Positions 1 through 64,000 of a DNA stretch of 64,000 nucleotides are shown in pieces. Numbering within the stretch: position 1 is the stretch's first letter; every line of letters starts with the position of its first letter. A program made the translations under genes and the position numbers. Source of the DNA: an uncultured Sphingopyxis sp. (lineage in GTDB: Bacteria; Pseudomonadota; Alphaproteobacteria; Sphingomonadales; Sphingomonadaceae); contig CALMYE010000139.1 of NCBI GenBank assembly GCA_937873425.1, forward strand, positions 43,941 to 107,940, read 5' to 3'. The notes under the pieces were generated by a model that was given only the letters and a program-made list of their open reading frames with translations, was not told the DNA's origin and searched no databases.

Positions 1-425
1 TGCGTGGGACGAAGACCCTTATAGGCGAGGGGAAGATGATCGACCTGCGCCTTCATGATGCCGGTGATCTGGCCATGGCGCTCGGGGCTGCACCAGACCT
101 GGCCTTCGGACCAGATCGAATGCTGTCTGAGTTCCTCGACCGCGGGATGATCGTCGTCGGCGACCTGATCGGGAAGCGGGAGATCGGACGGGTCGAAGAT
201 GCGCGTCTCGCAGCCGAAGAGCCGGAGCAGGCGCGCCGTCTCTTCCACGACGAGCCGCGAGTAGGACCTTTCTCGCAAGCTTCCGTAAAGGAGGAGGATG
301 CGCGGGGCAGGATCGAGCGGCCCGAGGCCGAGCGCGGGCCGCGCGTGAAGATATTCGGGGCTGAGCGCGGGAAGATGATCGGGATCGCCAAGCGTGCGCA
401 GGCGACCGTAGGTTTGTACTGTCAT
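1..425 (-). CDS. arsH: ArsH organoarsenical oxidase (partial)
   Basis: ArsH is an NADPH-dependent FMN flavoprotein that oxidises trivalent methyl or aromatic arsenicals to the pentavalent form in the cytoplasm. Reading the minus strand from the ATG at 425 gives an open frame to the window edge, about 141 residues. It contains the flavodoxin-type segment [16 protein letters not shown] near residues 44-59, and then the family stretches [14 protein letters not shown] and [14 protein letters not shown]. The protein is normally about 230-250 residues, so the C-terminal 40 percent lies outside the window. It starts 5 bases after the acr3 stop, as the last gene of arsR-arsC-acr3-arsH. The call is firm from the motifs and neighbours. 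Confidence 0.93.
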
Positions 426-430
426 GTTAC

Positions 431-1498
431 TCAGACTTTTGAAGGAACGGTTGCGGGAAACCAGCGGCGGCCGAGGCGGAATGCAACGCCGACGAGCAGA
501 ATGAGGACGGGAACCTCGACGAGCGGGCCGATCACGGCGGCAAAGGCCACCGGCGAGGCGAGACCAAAGGCGGCGATGGCGACAGCGATCGCAAGTTCGA
601 AATTATTGCCCGCGGCGGTGAAGGCGACCGCGGTCGTGCGCGGATAATCGGCTTCGATAAGCTTGCCCATCCAGAAGCTGATGAGGAACTGCACCACGAA
701 ATAGATGGTGAGCGGGATGGCAATCCGGACGACGTCGCCGGGAATGGTGACGATCTCGCCGCCCTTGAGGCTGAACATCGCGACGATGGTGAAGAGCAGC
801 GCGACGAGCGTGATTGGACCGATCTTCGGTAGGAAGCGTGCCTCGTACCACTCGTCTCCCTTGGCGCGCGCGAGAAATCGCCGCGTGAGGTATCCGGCTA
901 GGAACGGGATGCCGAGATAGATGAGAACCGCCTCGGCAATCGTCCAGAAACTCACGTCGATCACGCTGCCCTCGAGGCCGAAGAGCGGCGGCAGCACGGC
1001 GAGGAAGAACCAGGCGTAAACGCTGAAGAAGAGGATCTGGAAGATCGAGTTGAAGGCGACGAGCGCGGCGACATATTGATTGTCGCCTTTCGCGAGCTGG
1101 TTCCAGATGATCACCATCGCGATGCAGCGCGCGAGGCCGATCAGGATCAGGCCCGTCATATATTCGGGCTTGTCCGATAGAAAGAGGACCGCGAGCGCGA
1201 ACATCAGCGCCGGTCCGATGATCCAGTTCTGGATGAGCGAAATCGCAAGGACGCGCTTGTCCTCGAACACGCGCGGGAGCTCGTTGTAGCGCACGCGCGC
1301 GAGCGGAGGGTACATCATCAGGATCAGGCCAATCGCGATCGGGATATTCGTCGTCCCGATCGAAATCGCGTCGATAGCGGCGGGAAGTCCCTTGAAAAGC
1401 GATCCGAGTGCGACGCCGAAGGCCATCGCGAGAAAGATCCAGAGGGTCAGATAGCGGTCGAGGAACGACAGGCGTTCCTGCTTCGCGGCAGAGGACAT
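431..1498 (-). CDS. acr3: Acr3 family arsenite efflux permease
   Basis: Acr3 is an inner-membrane arsenite extrusion carrier of the bile/arsenite/riboflavin transporter superfamily. The product is 355 residues with about ten hydrophobic segments, the usual family length. The conserved Cys of the [15 protein letters not shown] segment is at residue 125, and the late [10 protein letters not shown] segment carries the conserved Glu. The start at 1498 was chosen because GAGGAG lies just upstream and an extended N-terminus would run into arsC. The stop of arsC is 10 bases upstream. Together with ArsC this gives arsenate reduction followed by arsenite export. Confidence 0.95.
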
Positions 1499-1508
1499 GA
1501 TGCTCTCC

Positions 1509-1937
1509 TCAGGCCTGGACGCGATGGCCGTCGGCGTCGACGACCTGTTCGCCATCCTCCTTGGCGAAGGCGCCGAGCTGCGGCGCGGGAAGAATATCGA
1601 GCACAGCCTCGGACGGGCGGCAGAGCCTGACCCCCAGCGGTGATACGACAAGCGGGCGGTTGATGAGGATGGGATGCGCCATCATCGCATCGACGAGTTC
1701 GCTATCGCCGAGGCCGGGGTCGCCGAGGCCGCGGTCCGCATAAGGCGTGCCTTTTTCGCGAAGCAGGTCGCGTGGCGCGATGCCCGCGCGTTCGATCAGC
1801 TGTTCGAGCAAGGCTCGCGACGGCGGGGTCTTCAAATATTCGACGACGTGCGGTTCGATCCCGGCATTCCGGATCAGCGCGAGCGTGTTGCGCGAGGTGC
1901 CGCAGTCGGGATTGTGGTAGATGACGATGTCGGTCAC
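1509..1937 (-). CDS. arsC: Arsenate reductase, glutaredoxin-dependent
   Basis: ArsC reduces arsenate to arsenite in the cytoplasm using glutathione/glutaredoxin. The product is 142 residues, the usual length for the R773 type. The N-terminus carries [14 protein letters not shown] with the catalytic Cys at residue 12, followed by the Arg-rich segments INRPLVV and [15 protein letters not shown] that bind the oxyanion in this family. The start is a GTG at 1937 with GAAGGA upstream; upstream in-frame extension adds only low-complexity residues overlapping arsR. It lies 13 bases after the arsR stop and 10 bases before acr3. Confidence 0.93.
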
Positions 1938-1950
1938 GCGGCTGGTTCCT

Positions 1951-2280
1951 TCAGCAGCAGGTGAGTTCGGCAAGCAGCGGCTCGCATAGCTCGGGGCGGC
2001 CTTGGCAACAGTCCTTCGCAAGGAAGAGCATCAGTTCGCGGAGCGTGTCGATATCGGCTCGCTGTATCTGCTGCCGCCCAAGCTTCTCGGACTTTACGAG
2101 ACCGGCTTTGGCGAGCACGGCGAGATGCGTCGAGAAGGTGCTCTGCGTGAGACCCGATGCGTCAACAAGCTCCCCGGTCGACAGGCCTTCCGGCTCATGC
2201 CGGACGAGCAAACGGAAGGCCTCGAGACGCGTCGGATGAGCGAGGGCGGCGAGAGCGGGAAGCGCGGTGTCAACGTTCAT
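1951..2280 (-). CDS. arsR: ArsR/SmtB family arsenite-responsive repressor
   Basis: This is a winged-helix metalloregulator that represses the ars operon until As(III) binds. It has 109 residues. The helix-turn-helix is near residues 33-60 (STGELVDASGLTQSTFSTHLAVLAKAGLV). The metal-binding cysteines lie in the C-terminal tail, C91, C92, C99, C108 and C109, rather than in the alpha-3 helix CxC of the R773 type. The first three match the spacing of the Acidithiobacillus-type ArsR, which places it in that structural class. It is the first gene of the minus-strand ars operon and has its own promoter and a palindromic operator directly upstream. Confidence 0.94.
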   Translation of the reverse strand: MNVDTALPALAALAHPTRLEAFRLLVRHEPEGLSTGELVDASGLTQSTFSTHLAVLAKAGLVKSEKLGRQQIQRADIDTLRELMLFLAKDCCQGRPELCEPLLAELTCC

Positions 2281-2281
2281 G

Positions 2282-2315
2282 CATCGGAATTATCCGATGT
2301 GTTTCATTCTGTCAA
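2282..2315 (-). promoter_or_regulatory. arsR promoter with ArsR operator dyad
   Basis: On the minus strand TTGACA (2315-2310) is followed 15 bases later by GATAAT (2294-2289), a good -35/-10 pair with a short spacer. A perfect 7-bp inverted repeat, CATCGGA and TCCGATG separated by ATTA (2282-2299), covers the -10 box. This is the usual way an ArsR repressor blocks polymerase. The predicted start of transcription falls within a few bases of the arsR ATG at 2280, so the message would be nearly leaderless. A second dyad, ATCGGG and CCCGAT around AAAA, lies at 2321-2336. Confidence 0.75.
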
Positions 2316-2335
2316 ATCGCATCGGGAAAACCCGA

Positions 2336-2932
2336 TTAGACGGGCGACTTCTTAGTCTCGGCGCGAGCATCGCGAAGAATTTCGATCCCGCCCTTGATCG
2401 CGATCAGCGCGGTCGCAAATCCAACCAGAAGGTCTGGCCAATTCGTGCCGAGCCACCAGACAAGGACACCCGCGATCAGGATGCCGCCGTTCGAGATGAA
2501 GTCGTTGTAGCTGAAGGTTGTCGCGGCTCTGAGGTTGACGTCCGGATCCTGAATGCGTTGCAAGAGCTTCAGGCAAGCATAGTTCGCCACCGCAGCGACC
2601 GCCGACATGATCATCATCGTCGGACCGATCGGTTCGCTGCCTTCGAAATAGCGGCGTCCCACATCGAACAGGACGCCGGCCGCGAAGACCAGCAGCATGA
2701 CGCCCGATGCCGTGGCAGCACGGGTTTTCCATTTCAGGCCGTGGCTGAGCGCAACGAGGCTCAAGGCATAGACCGCGGCGTCGGACAGATTGTCGAGCCC
2801 ATTGGCGATGAGCGCGCTTGAATCACCGAGCCCGCCCGTCACGAGGAAGGCGATCGCGATAGCCGCGTTCAGGACGAGAACGATCTGGAGCGTTCGCTTT
2901 TCGCGTTCGCTCCCGGATGCTTTTTCATTCAT
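2336..2932 (-). CDS. Cation transporter, CDF-like, no C-terminal domain
   Basis: The product (198 residues) is a six-segment membrane protein of the cation diffusion facilitator type, which exports divalent metals by proton antiport. Membrane segments contain NGLDNLSDAAVYALS and FSYNDFISNGGILIAG, the positions of the metal-binding Asp/Asn residues in TM2 and TM5. It ends shortly after TM6, so the cytoplasmic dimerisation domain common in CDF proteins is missing. The start at 2932 is chosen because GGAGGAG lies at optimal distance; an upstream Met at 2956 overlaps that ribosome-binding site. It sits between czcCBA and arsR on the same strand, but a terminator hairpin separates it from czcA. 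Substrate is unknown; Zn, Cd or Co is likely from context. Confidence 0.85.
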   Translation of the reverse strand: MNEKASGSEREKRTLQIVLVLNAAIAIAFLVTGGLGDSSALIANGLDNLSDAAVYALSLVALSHGLKWKTRAATASGVMLLVFAAGVLFDVGRRYFEGSEPIGPTMMIMSAVAAVANYACLKLLQRIQDPDVNLRAATTFSYNDFISNGGILIAGVLVWWLGTNWPDLLVGFATALIAIKGGIEILRDARAETKKSPV

Positions 2933-2961
2933 TGCAAGCTCCTCCATCCTCACCATCCCTA

Positions 2962-2992
2962 AAAGGAGGCGGAACCCGCTTGGGTTCCGCCC
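2962..2992 (-). terminator. Intrinsic terminator after the first czcCBA set
   Basis: A perfect 10-bp stem (2969-2978 with 2983-2992, GGCGGAACCC and its complement) closes a GCTT loop. On the minus strand the stem is followed by TCCTTTTA. It lies between the czcA stop at 3050 and the next minus-strand gene. Confidence 0.75.
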
Positions 2993-3049
2993 CAGTCAGC
3001 ACTCCCGGTTGCCGCCGACAGGGGGGAATGGCAGCCATCCGGGAGGGTC

Positions 3050-7487
<4,438 letters not shown>

Positions 7488-7491
<4 letters not shown>

Positions 7492-8723
7492 GGAATATTC
7501 TCCGCAAGGGGGGCCGCATCGAAGCGGCCGGTCAGGCGATCGATCTCCGCGAGCAAATCGCGGAAGCGCGTCATGGCCTCGGCCCACTGACCCTGGATCT
7601 GGATGATGACGTCGGCGGCATCCTGTACGTCGGCGAACAGGAACCCGCCGCGGGCATAGCCTTCGCGCACCTGGCCGAGCGTCTTCACCGCCTTGGGATA
7701 GACGTCGTTCATGATGCCCTCGGCCCGGACGCGTGCGGCGTCGGCGTCGGCGCGCAGCGACGCGAGGCGCCGCAGCCGCTCGAGCCGGCTCGCTTCGGAT
7801 TGGAACTCGAGCTGCCGCCGTTCGGCCTGCGCCCGGGCGATATTGCCCTGGTTGCGGTCGAACCGTCCGAGCGGGATGGAGATGCCGCCGAGAACGGCGA
7901 CATCGTTGGTCTCGCGAAGGAAGCGGGTGCCGCCCGAGACCGTATAGTCCTGGTGCGCGCGGCTTTGCTCGACGACGACCTGCGCGCGGGCCCGGTCGAC
8001 GGCGGCGTCGAAGACCGCCGCGTCGGCTTCGGCAAGCGGCGGATCGCGCGGATCGGGTTTCTCGATCCCCTCGGCGATAACGAGGCTGTCAGGCGTGCCG
8101 CCCCAGAAGGAGGTGAGCAACGCGCGTGCGGATTGCCGCTTCGCCTGGGCTTCCTTCAGGGCCAGCTCGGCTTCGAGAATGCGGGCATCGGCGCGCGTCT
8201 CGACGAAGAGCGGATCCTTGTAGCCGCGCACGCGCCGGATCGCTTCGGTCCGCATCTCCTTTTCGAGTTTGACGCGATCCTCTGCGATCCAGACCATCTG
8301 CTCGGCGATCTGGACGTCGATATAGGCGCGCTGCACTTCCTGGGCGATGTCGAGCCGGACGAGCCGCCACTGCGCCTCGGCGAGTACGACACCGCGCTCG
8401 GCAAGCGCCATCCGTGCCTCGCGCTTGCCCCCGCGTTCGAGCGGCTGCGAATAGGTGACGGTGAGTTCCGATTGCCGGAACAGGCCATAGCCGCCCGTTC
8501 CGACGCCATTTTCCATGTCGACCGACACGGTCGGATTGGGACGGACGCGGGCTTGCAGCTGGTCGGCGCGCGCGGCGTCGACCCCCGCTTCGCCGGCTCT
8601 AAGCTCGGGCGATGCAGCGATGGCCCGCTCGACCGCCTGGTTGAGCGTTAGCGGCTGGGCCCAAACGGACCCCGCCAGCAGCGCAGCCCCGGCCAACAGG
8701 GCGGCGCGCATATGGATATGCAT
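7488..8723 (-). CDS. czcC: CzcC-type outer-membrane efflux channel (first copy)
   Basis: TolC-family outer-membrane factor of 411 residues. It starts with a signal peptide (ALLAGAALLAGSVWA) and has two repeats of long amphipathic helices rich in Ala, Arg and Glu, the usual shape of this family. It is the first pump gene of the minus-strand CzcCBA set and overlaps czcB by ATGA. A small His-rich exported protein is encoded 65 bases upstream. Confidence 0.92.
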
Positions 8724-8788
8724 GAATGATCACTCCTGAACGGTTCGACTGAGCGCAGGCCGAAAAGGAGCCGCGCGGCAGGCGTCGT

Positions 8789-9127
8789 TCAGGCGAGGGG
8801 AGGGTTCAGGGGAGGTGCGAGCGCGCGCGAAGCGAGGCGCGTCGCGGGCAGCGCAAAGTGCAGGCCGCCGGAAAAACAGGACAGATCGTCATGACCCGAA
8901 AGGGCCTGATCGGATGCGACCGGGCAATTATGGTGACTGCCGTGGAGGTCGGCGTCCTGCTGACCTTTTTGCGTGTCCTTGTCCGACGCATGGCCCGGCT
9001 CGACATGGTGCGAAAGATGCGAATCCGTCGCATGGTGCGTCATGCCCGCCATCGCCGGCGCAGCATTGTGGAGCCCGCTGAGCAGCAGGATGAACACAAG
9101 CAACAGGCGAAGGGGAGCGCCGGACAT
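8789..9127 (-). CDS. Small His-rich exported protein upstream of czcC
   Basis: I do not recognise a named family. The product (112 residues from the ATG at 9127) has a hydrophobic N-terminal segment (LRLLLVFILLLSGLHNAAPAMA), probably a signal peptide, then a His-rich region with MTHHATDSHLSHHVEPGH, HGSHHNCPVAS, and single Cys residues. The composition suggests periplasmic metal binding or sensing. The upstream in-frame extension to 9169 is less likely because GGGGCG precedes the 9127 ATG. A protein of similar design precedes the second czcC in the window, so it is probably a functional part of these loci. Confidence 0.7.
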   Translation of the reverse strand: MSGAPLRLLLVFILLLSGLHNAAPAMAGMTHHATDSHLSHHVEPGHASDKDTQKGQQDADLHGSHHNCPVASDQALSGHDDLSCFSGGLHFALPATRLASRALAPPLNPPLA

Positions 9128-9176
9128 GGTCGCGCCCCTAACAGCGAATGCCCTGTTCCGGAAGTCCAAAACCGGA

Positions 9177-9587
9177 TCAATCGGTTCGCGCAGCGCCGCT
9201 CTCCCTCGATCGGGCCGCTTCGATCAGCGCTTCCAGGGCGTTCGGCATTGGCATCGGCTCGAAGGCGCTCACCCGCGCGCGGCCATTGTTGCCCGCGGGG
9301 AGGCGACCGGTCAGCGAACCGAGCGGGACGAGCAGGAACCGCATCGCCTGACCGGCAGCTTCACGGGCATCGCCGAGCTCGATCGCATAGCGAAGCATGT
9401 GCCAGTGGGAGGCGAGATGCGCGCCCATATAGGGCTGGCTCAATATATGTTCCCATTCCAGCGCCTGCCACGCAGCGGCTTCATCTCCGATTCGGCGTGA
9501 TTCGCAAAACAGGCGATATTGATCGCGCAGCAGCGGCTCGATGACGGCCATGCTCACGGGATTTACTGTCGGCGGCACCATGTCCAT
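9177..9587 (-). CDS. DUF3703 family protein
   Basis: The product has 136 residues and matches what I know as DUF3703, small soluble proteins common in proteobacterial metal-resistance loci. The core contains FCESRRIGDEAAAWQALEWEHILSQ, then the segment with HLASHWHMLRYA and LGDAREAAGQAMRFLL, and GSLTGRLPAGNNGRARVSAF. Function is unknown. The ATG at 9587 has AAGGGGGA directly upstream; the upstream in-frame extension crosses the MerR-type operator and is therefore rejected. It heads the minus-strand run towards czcCBA, with 49 bases to the next gene. Confidence 0.8.
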   Translation of the reverse strand: MDMVPPTVNPVSMAVIEPLLRDQYRLFCESRRIGDEAAAWQALEWEHILSQPYMGAHLASHWHMLRYAIELGDAREAAGQAMRFLLVPLGSLTGRLPAGNNGRARVSAFEPMPMPNALEALIEAARSRESGAARTD

Positions 9588-9617
9588 TCCCCCTTTTTGT
9601 GCAGGGCAGGCTTTTGC

Positions 9618-9638
9618 ACCCTGTAGTAGATACAGGGT
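9618..9638 (-). promoter_or_regulatory. MerR-type operator and promoter for the DUF3703-czc run
   Basis: A perfect 8-bp inverted repeat, ACCCTGTA and TACAGGGT with a 5-base spacer, is positioned on the minus strand directly after a -35 box TTGACC, so that the dyad fills a 19-base spacer before a weak -10 (CAAAAG). That is the standard architecture of MerR-family activated promoters for metal resistance. No merR gene lies next to it; the only MerR regulator in the window is at 53.8 kb and has a different operator. Confidence 0.7.
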
Positions 9639-9719
9639 CAAGCCCTGATGTTCCGGCGGGACGCTGTGCCGCTCGGCTTCCGATTTACGCCCTCGTCTCA
9701 CGGGAAGCATATCGCTCGA

Positions 9720-9947
9720 ATGTCGTCCCGAACAAAGGAGGCGGCAGCCAATAGCGAAACGATAGAAATAACAGCAAAAGACAATCGTAGAATTATTGTG
9801 CTTAACGCGCGATTGTTCGGCGGATATCCTGTTTCTTTAGACGCTTCTGCAACTATAGAGGGGCAAGATGCACTGCTCCCTTACCTCCATGAGATAATAT
9901 TACGGAGCCGGTTCGGGGGTTCGAAGAGTGCCGCCGAAGTTGATTGA
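9720..9947 (+). CDS. Possible small ORF, AT-richer than its surroundings
   Basis: A 75-residue frame starts at the ATG at 9720 and contains ETIEITAKDNRRIIVLNARL. Its codon use (many TTA, ATA, ACA, TCT) is unlike the neighbouring metal genes. It may be a remnant of older DNA or a small unrecognised gene. No ribosome-binding site of note precedes it. The stretch 9588-9996 otherwise holds only the MerR-type operator. Confidence 0.3.
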   Translation: MSSRTKEAAANSETIEITAKDNRRIIVLNARLFGGYPVSLDASATIEGQDALLPYLHEIILRSRFGGSKSAAEVD

Positions 9948-9996
9948 AAATCTTCTACTTTTCACCGCGCCGTTTCGATGCTAGGGGCCGGTTTCA

Positions 9997-10359
9997 ATGC
10001 GACGGGTGATCCTCTTCCTCCTGACCCTTCTCCTTGCATCCGGAACGGTTGCGGGGTCGCTCGCACATGCGACCGAGGATCGGGCCGAAGCGAGCCTTTT
10101 TGTCGCGGCGATCGAGGCCGGCTGCGTTTCCGCACCGGCGATCGAAAGCGCCGAAGTCGACAAGAAAAAATCCTCTCCCGGCGAAAAACAGCAGGTGCCA
10201 GCCGCCGCTCATGGTTGCCATGGTCACCATTCGGGCGTCCCGGCGGAAACGCTGTCGGCAGCGACCGAAACCCCTGCTCCTGAAGCGCACACGCGCATCC
10301 TGACGGCCGCCTTGCCGCCCGTCGCCTATATCGGGACGTTCCGCCCTCCAATCGCCTGA
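9997..10359 (+). CDS. Small exported His-containing protein upstream of second czcC
   Basis: The product has 120 residues with a clear signal peptide (RVILFLLTLLLASGTVAGSLAHA). The middle contains HGCHGHHSG, a probable metal-binding patch, and the rest is Ala/Pro/Glu-rich. I do not recognise a named family. It lies 65 bases upstream of the second czcC, the same distance and same order as the His-rich protein upstream of the first czcC, which suggests a shared accessory role in metal efflux or sensing. Confidence 0.7.
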   Translation: MRRVILFLLTLLLASGTVAGSLAHATEDRAEASLFVAAIEAGCVSAPAIESAEVDKKKSSPGEKQQVPAAAHGCHGHHSGVPAETLSAATETPAPEAHTRILTAALPPVAYIGTFRPPIA

Positions 10360-10424
10360 CGCTTTAGGTCTGCGCGCGCCCTTCGCGTGCGCTTCTCCCT
10401 GGAAACGTCAGGAGTCTCTTTTTC

Positions 10425-11732
10425 ATGAAATCCATAGTTGTCGCCGCGAGTCTCGTGGCGCTCGTTGCAGGCGCAAATTCCGCGCCCGCCGCTGCCCAGT
10501 CGGCAGCGACGGAGCTGGTGGGACCGCCTTCTTCCGCAGGCGAGGCCGTGCGTACCGGCCCGCTTCCCGCTCGATTGTCCCTCGCACAGGCGATGGAGGA
10601 AGCCGACGCCCGATCGCCGCGCGTGGTTGCCGCCGAAGCCGAAGTGGAGGCCGCGCGCGGTCGCCAGCGTCAGGCGGGCTATCGCTACAATCCGACGCTC
10701 AATGTCGATGTCGAGAATTTCGCAGGCACCGGCCCCTATTCGGGCCTGAACGGTCTCGAGACGACCGTTTCGGTAAACCAGCGCCTCGATATCGGGGGCC
10801 GGCGCCGGGCGCGCATGACGCTCGCCGACGCCGAGTTTCTGGCAGCGAAGTACAGGTTGGAGATTGCACGCGCAGATCTTGCGCTCGATGTCCGCAACCA
10901 GTTCGCGACCGCTCTTGCGGCGCGCGATAGCCTCGCGCTCGCACGCGAAAATGAAGCGCGTGCCCGTGAACTCGTTCGCGTGGCACAGGCCATGGTCGAT
11001 ACCGGCAACGAGCCGCCGCTCCGCGCGTTCCGCGCCAACGCGGCTCTCGTTCAGGCCACCGCCGAGCTGCGCACGGCCGAGGCCGAAGAAAGAACCGCCC
11101 GGCGTTCGCTCGCGGCGCTCCTCGGAAGCTCGGTCCCGCCTGCCGAGTTGATGGAAGGCGATATGTGGGTGGCACCGGAGACGGTGGACTCGCTTGCGAC
11201 GCTCGACGTTCGCTTGGCAGAAACCGAGAAGCTGATTGCCGAAGCGCGGCTCCAGGGGCAGCGCGCCGATGGCCGGCTCGATCCGTCGGTCGGCTTCGGG
11301 GTGCGTCAGCTTCGCGACACCGGCGATCGCGCATTGATCGCCAACGTCTCCGTGCCGCTCCCCGTCTTCGATCGCAACCGCGGCAACATCTCGGCAGCCA
11401 AGTCCGATGTCGCCGCCGCCATTGCGCGGCGCGAGAATGCGGTGGTCAACGCTCAGGCGGAGATCGCCAATGCGCAGGCCGAACTCGAAGCCGCAGAGGC
11501 CCGCCTCGCGGCGCTTGAGGGCAGCGGCATCGAGCAGGCGCGCGAGGGCGTCCGGCTCGCCGAACTCAGCTACCGCGCCGGCAAGTCCTCGCTCGTCGAA
11601 TATATCGACGCGCAGCAAGCCTATGCGGCAACGCAGGCCGAGCTGATCGCGGCGCGCCAGGCCCGGGCCGAAGCCCGCGCCATCCTCTCGCGCCAGGCAG
11701 CCGCCGACGGCGATGCGGATCATCAGCCATGA
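10425..11732 (+). CDS. czcC: CzcC-type outer-membrane efflux channel (second copy)
   Basis: TolC-family outer-membrane factor of 435 residues with a signal peptide (SIVVAASLVALVAGANSAPAAA) and two long alpha-helical repeats; motifs include RYNPTLNVDVENFAGTGPY and VSVPLPVFDRNRGNI. It is preceded by CAGGAG at a good distance. It heads the plus-strand CzcCBA set. Sequence clearly differs from the first copy, so this is a paralogous system rather than a recent duplication. Confidence 0.92.
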   Translation: MKSIVVAASLVALVAGANSAPAAAQSAATELVGPPSSAGEAVRTGPLPARLSLAQAMEEADARSPRVVAAEAEVEAARGRQRQAGYRYNPTLNVDVENFAGTGPYSGLNGLETTVSVNQRLDIGGRRRARMTLADAEFLAAKYRLEIARADLALDVRNQFATALAARDSLALARENEARARELVRVAQAMVDTGNEPPLRAFRANAALVQATAELRTAEAEERTARRSLAALLGSSVPPAELMEGDMWVAPETVDSLATLDVRLAETEKLIAEARLQGQRADGRLDPSVGFGVRQLRDTGDRALIANVSVPLPVFDRNRGNISAAKSDVAAAIARRENAVVNAQAEIANAQAELEAAEARLAALEGSGIEQAREGVRLAELSYRAGKSSLVEYIDAQQAYAATQAELIAARQARAEARAILSRQAAADGDADHQP

Positions 11733-11841
11733 GCGCGCCGAGCCTTCCAGTGGACGGAGGCGCCTTCGCCATCGTCCTTCCAAGTCAACAGGGGTGCGCC
11801 GCCGGTCGGCGCGCGAACCGCATCAACAGCGGAGATAGAAT

Positions 11842-13011
11842 ATGATCACCAAGGACAAGCGTCTCCTCGGCACTGTCGCGGGCGCCATGATACTCGCCGC
11901 CGTCACGGGCTTCGGCGTTGCCCGCTGCACCGCCGACCCGGCCGCCGCACCGGCTGCCGACGGCGAAAAGGAAGCGGCGAGCGAAGCTCTTCCGAGCAGC
12001 CTCGCCATCACGCCCGAAGCGATCAAGGCCGCCGAGATCGGCGTCGAGACGATCGGCGCCGGCGGACTCGGTTCGGAAATCATCTCGCAAGCGACCGTTA
12101 CCGCCGCGCCGAGCGGCGAGGCGATCGTCACCGCCCGCGCGGGCGGCGCGGTCACCCGTCTCTTCAAGCGGCTCGGCGATCCGGTCAGCGCCGGTGAGAC
12201 GATCGCGATCGTGCAAAGCCGCGACGCCGCCCAGATTGCGGCCGAACGGATTGCCGCCGATGCGCGCTCGACGCTCGCGCAGAAAAATCTCCACCGCGAG
12301 AAGACCCTGTTCGACCAGAAGGTGTCGGCGCGCGTCGACTATGAGCAGGCGCAAGCCGAAGCCGCGGCCGCCGCGGCCGAAGCGCAGCGCGCGCGTGCCG
12401 CAGCGAGCGCCGCGCAGGTCACGCGCGATGGCAGCAGCGTCATCGTGGCAAGCCCGATCTCGGGACGGATCACGGCCGAGAACGCCAGCCTTGGCGCCTT
12501 CGTTCAGCCCGAAACCGAATTGTTCCGCGTTGCCGATCCCAGCAAGGTGCAGATCGAGGCGGCCGTCGGCCCGGCCGATGCACAGCGGCTCTCGCCCGGA
12601 GACCGTGCGATCATCGAACTTCCCGACGGACGCACGATCGATGCCCGCGTGCGGGCTGTGACCCCCGGCCTGTCCGGCGATACGCGCTCGGCAACCGCCG
12701 TGCTCGACGTACCCGGGGCGCTCCAGCCGGGCCTTGCGGTCCGGGTGCGGTTGCTCCCGAGCCGCGGCGCCGAAACCGGTGGGCCGGCCCGGATCGTGAT
12801 CGCCGACGAAGCCCTCCAGACGCTCGAAGGCCGCGACGTGGTGTTCGTCCGCACGAAGGACGGCTTCCGGGCGCAGCAGGTCACCGTCGGCCAGCGCAGC
12901 GCGGGCCGTGTCGAAATCCTCTCCGGGCTGAAGCCGGGCCAGATCGTCGCGACCAAGAACGCTTTCCTGCTCAAGGCCGAACTCGGCAAGGGCGCGGGCG
13001 AGGAGGAATAA
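11842..13011 (+). CDS. czcB: CzcB-type periplasmic adaptor protein (second copy)
   Basis: Membrane-fusion protein of 389 residues with an N-terminal membrane anchor at about residues 9-26, an Ala/Glu-rich coiled-coil hairpin at about residues 140-190, lipoyl-like segments (ITARAGG-type and VASPISGRITAENA) and a C-terminal beta domain. Unlike the first copy it lacks a His-rich N-terminal tail and the extra N-terminal domain. It is 109 bases after czcC and 3 bases before czcA. Confidence 0.92.
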   Translation: MITKDKRLLGTVAGAMILAAVTGFGVARCTADPAAAPAADGEKEAASEALPSSLAITPEAIKAAEIGVETIGAGGLGSEIISQATVTAAPSGEAIVTARAGGAVTRLFKRLGDPVSAGETIAIVQSRDAAQIAAERIAADARSTLAQKNLHREKTLFDQKVSARVDYEQAQAEAAAAAAEAQRARAAASAAQVTRDGSSVIVASPISGRITAENASLGAFVQPETELFRVADPSKVQIEAAVGPADAQRLSPGDRAIIELPDGRTIDARVRAVTPGLSGDTRSATAVLDVPGALQPGLAVRVRLLPSRGAETGGPARIVIADEALQTLEGRDVVFVRTKDGFRAQQVTVGQRSAGRVEILSGLKPGQIVATKNAFLLKAELGKGAGEEE

Positions 13012-13014
13012 ACC

Positions 13015-16000
13015 GTGATCGCGAAACTGATAGCGCTATCCGTCCGCGCGCGCTGGGCGGTGCTCTTCCTCTTCCTCGTGATCGCGGGCCTCGGCGTCTG
13101 GCAGCTCACCAAGCTGCCGATCGACGCGGTTCCCGACATCACCAACAAGCAGGTGCAAATCAACACGATCGACCCGCGCCTTTCGCCGGTCGAAATCGAG
13201 AAGCTCGTAACCTACCCGATCGAAATCTCGCTGGCAGGCATTCCGGGGCTCGAGACAACACGCTCGATCTCGCGCAACGGCTTCAGCCAGGTGACGGCGA
13301 TTTTCACCGACGAGACCGATCTCTATTTCGCGCGCCAGCAGGTGGGTGAACGCCTGCTTCAGGCGGGCGAAAATCTGCCCGACGGCGTGCAGCCGCAAAT
13401 CGGGCCGGTGACGACGGGTCTTGGCGAAGTCGTCATGTACACCGTCGGCTACAAGAACCCAGACGGCAAGGGCGCGAAGAAGGTCGCTGGTCAGCCCGGC
13501 TGGCAGCCGGATGGCAGCTATCTGACCCCCGAGGGCGATATCCTAACCGACGAAATCGCTAAATCGGGGTATCTGCGCACGGTCCAGGACTGGATCGTGA
13601 GCCCGCAGCTGAAGTCGGTTGGCGGCGTGGCTGGCGTCGACTCGATCGGCGGCTACGAGAAAATCTACCTCGTCGGACCCCAACCCACCCCCCCCCCCCC
13701 CCCCGGCCATTTCCTCCATGAACTTTGGGGGGCGCCCGCACGGGGCAATCTCGCAGTCGGCGCCAACTATTATAACCGGGCGGGCGAAGCCTATCTCGTG
13801 CGTGTCGACGCGCGCGTGCGTTCGGTCGATGAAATCCGCAACGCCGTTGTCGCGACGCGCGGCGGGGTTCCCGTCACCGTCGGACAGCTCGCCAATGTGA
13901 AAATTGGCGGCGATCTTCGAACCGGTGCGGGCAGCATGAACGGCAAGGAGGCCGTGATCGGCACCGTGCTCATGCTGATCGGCCAGAACAGCCGCACCGT
14001 CGCCGAAGACGTCTCGGCGAAAATCGCGCAAGTGTCGAAGACCCTGCCGCCCGGCGTCGAAGTGAAGGTGGTGCTCGACCGTGCCAGCCTCGTCAATGCA
14101 ACGGTCGGAACGGTCGAGAAGAACCTCACCGAAGGCGCGCTGCTCGTGGCGGCCGCGCTCTTCTTCCTGCTCGGCAACTGGCGCGCGGCGATCATCGCGG
14201 TGCTCGTCATCCCCTTCTCCTTCCTGATGATGGCGATGGGCATGAACGCGTTCCGGGTCCCCGGTAACCTGATGAGCCTCGGCGCGCTCGACTTCGGTCT
14301 GATCGTCGACGGCGCGGTGATCATCATCGAGAACTGCTTGGCCAGATTGGCGCACCGGCAGGAACATGAAGGGAGATTGCTCAACCTTCGCGAACGTCTC
14401 GAGGAGACGATGCGCGCCAGCCAGGAGATGATCAAACCGACCGTCTTCGGCCAGGCGATCATCCTGCTCGCCTTCGCGCCGCTGCTGATGTTCACGGGCG
14501 TCGAGGGCAAGACCTTCTCGCCGATGGCCATCACCATCATGCTCGCGCTCGTCGCCGCCTTCATTCTCGCGATCACGCTTGTCCCGGCGCTCGTCGCGCT
14601 GATGATCCGCGGCAAGGTCGCGGAGAAGGAAGTCTGGGCAATCCGCAAGTCGAAGGAGCGTTATCTGCCGCTGCTCGACAAGGCGATCGCCAAGCCCTGG
14701 GCTTTCATCGCCGGTGGTTTCGCCTTCTTCCTCCTCGCCATCCCGGCGTTCGGACTGCTCGGCTCGGAATTCATTCCGCAGCTCGACGAAAAGAATATGG
14801 CCCTCGCTTCCACTCGCGTTCCGTCGGTGAGTCTCGAACAGTCTCTCGCCATGCAGCGAAACGTCGAGACGGCCATCTCGAAGCTGCCCGAAGTCGAGTT
14901 GATGTTCTCGAAGACGGGTACGGCGGAGGTAGCGACCGATCCGATGCCGCCGAACATCTCGGACGGCTTCGTGATCCTGAAGCCGCAGGATCAATGGCCG
15001 GCGGGCGTCGACTCCAAGGCCGATGTCGTCGAGCGGATCGAGAAGGCCGCTGGCGGCCAACTCGGCCAGCTCTATGAAGTAAGCCAGCCGATTGAACTTC
15101 GCTTCAACGAACTGATCGCGGGTGTCCGCGGCGACGTCGCCATCAAGCTTTACGGCGACGACCTTGACAAGATGTCGCTCGCCGCGAACGAGATGGTGAA
15201 GGTGCTCCAGGGCATCCCGGGTGCGGGCAGCGTCAAGGCTGACCAAGTCGGCGGCGCTCCCATGCTGGACGTGCAGCTCGATCGCAATGCGATCGCACGC
15301 TACGGCCTGTCGGTGCAGGAGGTGGCCGACACCGTGTCGGCCGCACTCGGTGGGCGGGAATCGGGTCTCCTTTACGAGGGCGATCGCCGGTTCGACATCA
15401 CCGTGCGCGTGCCCGATGCGACCCGCGTCAATCTCGACGACATCCGCGCGCTGCCTGTTCTCCTTCCCTCGGAAGGCGGCATCCGCGGACAAGTGCCGCT
15501 CGCTCAGGTGGCGCAGATCCGGCTGACCGAAGGGCTCAACCAGATCAGCCGCGAAAATGGCAAGCGGCGCGTCGTCGTGCAGGTGAACCTCGAGGGCCGC
15601 GATGCCGGCTCCTTCGTGGCCGAAGCGCAGGCGAAGATCGCCAATGTGAAGCTTCCGGCTGGCTATTACCTCGAATGGGGTGGCCAGTTCGAAAGCTTGC
15701 AGGCGGCGTCGAAGCGGCTCTCGATCGTGGTGCCGCTCTGCTTCGCAGGCATCTTCATCCTGCTCTACATGGCACTCGGCACCTTCGGACGCGCGACCGC
15801 CGTGTTCCTCGCGGTGCCGCTTGGGCTCGCTGGCGGCGTGTTCACGCTCGCGCTTACGGGCATCAACTTCTCGGTCTCTGCGGCAGTGGGCTTCATCTGC
15901 CTTGCCGGCGTCGCGGTGCTCAACGGTCTCGTCGTCATGACGGCGATCCGAGAGCGGCTCGAGAATGACGTCCCGCTCGCGGAGGCCATCCGCGAGGGCA

Positions 16001-16257
16001 TGACCGAGAAGATGCGCGCGGTGATCATGACCGGCTTCGTGCCCGCAATCGGCTTCGTGCCGATGGCGATTGCGACCGGCACGGGTGCCGAAGTGCAGAA
16101 GCCGCTCGCGACGACCGTCATCGGCGGCCTCATCGCGGCGACCATCCTGACGCTGCTTGTTCTCCCAGCGATCGCAAAGGTCGTTCTCGGGGCGGACTGG
16201 CAGCCGAAGTTCCTGAAGCGAAAAGCGGAGCCGGCGGCTCAGCCGGTCACGGAATAG
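13015..16257 (+). CDS. czcA: CzcA-type heavy-metal RND efflux pump (second copy), with damaged segment
   Basis: Inner-membrane RND pump of 1080 residues with the HME1-type TM4 motif [15 protein letters not shown]. It begins with GTG at 13015. Residues of about 222-245 are abnormal: where CzcA proteins have a segment like DP-K-LA-YGLS---ELVEALER-GN, this copy has QPTPPPPPG-HFLHELWGAPAR-GN, encoded by a run of 17 C and a following G run. The number of residues is exactly what the family expects and the frame is kept, so the change looks like substitution only. Either the base calls there are wrong or the pump is impaired in a porter subdomain. The rest of the protein is normal. Confidence 0.92.
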   Translation: MIAKLIALSVRARWAVLFLFLVIAGLGVWQLTKLPIDAVPDITNKQVQINTIDPRLSPVEIEKLVTYPIEISLAGIPGLETTRSISRNGFSQVTAIFTDETDLYFARQQVGERLLQAGENLPDGVQPQIGPVTTGLGEVVMYTVGYKNPDGKGAKKVAGQPGWQPDGSYLTPEGDILTDEIAKSGYLRTVQDWIVSPQLKSVGGVAGVDSIGGYEKIYLVGPQPTPPPPPGHFLHELWGAPARGNLAVGANYYNRAGEAYLVRVDARVRSVDEIRNAVVATRGGVPVTVGQLANVKIGGDLRTGAGSMNGKEAVIGTVLMLIGQNSRTVAEDVSAKIAQVSKTLPPGVEVKVVLDRASLVNATVGTVEKNLTEGALLVAAALFFLLGNWRAAIIAVLVIPFSFLMMAMGMNAFRVPGNLMSLGALDFGLIVDGAVIIIENCLARLAHRQEHEGRLLNLRERLEETMRASQEMIKPTVFGQAIILLAFAPLLMFTGVEGKTFSPMAITIMLALVAAFILAITLVPALVALMIRGKVAEKEVWAIRKSKERYLPLLDKAIAKPWAFIAGGFAFFLLAIPAFGLLGSEFIPQLDEKNMALASTRVPSVSLEQSLAMQRNVETAISKLPEVELMFSKTGTAEVATDPMPPNISDGFVILKPQDQWPAGVDSKADVVERIEKAAGGQLGQLYEVSQPIELRFNELIAGVRGDVAIKLYGDDLDKMSLAANEMVKVLQGIPGAGSVKADQVGGAPMLDVQLDRNAIARYGLSVQEVADTVSAALGGRESGLLYEGDRRFDITVRVPDATRVNLDDIRALPVLLPSEGGIRGQVPLAQVAQIRLTEGLNQISRENGKRRVVVQVNLEGRDAGSFVAEAQAKIANVKLPAGYYLEWGGQFESLQAASKRLSIVVPLCFAGIFILLYMALGTFGRATAVFLAVPLGLAGGVFTLALTGINFSVSAAVGFICLAGVAVLNGLVVMTAIRERLENDVPLAEAIREGMTEKMRAVIMTGFVPAIGFVPMAIATGTGAEVQKPLATTVIGGLIAATILTLLVLPAIAKVVLGADWQPKFLKRKAEPAAQPVTE
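13688..13704 (+). repeat. Poly-C homopolymer (17 bases) inside czcA
   Basis: Seventeen consecutive C at 13688-13704 within a coding sequence, followed about 30 bases later by TTTGGGGGG. Nothing comparable occurs elsewhere in the window. It encodes five consecutive Pro. The flanks (up to IYLVGP and from RGNLAVGANYYNR) are normal CzcA sequence. Confidence 0.9.
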
Positions 16258-16269
16258 GGAGAGACTGTC

Positions 16270-16614
16270 ATGACAAAAGCATCCAAGCTCTTGCGCATCT
16301 ACACCGACGAATCCGCCTTCTTCGGCGATCAGCGGGTTTTCGAGTTCATTGCCGAACTCGCTCGCCAGCAAAAGCTGGCAGGCGTTACGGTGCTCGAAGC
16401 GGTTCTCGGTTTCGGTCGCTCGGCGCATCTCCATCGCAAGCATGCGCTGGAGAATGACCGGGCGGTGGTGATCGAGATCATCGACGAGGAGCAGCGGCTC
16501 CGCGACTTTGCGGCGCAGCTGACCGAGATACCGGACATCGGGCTCATCACGCTCGAAGCGGTCGACATCCTCGGCGGGAAATCCGCCGCGGAGCCCCCCG
16601 ATGTTCAGAGCTGA
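16270..16614 (+). CDS. DUF190 (PII-like) protein
   Basis: The product has 114 residues and matches DUF190, a family with a PII-like ferredoxin fold often encoded beside transporters. Recognisable segments are LLRIYTDESAFFGDQRVFEFI, the GVTVLEAVLGFG stretch and VVIEIIDEEQRL. It lies 12 bases after czcA with AGGGAGAG upstream and is probably in the same operon. A regulatory role through ligand binding is family knowledge, not shown here. Confidence 0.85.
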   Translation: MTKASKLLRIYTDESAFFGDQRVFEFIAELARQQKLAGVTVLEAVLGFGRSAHLHRKHALENDRAVVIEIIDEEQRLRDFAAQLTEIPDIGLITLEAVDILGGKSAAEPPDVQS

Positions 16615-16695
16615 CCGGCATCTTGCCGGTCTACACCGCGGCGCAGGTCCCCGGCCTGCGTCGCGGACCAGCTCGCGCGAGCGAGGAGGTCTCCG

Positions 16696-17166
16696 ATGTT
16701 CTCGGTAGGCACCTCGCTCCGCTTGCCGGTCCCGATCGGGCGCGTCTGGCGTCTGCTCGTCGATATCGAGCGCTACGGCGACTGGCATCCGACGCTTCGC
16801 TTCACCGATCGCCCCGGAGATGAAGAACGCGTCGACTATGTCTACTCGCCGCGCGGACCGCGCGGGCCGGAACTGTCTGCCGAGGGCCGGATCACGGGGC
16901 TCGACTGGCTCTCTGGCTTCTCCTGGCGGACGGGTATGCGCGGCCTCCTCGTCATCGAGGAAAGCTACCGGCTCGAAAAGCTCGGGCAGGGTGTCGAGGT
17001 GACGCACCGGCTCGATTGCCGCGGTTTCTTCTCGTGGCTCGGCTATCCCTTCCTGCGCCGCGCCTGCTCGGTGTTCCTGCGCCGCTCGAACGCTGCGCTC
17101 GAAAAGCATTTCCGCCGCACGACGGTCCAGTCCCGCTACGCGCGGCCGAGCGGACGTCGCGCATGA
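16696..17166 (+). CDS. SRPBCC (START-like) family protein
   Basis: A 156-residue soluble protein with the START/SRPBCC pattern: TSLRLPVPIGRVWRLLVDIERYGDWHPTL at the N-terminus, a beta-strand middle and a C-terminal helix (FLRRACSVFLRRSNAALEKHF). These proteins bind hydrophobic ligands in a helix-grip cavity. The ligand is unknown. It follows the DUF190 gene and precedes the metal ATPase on the same strand. A second SRPBCC gene lies at 23.1 kb after the RND pump. Confidence 0.75.
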   Translation: MFSVGTSLRLPVPIGRVWRLLVDIERYGDWHPTLRFTDRPGDEERVDYVYSPRGPRGPELSAEGRITGLDWLSGFSWRTGMRGLLVIEESYRLEKLGQGVEVTHRLDCRGFFSWLGYPFLRRACSVFLRRSNAALEKHFRRTTVQSRYARPSGRRA

Positions 17167-17245
17167 TATGGAATTCGAAACCTGGCCGTCGGAGGCCCCT
17201 CTCAATCGCCCCCCTCACCACGGGCAGGGATCTCCGGCTGTCAGG

Positions 17246-17290
17246 GAGGTGCGGGAGCCGGGTCGCATCCCGCAAAGGCTCCCGCACCTC
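17246..17290 (+). promoter_or_regulatory. Long hairpin in the leader of the metal ATPase
   Basis: A perfect 14-bp stem (17246-17259 with 17277-17290) encloses a 17-base loop that itself contains GGG and CCC. Four more pairs (CAGG with CCTG) can form outside after a two-base bulge. It lies in the 190-base gap between the SRPBCC gene and the ATPase start. No T run follows, so it is either a Rho-type/structural terminator of the upstream operon or a structured leader. Confidence 0.6.
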
Positions 17291-17356
17291 ATCCTGCCGG
17301 GCGTTTCGTGTAAGTCCGGATCGCAGTGCCGATCGCCAAGAGAAAAGGATGGCATC

Positions 17357-19897
17357 ATGAGTGACCAGTTGCGGCTCGATATTCCGCTTCTCCTCCCTGA
17401 GGTCGCTGACACCGCCGACCGCTGCGTCGCGCGCCTGATGGGCGAACTCGAAGGACGCGAAGGCGTCGACAAGGTCCATGTGGTCCGCTCGAGCGACGGT
17501 TCGCTGCCGCAGCTCTGCATCCATTACCGTCCGGATATTCTCCCGCTCGAACGTGTGCGGCAGCTCGCGCGCAGCGCCGGTGCCGAGCTCACGGACCAAT
17601 ATCAACATCTCTTCTGGGACGACCTCGAAGGCGTCGGCCACGCCCGTCGCGCGCGGACGATCGGACTGAAGCTTCGCGAAATGCCGGGCGTGATCGAGGC
17701 CGAAGTCGGCGCCGCCGGTACGCTGCGCGCCGAGTTCCAGCGCTCGGAGACCTCCATCGAAACGATCAGAAAGACACTCTCGGATATGGGCGTCACACAG
17801 AAATCGGCTACCGTCGCCGCGGCTACCCCGGCACAGGCCCCCCATCAGCATGGTGATGATGGCCATGACCATGGACCGGATCATGCGCATGGGCCTGATC
17901 ACAAACATGGCCATACGGGCGAGGACAGCCACGACCATGGCCATGATCATGGCGGCATTTTCGGCGAGCGGACCGAGTTGATCTTCGCGCTGCTGTGCGG
18001 TCTCGTCCTCGGCATCGGCTTTGCGATCGAGAAGCTCGCCGCGGCACCGGAGTGGGTGCCGCTCGCATTCTATATTGCCGCTTATGGCTTCGGCGGCTGG
18101 TTTACGGTCCGCGAGGCCATCGAGAATCTGAAGCTCAAGCGCTTCGAGATCGACACGCTGATGCTCGTCGCCGCGGCCGGCGCTGCCGCGCTCGGGGCGT
18201 GGGCCGAAGGCGCGCTGCTCCTCTTCCTCTTCAGCCTCGGCCATGCGCTCGAACATTATGCCATGGGCCGCGCCAAGCGCGCGATCGAGGCGCTTGCGGA
18301 GCTGGCGCCGCAGACCGCGACGGTGAAGGATGCCGACGGGACGGCTCGCGAAGTCCCCGTCGAGCAGCTGGCGATTGGCGACACCGTCATCGTCAAGCCC
18401 AACGAGCGTCTTGCCGCCGACGGCTTCGTCGTCGTTGGCCGCACGGCGATCGATCAGGCCCCGGTGACCGGCGAGAGCGTCCCCGTCGACAAGGAACCGG
18501 TAGCCGATCGCGCGCAGGCCGCGGCAAAGCCCGATGCACTCGACGCGAAGTTTCGCGTCTTCGCGGGCACCATCAATGGCTATGGCGCGATCGAGATCGC
18601 GGTAACCCGTCTTGCGGCCGATACCACGCTCGCCAAGGTCGTGAAGATGGTGAGCGAGGCGGAAACGCAGAAATCGCCAACCCAGCGCTTCACCGACAAA
18701 TTCGAGCGCATCTTCGTGCCGAGCGTGCTCGCGCTCGTGTTCGTCCTGCTCTTCGCCTGGGTCGTTGTCGATGAGCCGTTCCGCGACAGCTTCTATCGCG
18801 CCATGGCGGTCCTCGTTGCGGCAAGCCCGTGCGCGCTCGCGATCGCGACGCCGAGCGCCGTCCTGTCGGGCGTTGCGCGGGCGGCGCGCGGCGGCGTGCT
18901 GGTCAAAGGCGGTGGCCCGCTTGAAAATCTCGGCTCGCTGACCGCGCTGGCGTTCGACAAGACGGGCACGCTCACCGAAGGAAAGCCGCGCATCACCGAC
19001 GTCTTGCCGGCCAGCGGCGTGCCGAAGGAGGAACTGCTGCGCATCGCCGTGGCGGTCGAGCGACTGAGCGATCATCCGCTTGCCGCTGCCATCGCGCGCG
19101 ATGGTGAGGCCATGCTGACGTCGACGCGCGTACCGGTAGCGGACGACCTCAACAGCCTGACGGGTCGCGGCGTCACGGCGAAGGTCGAGGGCGAGACCGT
19201 CCTGATCGGCAAGGCCGAAATGTTTGGTGCCGACGGCATCGCGCCGATCGGCGGCGAAGTGGCAGCTGCGATCGCCGGCCTCCGCGAGCAGGGCCGCACG
19301 ACGATGGTCGTTCGAATGGGCGACCGCGACCTTGGCGCGATCGGTCTGATGGACACGCCGCGCGAAGCGGCGCGCACAGCGATCGCCAAACTGCGCGAAC
19401 TCGGAATCGGCCGGATGATCATGATTTCGGGCGATCACCAGAAGGTCGCGGAATCGATTGCCGCCGAAGTCGGGATCGACGAGGCTTGGGGCGACCTTAT
19501 GCCCGACCAGAAAGTCGACGCCATTCGCGACCTCAAGGCGCAGCAGCCGGTCGCAATGGTCGGTGACGGCGTGAACGATGCGCCGGCGATGGCGAGCGCC
19601 ACCGTCGGGATCGCGATGGGCGCCGCGGGGTCCGATGTCGCCCTCGAAACCGCCGACGTCGCGCTGATGGCCGATGACCTCGCTCATCTCCCGTTCGCGA
19701 TCGGGCTCAGCCGCCAGACGCGCCGCATCATCCGCCAGAATCTGGTGGTCAGCCTCGGCGTCGTCGTGGTCCTCGTGCCGGCGACGATCTTCGGGCTCGG
19801 AATCGGTGCGGCGGTCGCGGCGCACGAAGGCTCGACCCTCGTCGTCGTCGCCAATGCGCTTCGCCTGCTCGCCTATCGCGATCGCAGCATGGGCTGA
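17357..19897 (+). CDS. P1B-4-type metal-transporting ATPase with His-rich N-terminal tail
   Basis: Heavy-metal P-type ATPase of 846 residues. The first 150 residues resemble two degenerate HMA-like domains without the CxxC pair. Residues 163-199 are a His/Asp/Gly-rich metal-binding tail. The phosphorylation site is D534 in DKTGTLT; the TGES and GDGVNDAPA motifs are present. TM6 carries S490-P491-C492 and the last membrane pair carries H823-E824-G825-S826. That SPC plus HEGS combination marks subgroup P1B-4 (Co, Fe, Zn, Cd export) rather than the CPC copper or Zn types. The ATG at 17357 has AAAAGGA upstream; a longer frame from 17168 crosses the leader hairpin. Confidence 0.92.
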   Translation: MSDQLRLDIPLLLPEVADTADRCVARLMGELEGREGVDKVHVVRSSDGSLPQLCIHYRPDILPLERVRQLARSAGAELTDQYQHLFWDDLEGVGHARRARTIGLKLREMPGVIEAEVGAAGTLRAEFQRSETSIETIRKTLSDMGVTQKSATVAAATPAQAPHQHGDDGHDHGPDHAHGPDHKHGHTGEDSHDHGHDHGGIFGERTELIFALLCGLVLGIGFAIEKLAAAPEWVPLAFYIAAYGFGGWFTVREAIENLKLKRFEIDTLMLVAAAGAAALGAWAEGALLLFLFSLGHALEHYAMGRAKRAIEALAELAPQTATVKDADGTAREVPVEQLAIGDTVIVKPNERLAADGFVVVGRTAIDQAPVTGESVPVDKEPVADRAQAAAKPDALDAKFRVFAGTINGYGAIEIAVTRLAADTTLAKVVKMVSEAETQKSPTQRFTDKFERIFVPSVLALVFVLLFAWVVVDEPFRDSFYRAMAVLVAASPCALAIATPSAVLSGVARAARGGVLVKGGGPLENLGSLTALAFDKTGTLTEGKPRITDVLPASGVPKEELLRIAVAVERLSDHPLAAAIARDGEAMLTSTRVPVADDLNSLTGRGVTAKVEGETVLIGKAEMFGADGIAPIGGEVAAAIAGLREQGRTTMVVRMGDRDLGAIGLMDTPREAARTAIAKLRELGIGRMIMISGDHQKVAESIAAEVGIDEAWGDLMPDQKVDAIRDLKAQQPVAMVGDGVNDAPAMASATVGIAMGAAGSDVALETADVALMADDLAHLPFAIGLSRQTRRIIRQNLVVSLGVVVVLVPATIFGLGIGAAVAAHEGSTLVVVANALRLLAYRDRSMG

Positions 19898-19941
19898 GAG
19901 CGCACAGTCGCGGTGGGATCGAACCGGAAGGGGGAGAGAGG

Positions 19942-22900
19942 ATGAACTTCAAGAATATCTCGGCCTGGTCCATCCGGAACCCGATCCCGCCGCTCGTCAT
20001 GTTCTTCGGTCTGACGGTGGCGGGCATCGTCTCCTTCCTCATGATGGGGGTCCAGAGCGATCCCGACATCGATTTTCCGGGCGCCATCGTCATCATCGCC
20101 CAGCCGGGCGCCGCGCCGACCGAACTCGAAACCCAGGTCACGCAGCGCGTCGAGGCGGCGGTGCGGACGATCGAGGGGATCGACGAGCTCAATTCGACGG
20201 TTACCGAAGGCCAGTCGCAGACCTTCGTCCAGTTCGCGATCGGCACGCCGATCGACCGAGCGGTGACCGACATCCGCGACAAGATCACCCAGATCCGCAG
20301 CAACCTGCCGAACGGAATCCTCGAACCGCAGGTTATCCGCCTCTCGACCTCGGGCAACACGCTTGCCTATTGGTCGGCCTCGGCCACCGACATGACGCTC
20401 GAGGAATTGAGCTGGTATGTCGATAATGTCGTCGCGAAGCGGCTGATCGCGGTCCCCGGCATGGGCGACGCCTATCGACGGGGCGGGGTCAGCCGCGAAA
20501 TCCGCGTCATCCTCAACCCCGAGCGAATGCGTGCCTATGGCCTCACCGCTGCCGCGGTGAACACCCAGCTCGTCCAGCTCAACGTCAATGCGGCCGGCGG
20601 CCGGATGGAGGTCGCGGGGTCCGAGCAGGCGGTGCGTATCCTCGGCAACGCCAGCAGCGCCAACGCGCTCGGCGAGACGCTGATCTCGGTCGGCACCAAC
20701 CGGACCGTGCGCCTCGCCGATATCGCCGAGGTCAAGGATCTCTACGCCGAGCAGCGCTCGGTCTCGAAGCAGGACGGGCGGCAGGTGCTGACCTTCGGCT
20801 TCGAGCGCGCCAAGGGCGCCTCGGATGTCACCGTTTACGACGCGGCGGTCGAGGAGCTGCGCAAGCTCGAGAAGGAAAACCCCAAGGTCAAATTCACCGA
20901 GCTGTTCAGCGATATCGAATATACCAAGGGCCAATATCATTCGGCGATCAATGCGATGGTCGAGGGCGCGATTCTCGCGGTCGTCGTCGTCTTCCTTTTC
21001 TTGCGCGACTGGCGTGCGACGCTGATATCCGCGCTCGCTATCCCGCTGTCGGCGGTCCCGACCTTCCTGTTCATGGACCTCATGGGCTTCTCGCTCAACA
21101 TGATGACCTTGCTCGCATTGAGCCTCGTTGCCGGCGTGCTGGTCGACGATGCGATCGTCGAGATCGAGAATATCGTGCGCCACATGCGGATGGGCAAATC
21201 GGCCTATCAGGCCTCGATCGATGCCGCCGACGAGATCGGCCTCGCGGTGCTCGCGACAACCATGACGATTGTCGCGGTGTTCCTGCCGGTCGGGCTCATG
21301 CCGGGCGTCGCCGGGCAATATTTCAAGAATTTCGGACTGACGGTCGTGGCCGCGGTGCTGATGAGCCTCGCGGTCGCGCGCATGATCACACCCATGCTCG
21401 CCGCCTACTTTCTCTCCGCGCAGGGTCCGCAAAAGCATGGCGAGGGCCCGCTGATCGACACCTATATGCGCATCTTGCGCTGGAGCCTCGATACCAGCGG
21501 GGCCGCTGCCGCGCGTGCGCGCGGCGGGCGCTGGAAATGGCTCGGTTACATCAAGGACCATCGCGTCTGGGTGGTCGGCATCGGGGTGCTGGCGCTCTTC
21601 GCGACCATTTTCAGCTTCTCGCTCCTCCCGATGACCTTCCAGCCGTCGATCGATTCCGACACGAGCCGCGTCGCCATCCAGCTCGCCCCGGGTGCAACGC
21701 TCGAACAGACCGAGGCGGTGGCCGACGAGGTGACCGATCTCATGAAGCGCGACCCGCTCGTCGAATCCGCCCTGTCGCGGATCGATGTCGGCACGGCGAC
21801 GGTCTATCTGAAATTGCGCAAGGATCGCGAGCTCACCTCGACCGAGTTCGAAAAGGACCGCGCGCCACGGCTCGCGCAGGTTCCCGATGCCCGCATCAAC
21901 TTCCAGTCACAGCATGGCGGCGGCGGCGGGAGCAGCCGCGACATCTCGATCACGCTCGGCAGCGACGACCCGAAGAAGCTCGAAGATGTCGGCAACCGGC
22001 TGCTTGCCGAAATGGCCAAGGTGAAAGAGATCCGCTCGCCGCGTGTCGAGGGCAATCTTCAGCGCCCGGAGATCGTCATTCGCCCGCGCTTCGCGCTCGC
22101 GGCGCAGCTCGGCGTCACCACCCAGGCTCTCAGCCAGTCGATCCGCGTCGCGACGCTTGGCGAGATCGACCAGAATAGCGCGAAATTCTCGCTGTCCGAC
22201 CGGCAGATACCGGTGCGCGTCGCGCTTGCGGAAACCGCGCGCGAGCGGCTCGATACGCTGCGCAACATGCCGGTTCCGACCCGGAACGGGGGAACGGTGC
22301 CGCTCTCGGTCGTGGCCGAAATCGGCTTCGGCGCCGGCCCGACCCAGATCAATCGCACCAACCAGGTGCGCCAGCTCACCATCGGGGCCGACCTTGCTCC
22401 GGGTCTCGTGACCGGTCAGGCGATGGATAAGGTCGAGGCGCTGCCGGCGCTCAAGACGCTGCCCCCCGGGGTCACGCGGCTGGTCCTCGGAAGTGCCAAG
22501 TGGCAGGCCGAGATGCTGCGCAACTTCGCGATCGCGGTCGTATCGGGGATCTTCCTCGTGCTGGCGGTCCTGATCCTGCTCTATCGCAAGATCATCCCGC
22601 CCTTCGTCAACATGGGCTCGCTTCTGCTCGCCCCGCTCGGCGGTGCGGTCGCGTTGCTGCTGACCGGCTATCCGCTCTCGCTTCCCGTGTTCATCGGCGT
22701 GCTGATGCTGCTCGGCATCGTCGGCAAGAACAGCATCCTGCTCGTCGACTTCGCGATCGAGGAAATGGCGTCCGGGGTGCCGCGCGACGAGGCGATCGTC
22801 GACGCCGGACACAAGCGCGCGCAGCCGATCCTGATGACCACGGTCGCGATGGTCGCGGGCATGATCCCGACCGCGCTGTCGCTCACCGGAGACGGCGCAT

Positions 22901-23121
22901 GGCGCGCGCCGATGGCGGTCACGGTGATCGGCGGGCTCATCCTGTCGACGATGCTGACGCTGCTGATCGTGCCGGCGTCCTTCAGCCTCGCGGCGGGCTT
23001 CGAACGCCGGATGGCCCCGCGCCTGCGCCGCTGGTTCACGACGGGCGGCGCGCACGCCGACCCATCGCCTGCGGGCGTCACCGTCATCGGCGCGGGGCAA
23101 AGCCCGGCGGCCGATCGATAG
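19942..23121 (+). CDS. AcrB/AcrD/AcrF-type RND efflux pump without partners
   Basis: RND permease of 1059 residues with the hydrophobe/amphiphile type TM4 motif VAGVLVDDAIVEIENIVRHM and the N-terminal MNFKNISAWSIRNPIPPLVM. This differs from the HME motif of the two CzcA pumps, so drugs, solvents or other organics are more likely substrates than metals. No adaptor or outer-membrane factor gene is adjacent, which is unusual; it may share those of another system. GGGGGAGAG precedes the start. The next gene, an SRPBCC protein, is 13 bases downstream. Confidence 0.9.
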   Translation: MNFKNISAWSIRNPIPPLVMFFGLTVAGIVSFLMMGVQSDPDIDFPGAIVIIAQPGAAPTELETQVTQRVEAAVRTIEGIDELNSTVTEGQSQTFVQFAIGTPIDRAVTDIRDKITQIRSNLPNGILEPQVIRLSTSGNTLAYWSASATDMTLEELSWYVDNVVAKRLIAVPGMGDAYRRGGVSREIRVILNPERMRAYGLTAAAVNTQLVQLNVNAAGGRMEVAGSEQAVRILGNASSANALGETLISVGTNRTVRLADIAEVKDLYAEQRSVSKQDGRQVLTFGFERAKGASDVTVYDAAVEELRKLEKENPKVKFTELFSDIEYTKGQYHSAINAMVEGAILAVVVVFLFLRDWRATLISALAIPLSAVPTFLFMDLMGFSLNMMTLLALSLVAGVLVDDAIVEIENIVRHMRMGKSAYQASIDAADEIGLAVLATTMTIVAVFLPVGLMPGVAGQYFKNFGLTVVAAVLMSLAVARMITPMLAAYFLSAQGPQKHGEGPLIDTYMRILRWSLDTSGAAAARARGGRWKWLGYIKDHRVWVVGIGVLALFATIFSFSLLPMTFQPSIDSDTSRVAIQLAPGATLEQTEAVADEVTDLMKRDPLVESALSRIDVGTATVYLKLRKDRELTSTEFEKDRAPRLAQVPDARINFQSQHGGGGGSSRDISITLGSDDPKKLEDVGNRLLAEMAKVKEIRSPRVEGNLQRPEIVIRPRFALAAQLGVTTQALSQSIRVATLGEIDQNSAKFSLSDRQIPVRVALAETARERLDTLRNMPVPTRNGGTVPLSVVAEIGFGAGPTQINRTNQVRQLTIGADLAPGLVTGQAMDKVEALPALKTLPPGVTRLVLGSAKWQAEMLRNFAIAVVSGIFLVLAVLILLYRKIIPPFVNMGSLLLAPLGGAVALLLTGYPLSLPVFIGVLMLLGIVGKNSILLVDFAIEEMASGVPRDEAIVDAGHKRAQPILMTTVAMVAGMIPTALSLTGDGAWRAPMAVTVIGGLILSTMLTLLIVPASFSLAAGFERRMAPRLRRWFTTGGAHADPSPAGVTVIGAGQSPAADR

Positions 23122-23134
23122 AGGAGTGAAGTTG

Positions 23135-23620
23135 ATGGAGTTCGAGCTGGAGCATGACCTCCCCTATAGTCCGGAACAGATATGGGCGGTCCTCGGCGAT
23201 TTCGAGAATCACCGGATCTGGAACCCCTATGTCCGGATCGAGCGGCTTGCCGAGGACCCGATCGCGATCCGCTATGCGATGCGTATGGATCCGCACAAAC
23301 CCAAATTTCTCGAAGTCTCCGCGACGGTGATCTCCGCGCGCCCCGGCGAGGAGCTGATATTCGACGTCAAGCCGAGCTTCATCCTCCAGTTCGAGGAGAG
23401 TTATATCCTGACCCCGACGGCAAGCGGGACGAAGTTCGTTCACCGCTATCGTTGCCGCGGGCCCTTTGCCTGGCTCCGGCTTCCCGGCATCAAGACCAGC
23501 TTCCAGCGAATGATCGCGTCGATCGACGGCATCCTGCTCAGCTACCTCAAGTCCAAATACAGCAAGCCGCAACCGCCGCCGCGACGGCCCAAGTCCAAGT
23601 TCAAAGGTGGCCGGCGATGA
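23135..23620 (+). CDS. SRPBCC (START-like) family protein, second
   Basis: A 161-residue protein with the pattern FELEHDLPYSPEQIWAVLGDFENHRIWNPYVR and a C-terminal helix, followed by a Pro/Lys/Arg-rich tail (KPQPPPRRPKSKFKGGRR). The ATG at 23135 is preferred over an in-frame GTG at 23126 because GAGGAG at 23121-23126 is then at a proper distance. It overlaps the dsbB start by ATGA, so this gene and the dsb pair are coupled. Ligand unknown. Confidence 0.75.
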   Translation: MEFELEHDLPYSPEQIWAVLGDFENHRIWNPYVRIERLAEDPIAIRYAMRMDPHKPKFLEVSATVISARPGEELIFDVKPSFILQFEESYILTPTASGTKFVHRYRCRGPFAWLRLPGIKTSFQRMIASIDGILLSYLKSKYSKPQPPPRRPKSKFKGGRR

Positions 23621-24051
23621 CGAGCTTTCCGCTGCTCGCGCCGCACAAATGGCGTCCGCTCGGCGCGGCCTGGGCCATCGCCCTCCTGTCGAGCCTCGCC
23701 GTCCTCTTCGTCGGCGAGGTCATGGGCCAGGCGCCGTGCGACCTTTGCTGGTTCCAGCGCGCCTTCATGTTCCCGCTCGCGATCATTCTCGGCATCGCGG
23801 CGTTCAGGTCGGACCGCGCCGTCGTTCCTTATGGACTGGCGCTGGCCTTCGGCGGCGGTCTCGTCGCGCTCTATCATAGCCTGCTCTACGTCGGCGTCAT
23901 TCCGGCCCCGATCGTCCCCTGCACCGGCGGTCCCTCATGCTCGGGAGAGAGCATGGCCATCGGAGGCGCGCCGCTGCCCCTCCTGTCGCTGGCCGCATTC
24001 GCGCTCATCCTGACCCTCTTGCTCAACTTCCAAAGGAGACTGAAATCATGA
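23617..24051 (+). CDS. dsbB: DsbB-type disulfide bond formation protein
   Basis: Four-helix inner-membrane quinone reductase-type protein that reoxidises a periplasmic DsbA. It has 144 residues. The first redox pair is C41-DL-C44 in the loop after TM1 (APCDLCWFQRAFMF), and the second pair is C102 and C108 in VPCTGGPSCSG. Both overlaps are ATGA: with the SRPBCC gene upstream and the thioredoxin-like gene downstream. The arrangement gives a dedicated oxidase pair. Confidence 0.9.
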   Translation: MTSFPLLAPHKWRPLGAAWAIALLSSLAVLFVGEVMGQAPCDLCWFQRAFMFPLAIILGIAAFRSDRAVVPYGLALAFGGGLVALYHSLLYVGVIPAPIVPCTGGPSCSGESMAIGGAPLPLLSLAAFALILTLLLNFQRRLKS

Positions 24052-24692
24052 ACAGACGTATCGGAGTCGTGGCCACGCTTGTCCTCTCGGCACTCGCCTT
24101 CACCGGCGGCGCTATGCTCTACAGCGGAACCGCCGAGGGCGAACCCACGAAGAAGGTAGTGGCGGGGCCCGTCGACAGCCTCATTCGCCCGCACTCGCCG
24201 ATCATCGGCCCCAAGAATGCGCCGGTCACGATCGTCGAATTCTTCGACCCGTCGTGCGAGGCCTGCCGCGCCTTCTATCCGACGGTGAAGGGCATCGTCG
24301 CCAAATATCCCAAGGATGTGCGTCTCGTGATGCGCTACCTGCCACTGCACCCCGGTTCGGCCGAGGCGATCGTGATCCTCGAAGCCGCGCGCGTCCAGGG
24401 CAAGCTCGAGCCGGTGACGGCGGCGCTGCTCGAGGCGCAGCCCGACTGGCACGACGGCAAGATGGACGGCGCCTGGGCCGCGGCCGAGAAGGCCGGCCTC
24501 AATGTCGCGAAGGCGCGCGCGATGCCGACCGCCGATGCGATGGCGTGGATGGAGCAGGACATTGCCGATGCGCGTGCGGTCGGCGTCAAGGGCACCCCGA
24601 CCTTCTTCGTCAATGGCGAGATGCTCGTCCAGCCCAGCCCCGAACAGGTCGAGGCCCGAGTCCAGGCCGCGGTAGCGGCCAAGGGCAAATAA
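24048..24692 (+). CDS. DsbA-like thioredoxin-fold periplasmic oxidase
   Basis: A 214-residue protein with an N-terminal signal or anchor (about residues 7-26) and a thioredoxin fold. The active site is C70-EA-C73 in FFDPSCEACRAFYP, and the cis-Pro loop is GVKGTPTFFVNG near residues 184-195. It is of the DsbA/Com1/BdbD type (DSBA oxidoreductase) and is coupled to DsbB by ATGA. It probably oxidises exported substrates with Cys, such as the Cys-containing metal proteins of this region; that link is inference. Confidence 0.9.
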   Translation: MNRRIGVVATLVLSALAFTGGAMLYSGTAEGEPTKKVVAGPVDSLIRPHSPIIGPKNAPVTIVEFFDPSCEACRAFYPTVKGIVAKYPKDVRLVMRYLPLHPGSAEAIVILEAARVQGKLEPVTAALLEAQPDWHDGKMDGAWAAAEKAGLNVAKARAMPTADAMAWMEQDIADARAVGVKGTPTFFVNGEMLVQPSPEQVEARVQAAVAAKGK

Positions 24693-24698
24693 GGGCCC

Positions 24699-24733
24699 GC
24701 ACCCGTCCCGCTTCGTCCACGCGGGACGGGTGC
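24699..24733 (+). terminator. Terminator hairpin after the dsb operon
   Basis: A perfect 13-bp GC-rich stem (24699-24711 with 24721-24733) with a 9-base loop begins 7 bases after the stop of the DsbA-like gene. No T tract follows. Confidence 0.6.
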
Positions 24734-24882
24734 CTAGCATCCGTCGCGATGCTGTCTCACCCGCCATCGGCCTGTCGCATGGAGACGCCGGGTCACCGTC
24801 GAATCGAGTGTGAAAGAGCCAATATTCACAGCGCATTCAACGATGAAAGGGACTTTGAACGCCACGAAAAGGAGAGACTGAC

Positions 24883-25188
24883 ATGCGAAAACTGATGACG
24901 ATCGCGGCCGCGATGCTCGCCTTCGCGCTCCCCGGAACGGCGCTTGCCCAGCACCATGGCGATCGCGGCGGATATAGCCGCGGCCATGATGCGCCGCGGG
25001 GCCACGACCGCGACTATCGTTCCAACCGGCACGGCATGCCCCATTATGGCAATGACCGCGGCTATCGCGGTTACGACCCCTATTATCAGGGATATGACCG
25101 CCGCTACGAACGCCGCGACCGCTACGAGCGGCGCTATCAGAAGCGCCGGATGCACCACCATCATCGCGGTCGCCACTGGCGCGGGTGA
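24883..25188 (+). CDS. Small exported His/Tyr/Arg-rich protein
   Basis: The product has 101 residues. A signal peptide (KLMTIAAAMLAFALPGTALA, cleavage after ALA) is followed by a low-complexity mature part with HH, YRGYDPYY, repeated RRYERRDRY and MHHHHRGRH. It is preceded by AAAAGGAGAG. Composition suggests a periplasmic metal-binding or stress protein. I do not recognise a family with certainty; RcnB-like proteins are similar in feel but their motif is not clear here. Confidence 0.65.
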   Translation: MRKLMTIAAAMLAFALPGTALAQHHGDRGGYSRGHDAPRGHDRDYRSNRHGMPHYGNDRGYRGYDPYYQGYDRRYERRDRYERRYQKRRMHHHHRGRHWRG

Positions 25189-25254
25189 GCGGGCGGGGAC
25201 CGTTGGCGCCGGGGTCGCGCTCGTCTAGGATGAGCCGCTTCTATGGGGGGATAG

Positions 25255-25671
25255 ATGATGCGGCACCAATCCGAGACATGGCTTGCCTGGTTTTCGCTTT
25301 TCGCGATGACGGTCCATTTCACCCTCGAAACCTGGTATCATATGGTCTGGGGGCAGACGCTTCAGGCGTTGCTCGTCGACTATATCAGCGTGGCGCTGAT
25401 GATTTTCGGGGCCGTGACATCGCTCCGCATCAGGCCGCGTAGTGCGGCCGGCCTGCTGGCCGCCGCCTGGACCTACAATCTCGGCTTCGGGTGGCGGAGC
25501 GCCTTTGGCAGACTGGAGGGGCTGGAGCGCGGCGCATCGCCGGTCAACGGCGAGGCGTCGTTCGTCCTCCCGATCGTCGCGGTCTCCCTCATGATCGTGG
25601 CGATCGTGATGGTCTGGGCGCTCTTTCTCGCCTGGAGGCAGGCGGTGAGCCCTTCACCGGCGAACGGCTGA
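25255..25671 (+). CDS. Hypothetical four-helix membrane protein
   Basis: A 138-residue protein with about four hydrophobic segments: WLAWFSLFAMTVHFTLETWYHMVWG, YISVALMIFGAVTSL, SAAGLLAAAWTYNLGF, and SFVLPIVAVSLMIVAIVMVWALFLAW. I do not recognise a family. Two adjacent ATG codons (25255 and 25258) are possible starts. It converges on the methyltransferase gene. Confidence 0.6.
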   Translation: MMRHQSETWLAWFSLFAMTVHFTLETWYHMVWGQTLQALLVDYISVALMIFGAVTSLRIRPRSAAGLLAAAWTYNLGFGWRSAFGRLEGLERGASPVNGEASFVLPIVAVSLMIVAIVMVWALFLAWRQAVSPSPANG

Positions 25672-25697
25672 CGGCGGGCGCGGCACCCGGCTGATCG

Positions 25698-26357
25698 CTA
25701 TCGCCGCGCGCGGTAGATCGAAATCGAGCCGGTCGGCGTGGGAATGATCCTTACCTCTTCGACCGCCTCGAAGCCCGCGTCCGTGAGGATTTCCGGGACG
25801 CAGCCCTTGGCGTTGGGCTCGGTATATTCGAACCCGTCGAGCAGCTGAATCTGGCGAAACAGCATGCGCATCAGGAGCGAGCGCTGCTCGCCATAGTCGG
25901 CGATGAAGAGGGTGCCGCCGGGCTTCAGGAGCCTGAACATCTGCGCGGCGATCGCTTGCTTGACGTCCATCGGACACTGGTGGAGGACGAGGCTTGAGAC
26001 GATCTTGTCGCAGTGCTGGAGCGCGTCGATGGCGTCGAGTTCATCGCCCATCGCCTCGAACCATCGGATATCAGCGCTCGCTGCATCGGCCTTGGCGCGC
26101 GCGATCTCGAGGACCGCCGGGTCGGGATCGACCGCAAGCAGGTTACTCGCCGGCGCTGCGGCCTTGAGCGCGATGGCGAGCGTGCCGGTCCCGCAGCCGA
26201 TGTCGACGATCCGCTCACCTGGCTTCGGATCGACAAATCGGACGAGGTCGCTGCGCCAGCGCTTTTCGCGGGTCATCAGGGCGATCGCGGCATCATAGCG
26301 ATCGAGCGATCCGCTCTTCCCGAGCGCCGGCACGAAGTCTCTGTTTGTTTCGGTCAT
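25698..26357 (-). CDS. Class I SAM-dependent methyltransferase
   Basis: A 219-residue soluble methyltransferase. Motif I is VDIGCGTGTLAIAL near residues 49-62, an acidic motif II follows (LLAVDPDPAVLEIA), and LLKPGGTLFIADYGE matches motif III. The start at 26357 is taken over a longer frame because upstream codons run into the AraC gene. It lies 46 bases downstream of the AraC-type regulator on the same strand. The substrate cannot be told; a small molecule (UbiE-like) is more likely than protein or DNA. Confidence 0.8.
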   Translation of the reverse strand: MTETNRDFVPALGKSGSLDRYDAAIALMTREKRWRSDLVRFVDPKPGERIVDIGCGTGTLAIALKAAAPASNLLAVDPDPAVLEIARAKADAASADIRWFEAMGDELDAIDALQHCDKIVSSLVLHQCPMDVKQAIAAQMFRLLKPGGTLFIADYGEQRSLLMRMLFRQIQLLDGFEYTEPNAKGCVPEILTDAGFEAVEEVRIIPTPTGSISIYRARR

Positions 26358-26403
26358 GCCCCTTCCTAGCAGGGCTGGGAGGCGACCGGCTTGAACGCAG
26401 CGG

Positions 26404-27093
26404 CTACGCCGTGAAATAGAGGTCGCTTGCTCGGATGCCGAACATAGCCTTGATCGTGCGGGCAAGGTGGGCACTGTCGCTGAACCCGGCAGCGTGGGCG
26501 GCCTCCGTAACATTGCGGCCCGCATGAAGGGCCTCGAAGGCCACGAGCAGCCGGCGCCACAAGACATAGCGCTGGAACGGCATTCCGACTTCGGCGGTAA
26601 AGAGGTGTCGGAAGCGGCCGAGTGACAGGCCGCTCTCCTGGGCCGCATCGGCGAGGCGGACGGATCCCGTCGCGAGCGCCCGATCGATCGTCTTCGCCGC
26701 CGCTACGATCCGCCTGTCGAGTGCCCCGCGGGGTTCTCGCGCCAGCCAGGTGGGCCAAAATCTGCCTGACCCGTCTCCGACGACATGGACTGGCCCTGCA
26801 TGGCGCAGCCTTGTTTCGAGGTCATTCGGGGGACCGAAGCGGACGGTCGGCTCGATATACCAGAGCTCCACATCGTGCGCCGGATGCAGGCAGTGGACCG
26901 CGTCGGGCTCAATGAGCAGGCATCGGCTCGCGGATTGCCGGCCCGCGCCATCGGTCACAATGATGGGTTCATTGGCGATAACCGCTTGGGCGGCGAAGTG
27001 CCGGTGCGGAACAGCGTCGCCGACCGAACCCGACCAGCGGGCAATATAGTCGGCGACCTGAAGTCGGCCTTTCCAGTCGGGCGTGACAGTCAT
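26404..27093 (-). CDS. AraC family transcriptional regulator
   Basis: A 229-residue regulator with an N-terminal cupin-like sensing part (HRHFAAQAVIANEP) and a C-terminal AraC DNA-binding domain: RLADAAQESGLSLGRFRHLFTAEVGMPFQRYVLWRRL and VTEAAHAAGFSDSAHLARTIKAMFGI. It probably controls itself and the downstream methyltransferase. It is divergent from the ParB-like gene with a 180-base gap between them. Confidence 0.85.
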   Translation of the reverse strand: MTVTPDWKGRLQVADYIARWSGSVGDAVPHRHFAAQAVIANEPIIVTDGAGRQSASRCLLIEPDAVHCLHPAHDVELWYIEPTVRFGPPNDLETRLRHAGPVHVVGDGSGRFWPTWLAREPRGALDRRIVAAAKTIDRALATGSVRLADAAQESGLSLGRFRHLFTAEVGMPFQRYVLWRRLLVAFEALHAGRNVTEAAHAAGFSDSAHLARTIKAMFGIRASDLYFTA

Positions 27094-27273
27094 GGGCGTT
27101 CGATAGCATTGCCGAAGCGGAAGTCCGACCCTCTTCCCCGCGCTTCGGGGACCGCTTCACGCGCTTCCGGAAGCGGCTGGGCGAGCCCAGCCGAGAGGGA
27201 GAGGGGCCAGGTGCCGGGCGGCGAGTCAAGGGCCGAGAGAGTGTCTCGCGGCGACCCGCCACGGAGAAAAGCC

Positions 27274-29391
27274 ATGGCTTCCAAGCAAAAGATCATACTC
27301 AGCCAGCCTCAGGCCATCCCCCTCGATCGGCTGCGCCTCTCGAAGGCGAATGTCCGGCGGGTGAAACCCGACGCGTCGGTTGCCCAACTGGCCGACAGCA
27401 TCGCGCGGCGGGGGTTGCTGCACAATCTGAACGTGCGGCCGATCCTCGACAGCGAGGGCAATGTCACGGGCGACTATGAAGTCCCCGCTGGCGGGCGACG
27501 CATACGCGCGCTCGAACTGCTGGTGAAGCAGAAGCGGCTCGCCAAGGACGCGCCGATTCCGTGCAATGTGCGCCCCGCGAACGACGACATCCTCGCTGAA
27601 GAGGACAGTCTCGCGGAGAATGCGGAGCGCGTGAACCTGCATCCGCTCGATCAGTTTCGCGGCATGCAGTCGCTCGCGGAAAAGGGAAATGCCGTCGAGG
27701 ACATCGCTGCGCATTTCTTCGTCACGCCCGCGGTGGTCAGGCAGCGCCTCAAGCTGGCGGGTGTCTCGCCGAAGCTTCTCGACATCTATGCCGAAGACGG
27801 CATGTCGCTCGAAGTCCTGATGGCCTTCACGGTTTCGGACGACGAGGAGCGGCAAATCCAGGTCTGGGAGATGGTGGCGAACGCCTATCAGCCGTCCCCC
27901 TCCTTCATTCGCCAGAAGCTGACCGAGAACAGCGTGCGCGCCGCTGACAAGCGCGTCCGCTTTGTCGGGATGGAGGCCTATGTCGAGGCCGGCGGCAGCG
28001 TCGTGCGCGACCTGTTCGAGGCCGATCGCGGCGGCTGGCTGACCGATCCCGCCTTGATCGACAGGCTGGTCGCAGCGAAGCTCGAGGCCGAGGGGCTGCG
28101 GATCGGCGCGGAAGGCTGGAAGTGGATCGAGGTCGCCGAGGAGCATCCCTGGAACCCGGGGCGCGGCCTCCGCACGATCGCTGGCGATGAAGTGCCGATG
28201 AGCGACGAGGAGGCGAAGCGTGCGGCCGAACTCGAGGCCGAAGGCGAAGCGCTCAGCGCCGAATGGAGCGATGTCGAGGATGTCCCCGACGAGGTGCATG
28301 CTCGCCTCGAAGCGATCGATGCCGAGATCAGCCGGATCAACGAGCGGCCGATCAATTTCGATCCCGCCGATGTCGCGATCGCCGGCGCCTTCGTGTCCAT
28401 CGACAACGACGGGACGCTGCGGGTCGAACGCGGCTTCGTGAAACCGGAAGACGAAGCGCCGCCTGCGGAACAGGACGGCGGGACCGGCGGCGGCGAAGGG
28501 GCGGAGGCAGCCCCGAGCGCTGACGGCGCCGCTGGGCCGGGCGGCGGCGATGCTGCCCGCGAAGCCGAGGAAGACGAGAGTGGGCTGAAGCCGCTCTCCG
28601 AGCGCCTCGTCTCCGATCTCACCGCCTGGCGCACGCTCGCCTTGCAGGATGCGTTCGCGCAAAGCCCGGCGACTGCTTATATCGCGGTGCTGCACGCCTT
28701 CGTGCTGTCCTGCTTTTATGGCTACAGCCGGGAAAGCTGTCTTCAGACGTCGATCAATTCGGTCGGATTTTCCAATGCCCCGGCAGGTCTGCGCGACTGT
28801 GCGCCGGGTCAGGCGATCGCAGCGCGGATCGACGAATGGCGGGGCCGCCTGCCGAAGACCGACAAGGAGGTCTGGGACTGGCTGCTCGAGCTCGGTGACG
28901 ACGATCGGGCGAACCTCCTGGCGCATTGCGCGTCGCTCGGCGTCAATGCGCAGGCCGAGATCGTGAAGGGCTACGACGGCCGCGTGTCGGCCCACGGCAT
29001 CGCGCGCCGGCTTGCGCACAGCCACATCCTCGCACGGGCGGTTGGCCTCGATGTCGTCGAGGCGGGGTGGCGCCCGACCGCCGACGGCTATCTGAACAGC
29101 GTCCCGAAGCCGCGGATACTCGCCGACGTCACAGAGGCGCGGGGCGAGAATTTCGCGGGGATGATCGATCATCTGAAAAAGGGCGACATGGCCCGCGAAG
29201 CCGAACGCCTGCTCGAAGACGCCGGGTGGCTTCCCGAGCCTATGCGCACGCCCGAACTCGAAAGCGCGGAGCAGCCGGACGCCGGCTCGGTCGGTCCGGC
29301 AAATGACGATGCAGATGGCGAGCTTCCCGCCTTTCTCGCCGGGGAAGGAGGTGACGATGTCGGCGATCCCGACGCGATCGCCGCCGAATGA
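27274..29391 (+). CDS. Large ParB/RepB/Spo0J-like protein
   Basis: A 705-residue protein with an N-terminal ParB/Srx-type domain: IPLDRLRLSKANVRR at residues 16-30, box II GGRRIRAL at 73-80, and ENAERVNLHPLDQF at about 115-128, followed by a helix-turn-helix (VEDIAAHFFVTPAVVRQRLKLAG). The central and C-terminal parts are long, with an acidic Gly/Ala-rich linker near residues 395-435 and a further folded region. Proteins of this type on alphaproteobacterial plasmids and integrative elements are annotated as ParB-like but need not act in partition, and no parA is adjacent. The ATG at 27274 follows ACGGAG. A terminator follows the stop. Confidence 0.85.
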   Translation: MASKQKIILSQPQAIPLDRLRLSKANVRRVKPDASVAQLADSIARRGLLHNLNVRPILDSEGNVTGDYEVPAGGRRIRALELLVKQKRLAKDAPIPCNVRPANDDILAEEDSLAENAERVNLHPLDQFRGMQSLAEKGNAVEDIAAHFFVTPAVVRQRLKLAGVSPKLLDIYAEDGMSLEVLMAFTVSDDEERQIQVWEMVANAYQPSPSFIRQKLTENSVRAADKRVRFVGMEAYVEAGGSVVRDLFEADRGGWLTDPALIDRLVAAKLEAEGLRIGAEGWKWIEVAEEHPWNPGRGLRTIAGDEVPMSDEEAKRAAELEAEGEALSAEWSDVEDVPDEVHARLEAIDAEISRINERPINFDPADVAIAGAFVSIDNDGTLRVERGFVKPEDEAPPAEQDGGTGGGEGAEAAPSADGAAGPGGGDAAREAEEDESGLKPLSERLVSDLTAWRTLALQDAFAQSPATAYIAVLHAFVLSCFYGYSRESCLQTSINSVGFSNAPAGLRDCAPGQAIAARIDEWRGRLPKTDKEVWDWLLELGDDDRANLLAHCASLGVNAQAEIVKGYDGRVSAHGIARRLAHSHILARAVGLDVVEAGWRPTADGYLNSVPKPRILADVTEARGENFAGMIDHLKKGDMAREAERLLEDAGWLPEPMRTPELESAEQPDAGSVGPANDDADGELPAFLAGEGGDDVGDPDAIAAE

Positions 29392-29430
29392 TCTTCCGCC
29401 GCGCATGGCGGCGACCTGAACTTCACCTCG

Positions 29431-29465
29431 AAAGCCCGGTCATCGCGCCGGGCTTTCGCTTTTTA
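29431..29465 (+). terminator. Intrinsic terminator after the ParB-like gene
   Basis: A perfect 9-bp stem, AAAGCCCGG with CCGGGCTTT, 8-base loop, then CGCTTTTT. It lies 40 bases after the ParB-like stop and directly before the next ribosome-binding site. Confidence 0.85.
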
Positions 29466-29471
29466 CGGAGA

Positions 29472-29546
29472 ATGAAAATGCGAAACGACTTTCTTGGCGG
29501 TGCGTCGGCGATGCTGGCGCTGGCGGCGGGAGGCAATCATGGCTGA
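29472..29546 (+). CDS. 24-residue leader-like small ORF
   Basis: A 24-codon frame (MKMRNDFLGG-ASAMLALAAGGNHG) starts 2 bases after ACGGAG, directly behind the terminator. Its stop lies inside the first codons of the next gene in the overlap ATGGCTGA. It may be a small protein or a leader whose translation brings ribosomes to the downstream start. No family is recognised. Confidence 0.4.
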   Translation: MKMRNDFLGGASAMLALAAGGNHG

Positions 29547-30030
29547 CCGCGTTTCTGTATCGTTCACGCTCGGCGGCACCTTGTCGCCCGACGCCTGGCT
29601 TGAACTTGCGGCGGTGATCGCGGCCGAAGGCCTGTCGATCGAATGGGATGGACCTTCGTTCGAACCTTCGCACCGCAGGCCGGGCGACGCGCTCGAACTG
29701 TTCGCGAATGAAGTCGCGTGGGGGAAGGTCGAACCCCTCGAGACCTTCTGTCAGGAGCATGGTCTGCCTTATCGCTTCTGGGCCGGCGGCTTCTTCGCGG
29801 AGTGGAGCGCCGAGCGGATCGTCTACCGCGGCGGCGGGACGCCCGACAGCTTCATTGCCGACGAATCCGACCGGGTGCTGATCGATCGGCACGAGATCGT
29901 CCGCCGCGGCAACATCGGGGCGATCCTTGGTTACTTCGACGAGGCCGAATTCACGGTGCCGCCCTTGGCCGTTGCGGGCGATCCTGACCTTGCCATCAGG
30001 GTTGGCGAGCAGGAGGCGGCGCATGGCTGA
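29539..30030 (+). CDS. Hypothetical island protein, 163 aa
   Basis: A 163-residue acidic soluble protein (starts MADRVSVSFTLGGTLSPDAWLE). I do not recognise a family. No signal peptide or membrane segment. The start at 29539 is chosen because it overlaps the upstream small ORF by ATGGCTGA and has GGGAGG nearby. Its own stop overlaps the next gene in exactly the same way, so the three frames form a coupled series. Such small acidic proteins are frequent between parB-like and strawberry-notch genes of alphaproteobacterial elements. Confidence 0.7.
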   Translation: MADRVSVSFTLGGTLSPDAWLELAAVIAAEGLSIEWDGPSFEPSHRRPGDALELFANEVAWGKVEPLETFCQEHGLPYRFWAGGFFAEWSAERIVYRGGGTPDSFIADESDRVLIDRHEIVRRGNIGAILGYFDEAEFTVPPLAVAGDPDLAIRVGEQEAAHG

Positions 30031-30532
30031 TTATCATTCGCCGACGATCGTGCGCCCGGACATCCCGCGCGGCGCGATGACCCTGCTCGAGCACCGGCTA
30101 CTGATCGGGATGTTCAGCCATGAGGGAGGAGAGGACGCGGTCTATTTCTTCGCGGAGGACTATGTGAACGACCTGCTTCACCTCGACCTTCCCGAGGTGC
30201 ATCGCCTTCTCGAGGCCGATCCCTTCCCGGAGAGTTACGCTGCGAAGGTGATCCGCGAAGAACTCGCCAAACTCGACCCGGCAGAGGGAGAGCTCGCGCT
30301 CGACATGTCGGTGATCGGCTATGAGGAGATCTTTCGGGACATCGTGAAGCGCTGCGATGCGATCGACGATATCGAAGTCGTGGCCGCCTGGACCTGCACC
30401 AAGATGCGGCCTGACGGGTTCGGCGGGATGGCGACGCTGATCACCGCGGACGCGATCGAGACGATGTCGACCGGCTCGTTCCTCGACGAGGCGCGGCACC
30501 GCCTGCAGTCGGCCGGGCAGGCCGAAGCCTGA
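30023..30532 (+). CDS. Hypothetical island protein, 169 aa
   Basis: A 169-residue acidic protein (starts MADYHSPTIVRPDIPRG) with a helical middle (LDLPEVHRLLEADPFPESYAAKVIREELAKL). I do not recognise a family and no catalytic motif stands out. It overlaps the upstream gene by eight bases (ATGGCTGA) with AGGAGG eight bases upstream of the ATG, and is closed by a terminator 20 bases after its stop. Confidence 0.7.
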   Translation: MADYHSPTIVRPDIPRGAMTLLEHRLLIGMFSHEGGEDAVYFFAEDYVNDLLHLDLPEVHRLLEADPFPESYAAKVIREELAKLDPAEGELALDMSVIGYEEIFRDIVKRCDAIDDIEVVAAWTCTKMRPDGFGGMATLITADAIETMSTGSFLDEARHRLQSAGQAEA

Positions 30533-30551
30533 CCGCTCGAACCGCTCACTC

Positions 30552-30582
30552 TGGCCCGGCCGCAGCGCCGGGCCATTTTCGT
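30552..30582 (+). terminator. Intrinsic terminator
   Basis: A perfect 9-bp stem, TGGCCCGGC with GCCGGGCCA, 6-base loop, followed by TTTTCGTTT. It separates the two coupled hypothetical genes from the next one. Confidence 0.8.
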
Positions 30583-30596
30583 TTCAGGAGATTGTC

Positions 30597-31241
30597 ATGG
30601 CCGAGATTATCGAGACGACGGTCTATCAAATGGAGGAATTGTCCGACGACGCGAAGGAAAAGGCGAGGGACTGGTATCGCGAGGGCGCTTTCGATCACGA
30701 CTGGTATTGGGCCGTCTATGCGGACTTCGAACGGATATGCGAAATTCTCGGGATCGAGCTCGCCAGCGTGCCGGTTCGCCTCCACGGTGGCGGCACAAGG
30801 CGAAAGCCGTGCATCTGGTTCTCGGGCTTCGCAAGCCAAGGCGACGGCGCCTGCTTCGAAGGCGACTATAGTTATGCGCGCGGATGCGCATCAGCCATCC
30901 GCCGTTATTCGCCGAAGGACCAAGAGCTGCACAGGATCGCCGACGCGCTCTTGGCGATCCAGTGGAGCAATTTCTTTCAGCTCAGCGCGCGGGTCAGCCA
31001 CCGCGGCCGCTACTACCACGAACATAGCATGGATATCGGGGTCGAGCGCGACAGCCATGTCTATCAGGCGATGACGACGACCGCGGAGGACGAAGTGGCC
31101 GAGGCGCTACGCGATCTTGCTCGCTGGCTTTACGGTAAACTCGAAGACGAATTTGATTATCTGAACTCGGACGAGGTCGTCGACGAAGCGATCGCTGCCA
31201 ATGGCTACAGCTTCACCGAGGACGGAGAAAGGTTCGGATAG
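30597..31241 (+). CDS. Hypothetical island protein, 214 aa
   Basis: A 214-residue acidic protein beginning MAEIIETTVYQMEELSDDAKEKARDWYRE. The N-terminal helix pattern is like that of the antitoxin-type small proteins found on plasmids, but I cannot name a family with confidence. The middle is rich in Trp, Tyr and Gly (CIWFSGFASQGDGACFEGDY). It has CAGGAG upstream and lies 93 bases before the strawberry-notch gene. Confidence 0.65.
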   Translation: MAEIIETTVYQMEELSDDAKEKARDWYREGAFDHDWYWAVYADFERICEILGIELASVPVRLHGGGTRRKPCIWFSGFASQGDGACFEGDYSYARGCASAIRRYSPKDQELHRIADALLAIQWSNFFQLSARVSHRGRYYHEHSMDIGVERDSHVYQAMTTTAEDEVAEALRDLARWLYGKLEDEFDYLNSDEVVDEAIAANGYSFTEDGERFG

Positions 31242-31334
31242 AGGAGAGGGTGGCCGGAAAGGGATGAGCCACCCGGTCCCAGAGAGAGCGGCCGGCGGCT
31301 TGTCCCCTTCCCGCTCTCCCAAGGATCTTCCGAA

Positions 31335-34300
31335 ATGCAGCTTCTTCCCTCTCGCGCGGCGCCTGGTGGCGCCGCGCTTCCTGTCTCGACACCTGCCGCC
31401 GCCCTCGGCGCTGCTCGCCTGCTCGCGGCAGCGAAGGCCATTCTCCCGCTGCTTGAGGCCGGGCGGCCCTTCGACACGGCCGCGCTCCGCGCGGCGATGA
31501 CCGGCGCTTTCGGCGCGAGCGATGCCGAGGGCGCGTGGGACTGGAAGGCCGCTTATGACGCTTGCGAGGTCGCACAGATCCTGTTGCTGCGCCGCTACGG
31601 CGTCACCCCGGCCGTCCGCAAGCTGACGCCGATCGCTCAGCTCGCGATGTGGCAGCGTCTCGCCAGCCGCATTCCAACGCATACGCGGCGCTCGCTCGAG
31701 AGCCAGTCGATGCAGCAATATTCGACGCCCTTGCCGCTCGCGTTCGTCGCGGCCCACGCCGCCTCGATCCAGCCCGGCGACGCGGTTCTCGAACCCTCGG
31801 CCGGCACAGGCATGCTCGCAATCCACGCCGAACTCGCTGGCGCCCGCATTGCGCTCAACGAACTTGCCGAAGCACGCGCAGACCTGCTCGATCTGCTGTT
31901 CGCAAAGGGCGCGGTCACGCGTCATGACGCCGCGTCGATCGACGATCGTCTCGATCCCGGCGTCCGCCCGACGGTCATCCTGATGAACCCGCCCTTTTCG
32001 GCGGTGGCGAAAGTCGAGCGCACTATGCGCGACACGGCCCTTCGGCATATTGCATCGGCGCTGGCTCGGCTGGAGGATGAGGGAAGGCTGGTTGCTATCG
32101 TCGGGGCGAACTATTCGCCGGATGCTCCCGCCTGGCACGATGCCTTCGTGCGCCTGCAGGCGCAAGCTACGCTGATCTTCTCGGCGGCGATCGACGGAAA
32201 AGTCTACGCCAAACATGGCACGACGACGAGCACGCGGCTTATCGTGATCGACAAGCGGCCCGCTGCCGATCCGTCGGCGATTGCGCCTTCACACGGCGAG
32301 GCAGCCGATCTTGCCACTTTGCTTCACTGGGTTCGGAGCGCCGTGCCGACCCGCACGGCACCACAGCCGCCCACAGCGCCGGCCCGGCCCGTTACTGCCC
32401 TTACCTCGCCCGAACTTTCTGGGCGCCCGACGGTTGCGGCGCGGCAGAACATTCTGTCGGCGAGCCCCGCTCTTGCTCCCGAACTGGCCTATGAAACCTG
32501 CGACTGGCAATCGCCCGAGGGGCAGCTCGCCGAGACGATCTACGAGCCCTACGCGCTGCAGTCTCTCGTTATTCCGTCGTCGAAGCCCCATCCGACTGCA
32601 CTCGTGCAGTCCGCCGCCATGGCGTCGGTTGCACCGCCGCAGCCCTCCTATCGGCCGAACCTTCCCGAAAGGCTGATCGACGACGGCATTTTGTCGGACG
32701 CGCAGCTGGAAGCGATCATTTATGCCGGTGAGGCCCATGCCGGGCATCTGTCGGGTGCATGGACCGTCGACGAGACGTGGGACATGGTGACCGCGGCGAG
32801 CGACGACAATGACAATGCCGTTCGTTTTCGCCGCGGCTGGTTTCTCGGCGACGGCACCGGCGCCGGCAAGGGCCGACAGGTCGCCGGCATCATCCTCGAC
32901 AATATGCTGAAGGGCCGGAAGCGTGCGGTCTGGCTGTCGATTTCGGACCGGCTGCTCGAGGATGCGCAGCGCGACTGGTCGGCGCTTGGGCAGGAACGAT
33001 TGCTCGTCACGCCGCTGTCGCGCTACCGGCAGGGAAGTCCGATCAAGCTGGCCGAGGGCATCTTGTTTACGACCTACGCGACCCTGCGCAGCCAGGGACG
33101 CGAGGGCAAGGCGAGCCGGGTCGACCAGATCGTCGAGTGGCTCGGCGCCGACTTCGACGGGGTCATCATCTTCGACGAGGCGCATGCGATGGCGAACGCC
33201 GCCGGCGGCAAGGGCGATCGCGGCGAGCAAAAGCCGTCGCAGCAAGGGCGCGCGGGACTCCGGCTGCAGCACGCGCTGCCCGATGCCCGCATCGTCTATG
33301 TGTCGGCAACCGGCGCGACGACCGTACAGAACCTCGCTTATGCGCAGCGGCTCGGTCTCTGGGGCGGCAGTGATTTCCCTTTCGCGACGCGGAGCGAATT
33401 TGTCGCCGCGATCGAGGACGGCGGCGTCGCGGCGATGGAGGTGCTCGCGCGCGATCTGAAGGCGCTCGGGCTCTACGCCGCGCGATCGCTGTCGTTCGAT
33501 GGCGTCGAATATGAGCTGCTCGAACATGCGCTTACGCAAGAGCAGCGGCGAATCTACGACAGCTATGCCGGTGCTTTTCAGGTCATCCACAACAATCTCG
33601 ACGCGGCGATGGAAGCGGCCGGGGTCACCAGCTCGCTCCACGGCACCCTCAATGCGCAGGCGAAGTCCGCGGCGCGCTCGGCGTTCGAGAGCACCAAGCA
33701 GCGTTTCTTCAATCATCTGATCACGGCGATGCAGACGCCGGCGACGATCGCGAGCATCGGTAAGGATCTTGAAGCGGGGCATGCGGCGGTGGTGCAGATC
33801 GTCTCGACCGGTGAGGCGCTGCAGGAGCGGCGGCTCGCCGAAATTCCGACCGAGGAATGGGGCGACGTGTCGGTCGACATCACGCCGCGCGAATATGTCC
33901 TCGACTATCTCGCGCACAGCTTCCCGGTCCAGCTCTATGAACCGTGCACCGACAGCGAGGGCAATCTCTCGTCACGTCCTGTGTTCGACGGTGAGGGAAA
34001 TCCCGTCGTCAACCGCGAGGCGGCGCGCCACCGCGATGCGCTGATCGAAAAACTCGCCGCGCTGCCCCCGGTGCCGGGGGCGCTCGACCAGATCGTCCAG
34101 CATTTCGGCGCGGATGCGGTGGCCGAGGTCACCGGGCGTTCGCGGAGGATCATTCCAGTCGGCGGCGACGATGGCGCGGTTCGCTTCGCCGTCCAGAACC
34201 GGCCCGGCAGCGCCAATCTTGGCGAGACCCACGCCTTCATGGACGACGAGAAGCGCATCCTCATCTTCTCGGAAGCGGGCGGGACGGGGCGATCCTATCA

Positions 34301-35690
34301 TGCCGATCTCGAGGTGAAGAACCAGCGCCGCCGAATCCACTATTTGCTCGAGCCCGGCTGGAAGGCCGACACCGCGATCCAGGGCTTCGGGCGCACCAAT
34401 CGCACGAACCAGAAGCAGCCGCCGCTCTTCCGGCCCGTCTCGACCGACGTGAAGGCGCAGAAGCGCTTCATCTCTACCATTGCGCGGCGCCTCGACACGC
34501 TGGGTGCGATCACCCGCGGCCAGCGGCAGACCGGCGGTCAGAACATGTTTCGGCCGCAGGACAATCTGGAGTCCTTCTATGCGCGCGATGCGCTCCGCCA
34601 GCTCTATCAGCTCCTCGCTGACGGCAAGGTCGAGGACTGCTCGCTGCTCACCTTCGAGGCGGCCACGGGACTCTCGCTCCTCGACGACGGAGGTCTGAAG
34701 GACGAGCTGCCGCCGATCACGACCTTCCTCAACCGGATGCTCGCGCTGACGATCGATCTGCAGAACATCCTTTTCGAAACCTTCGAGGGCCTGCTCGCGA
34801 CCCGCATCGAAGGCGCGATCGCGGCGGGCACCTATGAAATGGGGCTCGAGACCCTGCGCGCCGAGAGCTTCACGGTGACCGCGCGCGAGACCATCTATGC
34901 GCATCCCGGCACCGGCGCGGTGACGCAGCTCCTCACGATCGAGCGCAAGGACCGCGTCGCACCTCTGTCGATCGAGGATGCGTTGGGCATCGTCTCGGGC
35001 TGGGGCGGCGAGCTCGTCGTCAACGCGCGCTCGGGGCGGGCCGCGGTGAAGGTCCGGGCCCGCAGCCTCGTCGACGACGACGGCCGCGTCCATCGGCGGG
35101 TCGGGCTGCAGCGACCCCTCGAGAAGATGAAAATGCTCGCCGAGGACTTCGAGCATTCGCACTGGCGACCGGTCGATGCAGGCACCTTTGGCGCGGCCTG
35201 GAGCGCCGAGCTCGCCGAGCTCCCGGAATTTGAACTCTCGACGCTGCATATCGTCGCAGGTCTGCTCCTGCCGATCTGGAAGCGGCTGCCGAAGGAGTCG
35301 ACGCGTGTCTATCGCCTGCAAACTATCGCCGGCGAGCGGGTCATCGGGCGCAAGGTTTCGCAGGGATGGGCGGCTTCTGTGACCGGGGAAGCGCCGGCGA
35401 AGTTGCCCGTCGCCGATGCCTGGCGCATGGTGCAGACGGGTGAGGTCATACTTGCGCTCGCCGAAGGGCAAAGCTTGCGGCGGGTTCGCGCGATGAATGA
35501 CTGGCGTGTCGAGCTTGTCGGCTTCAACGATCTCGGCGTCGAGCGCCTGAAAGCAATGGGCTTGATCTCCGAGATCGTCTCGTGGAAACTGAAGCTCTAC
35601 GTGCCGGCAGGGGCTGCTGGCGCCGATGTGTTCACTGCGCTCGTCGATCGCTTTCCGATCGTTCGGGTTCAGGATCGCAAGGCCGCCTGA
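31335..35690 (+). CDS. Strawberry-notch family helicase with N-terminal methyltransferase-like domain
   Basis: A 1451-residue protein. Residues of about 120-320 look like an N6-adenine methyltransferase fold: the SAM-binding segment VLEPSAGTGMLAIHAE and the catalytic-type motif N218-PPF221. A Pro/Ala-rich linker follows. The helicase core has Walker A G505-DGTGAGKG513, a DEAH box at D614-H617, and a late motif FGRTNRTNQKQPP near residue 1020, followed by the conserved strawberry-notch C-terminal region. These large SNF2-like proteins are common backbone genes on alphaproteobacterial plasmids and integrative elements; the biochemical role is not settled. GAAGGATC-type Shine-Dalgarno is weak. 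Confidence 0.9.
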   Translation: MQLLPSRAAPGGAALPVSTPAAALGAARLLAAAKAILPLLEAGRPFDTAALRAAMTGAFGASDAEGAWDWKAAYDACEVAQILLLRRYGVTPAVRKLTPIAQLAMWQRLASRIPTHTRRSLESQSMQQYSTPLPLAFVAAHAASIQPGDAVLEPSAGTGMLAIHAELAGARIALNELAEARADLLDLLFAKGAVTRHDAASIDDRLDPGVRPTVILMNPPFSAVAKVERTMRDTALRHIASALARLEDEGRLVAIVGANYSPDAPAWHDAFVRLQAQATLIFSAAIDGKVYAKHGTTTSTRLIVIDKRPAADPSAIAPSHGEAADLATLLHWVRSAVPTRTAPQPPTAPARPVTALTSPELSGRPTVAARQNILSASPALAPELAYETCDWQSPEGQLAETIYEPYALQSLVIPSSKPHPTALVQSAAMASVAPPQPSYRPNLPERLIDDGILSDAQLEAIIYAGEAHAGHLSGAWTVDETWDMVTAASDDNDNAVRFRRGWFLGDGTGAGKGRQVAGIILDNMLKGRKRAVWLSISDRLLEDAQRDWSALGQERLLVTPLSRYRQGSPIKLAEGILFTTYATLRSQGREGKASRVDQIVEWLGADFDGVIIFDEAHAMANAAGGKGDRGEQKPSQQGRAGLRLQHALPDARIVYVSATGATTVQNLAYAQRLGLWGGSDFPFATRSEFVAAIEDGGVAAMEVLARDLKALGLYAARSLSFDGVEYELLEHALTQEQRRIYDSYAGAFQVIHNNLDAAMEAAGVTSSLHGTLNAQAKSAARSAFESTKQRFFNHLITAMQTPATIASIGKDLEAGHAAVVQIVSTGEALQERRLAEIPTEEWGDVSVDITPREYVLDYLAHSFPVQLYEPCTDSEGNLSSRPVFDGEGNPVVNREAARHRDALIEKLAALPPVPGALDQIVQHFGADAVAEVTGRSRRIIPVGGDDGAVRFAVQNRPGSANLGETHAFMDDEKRILIFSEAGGTGRSYHADLEVKNQRRRIHYLLEPGWKADTAIQGFGRTNRTNQKQPPLFRPVSTDVKAQKRFISTIARRLDTLGAITRGQRQTGGQNMFRPQDNLESFYARDALRQLYQLLADGKVEDCSLLTFEAATGLSLLDDGGLKDELPPITTFLNRMLALTIDLQNILFETFEGLLATRIEGAIAAGTYEMGLETLRAESFTVTARETIYAHPGTGAVTQLLTIERKDRVAPLSIEDALGIVSGWGGELVVNARSGRAAVKVRARSLVDDDGRVHRRVGLQRPLEKMKMLAEDFEHSHWRPVDAGTFGAAWSAELAELPEFELSTLHIVAGLLLPIWKRLPKESTRVYRLQTIAGERVIGRKVSQGWAASVTGEAPAKLPVADAWRMVQTGEVILALAEGQSLRRVRAMNDWRVELVGFNDLGVERLKAMGLISEIVSWKLKLYVPAGAAGADVFTALVDRFPIVRVQDRKAA

Positions 35691-35701
35691 AGGAGCCCCT
35701 T

Positions 35702-36733
35702 ATGTCCAGTCCAGCATCCGACATATCGCGCCGTCTCGGGGAAAATGCCGAGGCGGTGTGTCGCCGCTACCTCTCACGCGGACGCCGCGAGGGCCATTAT
35801 TGGATGGTCGGCGATATCCGTAACACGCCCGGGCGCAGCCTTTACGTCCGGCTTGCGGCGAGCGGCGACGGCGGTGCGCCGGGCAAATGGACCGATGCCG
35901 CGAGTGGAGATCATGGCGATCTGCTCGACATCATCGCGGCAAGCTGCGGCCATTCCAGTTTCCGCGAAACGCTCGAGGAGGCGCGTCACTTTCTCAGCCT
36001 GCCGCCGCCGCCGGACGCTCCCCGAAATCCTGCACCGGCAAAGGCTCCGACCGGCTCGCCGGAATCGGCACGCAGGCTCTGGGCGGCATCGAAGGCGCTT
36101 GGGGGGAGCATCGCGAGCTTCTACCTCGCCGGACGGTCTATCATCGACGTGCTGCCGAGCGACCCCTTGCGATTTCATCCGCACTGCTTTTATCGGCCGT
36201 CCGACGATGATGCGCCGGGCGGCCGTCCGGCGTGGCCAGCCATGATTGCCGCGGTGACTGATCTGGCCGGAGCAATCACGGGCGTGCATCGGACGTGGCT
36301 CGATCCCGAGGCGATGGACAAGGCACCGGTCGCCTTTCCCCGGCGCGCCATGGGCCACCTTCTCGGAAATGGCGTGCGCTTCGGGGCGGCGGGTCCCGTC
36401 ATGGCGGCCGGCGAAGGCATCGAGACCATATTGTCGCTACGCCAGATCATGCCGCGGTTGCCGATGATCGCGGGGCTTTCCGGAGCCCACCTTGCCGCAA
36501 TCGCGTTTCCGGCTGCACTCAGACGCCTTTACGTTGCATGCGACGACGATCCGGCGGGCGTGATCGCGCTGGCGACGCTCCGGGAACGCGCGTTGGAACG
36601 CGGAATCGAGGTTTGTCCGCTGGAGCCGCAGCACGGCGACTTCAACGGTGATCTCCAGACCCTCGGGCGGAGCGCGTTGGCCGCCAGCCTTCGCAGGCAG
36701 CTGGTGAGTGCGGACCGCCTGACGCATCTCTGA
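35702..36733 (+). CDS. Toprim domain protein (plasmid primase-like)
   Basis: A 343-residue protein. The N-terminal third (CRRYLSRGRREGHYWMVGDI and GKWTDAASGDHGDLLDIIA) resembles the primase-associated DUF7146-type region, and the C-terminal half has a toprim domain with AAGEGIETILSL and LYVACDDDPAG, the acidic metal-binding motifs. Such proteins in integrative elements are predicted to help replication of the excised DNA. The ATG at 35702 follows AAGGAGCCCC and lies 11 bases after the helicase stop, so the two are co-transcribed. Confidence 0.85.
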   Translation: MSSPASDISRRLGENAEAVCRRYLSRGRREGHYWMVGDIRNTPGRSLYVRLAASGDGGAPGKWTDAASGDHGDLLDIIAASCGHSSFRETLEEARHFLSLPPPPDAPRNPAPAKAPTGSPESARRLWAASKALGGSIASFYLAGRSIIDVLPSDPLRFHPHCFYRPSDDDAPGGRPAWPAMIAAVTDLAGAITGVHRTWLDPEAMDKAPVAFPRRAMGHLLGNGVRFGAAGPVMAAGEGIETILSLRQIMPRLPMIAGLSGAHLAAIAFPAALRRLYVACDDDPAGVIALATLRERALERGIEVCPLEPQHGDFNGDLQTLGRSALAASLRRQLVSADRLTHL

Positions 36734-36854
36734 TCGCGCCGGGTTTGCCGGAACGGGCGGGTGGCAGCATGAGGCCGCGTTGGCCTTCCACTGGCGCGGC
36801 GCGCGCCCGGCCTTCTTGAGAGGGCGACTGCGGCAGGCAGCGCGGGGCAGCAAC

Positions 36855-36930
36855 GGCGGGTGCGCGGCTATTTTCCGCCGGGGCCTGCCGGCCCCTTTGC
36901 ATCGCGAAGCAAAATAGCCGCGCACCCGCC
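36855..36930. repeat. Large perfect inverted repeat in the toprim-DUF2493 gap
   Basis: The gap 36734-37043 contains no gene. Its main content is a perfect 20-bp inverted repeat (36855-36874 with 36911-36930, from GGCGGGTGCG to its complement) around a 36-base loop that contains a second stem GGGGCC/GGCCCC. It could be a transcript-level structure, a terminator, or a single-strand origin-like or protein-binding element for the island. No T run follows. Confidence 0.75.
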
Positions 36931-37043
36931 ATCCTCCGCTTCGCTACGGTCGCGGCGCGCCGCGATGCAGCCCCGCCCCGCATGCCGCTCTCCGTCGCCG
37001 CGAAGGCCGCACGAGGCGCGGCTGGCACAGACGGAGATCCAAG

Positions 37044-37976
37044 ATGCGCGACGATACCGCCCCTCACGACCACCCTGCAGAACCCGGGACGACGGCCTAT
37101 CTGCTCCAGGAGATGCAGCTCTTCGGCCACAGGCCCTTCGAGGACGAGCCCGATCCGCGGCCGCTCCCCGACGCCCATCTCGCCGGCGGCGCGGTTGCCG
37201 ACATGTTCGAGGCGCTTGCGGGATGCCTCGTCGAAACCCGTATCGAACCCGACCTCGAGGACCTGCTCTGGAATCTCGTCAACATCTTCCACCGCGCCGG
37301 CGAGCGGGTCGAGCGGCAGCTCGACGACAATGAACAGGCGCAGCGCCGACTTCAGCGCGAGCAGGACGGCAGCGAGATCCGCTCGGTCGAGCTCGAACGG
37401 GCGACGCGCGAGGGAATTTCCCTCATCGAGCGCCGGGACGCGATGGAATTCTTCCGCGAATGCGCCGCCGACCAGTTCCGGACCCTTTGCCGCAAGGCCT
37501 GGGCGCCGCGCACCGGATCTCGCGCGCAGCACCGCTCAATGACCGCGTCGATGATCGACAGCCGCGACTTTCTCGACGCGCGATTGCGCCAGAAAGCGGC
37601 CGCACTTCTTCCCGAGGGCACGCGCATCCTGTTCACTGGCGGCGCCGATGTCGACGATCATAGGGCGATATGGGATGCTCTCGATCGCGCACGCGACCGC
37701 CATCCCGACATGATCCTGCTCCATGGCGCGACACCAACGGGGGCCGAGCGTATCGCCGCCTGCTGGGCCGAAACCCGCAAGGTGACGCAGGTGGCCTTCC
37801 GGCCCGACTGGAGCCGCCATGGCAAATCCGCGCCATTCAAGCGCAACGACCGGATGCTCGAAGCTCTGCCGGTCGGGGTTATCATCTTCCCCGGCACCGG
37901 CATTCAGGACAATCTCGCCGACAAGGCTGCGAAGATCGGCCTTCCCGTCTGGGATTTTCGCAAGCGGGGCCGATGA
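37044..37976 (+). CDS. DUF2493 domain protein
   Basis: A 310-residue protein. The N-terminal half is helical; the C-terminal half from about residue 190 is DUF2493, a SLOG/Rossmann-like nucleotide-binding domain: TRILFTGGADVDDHRAIWDALDRA, then LLHGATPTGAERIAACWAE and FPGTGIQDNLADKA. The family is standard in alphaproteobacterial element backbones; the ligand is unknown. CGGAGA precedes the ATG. It is the last gene of the backbone block before the quorum-sensing and lasso cargo. Confidence 0.85.
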   Translation: MRDDTAPHDHPAEPGTTAYLLQEMQLFGHRPFEDEPDPRPLPDAHLAGGAVADMFEALAGCLVETRIEPDLEDLLWNLVNIFHRAGERVERQLDDNEQAQRRLQREQDGSEIRSVELERATREGISLIERRDAMEFFRECAADQFRTLCRKAWAPRTGSRAQHRSMTASMIDSRDFLDARLRQKAAALLPEGTRILFTGGADVDDHRAIWDALDRARDRHPDMILLHGATPTGAERIAACWAETRKVTQVAFRPDWSRHGKSAPFKRNDRMLEALPVGVIIFPGTGIQDNLADKAAKIGLPVWDFRKRGR

Positions 37977-38034
37977 TCGCAGTCGGGGCATTCGGAGGCT
38001 TTCGGCAAAATGGCCCCAATCTGGTTCTATCTCC

Positions 38035-38057
38035 CGAATATATTTGAAATATATTCG
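38035..38057. promoter_or_regulatory. 23-bp perfect AT-rich palindrome upstream of luxR
   Basis: CGAATATATTT and its exact complement are arranged around a single central G. In a GC-rich region this stands out sharply. It lies 59 bases after the DUF2493 stop and about 163 bases before the luxR start, so a regulator-binding site for luxR is the simplest reading; a junction or integration site of the cargo block is the alternative. Confidence 0.6.
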
Positions 38058-38219
38058 TAACATCCGCAAATTTGCATCATTGTAGATCGCTATGACCAGC
38101 GGCGATCACCCGTCGCCGGCGGGACGGCCCATTGAGAGGGCACCGCTCGCAGGCCATGACGAGGAGCAGGGACGGTCGGCCGACTTGGCGACGACTGCCG
38201 TCCGCTGCCATGGGTCGCA

Positions 38220-38963
38220 ATGCCGACGATGGACGCTGCGCATGCTTTTGCGCTCGACGTCACGCGGGTGAAGGATGCGGCGGGTCTGGCCGATCTGCTG
38301 GCGGAGGCCTGCGCGCGCATGGGCTGTTCCTGGTTCGCGCTGAGCCACCATGTCGATTTCCTCGCGGCTCCCGACAGGGGTGTTCGCGTCCACAACTATC
38401 CCGAGGATTGGGCGCGCTGGTTCGACGAGCGCGGACTTGGGCTCACAGATCCCGTGCATCGCGCCAGCCACCGCAGTCTCGAGGGTTTCTTTTGGCGCAA
38501 CATGAAGCCGCTCTCGGGCGAACGCCCCGAGGACGAACTGGTTCTCAGCGAGGCGCAGCGGCACGGAATAGGAGACGGGCTTACCATACCGGCGCACATT
38601 CCTGGCGAGGCGCATGGCTCGGTGTCCTTCGCCTGGACGCCGGGGATCGCCGCCAATGATATGGCGCTGCTCTTTGCTAGAATGATCGGTGGGCCGGCCT
38701 TCGAAGCCGCGCGCCTGCTCGCCAATCCCGAACTCGCGCAGGTCGGGCCGCGACTGACCGATCGCCAGCGCGAATGCCTGATCCTGTCGGCCAAGGGGAA
38801 CAGCGCTCCGAAGGTCGGTCGGATCCTCGATCTCAGTCCCGACACGGTTCGCGAGCATCTTCGCAACGCGCGGCAGCGTTACGACGCGAATGGCGGGATC
38901 ACGCTGACCGTGCGCGCGCTTTATGCCGGCGACCTCAGCTACGAGGATATCGCCAAGCGCTGA
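38220..38963 (+). CDS. luxR: LuxR family quorum-sensing regulator
   Basis: A 247-residue transcription factor. The N-terminal autoinducer-binding domain shows the conserved aromatic and acidic positions in VHNYPEDWARWF and LTDPVHRASHRS, and a Phe/Trp patch FFWRN. The C-terminal LuxR helix-turn-helix is LTDRQRECLILSAKGNSAPKVGRILDLSPDTVREHLRNARQRY. It is followed at 92 bases by the synthase gene on the same strand, so it is the cognate receptor. The start could be 38220 or the next in-frame Met at 38229; no strong Shine-Dalgarno favours either. Confidence 0.9.
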   Translation: MPTMDAAHAFALDVTRVKDAAGLADLLAEACARMGCSWFALSHHVDFLAAPDRGVRVHNYPEDWARWFDERGLGLTDPVHRASHRSLEGFFWRNMKPLSGERPEDELVLSEAQRHGIGDGLTIPAHIPGEAHGSVSFAWTPGIAANDMALLFARMIGGPAFEAARLLANPELAQVGPRLTDRQRECLILSAKGNSAPKVGRILDLSPDTVREHLRNARQRYDANGGITLTVRALYAGDLSYEDIAKR

Positions 38964-39054
38964 ACTTTTTTCGTCGACACCCCCCGATCGTGCTATGGTG
39001 GAGCCGCAAAAAGCCGTTCAATTGGATGGTCTCTTTCGAAAAGGAGACACATCC

Positions 39055-39672
39055 ATGCTTTCGGTAATCGACCATTCCAACCGCGCACACGAGCATCAAT
39101 TGCTCCGCGCGATGTTCGAGGCGCGCAAGCGCGTCTTCATCGATCTTCTGAAATGGGACCTGCCGGTGCTCGCCGACCGGTTCGAGATCGATCATTTCGA
39201 CGATCCCCACGCGACCTATCTGATCGTCGGCGATCAGGACGGCGGGCATCTCGCCTCGGCGCGCCTCCTTCCCACCACGCGCCCGGCCCTTCTCGACGGT
39301 CTCTTCCCCGGCCTCGTCAACGGCATCCCGCCGTCCGGTCCCGATATCTTCGAGATCACCCGCTTCTGCCTGTCGCCGGGGATCGGTGCGCGTCAGCGCC
39401 GCATCGCTCGCGACACGCTTCTTGCCGGGCTGATCGACTATGCGCTCGCTAACGGCATCCGCTCCTACACCGGCGTCGCCGAGCTCGACTGGTTCGCTCA
39501 GATCCGGACCTTCGGCTGGGATTGCACGGCGCTCGGCGAACCCGGCATTTACGATGGCCGCGCGCTGACTTCGCTGCGGATCGAGATCGACGCCGACACC
39601 CCCGCAAGGCTCAAGGCGGCGGGGATTGTTTCGGGCAGCGCTGCGACGCCGGTCGCGGCCAATGCAGCGTGA
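39055..39672 (+). CDS. luxI: LuxI-type acyl-homoserine lactone synthase
   Basis: Makes N-acyl-homoserine lactone from S-adenosylmethionine and acyl-ACP. The product has 205 residues, the usual length. Family-invariant residues are visible in the N-terminal half: FEARKRVFIDLLKWDLP, then EIDHFDDPHATYL with the acidic pair, SARLLPTTRP, and FEITRFCLSP with the Glu and Arg. AAGGAGAC lies 7 bases upstream of the ATG. The next gene, phyH, starts 13 bases after the stop. Confidence 0.93.
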   Translation: MLSVIDHSNRAHEHQLLRAMFEARKRVFIDLLKWDLPVLADRFEIDHFDDPHATYLIVGDQDGGHLASARLLPTTRPALLDGLFPGLVNGIPPSGPDIFEITRFCLSPGIGARQRRIARDTLLAGLIDYALANGIRSYTGVAELDWFAQIRTFGWDCTALGEPGIYDGRALTSLRIEIDADTPARLKAAGIVSGSAATPVAANAA

Positions 39673-39685
39673 AAGGAGCGGGGCC

Positions 39686-40597
39686 ATGAGTACCAATATT
39701 GCTGCGGCAGAGAGCCATCAGCCGCCCTCCGCCTCGATGCGGGCGCTCAAGGAAGACGGTTATGCGATCGTCCGCTCAGCCGTTCCCGCCGAGCTGATCG
39801 CGGCGATCGATCGCGACCTCGATCCGCGCTACGCCGCGACGCCCTTTTGCGAGGGCGGCTTCTATGGCGAGCGCACCAAGCGCTTCGGCCGCCTGCTCAT
39901 CCGCTCGCCGCACGTCGGCGCGCTGGTCATGAACCCGGCGATCCTCGCCCTCGCCGAGGCCGCGCTCGGCGACTGGTGCGAGCGTATTCAGCTCAATCTC
40001 GCCCAGGCGATCGAGCTGCATCCGGGAGCGCTTCCGCAGTTCCCGCATCGCGATCAGGACATGTGGCAGGGGACGCTCGGAGAGGTCGAGTATCTCGTGA
40101 ATGTGATGTGGCCGCTGACGCCCTTCACCGCGGAGAATGGCGCCACGATCATCTGGCCGAACAGCCATGGGCTCGAAGCGCTTGTCGAGGAGCCGGCGGA
40201 AGCGCCGATCATTGCCGAGACGATGCCGGGTGACGCTATCGTCTTCCTGGGTTCGACGCTCCACGGCGCCGGCGGCAATTGCAGCCCGGCGGCGCGGCGC
40301 GGGATCATCATCAGCTACTGCCTCGGCTGGCTGAAACCTTACGAGAACCAGTGGCTCGCCTATCCACCCGACGTCGCGAAGGACTTTCCGCCCGAGCTGG
40401 CGGCCTTGACCGGCTATGTCCAGCATCGCCCAAACCTCGGCAACTTCGAGGGTCAGTGTCCCTCGATCCTGTTCCGCGGCTATCCCCCCGACCCGATCGC
40501 AGCCGTGGATGCTCTTCGCCCAGATCAGCAGGCGCTTCTTGCTGACTATATCGGTGAGCAGCGATCGTTGGGCGAGGACGGGACGCTGGCGGCATGA
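39686..40597 (+). CDS. Phytanoyl-CoA dioxygenase (PhyH) family protein
   Basis: A 303-residue Fe(II)/2-oxoglutarate oxygenase. The facial triad is H121 and D123 in FPHRDQD, with H193 in TLHGAGGN, and R205 in RRGIIISY is the likely 2-oxoglutarate anchor. A phyH gene directly downstream of luxI has been reported as a conserved arrangement in sphingomonads; a role in modifying the acyl signal is a fair guess but unproven. GAAAGGAG precedes the ATG. The stop overlaps the start of the GntR gene by ATGA. Confidence 0.85.
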   Translation: MSTNIAAAESHQPPSASMRALKEDGYAIVRSAVPAELIAAIDRDLDPRYAATPFCEGGFYGERTKRFGRLLIRSPHVGALVMNPAILALAEAALGDWCERIQLNLAQAIELHPGALPQFPHRDQDMWQGTLGEVEYLVNVMWPLTPFTAENGATIIWPNSHGLEALVEEPAEAPIIAETMPGDAIVFLGSTLHGAGGNCSPAARRGIIISYCLGWLKPYENQWLAYPPDVAKDFPPELAALTGYVQHRPNLGNFEGQCPSILFRGYPPDPIAAVDALRPDQQALLADYIGEQRSLGEDGTLAA

Positions 40598-41217
40598 GCC
40601 CCGGCGCTACGATGGAGCGGGTCTACATCGACCTAAAGGTGCGCATTATGAGCGGCGCCTATCCGCCCGGGACGCGCCTCGACCCGCGGCAATTGGCCCG
40701 CGCGTTAGGTGCGAGCGCAACGCCGGTGCGAGATGCCCTTCATCGCCTGTCCGGAGAACGCATCGTCGATAGCTGGCACCAAGAAGGTTTTCGACAGCCC
40801 TTGCTGGCTGAGGCAGACCTTGTTGAGTTGTACGAATGGGGTGGGATGCTACTCGCACTTGCGCTGAAGGGCAGGCACCCTTCGCCGAATCTCCGGGCGG
40901 GACTCAGCGAACTGCAGCGGATCGAGCCTTATCCGGAGGCGATTGATTCGCTGTTTGGTGTCATCGCCGTCGGCGCTTCGAATCGCGAACTTCGATACGC
41001 CATCGTGAACTTTATCGAGCGAAGTAGGGCTTTTCGTTCGGCGGAGCTACGTATCGACGCCGCATCGCGCGCCACTCTGGCTGCGATGGAGGAAGACTAC
41101 CGGTTCGGCCGTTGGACAAGTTTACGCAGCAAAATCACGAGCTTCCATCGTCGGCGTACCCGGCAAGCCGGACGTATTGCTGCGGCAGTGAGGCCGCGCA
41201 GCGACCCGCTCCGATAA
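40594..41217 (+). CDS. GntR family transcriptional regulator
   Basis: A 207-residue regulator. The N-terminal winged helix is MERVYIDLKVRIMSGAYPPGTRLDPRQLARALGASATPVRDALHRLSGERIV in two parts, a textbook GntR domain; the C-terminal effector part is helical and short for FadR type. The start overlaps the phyH stop (ATGA), so it may be read from the quorum-sensing transcript; a second Met is at 40612. Base composition is more AT-rich than phyH and matches the lasso genes downstream. GntR genes accompany several isopeptidase-type lasso clusters, so it probably controls the precursor promoter 98 bases downstream. Confidence 0.85.
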   Translation: MSPGATMERVYIDLKVRIMSGAYPPGTRLDPRQLARALGASATPVRDALHRLSGERIVDSWHQEGFRQPLLAEADLVELYEWGGMLLALALKGRHPSPNLRAGLSELQRIEPYPEAIDSLFGVIAVGASNRELRYAIVNFIERSRAFRSAELRIDAASRATLAAMEEDYRFGRWTSLRSKITSFHRRRTRQAGRIAAAVRPRSDPLR

Positions 41218-41225
41218 CATTCGGG

Positions 41226-41242
41226 TTATAGCAAAACTATAA
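41226..41242 (+). promoter_or_regulatory. Candidate GntR operator at the lasso promoter
   Basis: TTATAG and CTATAA form a perfect 6-bp inverted repeat with a 5-base spacer (CAAAA), 9 bases after the GntR stop and 73 bases upstream of the lasso precursor. It overlaps the only good -10-like sequence in the gap (TATAAA at 41238-41243). The AT-rich dyad size and position fit a GntR operator. Confidence 0.5.
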
Positions 41243-41314
41243 AATTCCTATTCCAAATCAAAGGCGTAGCTTTGACCTTGCCGCAATTCCGCGGCATCAA
41301 CCAAGGAGGGTCCC

Positions 41315-41449
41315 ATGGACCGCATCGACAACGCCGAAATCGAAGAACTGGGCGTCGCCAGCGTCGAAACGCTCGGCGGGCTTCTGCCCTATCCCGAGGA
41401 TGGCTCGGTCATCCACTTCAAGCCGGACGGCGCGATCACCGCCGACTGA
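41315..41449 (+). CDS. Lasso peptide precursor, 44 aa
   Basis: The precursor is too short for ordinary ORF lists but has AAGGAGG at an ideal distance. Residues 1-20 (MDRIDNAEIE-ELGVASVETL) are the leader, with the conserved Thr at the penultimate position (T19). The predicted core is residues 21-44: GGLLPYPEDG followed by SVIHFKPDGAITAD. Gly1 would be joined to Glu8 or Asp9, both at permitted acceptor positions for an eight- or nine-residue ring. Bulky residues I13, H14, F15 and K16 could lock the thread. The final ITAD resembles the ITADD tail I recall for sphingopyxin I. The B, C and isopeptidase genes next to it confirm the call. Confidence 0.9.
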   Translation: MDRIDNAEIEELGVASVETLGGLLPYPEDGSVIHFKPDGAITAD

Positions 41450-41457
41450 CGGGATGG

Positions 41458-41484
41458 CGGACGCGGCGCACCGCGCCGCGTCCG
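41458..41484 (+). other. Intercistronic hairpin between lasso A and B genes
   Basis: A perfect 12-bp GC-rich stem (41458-41469 with 41473-41484) closes a 3-base ACC loop, 9 bases after the precursor stop and 10 bases before the B start. Hairpins here are known in other lasso operons and are thought to raise precursor mRNA relative to the enzyme genes. No T run follows, so leaky attenuation or 3-prime protection is likely. Confidence 0.75.
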
Positions 41485-41494
41485 TACTGCCTCA

Positions 41495-42154
41495 ATGGAC
41501 CATCATCTCCCACCCCACATCAGCTTCGCCTTCCTGGGCGGCGGTGCAGTTCTCCTCGACATTGAGGCGGACCGCTACTTGATGCTCCGAGGTGCCGAGG
41601 TTGGCGTCCTCGAAGCGCTCGGCGCTGGGCTCACGACGGCGGCTATCGAACCTGCGTTAGGCAGGCTGTCCAGACGCCGCCTCATTGGCGACGGGCCGGG
41701 CCCCTCAATCGCTCCAATTTCCGCGCCCATCGCAACGAGCAGCGCACTCGAGCTGGCAGGTCCGAGCCAGCGTGCTGGCGCGCTGGAGATCGCACGTTAC
41801 CGGCTCGATGCGGCTCTCCGGCTACGTTTGCGCGGTCTCGGACAAACCATAGCCCAATGGCGCCGCTTGAAGAATAACCTCCTTACCGCGGAGACAATGG
41901 TGGATCGCCGACATGCCTGTGCGGTTGCCCGTGGATATGCGGCGGCGCGCGTCCAGCTGCCTTGGCGGCGTCTTTGCGTGCCCGATAGTCTGGCCTTGGC
42001 TCGCTACCTCTGGCAGCGCGGAATACCCGGCCAGGTCTATTTCGGTGTCAGGCTTGATCCCTTTGCGGCGCACGCCTGGGTTCAACACAATGAAATGGTG
42101 CTGTCCGACAACGTCAATGTGGTCGCTGACTATACGCCGGTGTTTCGGCTGTGA
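41495..42154 (+). CDS. Lasso peptide B protein: RRE plus transglutaminase-like leader protease
   Basis: Cleaves the leader from the precursor. A single 219-residue protein fuses a PqqD-like recognition element (about residues 5-70, ISFAFLGGGAVLLDIEADRYLML) to the cysteine protease domain. The catalytic Cys161 lies in WRRLCVPDSLALARYL, His193 in DPFAAHAWVQ, and D205 is the likely acid. This is the single-protein (B) form of proteobacterial clusters. No Shine-Dalgarno is visible, the hairpin sitting immediately upstream. The stop overlaps the C gene start (GTGA), so the two are coupled. Confidence 0.92.
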   Translation: MDHHLPPHISFAFLGGGAVLLDIEADRYLMLRGAEVGVLEALGAGLTTAAIEPALGRLSRRRLIGDGPGPSIAPISAPIATSSALELAGPSQRAGALEIARYRLDAALRLRLRGLGQTIAQWRRLKNNLLTAETMVDRRHACAVARGYAAARVQLPWRRLCVPDSLALARYLWQRGIPGQVYFGVRLDPFAAHAWVQHNEMVLSDNVNVVADYTPVFRL

Positions 42155-43851
42155 CGTTACGTATCGCCCTCATCATCGGCCCGAGCGATCGCAACATTCC
42201 CGTCGGCTTTGTCGAGGCCGGGACGGTCGGGCGAGCCCGGCTAATTGTGGAAAAGGATACACCCGCCGAGATCTCGAACGGCACTGCGCTTATTGGCTGG
42301 GCCTTTCATCGGCAGAGTTCGGGAGTTTGCGAGCATTTGACCGCGATCGAGGTGGACCGGCTCGTGTCGAGCGAAGGGGCATGGGCCATCAAGGAGCTAT
42401 GGGGCAACTTCCTGCTCTTCTGGGCTGACCCGGAAGGGCGCATTTTGCTGCTTCGCTCCCCAATGACCGGACCAGCCCTATTCTGTTTTGAAGATCGCGA
42501 TGGGCTTGCGATCGCTTTCACCGATCTCTCACTCGCACGCAGCCTCGGCTTTCGGCTCGATCAGCCTGACCCCGAACGCATCGACGCGTGGATGCGCTTC
42601 CCTCTACTTCGCGGCCCTGATGCTGAATTGCGCGGTGTGCGTGAACTCCTTCCGGGGGAGGTTATCGCCTTGGGGTCGGTGCGGCCGCTGGCCACAAGCT
42701 GGTCGCCATGGGCCCACACGCGCCGCTCGCCTGCTCGGATCGATCCCGAAGATCTGCGCAACAAGGTCAGTCGGACGGTGTCGGCCTGGAGCATGCGCTT
42801 CGAGCGTATCCAGCTTGAGCTGTCGGGAGGGATCGACAGCAGCATTATGGCGGCATGCCTCGCCGGCCGACGCAGACCTTGGCGCGCCCTGACAATGGCG
42901 ACCAGCGATCCCGACGGCGACGAGCGTCCCTATGCGCGCGCCGTCGCCGAACGTGTCGGAACGCCCCTTGCGGAATGGCAGCGTCCACCGTTCGGGGATC
43001 CGATGGCTCCGCTCGAAATTCTGCGCGCGCGTCCGGGCGGCTTCGGCCTGCTAGGACCAAGTGACCGCGCTTACCTCCAAGGCGCCCGAGAGTTCGAGGC
43101 AGATGCGATCTTCACAGGCACCGGCGGCGACAATGTCTTCGGCTATCTGACATCGGCGGCGCCCATTCTCGACGCGCTACGTTACGCTGGGCCGGTCGAA
43201 GCATGGCGCGCTGCCGGCGACCTTGCCCGCCTTGCCAATGACAATATGTGGCGTGCCCTTGGCTATTCGGCAAAGCGACTGCTGAGACCGCCGCCAATGT
43301 GGCCGGTTGATCACAGCCTCCTCACGCGTCGCTATGCGCGAGACTATCCTGAGCACCCCTGGATGGCTGACGCAGACCGGGCATCCCCCGGACAGCAGGT
43401 CTATGCGATCAAGCTTCTCATCGCACAGCCGTTCCTCGACGGCTATGATCGCGCCTTGGCAATGCCGATGATCGCCCCGTTGCTCTCGCAGCCAATCATC
43501 GAATTTACGCTCGGCGTGCCGAGCTGGCAGTGGGGCGAAGGCGGCCAGAACCGCGCGCTGGCGCGCAGGGCCTTTCGCCAAGACCTGCCAGAGATGGTAA
43601 TCGAGCGACTGGGAAAGGGGCGTATATTGTCGGTATTCCTGCCGGCGTTCGAGGCGCATCGCCGTCGACTACGTTCCTACCTCCTCGACGGGTGGCTGGC
43701 GGGAGCGGGCCTTCTTGACCTCGAAGCTGTCGGGGCATTGTTTGCCGACAACGTGCGGCCAGACCCCGTGATGGTGACGCGAATATTGAGCTTCGCCGAC
43801 ATTGAGCGCTGGGCGCGGTCGGTGTCGGGCCATCCGGATGTCGCTATTTAG
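42151..43851 (+). CDS. Lasso cyclase (C protein), asparagine-synthetase-like
   Basis: ATP-dependent enzyme that activates the acceptor side chain of the core and forms the macrolactam ring. The product has 566 residues. The N-terminal glutaminase-like domain lacks the Cys2 nucleophile of real asparagine synthetases, as usual for lasso cyclases. The ATP-pyrophosphatase P-loop is SGGIDSS at residues 225-231, followed by a second motif FTGTGGDNVFGY. The GTG start overlaps the B stop. A long hairpin follows the stop, then the convergent isopeptidase gene. Confidence 0.92.
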   Translation: MTLRIALIIGPSDRNIPVGFVEAGTVGRARLIVEKDTPAEISNGTALIGWAFHRQSSGVCEHLTAIEVDRLVSSEGAWAIKELWGNFLLFWADPEGRILLLRSPMTGPALFCFEDRDGLAIAFTDLSLARSLGFRLDQPDPERIDAWMRFPLLRGPDAELRGVRELLPGEVIALGSVRPLATSWSPWAHTRRSPARIDPEDLRNKVSRTVSAWSMRFERIQLELSGGIDSSIMAACLAGRRRPWRALTMATSDPDGDERPYARAVAERVGTPLAEWQRPPFGDPMAPLEILRARPGGFGLLGPSDRAYLQGAREFEADAIFTGTGGDNVFGYLTSAAPILDALRYAGPVEAWRAAGDLARLANDNMWRALGYSAKRLLRPPPMWPVDHSLLTRRYARDYPEHPWMADADRASPGQQVYAIKLLIAQPFLDGYDRALAMPMIAPLLSQPIIEFTLGVPSWQWGEGGQNRALARRAFRQDLPEMVIERLGKGRILSVFLPAFEAHRRRLRSYLLDGWLAGAGLLDLEAVGALFADNVRPDPVMVTRILSFADIERWARSVSGHPDVAI

Positions 43852-43890
43852 CGGCGATGGACCGGAACATCGGCCGCGATCCAGCAGATG

Positions 43891-43930
43891 TCGTGCCGGG
43901 CGGCCCCCGGGGAAGGCCCGCCCGGCACGA
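43891..43930. terminator. Bidirectional hairpin between convergent lasso genes
   Basis: A perfect 13-bp stem (43891-43903 with 43918-43930) with a 14-base loop that can pair further (CCCC/GGGG). It lies between the stop of the cyclase gene (43851) and the stop of the isopeptidase gene (43933), so it can end both transcripts. No T or A tract. Confidence 0.65.
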
Positions 43931-43932
43931 AC

Positions 43933-45909
43933 CTACCGCGCGGGCACAGGCAAGGACGGTCCCGCGCGATAATGGCGCCAGCGGTTATATTGTTTGGATT
44001 TCCCGGGAGCTGGGTCCTCCTCGCCGGTCAGCCAGAAACGGAACCAGTCGAGGTTGCGTTCGTAAACGGCGCGCTTGTGCCGCAGCTGATATTTATTGTG
44101 CAGCTCGTCCGGATAGACGACCATTTCCGCAGGCTTTCCGGCGCGTTTGAGCTTGGTATGGAGCTCCGCCGTCCAGGCTGCTTCCGCGTCGGGCAATTGC
44201 ATTAGGATGGGAGTGTTGATCGCTTCAACATTGTGAACTGCAGAGGCGAGACGCCAGCGGGCGGGGTCGGCATCCGGGTCGCCGATGCTCCAGTAATCCT
44301 TTAGCATGGCTTCAAAGCCTCGATCCGGAACTGCGTTGGTCCAGAAATAATGAGGCGAAATCTGACCCGTGCCTATCGTCGCGGCTTTGAAATTCGTGCT
44401 GTGCCGGACCGCCCAGAGCGCTACACCCGAGCTGTGGCTGAAACCGGCGATGCCGACGCGGTTCGGATCAACGAGTTTGCGTTGCCCAAGGTCGGCGATC
44501 GCGGATGCGATGACCGTGCGGGCAAGTTCATATGTTCCATCGGTTCCGCTTCCGGGCGGGCCCCGAAACGGATCAATGCAAAGGACCGCGATTCCATGTT
44601 CCGCAAGGGGCAGCATCGGCAATTCTTCGCCCGTGCCGCCCTTGAGGAACCCGGCACAATGATAATTCTGGACCACGACGGGTGGCGCTTTCGCCCGTGG
44701 GGGGCTGAGCAATATCGCGGAGTATCCGCCTGGCAGCTCAAGCGACTTCGCCTCCGCGTCAATTCTGGCGGCAAGCGCAGAGTTCGGTTCGAATAGTGGT
44801 CGGCGCTGCCCTGTCGCAAGGTCGATCCGGACGAGGCGTGGCGGAATGAGCGGCATGCTTTCGGCGCAAATCAGCGCGCGCATGGTGACGGCGCATCGCG
44901 ATGGCCGGTCGGCGAGACGCAATGCTCCGTCGGTGATTGCGACTTTGCGAGCCGTCGCAGCCCCGACTTTCCATAGCCAGACGGCTTCGCGGGCGCTTCC
45001 TTCGTCGACAAACGCCAGCAAGATGTCCTGATTTGGCAGCCACGTGGTTGCGAGCAGCTTTGGCGAACGGCAGAACTCCGCCTCGCATTGGATCCGCTCT
45101 CCGCCGGGGCGCGTGACCACGAGGGAGGCGCTGCCTGCCTTACGCAATATCTCTGCTTTGCTGCCATCGGGCGCTGCAGCCCACGGACGTTGGGATGCGG
45201 AGTGGAGCGAGAATTGGTCATTGGGCGCGGAATGGGGGGTGGCGCCGACGCTCGGCACAAAAATCTCGCGGCGCGGCGCATCCCACAACAAACTTTTTCG
45301 GTCGAACCAGGGTCCGGAAAATCTCTGCATGACGCGCTTGCCGTCTTCGATCACACCGCCCGCAATCGCCTGGTTGAGGTCGACGCGTGCGTCGACCAGC
45401 ACGCCCCCTTCGTAGGCGGCGGTCTGTGCGCGAGAGATCTCGGCACGCGTCGCACCGACAGTGTAGCGAAGTAGCCCCCCATCGTCCGATACGGCGAAGT
45501 CCAGGATGTCGGCATCGTTCCGAACCTCCATTTTGGCGCCGCCATCGTCGCGCCAGTGCCAGAGGGTCACTTCTCCATCGCGGAAGGCGAGAAAACGAAA
45601 GCCTTTACTGTCCTTGTCCCAGATCGGAGTCTGATCGGAGACGAGCCCTGCTCCATCGACGCGTGCGCTGCCTCCGCTCGCCGCAAGTTGGGGCGGCCCA
45701 TCCACGCTCCCCACATACCACTCGAGCGTTATGGCATTGCTCTCGAGGGAAGCGCGGCTCACCCGGAAGGCGAAGCGTTCGCCATCAGGCGATAGAGTGG
45801 GGCCGCTGATCTCGGACACCTCGACGAGGTCGGCGGCCCCGACCGGCTCGCGGGGTGTCGCCGCCGCCGCGGGTGCGGCGACGGCCAGCAGTGCGGCGGC
45901 AATTACCAC
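43933..45909 (-). CDS. AtxE2-type lasso peptide isopeptidase
   Basis: A serine hydrolase of 658 residues that opens the macrolactam ring of the cognate lasso peptide. A signal peptide at residues 1-17 is followed by a beta-propeller (about residues 25-370) and an alpha/beta hydrolase domain. The nucleophile is S491 in AGFSHSSG, the likely acid D574 in QLPDAEAAW, and the His H604 in DELHNKYQ. Isopeptidases of this kind occur only beside lasso clusters that lack an ABC exporter gene, which fits this locus. The start is a GTG at 45909, overlapping the receptor stop by 7 bases. Confidence 0.9.
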   Translation of the reverse strand: MVIAAALLAVAAPAAAATPREPVGAADLVEVSEISGPTLSPDGERFAFRVSRASLESNAITLEWYVGSVDGPPQLAASGGSARVDGAGLVSDQTPIWDKDSKGFRFLAFRDGEVTLWHWRDDGGAKMEVRNDADILDFAVSDDGGLLRYTVGATRAEISRAQTAAYEGGVLVDARVDLNQAIAGGVIEDGKRVMQRFSGPWFDRKSLLWDAPRREIFVPSVGATPHSAPNDQFSLHSASQRPWAAAPDGSKAEILRKAGSASLVVTRPGGERIQCEAEFCRSPKLLATTWLPNQDILLAFVDEGSAREAVWLWKVGAATARKVAITDGALRLADRPSRCAVTMRALICAESMPLIPPRLVRIDLATGQRRPLFEPNSALAARIDAEAKSLELPGGYSAILLSPPRAKAPPVVVQNYHCAGFLKGGTGEELPMLPLAEHGIAVLCIDPFRGPPGSGTDGTYELARTVIASAIADLGQRKLVDPNRVGIAGFSHSSGVALWAVRHSTNFKAATIGTGQISPHYFWTNAVPDRGFEAMLKDYWSIGDPDADPARWRLASAVHNVEAINTPILMQLPDAEAAWTAELHTKLKRAGKPAEMVVYPDELHNKYQLRHKRAVYERNLDWFRFWLTGEEDPAPGKSKQYNRWRHYRAGPSLPVPAR

Positions 45910-48827
45910 GCGATAACGGCCTGTAGCGCCATGGTCCTGCCGATCGCGCTCGCCTGCTCGGGATCATAGGCGAGCGCGTAGCTGGGGCCCCGGAACTGCG
46001 CATAGGGCGGATCCTTGTCGAACAGATTGTTGATGCTGAAGCCGAGTCGAAGCGAACGACCCCGCAGATCGCCGATTCGCGCGCCGAGTTGCAGATCGAG
46101 GGTCGTCCAGCTCTTCACTCGCTCCGCGGGCGTGACGGTCAGGTTGCGGTACTCGCCGACATGATTGACCGCGAGACCCCCGTCGAACGCGCCCATCGAG
46201 AAGCCGGCGCGGCCGCGAAGGCGCAGCTTGACCGGATTTCCGAGCGTACCGACGACGCGATCTCGCGGCGCGCTGGCCGTAATCTGGTTGTCGATCGCGA
46301 ATAGCCGGGTGCCACCGACACTGAACGAAAAGATGCCTTCGCCAACGGGCCGCGAATAGGCGAGGTCGAAGTCGAGGCCGCGGATCGTCGAGGTCGAAAG
46401 ATTGCGAGTTCTGAGATCGATAATCGCGCGCACATCGCCGGGAGCAACCCCGAGTGCATTTGAGAAGTTCGGACCAGTAAAATAGCCGGTTACCGTGGCG
46501 AGGGCGGGATCGTCCTCAATGATCGGTGAATAGAGATCACGCCTATTGAGAATGTTCCGGCTATCGCTCGAGGCCGACGCAATGCGGTCCCGATAACGTA
46601 TGTCGAAATAGGTCAGCGAAAGCTTGGCGCCGGGAAGGGCGCGCGGTTCGAAGTCGAGCCCGGCCGTCCAGCTCTCGGCGCGCTCAGGCTGGAGCGCCGG
46701 TTGAAAGCCGAACAGGGCAAGCACGACGGTCTGCCCGGTCGGTGAGGACGGATCGGCGACCCGCAAGGTTTGGTAGAGCGCATTCGCCGTGCCGACCAGT
46801 TCGTCGAAGAAAGGAGCGCGGAACGATTTTCCGTAGGACGCACGCAACGCGACACCCGGCAGCGGCGTCCAGCGCGCTCCGAATTTGGGGTTCGCAGTGT
46901 CCCCGAAATCCGAATAATCCTCGTAGCGGGCAGCCGCCGATAGGGTCAGCGACCCAGGGAATGCGTCCCCGGCATCGAAGATTGGCGCGACCAGTTCGCC
47001 GTAAAAAGCTTTGATGATGCGCTTGTCGGGTAGGCCGGGGATGCCGATCACGAGCGGCGTATCGGTCACAAGATCGAGGGTCTGAGAAAAGGCGAAGCGG
47101 TCGCGGCGGTACTCGGCGCCGATTGCCATCTTAAGGTCGCCCGCGGGGAGAGACAACAATTTGCCGTCTGCGCGAAGCGCCGCCGTCCACACCTTGAATT
47201 GTGTTTCTGCGACGATGCTCCCGCGCAGGCTGTCGATGAGCGCTGGGTCGTTGACCGCGCCGTCGCCAAAGACATTGATCGCTTGCGCAGGACTGGTTGC
47301 CGCGACCGCCCGCGAGAAGCGGAGGCTATGCACGAGATTGAAGCTGTCATAGCGCTCCCGCTGCCGTCCGAACCCTCCGGTCAGTTCGATGACCCAGCTT
47401 CCGATGTCGGCCCGCGCTCCGACGACGTTGTTGAACGCCTTGGCTTTGCCACGCAGGCTTTCAGGACCGAACTCGGCGGCGGGATCATAGTAGACGGTGA
47501 CCGGCTGCCCCGTTCCGATGGGGTCGACATAATAGGGATTGGCGCTCGTCACGCGGACAGGCGTCGGGCCGCTCACACGGCGTCGGGCCTCGAAGTTGCG
47601 TTCTGAGTAAAGCGAGCGGGCGAAGATCGTGATAGTCGAGCCAAGCGATTGCTCGATGGCCGCGTAGAGACCCATCGTCTCCTGTTTGGGCAGAATGTCG
47701 GTATGTCGACGTGCGTCGCCGCGATTGAAATCAGCGCTGGGCGTAAGGTCGGCAGGAGTGAGATTGCGCCCGTCCTGGCCGCGCGGAATCAGGAACTTTT
47801 GGCCGTTCGCCGCCACGACAGTGCCGGGATTATTGTAGTTCGACCGGAGGTCGGGGCCGCCGAATGGTCGCAGATCCTCGGTCGCGAAGGGCCGCTTCGT
47901 CGCAGCCAGATTGCCGCGCTGGCTATATTCCCCCGCCACGACGATGTGGCCCGTCGACCAGCCTTTTCCTAGCATCTGGCTAATCTGGACCTCGCCATAG
48001 TCACCGTCTGCCGTGCCGGCCCGCAGGCGAGTTTCAGCGCCTTCGAAGCGGTTGCGGAAGCGAATGTTCACCACGCCCGCGACGGCATCCGAACCATAAA
48101 TTGCGGATGCGCCATCGGTCAGGATTTCGACACGATCGATTGCGATCGAAGGGACGAGCGAAACGTCGGCATAGGCGCCCGAACCGCCTCCAAGGGCCGG
48201 CCGGGATCCGTCGAACAGCGTCAGGGTGGCCCCTGGTCCCAGACCGCGGAGGTTGATGCCAGTGCCATAGGCTATGTTAGACGAGGCTTTGCCTCGGTTG
48301 CTGAAGCCGACATTCGCTTCGGTCGGACCGCCCGAGAAATTCTGCGGAATGGTCTGGATGAAATCGGCCAAAGTCGCGCGACCGCTCCGGTCGAGAACGT
48401 CGCGGTCGACCGTCGTCATGGGAGAACCAACTGGCCCTGCGCCACGGATACGAGAGCCTGTGACGACGATCGCTTCGTCGGTTCGATCAGTCGATCCAGT
48501 TTCCCGGGCATCGACGTTTCCCGACCGAAGCACCCATGCGCCTTCGACGAGTTCGATCGTCAGGCCCGTGCCGGAAAGGAGGCGCGAGAGGGCTTCGTCG
48601 GGAGAGAGTCGCCCGCGGACCCGGTTGCTGCGTCTGCCTTCAAGCAGGCTCGAAGCCGCGATGACCTCGCGGCCGGAAATGTCCGAATATTTGCGAAGCG
48701 CATCGCTAAGGCGCTGTGCCTCGATATTGTATGTCTGCTCGCCCGTCTGCGCACACGCGCTGGGTGCGTAAAATGCGGTCGCGGATACGCCCGAAGCCAG
48801 AGCGGCCGCGAAAAATTTCATCGTCAT
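45903..48827 (-). CDS. TonB-dependent receptor with STN signalling domain
   Basis: Outer-membrane import receptor of 974 residues. After a signal peptide (ending near ACA, residue 26) comes an STN domain at about residues 33-95 (NIEAQRLSDALRKYSDISGREVIAAS), the domain that talks to a FecR protein. A TonB box-like DEAIVVTGSRI is at residues 117-127, then the plug and a 22-strand-type barrel ending in aromatic Trp (VIAW). Neighbours indicate the ligand is the lasso peptide of this locus. GGGAGGG lies just upstream of the ATG. Confidence 0.9.
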   Translation of the reverse strand: MTMKFFAAALASGVSATAFYAPSACAQTGEQTYNIEAQRLSDALRKYSDISGREVIAASSLLEGRRSNRVRGRLSPDEALSRLLSGTGLTIELVEGAWVLRSGNVDARETGSTDRTDEAIVVTGSRIRGAGPVGSPMTTVDRDVLDRSGRATLADFIQTIPQNFSGGPTEANVGFSNRGKASSNIAYGTGINLRGLGPGATLTLFDGSRPALGGGSGAYADVSLVPSIAIDRVEILTDGASAIYGSDAVAGVVNIRFRNRFEGAETRLRAGTADGDYGEVQISQMLGKGWSTGHIVVAGEYSQRGNLAATKRPFATEDLRPFGGPDLRSNYNNPGTVVAANGQKFLIPRGQDGRNLTPADLTPSADFNRGDARRHTDILPKQETMGLYAAIEQSLGSTITIFARSLYSERNFEARRRVSGPTPVRVTSANPYYVDPIGTGQPVTVYYDPAAEFGPESLRGKAKAFNNVVGARADIGSWVIELTGGFGRQRERYDSFNLVHSLRFSRAVAATSPAQAINVFGDGAVNDPALIDSLRGSIVAETQFKVWTAALRADGKLLSLPAGDLKMAIGAEYRRDRFAFSQTLDLVTDTPLVIGIPGLPDKRIIKAFYGELVAPIFDAGDAFPGSLTLSAAARYEDYSDFGDTANPKFGARWTPLPGVALRASYGKSFRAPFFDELVGTANALYQTLRVADPSSPTGQTVVLALFGFQPALQPERAESWTAGLDFEPRALPGAKLSLTYFDIRYRDRIASASSDSRNILNRRDLYSPIIEDDPALATVTGYFTGPNFSNALGVAPGDVRAIIDLRTRNLSTSTIRGLDFDLAYSRPVGEGIFSFSVGGTRLFAIDNQITASAPRDRVVGTLGNPVKLRLRGRAGFSMGAFDGGLAVNHVGEYRNLTVTPAERVKSWTTLDLQLGARIGDLRGRSLRLGFSINNLFDKDPPYAQFRGPSYALAYDPEQASAIGRTMALQAVIAW

Positions 48828-48871
48828 TCATCCCTCCCGTGCGGCCGATTTTGGCCGTCTGAAGGGAAAAA

Positions 48872-48904
48872 ATGACGGGTGCTCCGAACACCCTATGGGT
48901 TTTT
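48872..48904 (-). promoter_or_regulatory. Candidate FecI-type promoter for receptor and isopeptidase
   Basis: On the minus strand AAAAACCC (48904-48897) is followed after 19 bases by CGTCAT (48877-48872), resembling the AAC-type -35 and CGTC-type -10 of many ECF promoters. The spacing is longer than usual, so this is tentative. An imperfectly central dyad GGGTG/CACCC (48877-48893) lies between the boxes. Confidence 0.25.
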
Positions 48905-48914
48905 CTTGGGCGTC

Positions 48915-49835
48915 CTAGTCGGATTTCGCGCCGAGAATTGGTCCGTTCGCACCGAACTCGACCTTGAGATCAAGCGCGGCGCCGAGCTTCAGCGCAAGTT
49001 TCCGGGCATCGGTCATGTCGAAGCGCCCCGTCACCTGCAGCGATGCCAACGCCGGATCGGCCAAGCTGATCTTGACGCCATTCTCGCGGCCCGCGCGGTC
49101 GAGGATCGCACCAAGCGGGAGATTGTCGGCCCACAGCGATTTGGCCGGGGTGTTCGCTTCCTCACCCGTGATCGGCTGGGGGCCTGTCGACCTGACCTCG
49201 GCGCGTTCGCCGGGACGGAGGCGAAGTGCCTTGCCGCCCTCGAGGCGCCGCACCTCGACCGAGCCTTCGACCAGTGCGATGCGCGGGACATCCGCGCGGA
49301 GATCGACCTCGAAGATGGTGCCGAGCGCGCGGGTGACCGAATCTCCGGCCTCGACGAGGAAGGGACGCGACGCGTCGTGTGCGACCTCGAACCTGGCGCG
49401 GCCGTCATACAGAATGACGCGGCGTTCGCCGTCCGAGAAGCGCGTCTCGATGCGGGCACCGTCCATCAGCGTCACGCGCGTCCCGTCGGCGAGCCTGCTC
49501 TCGCCTTGCGCCGAATTGGTGGCGATGATCGGCTGATCGCTGTCGCGGCCAACCAGATACCAAGCGAACCCGACCGCGATCACCGCAGCGAGAATTGTGG
49601 CAAAAGCCCATCGCCGCCCGCCGGGTTCACGCTCCCGAGCATCGGCCCGAACATCGGCCTCGATCCGGGAAGGCGACATGGCGGCGGCCCAGGTCCAATT
49701 GTCGCGCGCTTCATCGTAGGCCTTGGCATTGCCCGGCTCGGCCAGCCACTCGTCGAACGCTTCCCGGTGCATTTCGGAATCGGGTCCCATCATTTTGTCG
49801 AGCCAGGCAGTGGCTTCGCTTTCGGCGCGGCTCAC
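48915..49835 (-). CDS. FecR family anti-sigma/sigma regulator
   Basis: A 306-residue inner-membrane protein. The N-terminal cytoplasmic part holds the sigma-binding region (AWLDKMMGPDSEMHREAFDEWLA), the single membrane segment is at about residues 75-93 (WAFATILAAVIAVGFAWYLV), and the periplasmic FecR domain follows (RLADGTRVTLMDGARIETRFS). It receives the signal from the STN domain of the receptor and releases or activates the sigma factor. It overlaps the sigma gene by four bases and ends 88 bases before the receptor gene. Confidence 0.9.
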   Translation of the reverse strand: MSRAESEATAWLDKMMGPDSEMHREAFDEWLAEPGNAKAYDEARDNWTWAAAMSPSRIEADVRADAREREPGGRRWAFATILAAVIAVGFAWYLVGRDSDQPIIATNSAQGESRLADGTRVTLMDGARIETRFSDGERRVILYDGRARFEVAHDASRPFLVEAGDSVTRALGTIFEVDLRADVPRIALVEGSVEVRRLEGGKALRLRPGERAEVRSTGPQPITGEEANTPAKSLWADNLPLGAILDRAGRENGVKISLADPALASLQVTGRFDMTDARKLALKLGAALDLKVEFGANGPILGAKSD

Positions 49836-50410
49836 TGCTTACCCCGCGCGCGCTTGATGGCGGCAAGGGCTTTGGTCATATGGCTTTCGACCGTCTTCAC
49901 GCTGATTCCCTTGATTCGAGCGATCTCGGGATAGCGTAGTCCTTCGAAGCGATGCATCAGGAAAATCTCGCGCGTGAGCGGAGATAGCCTCGAAATGGCT
50001 CTTTCTGCCCGGCGCAGGACGTCTCGCGCCTCGAGCGCGGCGTGCGGGTCGCTCGCTCCCTCATGCTCGTCACTGAAACTGTCGTGCTGCGACCGGTGGC
50101 GGCGCGCGTCGGCGCGACCATATTCGGCGAGGAGCATCCGGGCGCTCTTCACCAGATAGGCGCCGGGGCCTTCGACCAGCGCAGCGAGGCCGCCTCGCGC
50201 GCTCGCAAAGCGGCTGAAGACTTCCTGCACAAGGTCGCCGACATCCTGGTTCGGGGCGCGTCCGCGGAAGAAGCGGGTGATGTGCGGCCGGTGCTCGGAG
50301 TAGATCGCCTCGATGCGCGCCGAGCGCCCGACCCGCTCCCAATCCTCCGGCGGCAAGGGGTCGCCGCCGGCAATACCCGGTCGCTCGCTGTCCTTGTCCT
50401 CGAAGTCCAT
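49832..50410 (-). CDS. FecI-like ECF sigma factor
   Basis: An ECF sigma factor of 192 residues. Region 2 is EHRPHITRFFRGRAPNQDVGDLVQEVFSRFA and region 4 is LSPLTREIFLMHRFEGLRYPEIARIKGISVKTVESHMTKALAAIKRA. The ATG at 50410 (MDFEDKDSERPG) is chosen over a TTG frame at 50476. With FecR it should drive the receptor-isopeptidase transcript in response to the extracellular lasso peptide. It overlaps fecR (ATGA). Confidence 0.88.
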   Translation of the reverse strand: MDFEDKDSERPGIAGGDPLPPEDWERVGRSARIEAIYSEHRPHITRFFRGRAPNQDVGDLVQEVFSRFASARGGLAALVEGPGAYLVKSARMLLAEYGRADARRHRSQHDSFSDEHEGASDPHAALEARDVLRRAERAISRLSPLTREIFLMHRFEGLRYPEIARIKGISVKTVESHMTKALAAIKRARGKQ

Positions 50411-50709
50411 ACCTGCCGCCTTCCCGTTCGGGACGAAGGCGGCAAGCCGGGCGTTGAGAACTTGCTTAGCGAACAAGCGCCGCCGCCTTTAGCCCTAAGG
50501 CTTGGACATGCGCAGCGGCCACCCGGCAGGATGGAATAGGAAGACTAAGCTAAGCAGGTTCTCACGCCTGGCACCGTGCGCCTTGCCCGATGCACTTCAA
50601 AGCATAGCCTTGCCGCTGCGGCATGCAAGCCGACTGCACCGAGATAGATCCAGATCGAGTCTATTCTCCGGAAACACGGCAGAACAGCTTCGGTGCTGCC
50701 GGGCTTCGA
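50411..50709. other. Intergenic gap, no gene seen
   Basis: About 300 bases between the ECF sigma gene start and the TerC stop. I see no ORF with a good ribosome-binding site. A weak hairpin (CGGCAG with CTGCCG, near 50681-50704) lies directly after the TerC stop and may terminate TerC. Confidence 0.5.
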
Positions 50710-51522
50710 CTATTTCGCCTCGGCGGTTTCGCCCGAGGCTTTTGCAAGCGCGACCCGCTCACGCCGGCGCCGCGCCCAAATATTGAGCCCTTCTACCCCG
50801 GCCGAAAATGCCATGGCGGTGTAGATATAGCCCTTGGGCACCTTTGCTCCGAAGCCGTCAGCGATCAGCACGACACCGATCATCAGCAGGAAGCCGAGCG
50901 CCAGCATCACGACGGTCGGGTTGTCGCGGATGAAGTTGGCCAGCGGGTCGGCCGCGAGCAGCATGACGAGGACCGCCGAAACCACCGCGATCACCATGAT
51001 CGGCAGATGTTCGGTCATGCCGACAGCGGTCAGGATCGAGTCGACCGAGAAGACGAGATCGAGCAGCAGGATCTGGATGATGGCCGATCCGAATGTCAGC
51101 GCCTTCTTGCCGGCGTTGAAGACATCGTCGTTCGGGTTAGGATCGACATTATGGTGGATTTCCGAAGTCGCCTTCCAGATCAGGAAGAGGCCGCCGGCGA
51201 TCAATATGATGTCGCGCCAGGAAAAGGCGGTCTCGAAGCTTGGCTTGCCATAGGCATCCGGCGCGCCCTGCAATCCGAAATCGACGACGATCGCCGTCAG
51301 CCCCACGAGCCAGGCAATCACCGAAAGCAGCGCGAGGCGCATGACCAGCGCCAGCGAGATGCCGATTCGCCGCGCTCTCTGTCGCTGGGCTTCGGGCAAT
51401 TTGTTGGAGATAATCGAGATGAAAATGAGGTTGTCGATGCCGAGGACGATTTCCATCACCACGAGCGTCAGCAGTGCCGCCCACACTGCGGGATCCTGAA
51501 ACAGGGTGACCAAGCCTTCCAT
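50710..51522 (-). CDS. TerC family integral membrane protein
   Basis: A 270-residue membrane protein with seven or so TM segments. Family hallmarks are [23 protein letters not shown] near residues 21-43 and [24 protein letters not shown] in the middle, with the conserved acidic residues in the membrane. TerC proteins are implicated in tellurite resistance and more generally in manganese export or metalation of exported proteins. The rest of a ter operon is absent. GAGGAAGGG precedes the ATG. Confidence 0.92.
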
Positions 51523-51736
51523 GTCGAACGCCCTTCCTCAGCGATGCTGCCACTGAACCGGTCGCGCGAAGGTGCAGATCGATGGGAACGCAGACAATTG
51601 CACCGAGCGTCGCTCGATGCGGTCCGACATCACGGCCGTCGCTGTACGACCGTCAGAGGGGCCCGGCCCGCGCTTCGCGATTTACGGCAAAACCGTCCTT
51701 CTCACAAGGGCTTCGCGGCGGTCGCCGGTCCTTGGC

Positions 51737-52663
51737 TCAATGGTGATAGAGCGGGAATTGCCGGGCTGTGACGGGGCATTCGCACGGGGCCAGGACCGAT
51801 ATCGCGCGCGGTAAAACACGGAAATGCGCCGGCGTCGCGGTAACGATCTCACCGTCAGTGTTCACCGGCATCGGCCGCCGCGTCTCGATGTCGAACTCGA
51901 CGCATTTGGCGGTGCGCACTTCCTTCCACGCGCCATGCGTGCCGGACCGGAAAGCGCGGAGCATGAGGGCGAGCTTCCAGAGGTTTTTCACCTCGAGACT
52001 ATAAAGATCGAGCGTGCCGTCATCGATCGCGGCATTCTCCTCGACGACATTGCCGCCGCCATAGAGGCGCCCGTTGCCGATCGCGACCTGATAGGTGCTG
52101 ACGGTCCTCGACTCGCCCTTCTCCCTGATCCTCGCCCGGAACCGCTGGGCAGCCAGGATGACCCGCAGCGCGGCGACGGCATAGCCGAGGCGCCCGAACC
52201 TTTTCTTGATCGCCGGGTCGAGCTTCTGCGCAAGCTCGCTGCTGATCCCGATGCTCGCGACATTGAAGAAGGCATGGCCATTGACCGTGCCGACATCGAT
52301 CCGTCGGCTGTGACCTTCGACAATGACATCGGCCGCCGCCCCGAAATCGAGCGGGATCGACAGGGTGCGCGCCAGATCATTCGCGGTTCCGGCGGGAATG
52401 ATTCCCAGCGGCAGGCCGCTCTCGATCACCGCGGGCGCAGCGGATGAGATCGAACCGTCGCCGCCGCACACGACAATGATATCGGCGGTCTGATGCAGGC
52501 GTGTCACGTCGCGTGCAATTTCGGGCAGGCTCTCGAACGATTCGACCGTCACCAGAAGGCCGCCCGCGGCGAGGCGCTCGCGAACGGGAACGAGCGCCTG
52601 CTCGCCCTGCCGCGCCTTGGCATTATGCAGCACGAGGGCGCGCGTTCCTTTGGGCCACGTCAT
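51737..52663 (-). CDS. Diacylglycerol/lipid kinase family protein (YegS/BmrU type)
   Basis: A 308-residue kinase of the DAGK catalytic family. The nucleotide-binding segment is VVCGGDGSISSAAPAVIESGLPLGIIPAGTANDLARTL, with GGDGS and the PxGTxNDxA motif, and GGGNVVEENAAIDDGTLDLY is the second conserved part. It phosphorylates a membrane lipid, probably diacylglycerol or phosphatidylglycerol; the exact lipid is not clear. It lies on the same strand as TerC and the CDF gene but with 180-base or longer gaps. Confidence 0.9.
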   Translation of the reverse strand: MTWPKGTRALVLHNAKARQGEQALVPVRERLAAGGLLVTVESFESLPEIARDVTRLHQTADIIVVCGGDGSISSAAPAVIESGLPLGIIPAGTANDLARTLSIPLDFGAAADVIVEGHSRRIDVGTVNGHAFFNVASIGISSELAQKLDPAIKKRFGRLGYAVAALRVILAAQRFRARIREKGESRTVSTYQVAIGNGRLYGGGNVVEENAAIDDGTLDLYSLEVKNLWKLALMLRAFRSGTHGAWKEVRTAKCVEFDIETRRPMPVNTDGEIVTATPAHFRVLPRAISVLAPCECPVTARQFPLYHH

Positions 52664-52844
52664 CTGCTGATCCCTGTGTGGAGGAAAAATTCATGCCATC
52701 GCCGCGCGCTTTGAAAGGCGGCGCGCCGATGGGTGCGGCTTATACGTCGACGCTTGGACAGCGGGAAGGGGTTGCGGCTGCGCGGGGCCGCTTGAGGTTC
52801 CTGCCGACGAGCTTCGGCGCGGCATGGACGACAGCGACAGGCGC

Positions 52845-53684
52845 TCAGTCCAGGGCGGCCGCTACCGTCGGTCGCGAGGCGCGAAATTGCGGCCATGCCT
52901 GGCTGAGAACACGGATCGCCGACCGGAAGAAGAGGACGGCAATGATGCTCCCAACCAGAATGTCGGGCCATCCCGACCCCGTCAGCCAGACGCCCGCGGC
53001 CGCCACGATCACACCGGTGTTGGCGATAACGTCGTTGCGCGAGCATTCGAAAGTGCTCGACATGTTCACGTCGCGGTTACGGTGCTGATAGAGCAGCGCG
53101 AGACAGGTGAGATTTGCTGCCAGCGCGATGAAGCCGAAAATGCCCATCGTTCCCGCCGTCGGCACGATGTCGCCGGTGAGTTTGAGAACAACCTCGATCG
53201 CCACCCAGATGCCGAAAGCTGCGATGATACCGCCCTTGAACAGGGCTGCCCCGGCGCGCCAGCGAATACTCCGTTCCAGGGCGTAAAGGCTGAGAATATA
53301 GACGAGCGCATCGCCCAGCATGTCGACCGAGTCAGCCATCAGCGCGGTCGAACGGGCGAAGACGCCGGCGGTGAACTCGGCGAAGAACATCACAAGGTTG
53401 ATGACGAGCACGATCTGCAGAACGCGGCGGACGTCTGCATAGGCGCCAAGCGCCGCGATCTCGTCTTCCTTTGCCGAGCAGCAATCATCCCCGGCGAAAT
53501 GGCGCGGCGCTTCGACGGCAGGCGCGTCGGACGCGGGGGCCTTCGCAGCCGTGCTGGAACAACCCGAGGCAGGTGCGCAGCAGCTGTCGATCACCGGCGG
53601 ATTCGGGGCCGTCTCGCCGCAGCATCCGCTCTTTTCGGTGACAGGTTTCGAGACGGCATCGCCGTCGCCGCAGCATTTATCCAT
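52845..53684 (-). CDS. CDF-type cation transporter with Cys-rich N-terminal tail
   Basis: A 279-residue transporter. The first 75 residues are cytosolic and contain nine Cys, mostly as pairs: C4C5, C21C22, C35C36, C42, C68C69, clearly a soft-metal-binding tail. Six TM segments follow, with DSVDMLGDALVYILS and SRNDVIANTGVIVAA at the metal-binding positions of TM2 and TM5. As in the 2.3-kb transporter the C-terminal CDF domain is missing. It is transcribed from a MerR-type promoter shared with the divergent merR gene. Metals such as Cd, Pb or Zn are plausible. Confidence 0.88.
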   Translation of the reverse strand: MDKCCGDGDAVSKPVTEKSGCCGETAPNPPVIDSCCAPASGCSSTAAKAPASDAPAVEAPRHFAGDDCCSAKEDEIAALGAYADVRRVLQIVLVINLVMFFAEFTAGVFARSTALMADSVDMLGDALVYILSLYALERSIRWRAGAALFKGGIIAAFGIWVAIEVVLKLTGDIVPTAGTMGIFGFIALAANLTCLALLYQHRNRDVNMSSTFECSRNDVIANTGVIVAAAGVWLTGSGWPDILVGSIIAVLFFRSAIRVLSQAWPQFRASRPTVAAALD

Positions 53685-53720
53685 GATCGCGTTCCATGTT
53701 TGGCAAGTGGTTCGCGCAGG

Positions 53721-53751
53721 CCTATACGACCTATAGCAACTATAGGTTCAA
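53721..53751 (-). promoter_or_regulatory. MerR-type promoter of the CDF gene
   Basis: On the minus strand -35 TTGAAC (53751-53746) and -10 TATAGG (53726-53721) are separated by 19 bases. The spacer is filled by a perfect 8-bp dyad, ACCTATAG and CTATAGGT around CAA (53729-53747). This is the standard long-spacer promoter activated by MerR-family proteins when metal binds. The divergent merR gene starts 12 bases past the dyad. Confidence 0.9.
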
Positions 53752-53758
53752 GCACTTT

Positions 53759-54160
53759 ATGCAGGAAAGTTTCTCGATCGGCGATTTGGGCAGGCTCACC
53801 GGCTGCCAGGTCGTGACCATCCGATATTACGAGAAGATTGGCATATTGGCCGAGCCGGGGCGCAGTAACGGCGGGCACCGCATCTATGGGCCAGAGCATC
53901 GCGACCGGCTCACCTTCGTGCGAAAGGCGCGCGAGCTGGGATTCTCGCTCGACACCGTGCGAAGTCTGTTGTCGCTGTCGGAGACGCCCGAAGGCACGCC
54001 CTGTGCCGATGTCGATCACATCGCCTCGCGGCATCTTGTCGAAGTGCGCGAGAAGATCGCTGCCCTGAAGTCGCTTGAGGGAACGCTCGAAGGACTGCTG
54101 GACATTTGCAGCCACACGACTGTGGAGCAATGCCGGGTCCTCGACGCACTGCGGGACTGA
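53759..54160 (+). CDS. MerR family metal-responsive regulator
   Basis: A 133-residue regulator from the ATG at 53759 (MQESFSIGDLGRLTG). The N-terminal winged helix is followed by a dimerisation helix with C79 in EGTPCADVDHIASRHL and a C-terminal C115 and C123 region (LLDICSHTTVEQCRVLDAL). The Cys arrangement with CADVD resembles Cd/Pb or Zn sensors such as ZntR/CadR/PbrR. The longer frame from 53696 reads through the operator and is rejected. It activates the divergent CDF transporter gene. Confidence 0.9.
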   Translation: MQESFSIGDLGRLTGCQVVTIRYYEKIGILAEPGRSNGGHRIYGPEHRDRLTFVRKARELGFSLDTVRSLLSLSETPEGTPCADVDHIASRHLVEVREKIAALKSLEGTLEGLLDICSHTTVEQCRVLDALRD

Positions 54161-54465
54161 AGCGAAGCCCTATCCCGATTGTCGCGGGGCGTTCTTCCCG
54201 GGTCTTGCGCGCTATCCCCGTTAACGAGGCCAACCTGTCTCGAAACCAGCTCACGCCACCCAACGTCCTTCGCTGAATGTCCCGCGCGTCCGTGACCATC
54301 CTGAGGCGCTTCGCCAAACTGGACGGCGGCGGCCGCCGCGCAAGCGGGCCGTCGTCCCGCTCCGCCGCTTCGCTTCGGCCCTGCGGGTGCGCGCCTGCCT
54401 TGAACCGCCGTCCTGCCCGGCTTCACGCCCGGGATGGTCTCGGGTCGATCAGCAGGAGTATCGAC
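54161..54465. other. Intergenic gap upstream of DUF736, no gene seen
   Basis: A GC-rich 305-base stretch without a convincing ORF. It is the junction between the cargo block (merR) and the return of backbone genes (DUF736). Several short GC-rich dyads occur, none with the form of an intrinsic terminator. Confidence 0.5.
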
Positions 54466-54789
54466 ATGGCGAGCATCGGCATCGTCAGCGGCAGCATCGA
54501 GAAGGGCTTTGCGGGCCAGCTCATCACGCTGTCTATCAAGGCACCGATCGAGATACGCCCCAACCGCGGCAAGGCGAGCGATGTGCAGCCCGACTATCGC
54601 GTTTGGTCCGATGGCGTCGAGATCGGCGCCGGCTGGATCCGCGTCGCCGAGCAATCCGGACGCCCCTATGTGTCGCTCTCGCTCGCGACCCCCGAGTTCG
54701 GGCCGCGGCGTATCTACGCCAATCTCGGGCGGGCCGCGGGGCAGGATCGCGACGATGTCTTCGCGATCATCTGGACACCCGCCGACTGA
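54466..54789 (+). CDS. DUF736 family protein
   Basis: A 107-residue protein typical of DUF736: MASIGIVSGSIEKGFAGQLITLSIKAPIEIRPN at the N-terminus, then PDYRVWSDGVEIGAGWIRV and RRIYANLGRAAGQDRDDVFAIIW. It is a common small backbone protein in alphaproteobacterial plasmids and integrative conjugative elements; function unknown. CAGGAG lies at a good distance upstream of the ATG. Confidence 0.88.
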   Translation: MASIGIVSGSIEKGFAGQLITLSIKAPIEIRPNRGKASDVQPDYRVWSDGVEIGAGWIRVAEQSGRPYVSLSLATPEFGPRRIYANLGRAAGQDRDDVFAIIWTPAD

Positions 54790-54872
54790 GCGGCAGCCAG
54801 CCTGCGGCATCCGTGCGCATCGGAACAATCTTCCGGGTGCAAGGGTGCCGCCACCTTGTTAGGGTGACCCCA

Positions 54873-55802
54873 ATGCAGAGCAGCCTCGAACATCTTCCCC
54901 CGCACAAGCAACGCGAGATCGAGCGCGTCGTCGAGATCATCTTTGAGGAATTCGAGGATGCGCTGGCGCTCGCGACGCAGGACTGGAAGCGCAAGGGCCG
55001 GATTTCCAAGATCATCCTCTACGGCAGCTATGCACGGGGTGGGTGGGTCGACGAGCCGCACACGGCGAAGGGCTATCAGTCGGACTATGACCTGCTGATC
55101 ATCGTCAACGACAAGCGGCTGACCGATCGGGCGGACTATTGGTCGAAGCTCGACGACCGGCTCATTCGTGAGCTGTCGGTAACGAAGCGGCTCCGCACGC
55201 CGGTGAACTTCATCGTTCACAGTCTCGACGAGGTGAATGCCGGACTGACGCAGGGTCGCTATTTCTTCATCGACGTCGCTCGTGACGGGATCGCGCTGTA
55301 CGAGGCCGACGGGAAGGAGCTCGCAGAACCCAAGCCGATGACGCCGCATGCGGCGCTCGAGATGGCGCGCGAGTATTTTGATGAGTGGTATCCTAGCGGA
55401 GCGCAGTTTCTTCATCACTATCGAAGCGCGGTCGCTGAAGGTTGGTTGAACAATGCGGCCTTTCAGCTTCATCAGGCGACGGAACGATATTACCACTGCA
55501 TCCTATTGGTATGCACTTTCCACACGCCGCACATCCATAATCTTGTTTTCCTGCGCACCCAAGCCGAGCGGATCGATGATCGATTGATCGAGGCATGGCC
55601 GCGAGAAGTTAAGGCCGACCGGTCGCGGTTCGAAAAGTTGAAGGAAGCGTACATCAAGGCGCGCTATTCGAAGCATTACGCGATCACCGCCGACGAACTG
55701 GAATGGCTCGGCGCGCGGGTTCAGCATCTCGCCGATATCGTCGAGACTATTTGCCGTGACCGCATCGCTGAGCTTGAGGCAACAGCGCGTCAGGCAGGTT
55801 GA
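54873..55802 (+). CDS. Fused nucleotidyltransferase-HEPN protein
   Basis: A 309-residue protein. The N-terminal half is a minimal nucleotidyltransferase with G51-S52 in ILYGSYARGGW and D71xD73 in QSDYDLLIIV. The C-terminal half is a HEPN domain (AAFQLHQATERYYHCILLVCTFHTPHIHNLVFL). As separate proteins MntA and HepT make an AMPylating antitoxin and a HEPN RNase toxin; here both are in one chain, a known but less studied arrangement. It lies 83 bases after DUF736 and converges on the EexN lipoprotein. Toxin-type function is inference. Confidence 0.85.
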   Translation: MQSSLEHLPPHKQREIERVVEIIFEEFEDALALATQDWKRKGRISKIILYGSYARGGWVDEPHTAKGYQSDYDLLIIVNDKRLTDRADYWSKLDDRLIRELSVTKRLRTPVNFIVHSLDEVNAGLTQGRYFFIDVARDGIALYEADGKELAEPKPMTPHAALEMAREYFDEWYPSGAQFLHHYRSAVAEGWLNNAAFQLHQATERYYHCILLVCTFHTPHIHNLVFLRTQAERIDDRLIEAWPREVKADRSRFEKLKEAYIKARYSKHYAITADELEWLGARVQHLADIVETICRDRIAELEATARQAG

Positions 55803-55808
55803 GACCCG

Positions 55809-56039
55809 CTACTTTTTCCCGCGGAACCGCTCGAATTTGGCCTTTCCCTCGGCAGTCTCGACCGCGACATTGGCATTGCTGCATTCATCGCCGCGCTTGT
55901 CGCCCGCCGTGCAGCTTTGGACGACGTCGCGTGCCTCATCGAGATTGGCCTCGAAATATTGAACGCTGCGTGGCTCCGGCGGAGCACATGCTGTCAGGAT
56001 CGTCAGGCTGGCGATCGCCAGCATCTTGAAAATGATCAT
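55809..56039 (-). CDS. EexN family entry-exclusion lipoprotein
   Basis: A 76-residue lipoprotein with a signal and lipobox LTAC (Cys near residue 18) and the EexN-type mature part PRSVQYFEANLDEARDVVQSCTAGDKRGDECSNANVAVETAEGKAKFERF. EexN-like proteins in conjugative elements block entry of a related element. The ATG at 56039 is chosen because GGAGG ends 5 bases upstream; a GTG at 56045 overlaps that site. It is a sign of a conjugative element nearby, though no Tra/Trb genes are in the window. Confidence 0.8.
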   Translation of the reverse strand: MIIFKMLAIASLTILTACAPPEPRSVQYFEANLDEARDVVQSCTAGDKRGDECSNANVAVETAEGKAKFERFRGKK

Positions 56040-56248
56040 CGTCACCTCCGACGATCAACTCTAGCGTCGGCGACCCGGTCCATGCAGTGGCGATTTGAGA
56101 TTTAGAACCAAATTGAGGCTAGTTCTCCGTCCATCGGCCTATGTGAGCCAGTTTTGCGCCATTCTTAGCTCTCTCTCAAGCGTCGCATTGGGCGGCGAGG
56201 CTCAAGGGAACGATTGAGGAAATCCGTCGCAAAAGCTAGTTTGCAACG

Positions 56249-57325
56249 ATGAGCGAACCACCAGCACCGCGCGGACAGCGCCTCGTCACACCATATGCTT
56301 TCATCGATACCGAGGCTTTTCGTGCAGCGGGTCTCGACTGGCAATCGCGAACTTGGTCCAGCCTGATCGATCTAGCGTCGAAGAGCACGCTCGAGCCGAT
56401 CACGACTTCCATCACCACGCGGGAGGTTGAAGCGAGACTTTCGGAAGCGCTGGCGGAGGCGGAAGCAGCAGCGAAGAAGCACGGCGCGATTTTTGGCCAG
56501 CTTGGAGAAAGCGGTCCCTTTGGTGATACCGATCCAGCCGATCGGAAGGCACTGCTTCACGCGCGCTTTCGAGAATTCCTAGCGACAGCAAAATTTACCG
56601 AAATCCCCCTTGTTGCCGATCACAAAGCGATTTTTGACGATTATTTTGCTGGTGCTGCGCCCTTTGGGGAGGGCAAAAAAAAGAGCGAGTTTCCGGACGC
56701 CTTTGTGCTGTCGAGCCTCCTCGCCTGGATCCGGCCCGGTCGACCCAGAATATATGTGGTTGGCAAGGATCCGGACCTAGTGAAATTCTGCGAGGGACGG
56801 GACGATCTGATCCAATTGGACTCCGTTGCCCAGCTTCTCTCGCTGGCTCTGGCGTCAGCCCAGTTGGTGAAGCGTCTTGAAGCGCATGTCCGTGGAGACG
56901 CGTCCCTGCTCGAAAGGCTGAGGGCACGCCTTAACTCCTATCGTCCGCGCCGTGTCGATATCGAGGTTGAAGATGTCGAGTTCTTCGATCTTGAGATTTC
57001 GAGCGTGTTTCTCGTCGACGAATCCGAGGAGGGACAGGATTTTGTCCTTGAGGTCGAAGTCTTGGCTGAGGTCGAAGCCGACGTTCGTGAGACGGGTCAT
57101 GAGTATGTCATCTCGCGGCGGGGAGAGCCTGATTTGGATATTCGGACTTACCATGCTCGTCCAACTTCCAGCGCGGCTATTTATGTTGAGGTGCTGGTGT
57201 CTGAGGACGATAGTGGCGAAGAGCCAGCCTTGGTGACGACCGATTGGGCTATCACATCGGGCGATATCGAGATCAAATTGCCATCTCAGTTCAGCAGGCG
57301 TGAAATCACCCTCGAGGCGCGGTGA
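56249..57325 (+). CDS. PIN domain protein (DUF4935 type)
   Basis: A 358-residue protein with an N-terminal PIN-like nuclease domain: D20 in YAFIDTEAF, ITTSITTREVEARLSE, and the acidic SEFPDAFVLSSLLAWI and VVGKDPDLVKFC segments that complete the metal site. The C-terminal half is beta-rich and acidic. Family members are predicted RNases in conflict or stress systems. It is alone on its transcript, between EexN and the AbiE-like pair. Confidence 0.8.
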   Translation: MSEPPAPRGQRLVTPYAFIDTEAFRAAGLDWQSRTWSSLIDLASKSTLEPITTSITTREVEARLSEALAEAEAAAKKHGAIFGQLGESGPFGDTDPADRKALLHARFREFLATAKFTEIPLVADHKAIFDDYFAGAAPFGEGKKKSEFPDAFVLSSLLAWIRPGRPRIYVVGKDPDLVKFCEGRDDLIQLDSVAQLLSLALASAQLVKRLEAHVRGDASLLERLRARLNSYRPRRVDIEVEDVEFFDLEISSVFLVDESEEGQDFVLEVEVLAEVEADVRETGHEYVISRRGEPDLDIRTYHARPTSSAAIYVEVLVSEDDSGEEPALVTTDWAITSGDIEIKLPSQFSRREITLEAR

Positions 57326-57488
57326 CGCCAAAATCCTTCGTTGACGCCACCGGAACGTTGCCAGTTTCGACGCTTTCCAGATTTCAGATGAAATTTTTTC
57401 CATTTTTTTAATGCAAATTTTCTGCGCAGCAAATATCAAGGTTTTTCCGAATATTCACTTTTAGGGTGATTTTTGCTGGGCACAAAAT

Positions 57489-58586
57489 ATGGCCGAATTT
57501 GAAAATTCTCAGCGCGAATTGCTCGATGCGCTTTTGGAGGCGCTTTTGGCGCTGCCGCAGTCGCACGCGCAAATCGAGCGATATGAGGTCGAAATCGGGC
57601 CTCGCGGCCGCGCCGACGCCCTGATCGGCGCATATATCGGCCGCCAGCCGCTCTTATTGCTTGTCGAAATCAAGGCGCAGCTTTTTCCGCGCGATGTGCG
57701 CGAAGCAATCTGGCAGCTTCGGAATAATCAGGCCCATCTCAGCAATTCCGGTGACGACCGGGAAATCATTCCTTTTTTTGTCGCCCGTGCGATCTCGCCG
57801 GGCGCTCGAGAGATTTTTCGGGAAGAGCGCGTCGGATATTACGACCTCGGAGGCTCGCTTTATATTCCGGGGAAAAAGACATTCATATTTCTCGATAAAC
57901 CGGCTCCGAAAAAAGGGACGAAGAAGTTCGATTCCATTTTTCAGGGACAAAAGGCGCGCGCACTCCATGAAATTTATGAGAGGCGGCAGGACTGGCTGGG
58001 CGTGAAGGATCTCGCCGATGCGAGCGGGGTTTCGCCGGCTACGGCTTCCGAGACCCTCACGGAACTCGAACGGCGCGAGTGGGTCGATGTGCAGGGCGCG
58101 GGCCCGTCGAAACAGCGTCGCCTGCGTGCCGCACGGCCCCTTCTCGAAGCCTGGACCAGCTATGCGAGCGATCAAAAGGCACCGACGGTGCGGCGCTACT
58201 ATGTTCCGAAAGGGAGTGACGCACTGGAGCTGGCGCTGCGCCTTGATCAGGCGTGCGACGAGGCGAAGGCCGCCTATGCGGTCACCGGCGAAGTCGCCGC
58301 TCAAATCTATGCCCCCTATCTTTCTTCCATCTCGCAGCTTCGTTGCCGGATCGAGCCTGGGCAGAAGCTGATCGAGGCGCTGCTCAATCTCGACGCGCGG
58401 CCGGTCGCAGAGGGGTGGAACCTTGGCATCATCGAGGCGAAGAGCCGGCGCGATGTCGCGGTGGGCCAACGGATCGACGGCGTCTGCTATGCGCCGCCGC
58501 TGCAGGTCTATCTCGACCTGCTGCAGGCGTCCGGCCGTTCCCGTGAAATGGCGATGCATCTTCGTAGCGAATGTCTGGATAAATAA
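57489..58586 (+). CDS. AbiEi-like antitoxin with nuclease-like N-terminal domain
   Basis: A 365-residue protein. Residues of about 30-75 show a PD-(D/E)xK-like pattern: D43 in RADALIG, E60-I-K62 in LLLLVEIKAQLFPRDVREAIWQL. A winged helix follows (LGVKDLADASGVSPATASETLTELERREWVDVQ), and the C-terminal half resembles AbiEi. It is paired with an AbiEii-like nucleotidyltransferase that starts on its last base (TAATG). In type IV toxin-antitoxin systems AbiEi represses the operon and AbiEii is the toxin. The nuclease-like part is an inference from motif spacing. An AT-rich 163-base leader precedes it. Confidence 0.8.
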   Translation: MAEFENSQRELLDALLEALLALPQSHAQIERYEVEIGPRGRADALIGAYIGRQPLLLLVEIKAQLFPRDVREAIWQLRNNQAHLSNSGDDREIIPFFVARAISPGAREIFREERVGYYDLGGSLYIPGKKTFIFLDKPAPKKGTKKFDSIFQGQKARALHEIYERRQDWLGVKDLADASGVSPATASETLTELERREWVDVQGAGPSKQRRLRAARPLLEAWTSYASDQKAPTVRRYYVPKGSDALELALRLDQACDEAKAAYAVTGEVAAQIYAPYLSSISQLRCRIEPGQKLIEALLNLDARPVAEGWNLGIIEAKSRRDVAVGQRIDGVCYAPPLQVYLDLLQASGRSREMAMHLRSECLDK

Positions 58587-59494
58587 TGCCCAAACCACAG
58601 ACGATCAGCGGCTATGAAGACATGGTCACCGACGCTTGCGAGCGCGTGCTGGTCACGCTCCTGCGCGGGCTCGGACCATGGAAAGATTCGGTTTTTCTCG
58701 TCGGCGGTCTCGCGCCGCGCTATCTCGTGACTGCCAGGCCGCCGAAAGTCCCGAAACATGCGGGTACGGGCGACGTCGACCTCGTCGTCGACGTCGGAAT
58801 CCTCACGACGACCGAAGCCTACAGCACGCTCGAAGAAAATCTGAAGGCGATGGACTTCGAGCGCGCCGAGAATGACAAGGGCGCGAAGCAATCCTGGCGA
58901 TGGCGCGCCGAGATCGAGGACGGCACTACGATGATCCTCGAGTTTCTGGCGGACTCGCCGGAACTTGGAGGCGGCAAGGTCAAGGAACTGCCTTCGGACG
59001 GAAATGTCTCGGCGTTGAACATCCCCCACGCTTCCATGGTGTTCGACCATCACGGGACTGTCGAAATCACGGCGGACCTGCTGAGCGGCAAGGGCCGCGC
59101 CACCGAGGTCGTGCGCTACGCCGATATCGTCACCTTCACCTGTCTCAAGGCCTTTGCTTTCGATCAGAGGTTCGAGCGCAAGGATGCGCACGACCTGATC
59201 TACTGCATCGAGAATCTGGAAGGTGGCGTCGGCGCGGCGCAATCCGCATTCGCGGCTGCACTGACCGGTCCGCATGCCGAGGCGATACGCGAGGCTCTTA
59301 CTCGCTTGGCGGCTCGCTTCCGCGATCCCAATCCCGACGAGAGCTATTTGCGCGACGGGCCCGTCGCCGTGGCAAGTTTCGAAGACGACGAAGCCGATGT
59401 CTCGGCCGACCCCGATCTGCTGAACGCCCGGATCTTGCGGCAGCGACATGCCGCGGAGATTATGGCCGACTTCCTCAGGGCATTCGAAATCTGA
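58586..59494 (+). CDS. AbiEii-like nucleotidyltransferase toxin
   Basis: A 302-residue protein with the nucleotidyltransferase signature G40-G41 in VFLVGGLAPRYLV and D63xD65 in TGDVDLVVDVGI, then LEFLADSP. Related to AbiEii/AbiGii toxins, which modify tRNA or other targets when phage infects. It overlaps the AbiEi-like gene by one base and so is translationally coupled. Together they form a likely type IV toxin-antitoxin or abortive-infection pair. Confidence 0.82.
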   Translation: MPKPQTISGYEDMVTDACERVLVTLLRGLGPWKDSVFLVGGLAPRYLVTARPPKVPKHAGTGDVDLVVDVGILTTTEAYSTLEENLKAMDFERAENDKGAKQSWRWRAEIEDGTTMILEFLADSPELGGGKVKELPSDGNVSALNIPHASMVFDHHGTVEITADLLSGKGRATEVVRYADIVTFTCLKAFAFDQRFERKDAHDLIYCIENLEGGVGAAQSAFAAALTGPHAEAIREALTRLAARFRDPNPDESYLRDGPVAVASFEDDEADVSADPDLLNARILRQRHAAEIMADFLRAFEI

Positions 59495-59546
59495 TGACGA
59501 AGGCTGTGATCGCAGTCATGTTCCGGCACATTCCAGGAGCTTGACT

Positions 59547-60263
59547 GTGAACAGAGCGATCATAGTCGGCGCGAGTTCGGGGATCGGCCGAGAGCTGGCG
59601 ATGCTGCTCTCGCGTCATGGCTACTCGGTTGGCGTCACCGGTCGGCGCTGCGGCCTGCTCGCCGATCTCGCTGGCAATTCTTCCGGTTCGATAATCTACG
59701 AGGCATTCGACGTGGCCGACACGAACGCGATGCAACGCGGGCTCGCCGCTTTGATCGAGCGGCTTGGCGGGCTCGACTTACTGGTGATCAGTGCCGGGGT
59801 CGGCCACATAAATGCCCATCTTGGCTGGGAGGCGGAACGCGAGACGATCGCTGTGAACGTGGAGGGGTTCGCGGCCGCGGCCAATATCGGCATGCAGCAC
59901 TTCCTCGCTCAAGACACTGGTCACCTGGTTGCCATTTCGTCGATCGCGGGATTAAGGGGCGGCGGCGACGCGCCTGCCTACAATGCGTCCAAGGCCTTCG
60001 TCTCCAACTATATGGAGGGGCTGCGTCAGAACATGGCGCGCCGGGGCCTGCCGATTGCAACGACCGACGTGCGGCCCGGCTTCGTCGACACCGCGATGGC
60101 GAAGGGTGACGGACTCTTCTGGGTTGCTTCGCCTGAAAAGGTGGCGAAGCAGATCTACAGTGCCATTCGCGCCCGCAAATCCCATATCTATGTCACCAAA
60201 CGCTGGAGGCTCGTCGCGGCCCTGATGAAATTTCTGCCGAACGTCATCTACGACCGCCTCTAG
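59547..60263 (+). CDS. SDR family oxidoreductase
   Basis: A 238-residue short-chain dehydrogenase with the NAD(P) motif VGASSGIG, the NAG-like SAGVGH, and the catalytic Ser and Tyr/Lys in ISSIAGLRGGGDAPAYNASKAF. The start is a GTG at 59547 (VNRAIIVGASSG) with CCAGGAGC upstream. The substrate is unknown. It converges on the STAND gene with a 10-base gap. Confidence 0.88.
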   Translation: MNRAIIVGASSGIGRELAMLLSRHGYSVGVTGRRCGLLADLAGNSSGSIIYEAFDVADTNAMQRGLAALIERLGGLDLLVISAGVGHINAHLGWEAERETIAVNVEGFAAAANIGMQHFLAQDTGHLVAISSIAGLRGGGDAPAYNASKAFVSNYMEGLRQNMARRGLPIATTDVRPGFVDTAMAKGDGLFWVASPEKVAKQIYSAIRARKSHIYVTKRWRLVAALMKFLPNVIYDRL

Positions 60264-60273
60264 CCGCTCGCGA

Positions 60274-63210
60274 TCACCGCCCGTGGCAGATTTTGAATTT
60301 CTTGCCAGAACCGCAGGGACATTTTTCGTTGCGGCCGACCTTTTTCCTCGGCTCAACCTCCCTGGGGGCACCGCGACGCTGATCGAACAGCGCCTGCAAA
60401 GGGGCAGGAATCACAACCTGTCGCTGCGGGGGACCGCCTTTGCGCCGAACCTCGCGAATGATGGCCTTCTGCTCCTGGAATGCCGCGCGATGGTTCGGAT
60501 CCATCGCATCCTCGAACGGCAGCAGCCGCTCGACCTCGTTCGCCGCCGCATCATGGTCGCCGCAGTACGCAAGAACCACCGCATATAGAGCGCGGGCTTC
60601 GAGAACGGGCCCCGCGAGGCCCGCGCCTTGCAAGATGGGGAAGATGTTCCGTTCGAAGGCCTCGCGGGCGCTTATGAAGTCGTTCACCCAGACCAGTTCT
60701 TCGACAAGATCGAGACCAACCCGGACGAATGACTGGTAGGATTGCGACAGTTCGTAGAATTTCATCGCATGGATACGTGCGAGAGTAGATCGCTGGCTCT
60801 TCCGGCCCAAGGCCTGCGCGAAAAGATCGTGACTGTCTGCCAGATGTTTCAGCCGATCGGTGAGATCTTCGTCTTTGGGAAGAAGCTCCCGAAGTTCGGG
60901 GGCGTTCCGTCCTATCACATCGTCGGGCCTGATCCCGAGCTCCAGATAATATTCGCCGATGAGGGCGAGTGCCTCACTTACCGCTGTATCGTTGTCGCCT
61001 AGCTTGAACAGGGCGAGGGCGCGATTGTAACGAAACACGCGCAGATGTTCGGGCTGGTCGGGAAGTCGGTCCGCAACTTGGTCAAGCATGGCTCGGACGC
61101 CATCGATGTCGCCGAGCTCGGACAAGAGCAACATCCGCTTCATGCCCCAAGCCATCCACTCCTCGTCGCCAAGCTCGTTCGCCCTCAGCAGCGATTCAAT
61201 CTCGTCGACGCGCTCCCGGCCGGCCTCATAATCTCCCTCCCGCAGATCGTTGAAGACCAGGCCGTCGAGCGCCCACAGTCTTGTCTCGGCATCTCCGTTC
61301 GGATCGGCCGCGATCGTCAGCAGATAGGGTTCGATTTCCGGCCAGACCCCGAGTTCGTGGAACAATTCGTCTGTGGCAAACTGCACCAATATTCTCGCCT
61401 GACCGAGAAGCCCGAACAGACGGATGAGCAGTCCTAACTTCGCGAGGCTCCAGTTGGTCCGGATCGAGCTTACGATGACCCGCTGCAGCGAGCCCAGGGC
61501 TTTCTGCTCGAAGTCCTGACCCTTTGCCGAGACGTCCGCCTTGCCGAGAATCCTCACCGCGTCGTGAATTTTTAAGCCGCTATTCCCGAATAATTCCAGC
61601 GCACCCGTTGCGGGAAGCGCGCGCAACCGGGCCGTGGCCGCCTTCGCGTCGATGTCGCATGCGGCTTGAAGCAAGGCACTGGCTTCGTCCCTCGAGAGCG
61701 CGACATCGGCGAGGCTCAGGACCGCGATCGTTTCTCTGTCGGCCGGCGGCAAGCCTTCGAACGCGCGCCTCAGGATAATCTCTTGAGCCGTCTCGACGAT
61801 ATTGGTCTGCTGCTCGATCTCCGTACAAAAGGCCCGAATATCGCCGCCATATTCGCGCGCCGCGATCGTCGCCGCGTTGAGCACGTAAAATGGCAGGCCT
61901 CCGGTAATTCTGGATAGCCGCTCGCAATCGCCGAAATCGGCACGGCAACCAGCATCTCGAACTGCCGCCGCGATAGTGTCTTCGTCCCAGCCGTTCAGAG
62001 TCTCGGCGTGGATACCCAGTCCTGTTTCGAGTTCGGCGATGTGCCGGCCGGGTTGGCTCAGCAGGACAAATCGGAGATTGGGGGCCCGTGCTACCAGCGC
62101 CTCTATATCGGCCGCGGGAATGCGGTGGCTGTTATCGATGACGACAGCCGCGTGAAGGCCGTCTTCGCCGAGCTTGATGCTCAGTGCGCTCACCATATCT
62201 AATCCGCTCGCGCCCGGCAGAAGAATTTCGCCGAGCTTGTCGTTGGAGCGACCGAACATCTTCGCCGCCACTTCGCGCGCTACCGCTGACGCGAGCGCGG
62301 GTCCCGGCGTGTCCCCAACGTCGAGATAGGTGACCGGGAGCGCAGCATGGACCGCGGCCTCGGCCATCCAGGCGGTTTTCCCCGAGCCCGAAAGTCCCGC
62401 TATGATGCGGACGGGCTGGTCACTTAGCAGGGCGGGTTCGTCGACCTGGGCGCGGTACACCGGGGGCGGCGCCGGAAGCTGCTGCATCTGGACCACGAGC
62501 TGCTCGAACAGGTCCGGCAATTCCTCGCGGGAAAAACTGTGATCCTCGCGTGGAAGCGTGCCAGCGGATGCGAGCATGACCATGGCGGCCAGCTTCCAGG
62601 TCAGCGTCTCCGGCCTGAGCAACCCGAATGGCAGCTGCGCCGCGAGATCCGAGCAATATGCAGCCATACCGGCAACATTGTCGGCAGGTCGAGGCAGGCA
62701 ATTGTCGGAGGGCTCGGGACCGCCTGGCCAATGCAGCTCGACATCGTCAGGCCAGTCATCCGCGGCAATCATCTTGAGCAGGGCTGGCGACGGAGGCGCA
62801 TTCGTCGCGATCACGAATCTCGCATCGCCAGCTCGCAGGCCGTTCTGATGCTCGGCACGTATGTCCTCGAAACGCTCTAGTGCTCCTGAAATATCACTGG
62901 GATTGAGGACGTCCTGCCGCGTTTTGACCTGCGCATAGATACGGGCTTCCGGAAGCTGGACTTCAATGTCCTCGTCCCGCTCGACGATGATATGTTCGGC
63001 TCCCGCCTTTCCCGCGAGGAGAAGGCACGCTGCCGCGTAAAGATGCTGGTAAAGGAAACCCCTGTGTACGGCCTCGATCCGGATGAGTTGGCGCTCGTCG
63101 AGAACGAGGAGTTCGTCGACCGGCGGCTGTGGGCGTCCTGCCTCATCCTCCGCGCGGTCATCGGCCGCATTATGACCGGAATTGTCTCCGGGATCTTCTG
63201 ACGCGGTCAT
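60274..63210 (-). CDS. Nuclease-like STAND NTPase with SEC-C tail
   Basis: A 978-residue multidomain protein. Residues of about 45-150 have a restriction-like nuclease pattern (HIIVERDEDIEVQLPEARIYAQVKTR with D81 and QVK at 94-96). A P-loop G272-LSGSGKT279 and a Walker B-like AAVVIDNSH start a STAND/AAA-type NTPase, followed by long TPR-like helical repeats. The last 20 residues are a SEC-C zinc motif with C964, C966, C975 and H976. The design, effector plus STAND plus repeat sensor, is that of antiphage Avs-type proteins. The ATG at 63210 overlaps the upstream stop by ATGA, which fixes the start. Defence function is inference. Confidence 0.85.
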   Translation of the reverse strand: MTASEDPGDNSGHNAADDRAEDEAGRPQPPVDELLVLDERQLIRIEAVHRGFLYQHLYAAACLLLAGKAGAEHIIVERDEDIEVQLPEARIYAQVKTRQDVLNPSDISGALERFEDIRAEHQNGLRAGDARFVIATNAPPSPALLKMIAADDWPDDVELHWPGGPEPSDNCLPRPADNVAGMAAYCSDLAAQLPFGLLRPETLTWKLAAMVMLASAGTLPREDHSFSREELPDLFEQLVVQMQQLPAPPPVYRAQVDEPALLSDQPVRIIAGLSGSGKTAWMAEAAVHAALPVTYLDVGDTPGPALASAVAREVAAKMFGRSNDKLGEILLPGASGLDMVSALSIKLGEDGLHAAVVIDNSHRIPAADIEALVARAPNLRFVLLSQPGRHIAELETGLGIHAETLNGWDEDTIAAAVRDAGCRADFGDCERLSRITGGLPFYVLNAATIAAREYGGDIRAFCTEIEQQTNIVETAQEIILRRAFEGLPPADRETIAVLSLADVALSRDEASALLQAACDIDAKAATARLRALPATGALELFGNSGLKIHDAVRILGKADVSAKGQDFEQKALGSLQRVIVSSIRTNWSLAKLGLLIRLFGLLGQARILVQFATDELFHELGVWPEIEPYLLTIAADPNGDAETRLWALDGLVFNDLREGDYEAGRERVDEIESLLRANELGDEEWMAWGMKRMLLLSELGDIDGVRAMLDQVADRLPDQPEHLRVFRYNRALALFKLGDNDTAVSEALALIGEYYLELGIRPDDVIGRNAPELRELLPKDEDLTDRLKHLADSHDLFAQALGRKSQRSTLARIHAMKFYELSQSYQSFVRVGLDLVEELVWVNDFISAREAFERNIFPILQGAGLAGPVLEARALYAVVLAYCGDHDAAANEVERLLPFEDAMDPNHRAAFQEQKAIIREVRRKGGPPQRQVVIPAPLQALFDQRRGAPREVEPRKKVGRNEKCPCGSGKKFKICHGR

Positions 63211-64000
63211 CGTGTCGTGAAGGCTGCGACGACCTTGTTCGTCCCGTCCATGAGCAAGCCGCACTGAATGTCGGCGACGAGGACCGTCGAATTCACCGTG
63301 ATATCGGTCGGATTGCTGATCGTCGTCTTGCCATAGGGGTAGGTGGCGCGAACGACATTCGGGAGCTTTGGCACGACAACAAAGGCAATCTTGGCTTGGG
63401 GTTTGAAGGATTGCGCTTCGGCGACGCTCATGGGGACGGTCCCGATGAACCCACCCTTGTTGGCGATGAAAAGCTCTTCGCCATAGCGCGCCGGTTCACC
63501 CTCGAAGATTGCCTTCTCGGTCCGGGTAATCTTGCTGATGGTGGCCTTTGCCCCGAAGCCATTCTGCGCGGAATAGGTGCCGGTCGTGACCTCGCTGCTC
63601 GAAATCGTCACGTCGAGGTTGCTGAGCGTGCTGGCCTTCGGACTTTCGACCTTTGCATAATAGAAGGTGTCCCAAGCGCTGAAGTTCGTATTGTCGAACA
63701 GATAGGACTTCACCTCAAAGGCTCCGAGATCAGCATTATAGGCCAGATATTCCGCGCCTTCGATCTTCTTCGAGATGATGAGGGGGCCGGAGCCGCCCGC
63801 TGCTGCAAGCCGGGCGCGGTATGCATCGCTGGTCTCGAATTCGTCCTTCGGCGCGACGGGCTTGATGGACGCTATAGCCTGGTCGAAGGTCTGCGGCTGC
63901 ACCGTCGTGCCCGTATAGGCTGCACAACCCGATTGCGCCTGCGCCGTAACCGTGTCCTGAAGGCCGCCTTGCGGGAAGCTGCTGCGGGGTGCTGATAGCC
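63207..64000 (-). CDS. Uncharacterised protein coupled to the STAND gene (partial)
   Basis: The frame is open to the window edge and encodes at least 264 residues; the N-terminus lies outside. The visible part has PQTFDQAIASIKPVAPKDEFETSDAYRARLAA and a beta-rich middle with YSAQNGFGAKATISKITRTE. No family is recognised. Upstream codons read LSAPRSSFPQGG, so a GTG at 63902 is not the likely start. Its stop overlaps the STAND start (ATGA), a coupling that suggests the two act together. Confidence 0.7.
   Translation of the reverse strand, partial: LSAPRSSFPQGGLQDTVTAQAQSGCAAYTGTTVQPQTFDQAIASIKPVAPKDEFETSDAYRARLAAAGGSGPLIISKKIEGAEYLAYNADLGAFEVKSYLFDNTNFSAWDTFYYAKVESPKASTLSNLDVTISSSEVTTGTYSAQNGFGAKATISKITRTEKAIFEGEPARYGEELFIANKGGFIGTVPMSVAEAQSFKPQAKIAFVVVPKLPNVVRATYPYGKTTISNPTDITVNSTVLVADIQCGLLMDGTNKVVAAFTTR

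Follow-up and report, generated by a model that had tools for sequence, protein, structure and literature searches.

A putative composite of quorum-sensing and lasso peptide genes

We propose that a 64,000-nucleotide stretch of DNA from an uncultured Sphingopyxis sp. (hereafter the window, meaning the whole stretch analyzed) encodes a single composite system that joins a quorum-sensing (QS) module with a lasso peptide module of the isopeptidase type, and we assign this reading a probability of roughly 60%. The lasso genes themselves belong to a familiar class; the variation on it, their combination with QS genes, is new. Its regulation and function are best read as density-gated lasso production with cognate recapture and sensing. 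Open reading frames and profile searches place an intact isopeptidase-type lasso peptide cluster at 40,594–50,476, in which gntR-A-B-C converges with isopeptidase-TonB receptor-fecR-fecI, and luxR-luxI-phyH (38,220–40,597) extends this cluster upstream. The original prediction of a complete locus of this type with all of its named parts intact was borne out, as every part is open and in order; the boundaries given for it, 40,594–50,410, were too narrow and omitted the three upstream genes. Both these genes and the mosaic structure described below had been overlooked in that first reading.

Organization of the locus

The upstream half of the locus lies on the forward strand. It begins with luxR (38,220–38,963; Autoind_bind and GerE domains, Pfam PF03472, 2.1e-24), encoding an acyl-homoserine-lactone (AHL)-binding regulator, and luxI (39,055–39,672; PF00765, 2.4e-19), encoding an AHL synthase, followed by phyH (39,686–40,597; PF05721, 1.6e-21), encoding an Fe(II)/2-oxoglutarate dioxygenase of the phytanoyl-CoA dioxygenase family, and the regulator gene gntR (40,594–41,217; PF00392, 1.4e-14). 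The lasso precursor gene A (41,315–41,449; 44 amino acids, ribosome-binding site AAGGAGG) precedes B (41,495–42,154; NF033537, E 1.8e-18, above the cut-off; Transglut_core3), a fused B1-B2 for leader recognition and leader proteolysis, and C (42,151–43,851; Asn_synthase, PF00733, 9.7e-23), an ATP-dependent macrolactam synthetase. The reverse strand carries an AtxE2-type isopeptidase (43,933–45,909; NF033523 lasso_peptidase, 3.6e-156, above the cut-off), a TonB-dependent receptor with STN signaling domain, plug, and barrel (45,903–48,827; PF07660, PF07715, PF00593), a FecR-like anti-sigma factor or signal relay (48,915–49,835; PF04773, 4.9e-15), and a FecI-like ECF sigma factor (49,832–50,476, with an alternative ATG start at 50,410; PF08281, 2.4e-17). 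Packing is operon-like, with 4-bp overlaps at phyH/gntR and B/C and a 13-bp gap between luxI and phyH (with the chosen start). Downstream lie genes for TerC, a diacylglycerol-kinase-family protein, and a cation efflux protein. As in the first reading, no ABC exporter gene was found among the genes identified at 38.2–53.7 kb, and this, together with the TonB receptor, the sigma/anti-sigma pair, and a GntR gene ahead of the precursor, places the cluster in the isopeptidase type.

The QS genes form a LuxI/LuxR system, with the signature residues of an AHL synthase and an adjoining AHL-binding LuxR. In alignments, LuxI R24, F28, W34, D46, R70, E100, and R103 are present in 27/27 rows and D50 in 24/27, and LuxR W67, D77, and P78 are present in 26/26 rows and W64 in 22/26. 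A lux-box-like motif found by pattern matching in the luxI promoter, CACCCCCCGATCGTGCTATGGT (38,978–38,999, forward strand), is the single match within the window, has counterparts (judged by eye) ahead of luxI in the inspected type I loci, and may function as its name suggests. An inverted repeat, TGCCGCaattccGCGGCA (41,279–41,296, forward strand), lies directly ahead of the precursor ribosome-binding site and is a candidate GntR operator or 5′ UTR hairpin. Perfect arms of at least 5 bp occur at the same place in 14 of 20 window-clade loci (the other six are imperfect) and in 10 of 11 loci of the neighboring clade, and a paired change is seen in L055. Perfect 6-bp inverted repeats arise by chance in 321 of 2000 random 70-mers, so the support for this element comes from its conserved sequence and place. 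Promoter and terminator scans gave chance-level signals only.

Precursor and processing enzymes

The precursor consists of the leader MDRIDNAEIEELGVASVETL and the core GGLLPYPEDGSVIHFKPDGAITAD, and it has the character of a lasso precursor: it is short, with Thr at position -2, Gly1, and an acidic residue within positions 7–9. Although the precursor finder demanded an acid at 7, 8, or 9 with no preference for 8, core position 8 is Glu in all 20 window-clade loci (11 distinct cores) and position 9 is variable; a Gly1-Glu8 ring is thus expected from sequence. Asp9 was considered as ring acceptor and rejected, the residue common to all 20 loci being Glu8. The suggestion that the locus is probably undescribed stood only in part. 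The precursor scores under the NCBI cut-off of 33 against the benenodin family NF033522 (27.7 bits, E 1.8e-6), a PDB search with it returned designed proteins (best E 0.27) and no lasso peptide, and no PLSDB plasmid matched it, but three further Sphingopyxis genomes (G036, G052, and G043) carry an identical core, and the window core is therefore a recurring allele. It differs from the isopeptidase-type lasso cores known to us.

The visible catalytic residues claimed for the enzymes were confirmed when B, C, and the isopeptidase were aligned with their relatives. B retains its protease residues Cys161 and His193 in 28/28 rows, with Asp205 in 20/28 and Gly there in eight, and the Ser and Asp of the C protein SGGxDS motif are kept in all 26 of the 28 rows that align. 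The isopeptidase scores 521.6 bits against NF033523 (cut-off 400), and its best PDB match is AtxE2 (5txc, 1.3e-52). By alignment it belongs to the AtxE2 family with a Ser-Glu-His triad: S491, E576, and H604 correspond to AtxE2 S527, E610, and H638, which we take to be the catalytic residues, and are kept in all 27 of the 28 rows aligning there. PDB entry 5txe departs from 5txc at S527. A search of viral contigs with C yielded nothing informative.

Linkage of luxI to lasso loci

Across 80 Sphingopyxis genomes, luxI lies 0–4 kb upstream on the same strand in 21 of the 22 loci that make up the window's B clade (the window among them), and the 22nd begins at a contig end with phyH. Twenty of the 21 clade loci besides the window were inspected (precursor A of L044 and L045 was located separately): 16 have all eleven genes in order and four are clipped by contig ends. 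When all B matches in these genomes are counted, luxI is within 20 kb in 92/132. Outside Sphingopyxis, 52/78 isopeptidase loci have it within 16 kb, and these are spread over 25 of 26 genera; a rough estimate puts the expectation at about 1%. Twelve of these 52 linked loci, hand-picked to span three geometries, all carry luxR-luxI-phyH-gntR. Among 119 genomes drawn evenly, LuxI is present in 11 of 12 isopeptidase genomes versus 25 of 107 others (p = 5e-6), and two deposited plasmids, by third-party annotation, carry the same gene set. The portions available to us of published accounts of lasso or QS loci report no luxI-lasso link.

Many lasso loci have no nearby luxI, so QS is not obligatory. 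These include 39 of 110 distant B matches within Sphingopyxis, three of the four isopeptidase loci carried by the genome from which the window comes, and the 26 of 78 loci outside the genus (13 on contigs without a LuxI match and 13 with LuxI farther off). In the class-wide survey, a single isopeptidase genome (G205) fell outside the family, and it has no LuxI. Further, the QS module sits on the receptor side rather than ahead of A-B-C in two of the three layouts, so that QS could act on something other than the precursor; in the remaining layout the module is directed away from the receptor operon. Some loci may have decayed: luxI of G004 has an in-frame TGA, C is split in L118 and L133, neither C nor isopeptidase was detected beside B in L114, and L116 lacks FecI. 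Loci L127 and L128 were left out of the analysis. No convincing phyH was seen at the unlinked luxI locus L100.

Block-wise exchange of the peptide and receptor genes

Comparison of the window with five close relatives, using one genome per species, showed luxRI-phyH and fecRI to be 91–100% identical, whereas B, C, isopeptidase, and receptor are 30–73% identical, which indicates that the genes for peptide, processing, cleavage, and receptor travel together. DNA breakpoints bound the exchanged block on a background of 95%–96% identity, although conservation of the flanks is not uniform, as identity in the five relatives drops to 70%–85% at 35.5–37.5 kb, upstream of the QS genes. In a set of 22 loci (from 28 candidates, leaving out loci that lacked a role, the near-duplicate L045, and the gapped L048), B, C, isopeptidase, and receptor distances are correlated with one another at 0.80–0.97, and the distances of the QS and Fec blocks at 0.87. 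Correlations of the core block with QS (0.19; Mantel p 0.012) and Fec (0.22; Mantel p 0.003) are weak but nonzero. One site holds five different core types, and receptor and isopeptidase vary along with them. The core genes thus co-vary at a single site and are discordant with conserved flanks, as in an exchanged, pherotype-like allelic cassette. Membership of gntR in the exchanged unit was rejected, because in the distance comparison it tracks the QS side more; in the window's haplotype it arrived with the core.

A proposed working of the system and its competitors

Under the composite reading, LuxI would make an AHL, and at high density LuxR-AHL would switch on the luxI promoter and drive the packed luxI-phyH-gntR genes, with control reaching A-B-C by read-through and/or through GntR at the conserved repeat ahead of the precursor. 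B would cleave off the leader and C would close the Gly1-Glu8 ring, giving a threaded 24-residue lasso. Once exported, the released peptide would be recaptured by its cognate STN-type TonB receptor, which would signal through FecR and FecI for more receptor and isopeptidase, until the isopeptidase opened the ring and ended the signal. The specificity cassette (peptide, synthetases, isopeptidase, and receptor) would be swapped block-wise from species to species, while luxRI-phyH and fecRI on either side stayed conserved. Such an arrangement suggests a role of the lasso system in cell-to-cell recognition, and we tentatively entertain quorum-gated, multi-allelic self-recognition, in which close relatives differ in their peptide, isopeptidase, and receptor alleles at one chromosomal site, and cells above a density threshold would make, take back, and perceive their own lasso and no other. 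If so, the signal would have two keys, an AHL that reports cell number and a lasso peptide that marks kin, and self-recognition would be what isopeptidase-type lasso peptides are for.

An ordinary isopeptidase lasso cluster might instead lie beside an unrelated QS locus, in a neighborhood that is accidental or merely inherited. The three luxI-free loci of the same genome fit such a view, as does the class description in the accessible sections of a 2022 review (PMC9266682), which gives GntR, TonB receptor, and sigma/anti-sigma pair only. We nevertheless consider it very improbable, since an accidental neighborhood is not expected to survive rearrangement and the linkage is seen across 25 of 26 genera, in three layouts, and on plasmids, with LuxI enriched in isopeptidase genomes; chance proximity of luxI was rejected on the linkage counts within the genus and across genera. 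Nor is it likely that PhyH hydroxylates the precursor as a tailoring enzyme (like CanE for canucin) instead of acting on the AHL signal. It does belong to a family of Fe/2OG enzymes, its HxD...H motif is intact in all 26 of the 28 rows aligning there, and the same review sections offer CanE as an earlier example of an enzyme that hydroxylates a lasso (PMC9266682). However, phyH also lies 3′ of luxI at six luxI loci (L103–L108) that have no lasso matches within ~6 kb on each side, it is absent from both inspected luxI-free lasso regions (L109 and L113), and novR-novI-phyH synteny has been published in accounts whose available text does not name lasso genes (PMC3704786, PMC5012321). A dedicated lasso tailoring role was rejected because phyH tracks luxI at those loci without lasso matches.

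It is possible that the lasso is a QS-controlled scavenger rather than a recognition signal: it would carry a metal or a hydrocarbon, enter through the receptor, and be released by the isopeptidase. The review sections liken the receptor-FecR-FecI-hydrolase logic to siderophore systems (PMC9266682); partial accounts also report that a transposon in a lasso B2 gene of Sphingomonas BPH gave a phenanthrene-utilization-deficient mutant (PMC11006600) and that PAH degradation is regulated by LuxI/LuxR in another member of the Sphingomonadales (PMC7432010). The five core types at one site, with receptor and isopeptidase varying alongside, are not what one would expect of a carrier for a common ligand. 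Bacteriocins typically show co-transfer of toxin, immunity, and receptor genes with allelic diversity, and such an arms race could likewise underlie the allele exchange if the lasso were a density-controlled, narrow-spectrum antibacterial and the isopeptidase its immunity factor. We find this rather doubtful, because the producer has its own uptake receptor and the known isopeptidase-type lassos are said, in the sections available, to be without antimicrobial activity, astexin-1 excepted (PMC9266682). The same text calls their biological function enigmatic. An AHL module beside 52/78 non-Sphingopyxis loci, and the joint transfer of peptide, isopeptidase, and receptor genes, bring lasso function within reach of knock-outs and AHL addition. 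Should cell density prove to be what induces production, chemists would also learn how native producers can be made to yield lasso peptides.

Comparison with known systems

In agr/ComX-type loci, signal, processing, and receptor genes vary block-wise inside conserved flanks. The window resembles these polymorphic peptide signaling systems by analogy; the proteins are unrelated, and the window combines an AHL system with a TonB/FecIR relay. With isopeptidase-type clusters (benenodin/astexin/sphingopyxin) it shares GntR, A-B-C, an AtxE2-like isopeptidase, TonB receptor, FecR/FecI, and no detected ABC exporter, but luxR-luxI-phyH is missing from the published descriptions as far as these were available, and the ring expected for the window is Gly1-Glu8. 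The luxR-luxI-phyH order is that of the sphingomonad novR-novI-phyH QS loci, for which the available excerpts of the published descriptions name no lasso genes as neighbors. In such excerpts, phyH was hypothesized to be QS-regulated (PMC3704786), and novI3 of N. subterraneum is followed by a GntR gene (PMC5012321). The composite would give a common context to two sphingomonad observations, phyH adjoining luxI and GntR ahead of the lasso precursor. Two other loci, L091 and L090, carry cores that are presumably sphingopyxin I and II, respectively, of Sphingopyxis alaskensis. Both have luxR-luxI-phyH-gntR; unlike in the window, the QS module stands ahead of the fecI-fecR-receptor-isopeptidase operon rather than ahead of A-B-C.

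The lasso peptide genes and their upstream neighbours

The original prediction, read from sequence alone, described 40594-50410 as a complete isopeptidase-type lasso peptide locus. The lasso genes are real: within 40,594-50,476 the plus strand carries gntR, a 44-aa precursor (A), the leader-handling B protein and the macrolactam synthetase C, and the minus strand carries the isopeptidase, an STN-type TonB receptor, fecR and fecI. The extent was drawn too narrowly, as it overlooked luxR (38220-38963), luxI (39055-39672) and phyH (39686-40597), which lie directly upstream on the same plus strand, with phyH overlapping gntR by 4 bp. Signature residues are retained in both LuxI and LuxR. The isopeptidase scores 521.6 bits against the NCBI Atxe2 family model (cut-off 400), and its S491/E576/H604 align to S527/E610/H638 of AtxE2. 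The precursor, written as leader|core, is MDRIDNAEIEELGVASVETL|GGLLPYPEDGSVIHFKPDGAITAD; its match to the benenodin family model (E 1.8e-6) falls below that model's cut-off. Because core position 8 is Glu in 20/20 loci of the window clade (11 different cores) and position 9 is variable, a Gly1-Glu8 ring would be expected in the product. At some other loci (L115, L116, L119, L120, L126), a tandem pair of different precursor genes precedes a single B gene.

One review describes the function of isopeptidase-type lasso peptides as still enigmatic, and names GntR, a TonB transporter and sigma/anti-sigma genes as near-constant neighbours (PMC9266682). Neither "lasso" nor "sphing" occurs in the main text of PMC5872303, which surveys biosynthetic clusters linked to luxR. 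Among the matches listed for the open-access literature, no link between luxI and lasso clusters in sphingomonads was found; the link may be new.

Linkage to luxI within Sphingopyxis

Our survey of the genus (80 genomes) returned 132 B matches and 127 LuxI matches. The window clade comprises the 22 B matches, the window's included, at ≥39% identity. In 21 of these, luxI is on the same strand at an upstream distance of 0-4 kb; the contig of the 22nd ends at the start of the locus, with phyH in place. Among the 110 more distant B matches, 38 show this same geometry, 33 have luxI elsewhere within 20 kb (on the opposite strand and ~10.5 kb downstream of B in most cases), and the remaining 39 lack it over that distance. 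Gene order was read in 20 of the other 21 clade members: all eleven genes occur in order in 16, and contig ends interrupt the other four. The precursors of L044 and L045, which fell under the tblastn limit of this reading, were identified separately.

A second layout was read in nine clusters (L090-L093, L095-L099), in which luxR-luxI-phyH-gntR is followed by fecI-fecR-receptor-isopeptidase, facing A-B-C; among them, gntR was undetected in L099 and fecR in L097. The core of L090 is GEALIDQDVGGGRQQFLTGIAQD and that of L091 is GIEPLGPVDEDQGEHYLFAGGITADD, which we take to be sphingopyxin II and sphingopyxin I, respectively. At L093/L094 (G036:C4), a second receptor-isopeptidase set stands behind B, adjoined by a second luxI.

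luxI is not universal among isopeptidase loci, and three in the window's own genome lack it. A second lasso region of that genome, L113 (G000:C278:36500-56000), which has no luxI, combines a single B-C set with two divergent isopeptidase-receptor-fecR-fecI sets. phyH is absent from both luxI-free lasso regions that were read (L109, L113), each of them in this genome. phyH follows luxI at six luxI loci (L103-L108) with no match to B, C or isopeptidase in ~6 kb on either side, and also at L101, whose contig stops ~2 kb past luxI; a convincing phyH is lacking at L100, and the L102 locus is cut. Thus, phyH belongs with the quorum-sensing side, in agreement with the novR-novI-phyH synteny reported in PMC3704786, PMC4288048 and PMC5012321.

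Linkage across the family and on plasmids

The 397 family genomes include 66 outside Sphingopyxis with an isopeptidase; together these 66 hold 78 loci, of which 76 exceed the cut-off, a lower bound given that at most three candidates per genome were scored. In a set of 290 genomes from the class, G205 is the only one beyond the family with an isopeptidase. LuxI was searched for in these 66 genomes and G205, and was present in 65 of the 66; G149 and G205 had none. Of the 78 loci, 39 (21/26 genera) have luxI no more than 8 kb away and 52 (25/26 genera) no more than 16 kb away, against a rough chance expectation of ~1% per locus, estimated from 1.4 luxI per 4 Mb. The unlinked loci divide into 13 on contigs without a LuxI match and 13 with LuxI beyond 16 kb. 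In an evenly drawn sample of 119 genomes, LuxI occurs in 11/12 isopeptidase genomes vs 25/107 others (Fisher p = 5e-6).

The window-like geometry, with luxI past the 3′ end of the isopeptidase gene on the opposite strand, accounts for 28 of the 52 linked loci; luxI is upstream on the same strand in 8 and upstream on the opposite strand in 16. All 12 loci read in detail, picked to span the three geometries, contain luxR, luxI, phyH and gntR. The six of the third geometry (L132-L137) have the quorum-sensing module oriented away from fecI-receptor-isopeptidase, with fecR undetected; luxR and luxI are separated by 7.5 kb in L134, where B lies beyond the fetched stretch, and by 3.1 kb in L137, and C is split in L133.

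The same genes, as annotated by others, occur in the second layout on plasmid p2 of Novosphingobium sp. ES2-1 (typed conjugative) and in the window layout on plasmid unnamed1 of Sphingomonas paeninsulae. On p2 of this activated-sludge Novosphingobium, the composite cassette (L130; NZ_CP063447.1 241348-263524) adjoins metabolic genes, among them one for a cytochrome P450.

Exchange of the core between conserved flanks

Five Sphingopyxis relatives (L043, L053, L117, L118, L119), with a background DNA identity to the window of 95-96% at 20-24 kb, are 91-100% identical to it in luxR/luxI/phyH and 94-100% in fecR/fecI; terC is 99% identical in the three where it is in view. Identity falls to 30-47% for B, 36-55% for C, 35-52% for the isopeptidase and 55-73% for the receptor. 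In 500-base bins, DNA identity runs at 83-98% between 37.5 and 40.5 kb, drops to 64-74% (or no alignment) from 40.5 to ~48.4 kb, and is 90-98% in full bins past that point. The flank upstream of the quorum-sensing genes is not uniformly conserved, as identity is 70-85% at 35.5-37.5 kb. L040 is the reverse case: A, B, C, isopeptidase and receptor are 70-95% identical to the window's, the quorum-sensing genes 71-77% and fecRI 48-49%.

Over 22 loci, pairwise distances for B, C, the isopeptidase and the receptor give mutual correlations of 0.80-0.97, and those for the quorum-sensing and Fec blocks give 0.87; the core correlates with these blocks at 0.19 (p 0.012) and 0.22 (p 0.003), respectively, weak values that are still above shuffled ones. 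Since the core genes co-vary and are discordant with both flanks, the peptide, its processing enzymes, the isopeptidase and the receptor travel as a single specificity unit, and the density sensor and signal relay remain in place. gntR distances correlate at 0.60 with the quorum-sensing side vs 0.30 with the core; the window's gntR is 65-66% identical to those of the five relatives and therefore came with the core. Among the six loci with these flanks, the window included, the cores are of five types, one of which has two precursors, in a sample of one genome per species.

Several relatives (L114, L116, L118, L129, L133) have a decayed appearance. At the lasso locus L129 (G004:C1:1166000-1182000), luxI has an in-frame TGA and luxR and phyH were undetected; its quorum-sensing half has apparently decayed.

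Candidate regulatory sites

By eye, the type I loci inspected have a CACCCCCCnnTcnTGnTATGGyG-like motif in front of luxI, with a single match to the pattern in the window, at 38978; palindromes such as TGCCCAnnnnTGGGCA precede luxI in some second-layout loci. The inverted repeat GCCGCaattccGCGGC lies at about -36 before the precursor and is perfect over at least 5 bp in 14/20 window-clade and 10/11 neighbouring-clade loci, with a paired change in L055; a GCGAC...GTCGC repeat has a similar position in 3/8 second-layout loci. Repeats of such size are frequent by chance (321/2000 random 70-mers), and the evidence is the conserved sequence and position. The luxI-promoter motif and the precursor repeat are candidate LuxR and GntR sites.

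The 3′ part of the window

G036, listed as another species, is 99.8-100% identical to the window over 1-58,580. The alignment stops at 58,580, where the 57489-58586 gene ends, and the break could be an insertion, a replacement or an assembly boundary. The stretch 54810-63264 contains a GC dip (0.54 at 56-58 kb) and genes that are defence- or toxin-antitoxin-like: a HEPN and polymerase-beta nucleotidyltransferase gene (54810-55802), a domain pair also found beside the L130 precursor; PIN_12 (56249-57325); a winged-helix protein weakly matching AbiEi_2 (57489-58586); a gene weakly matching PADLOC PDC-M21B (58586-59494); and, on the minus strand, a SEC-C protein of 996 aa weakly matching Cap4 nuclease and LmuA (60274-63264).
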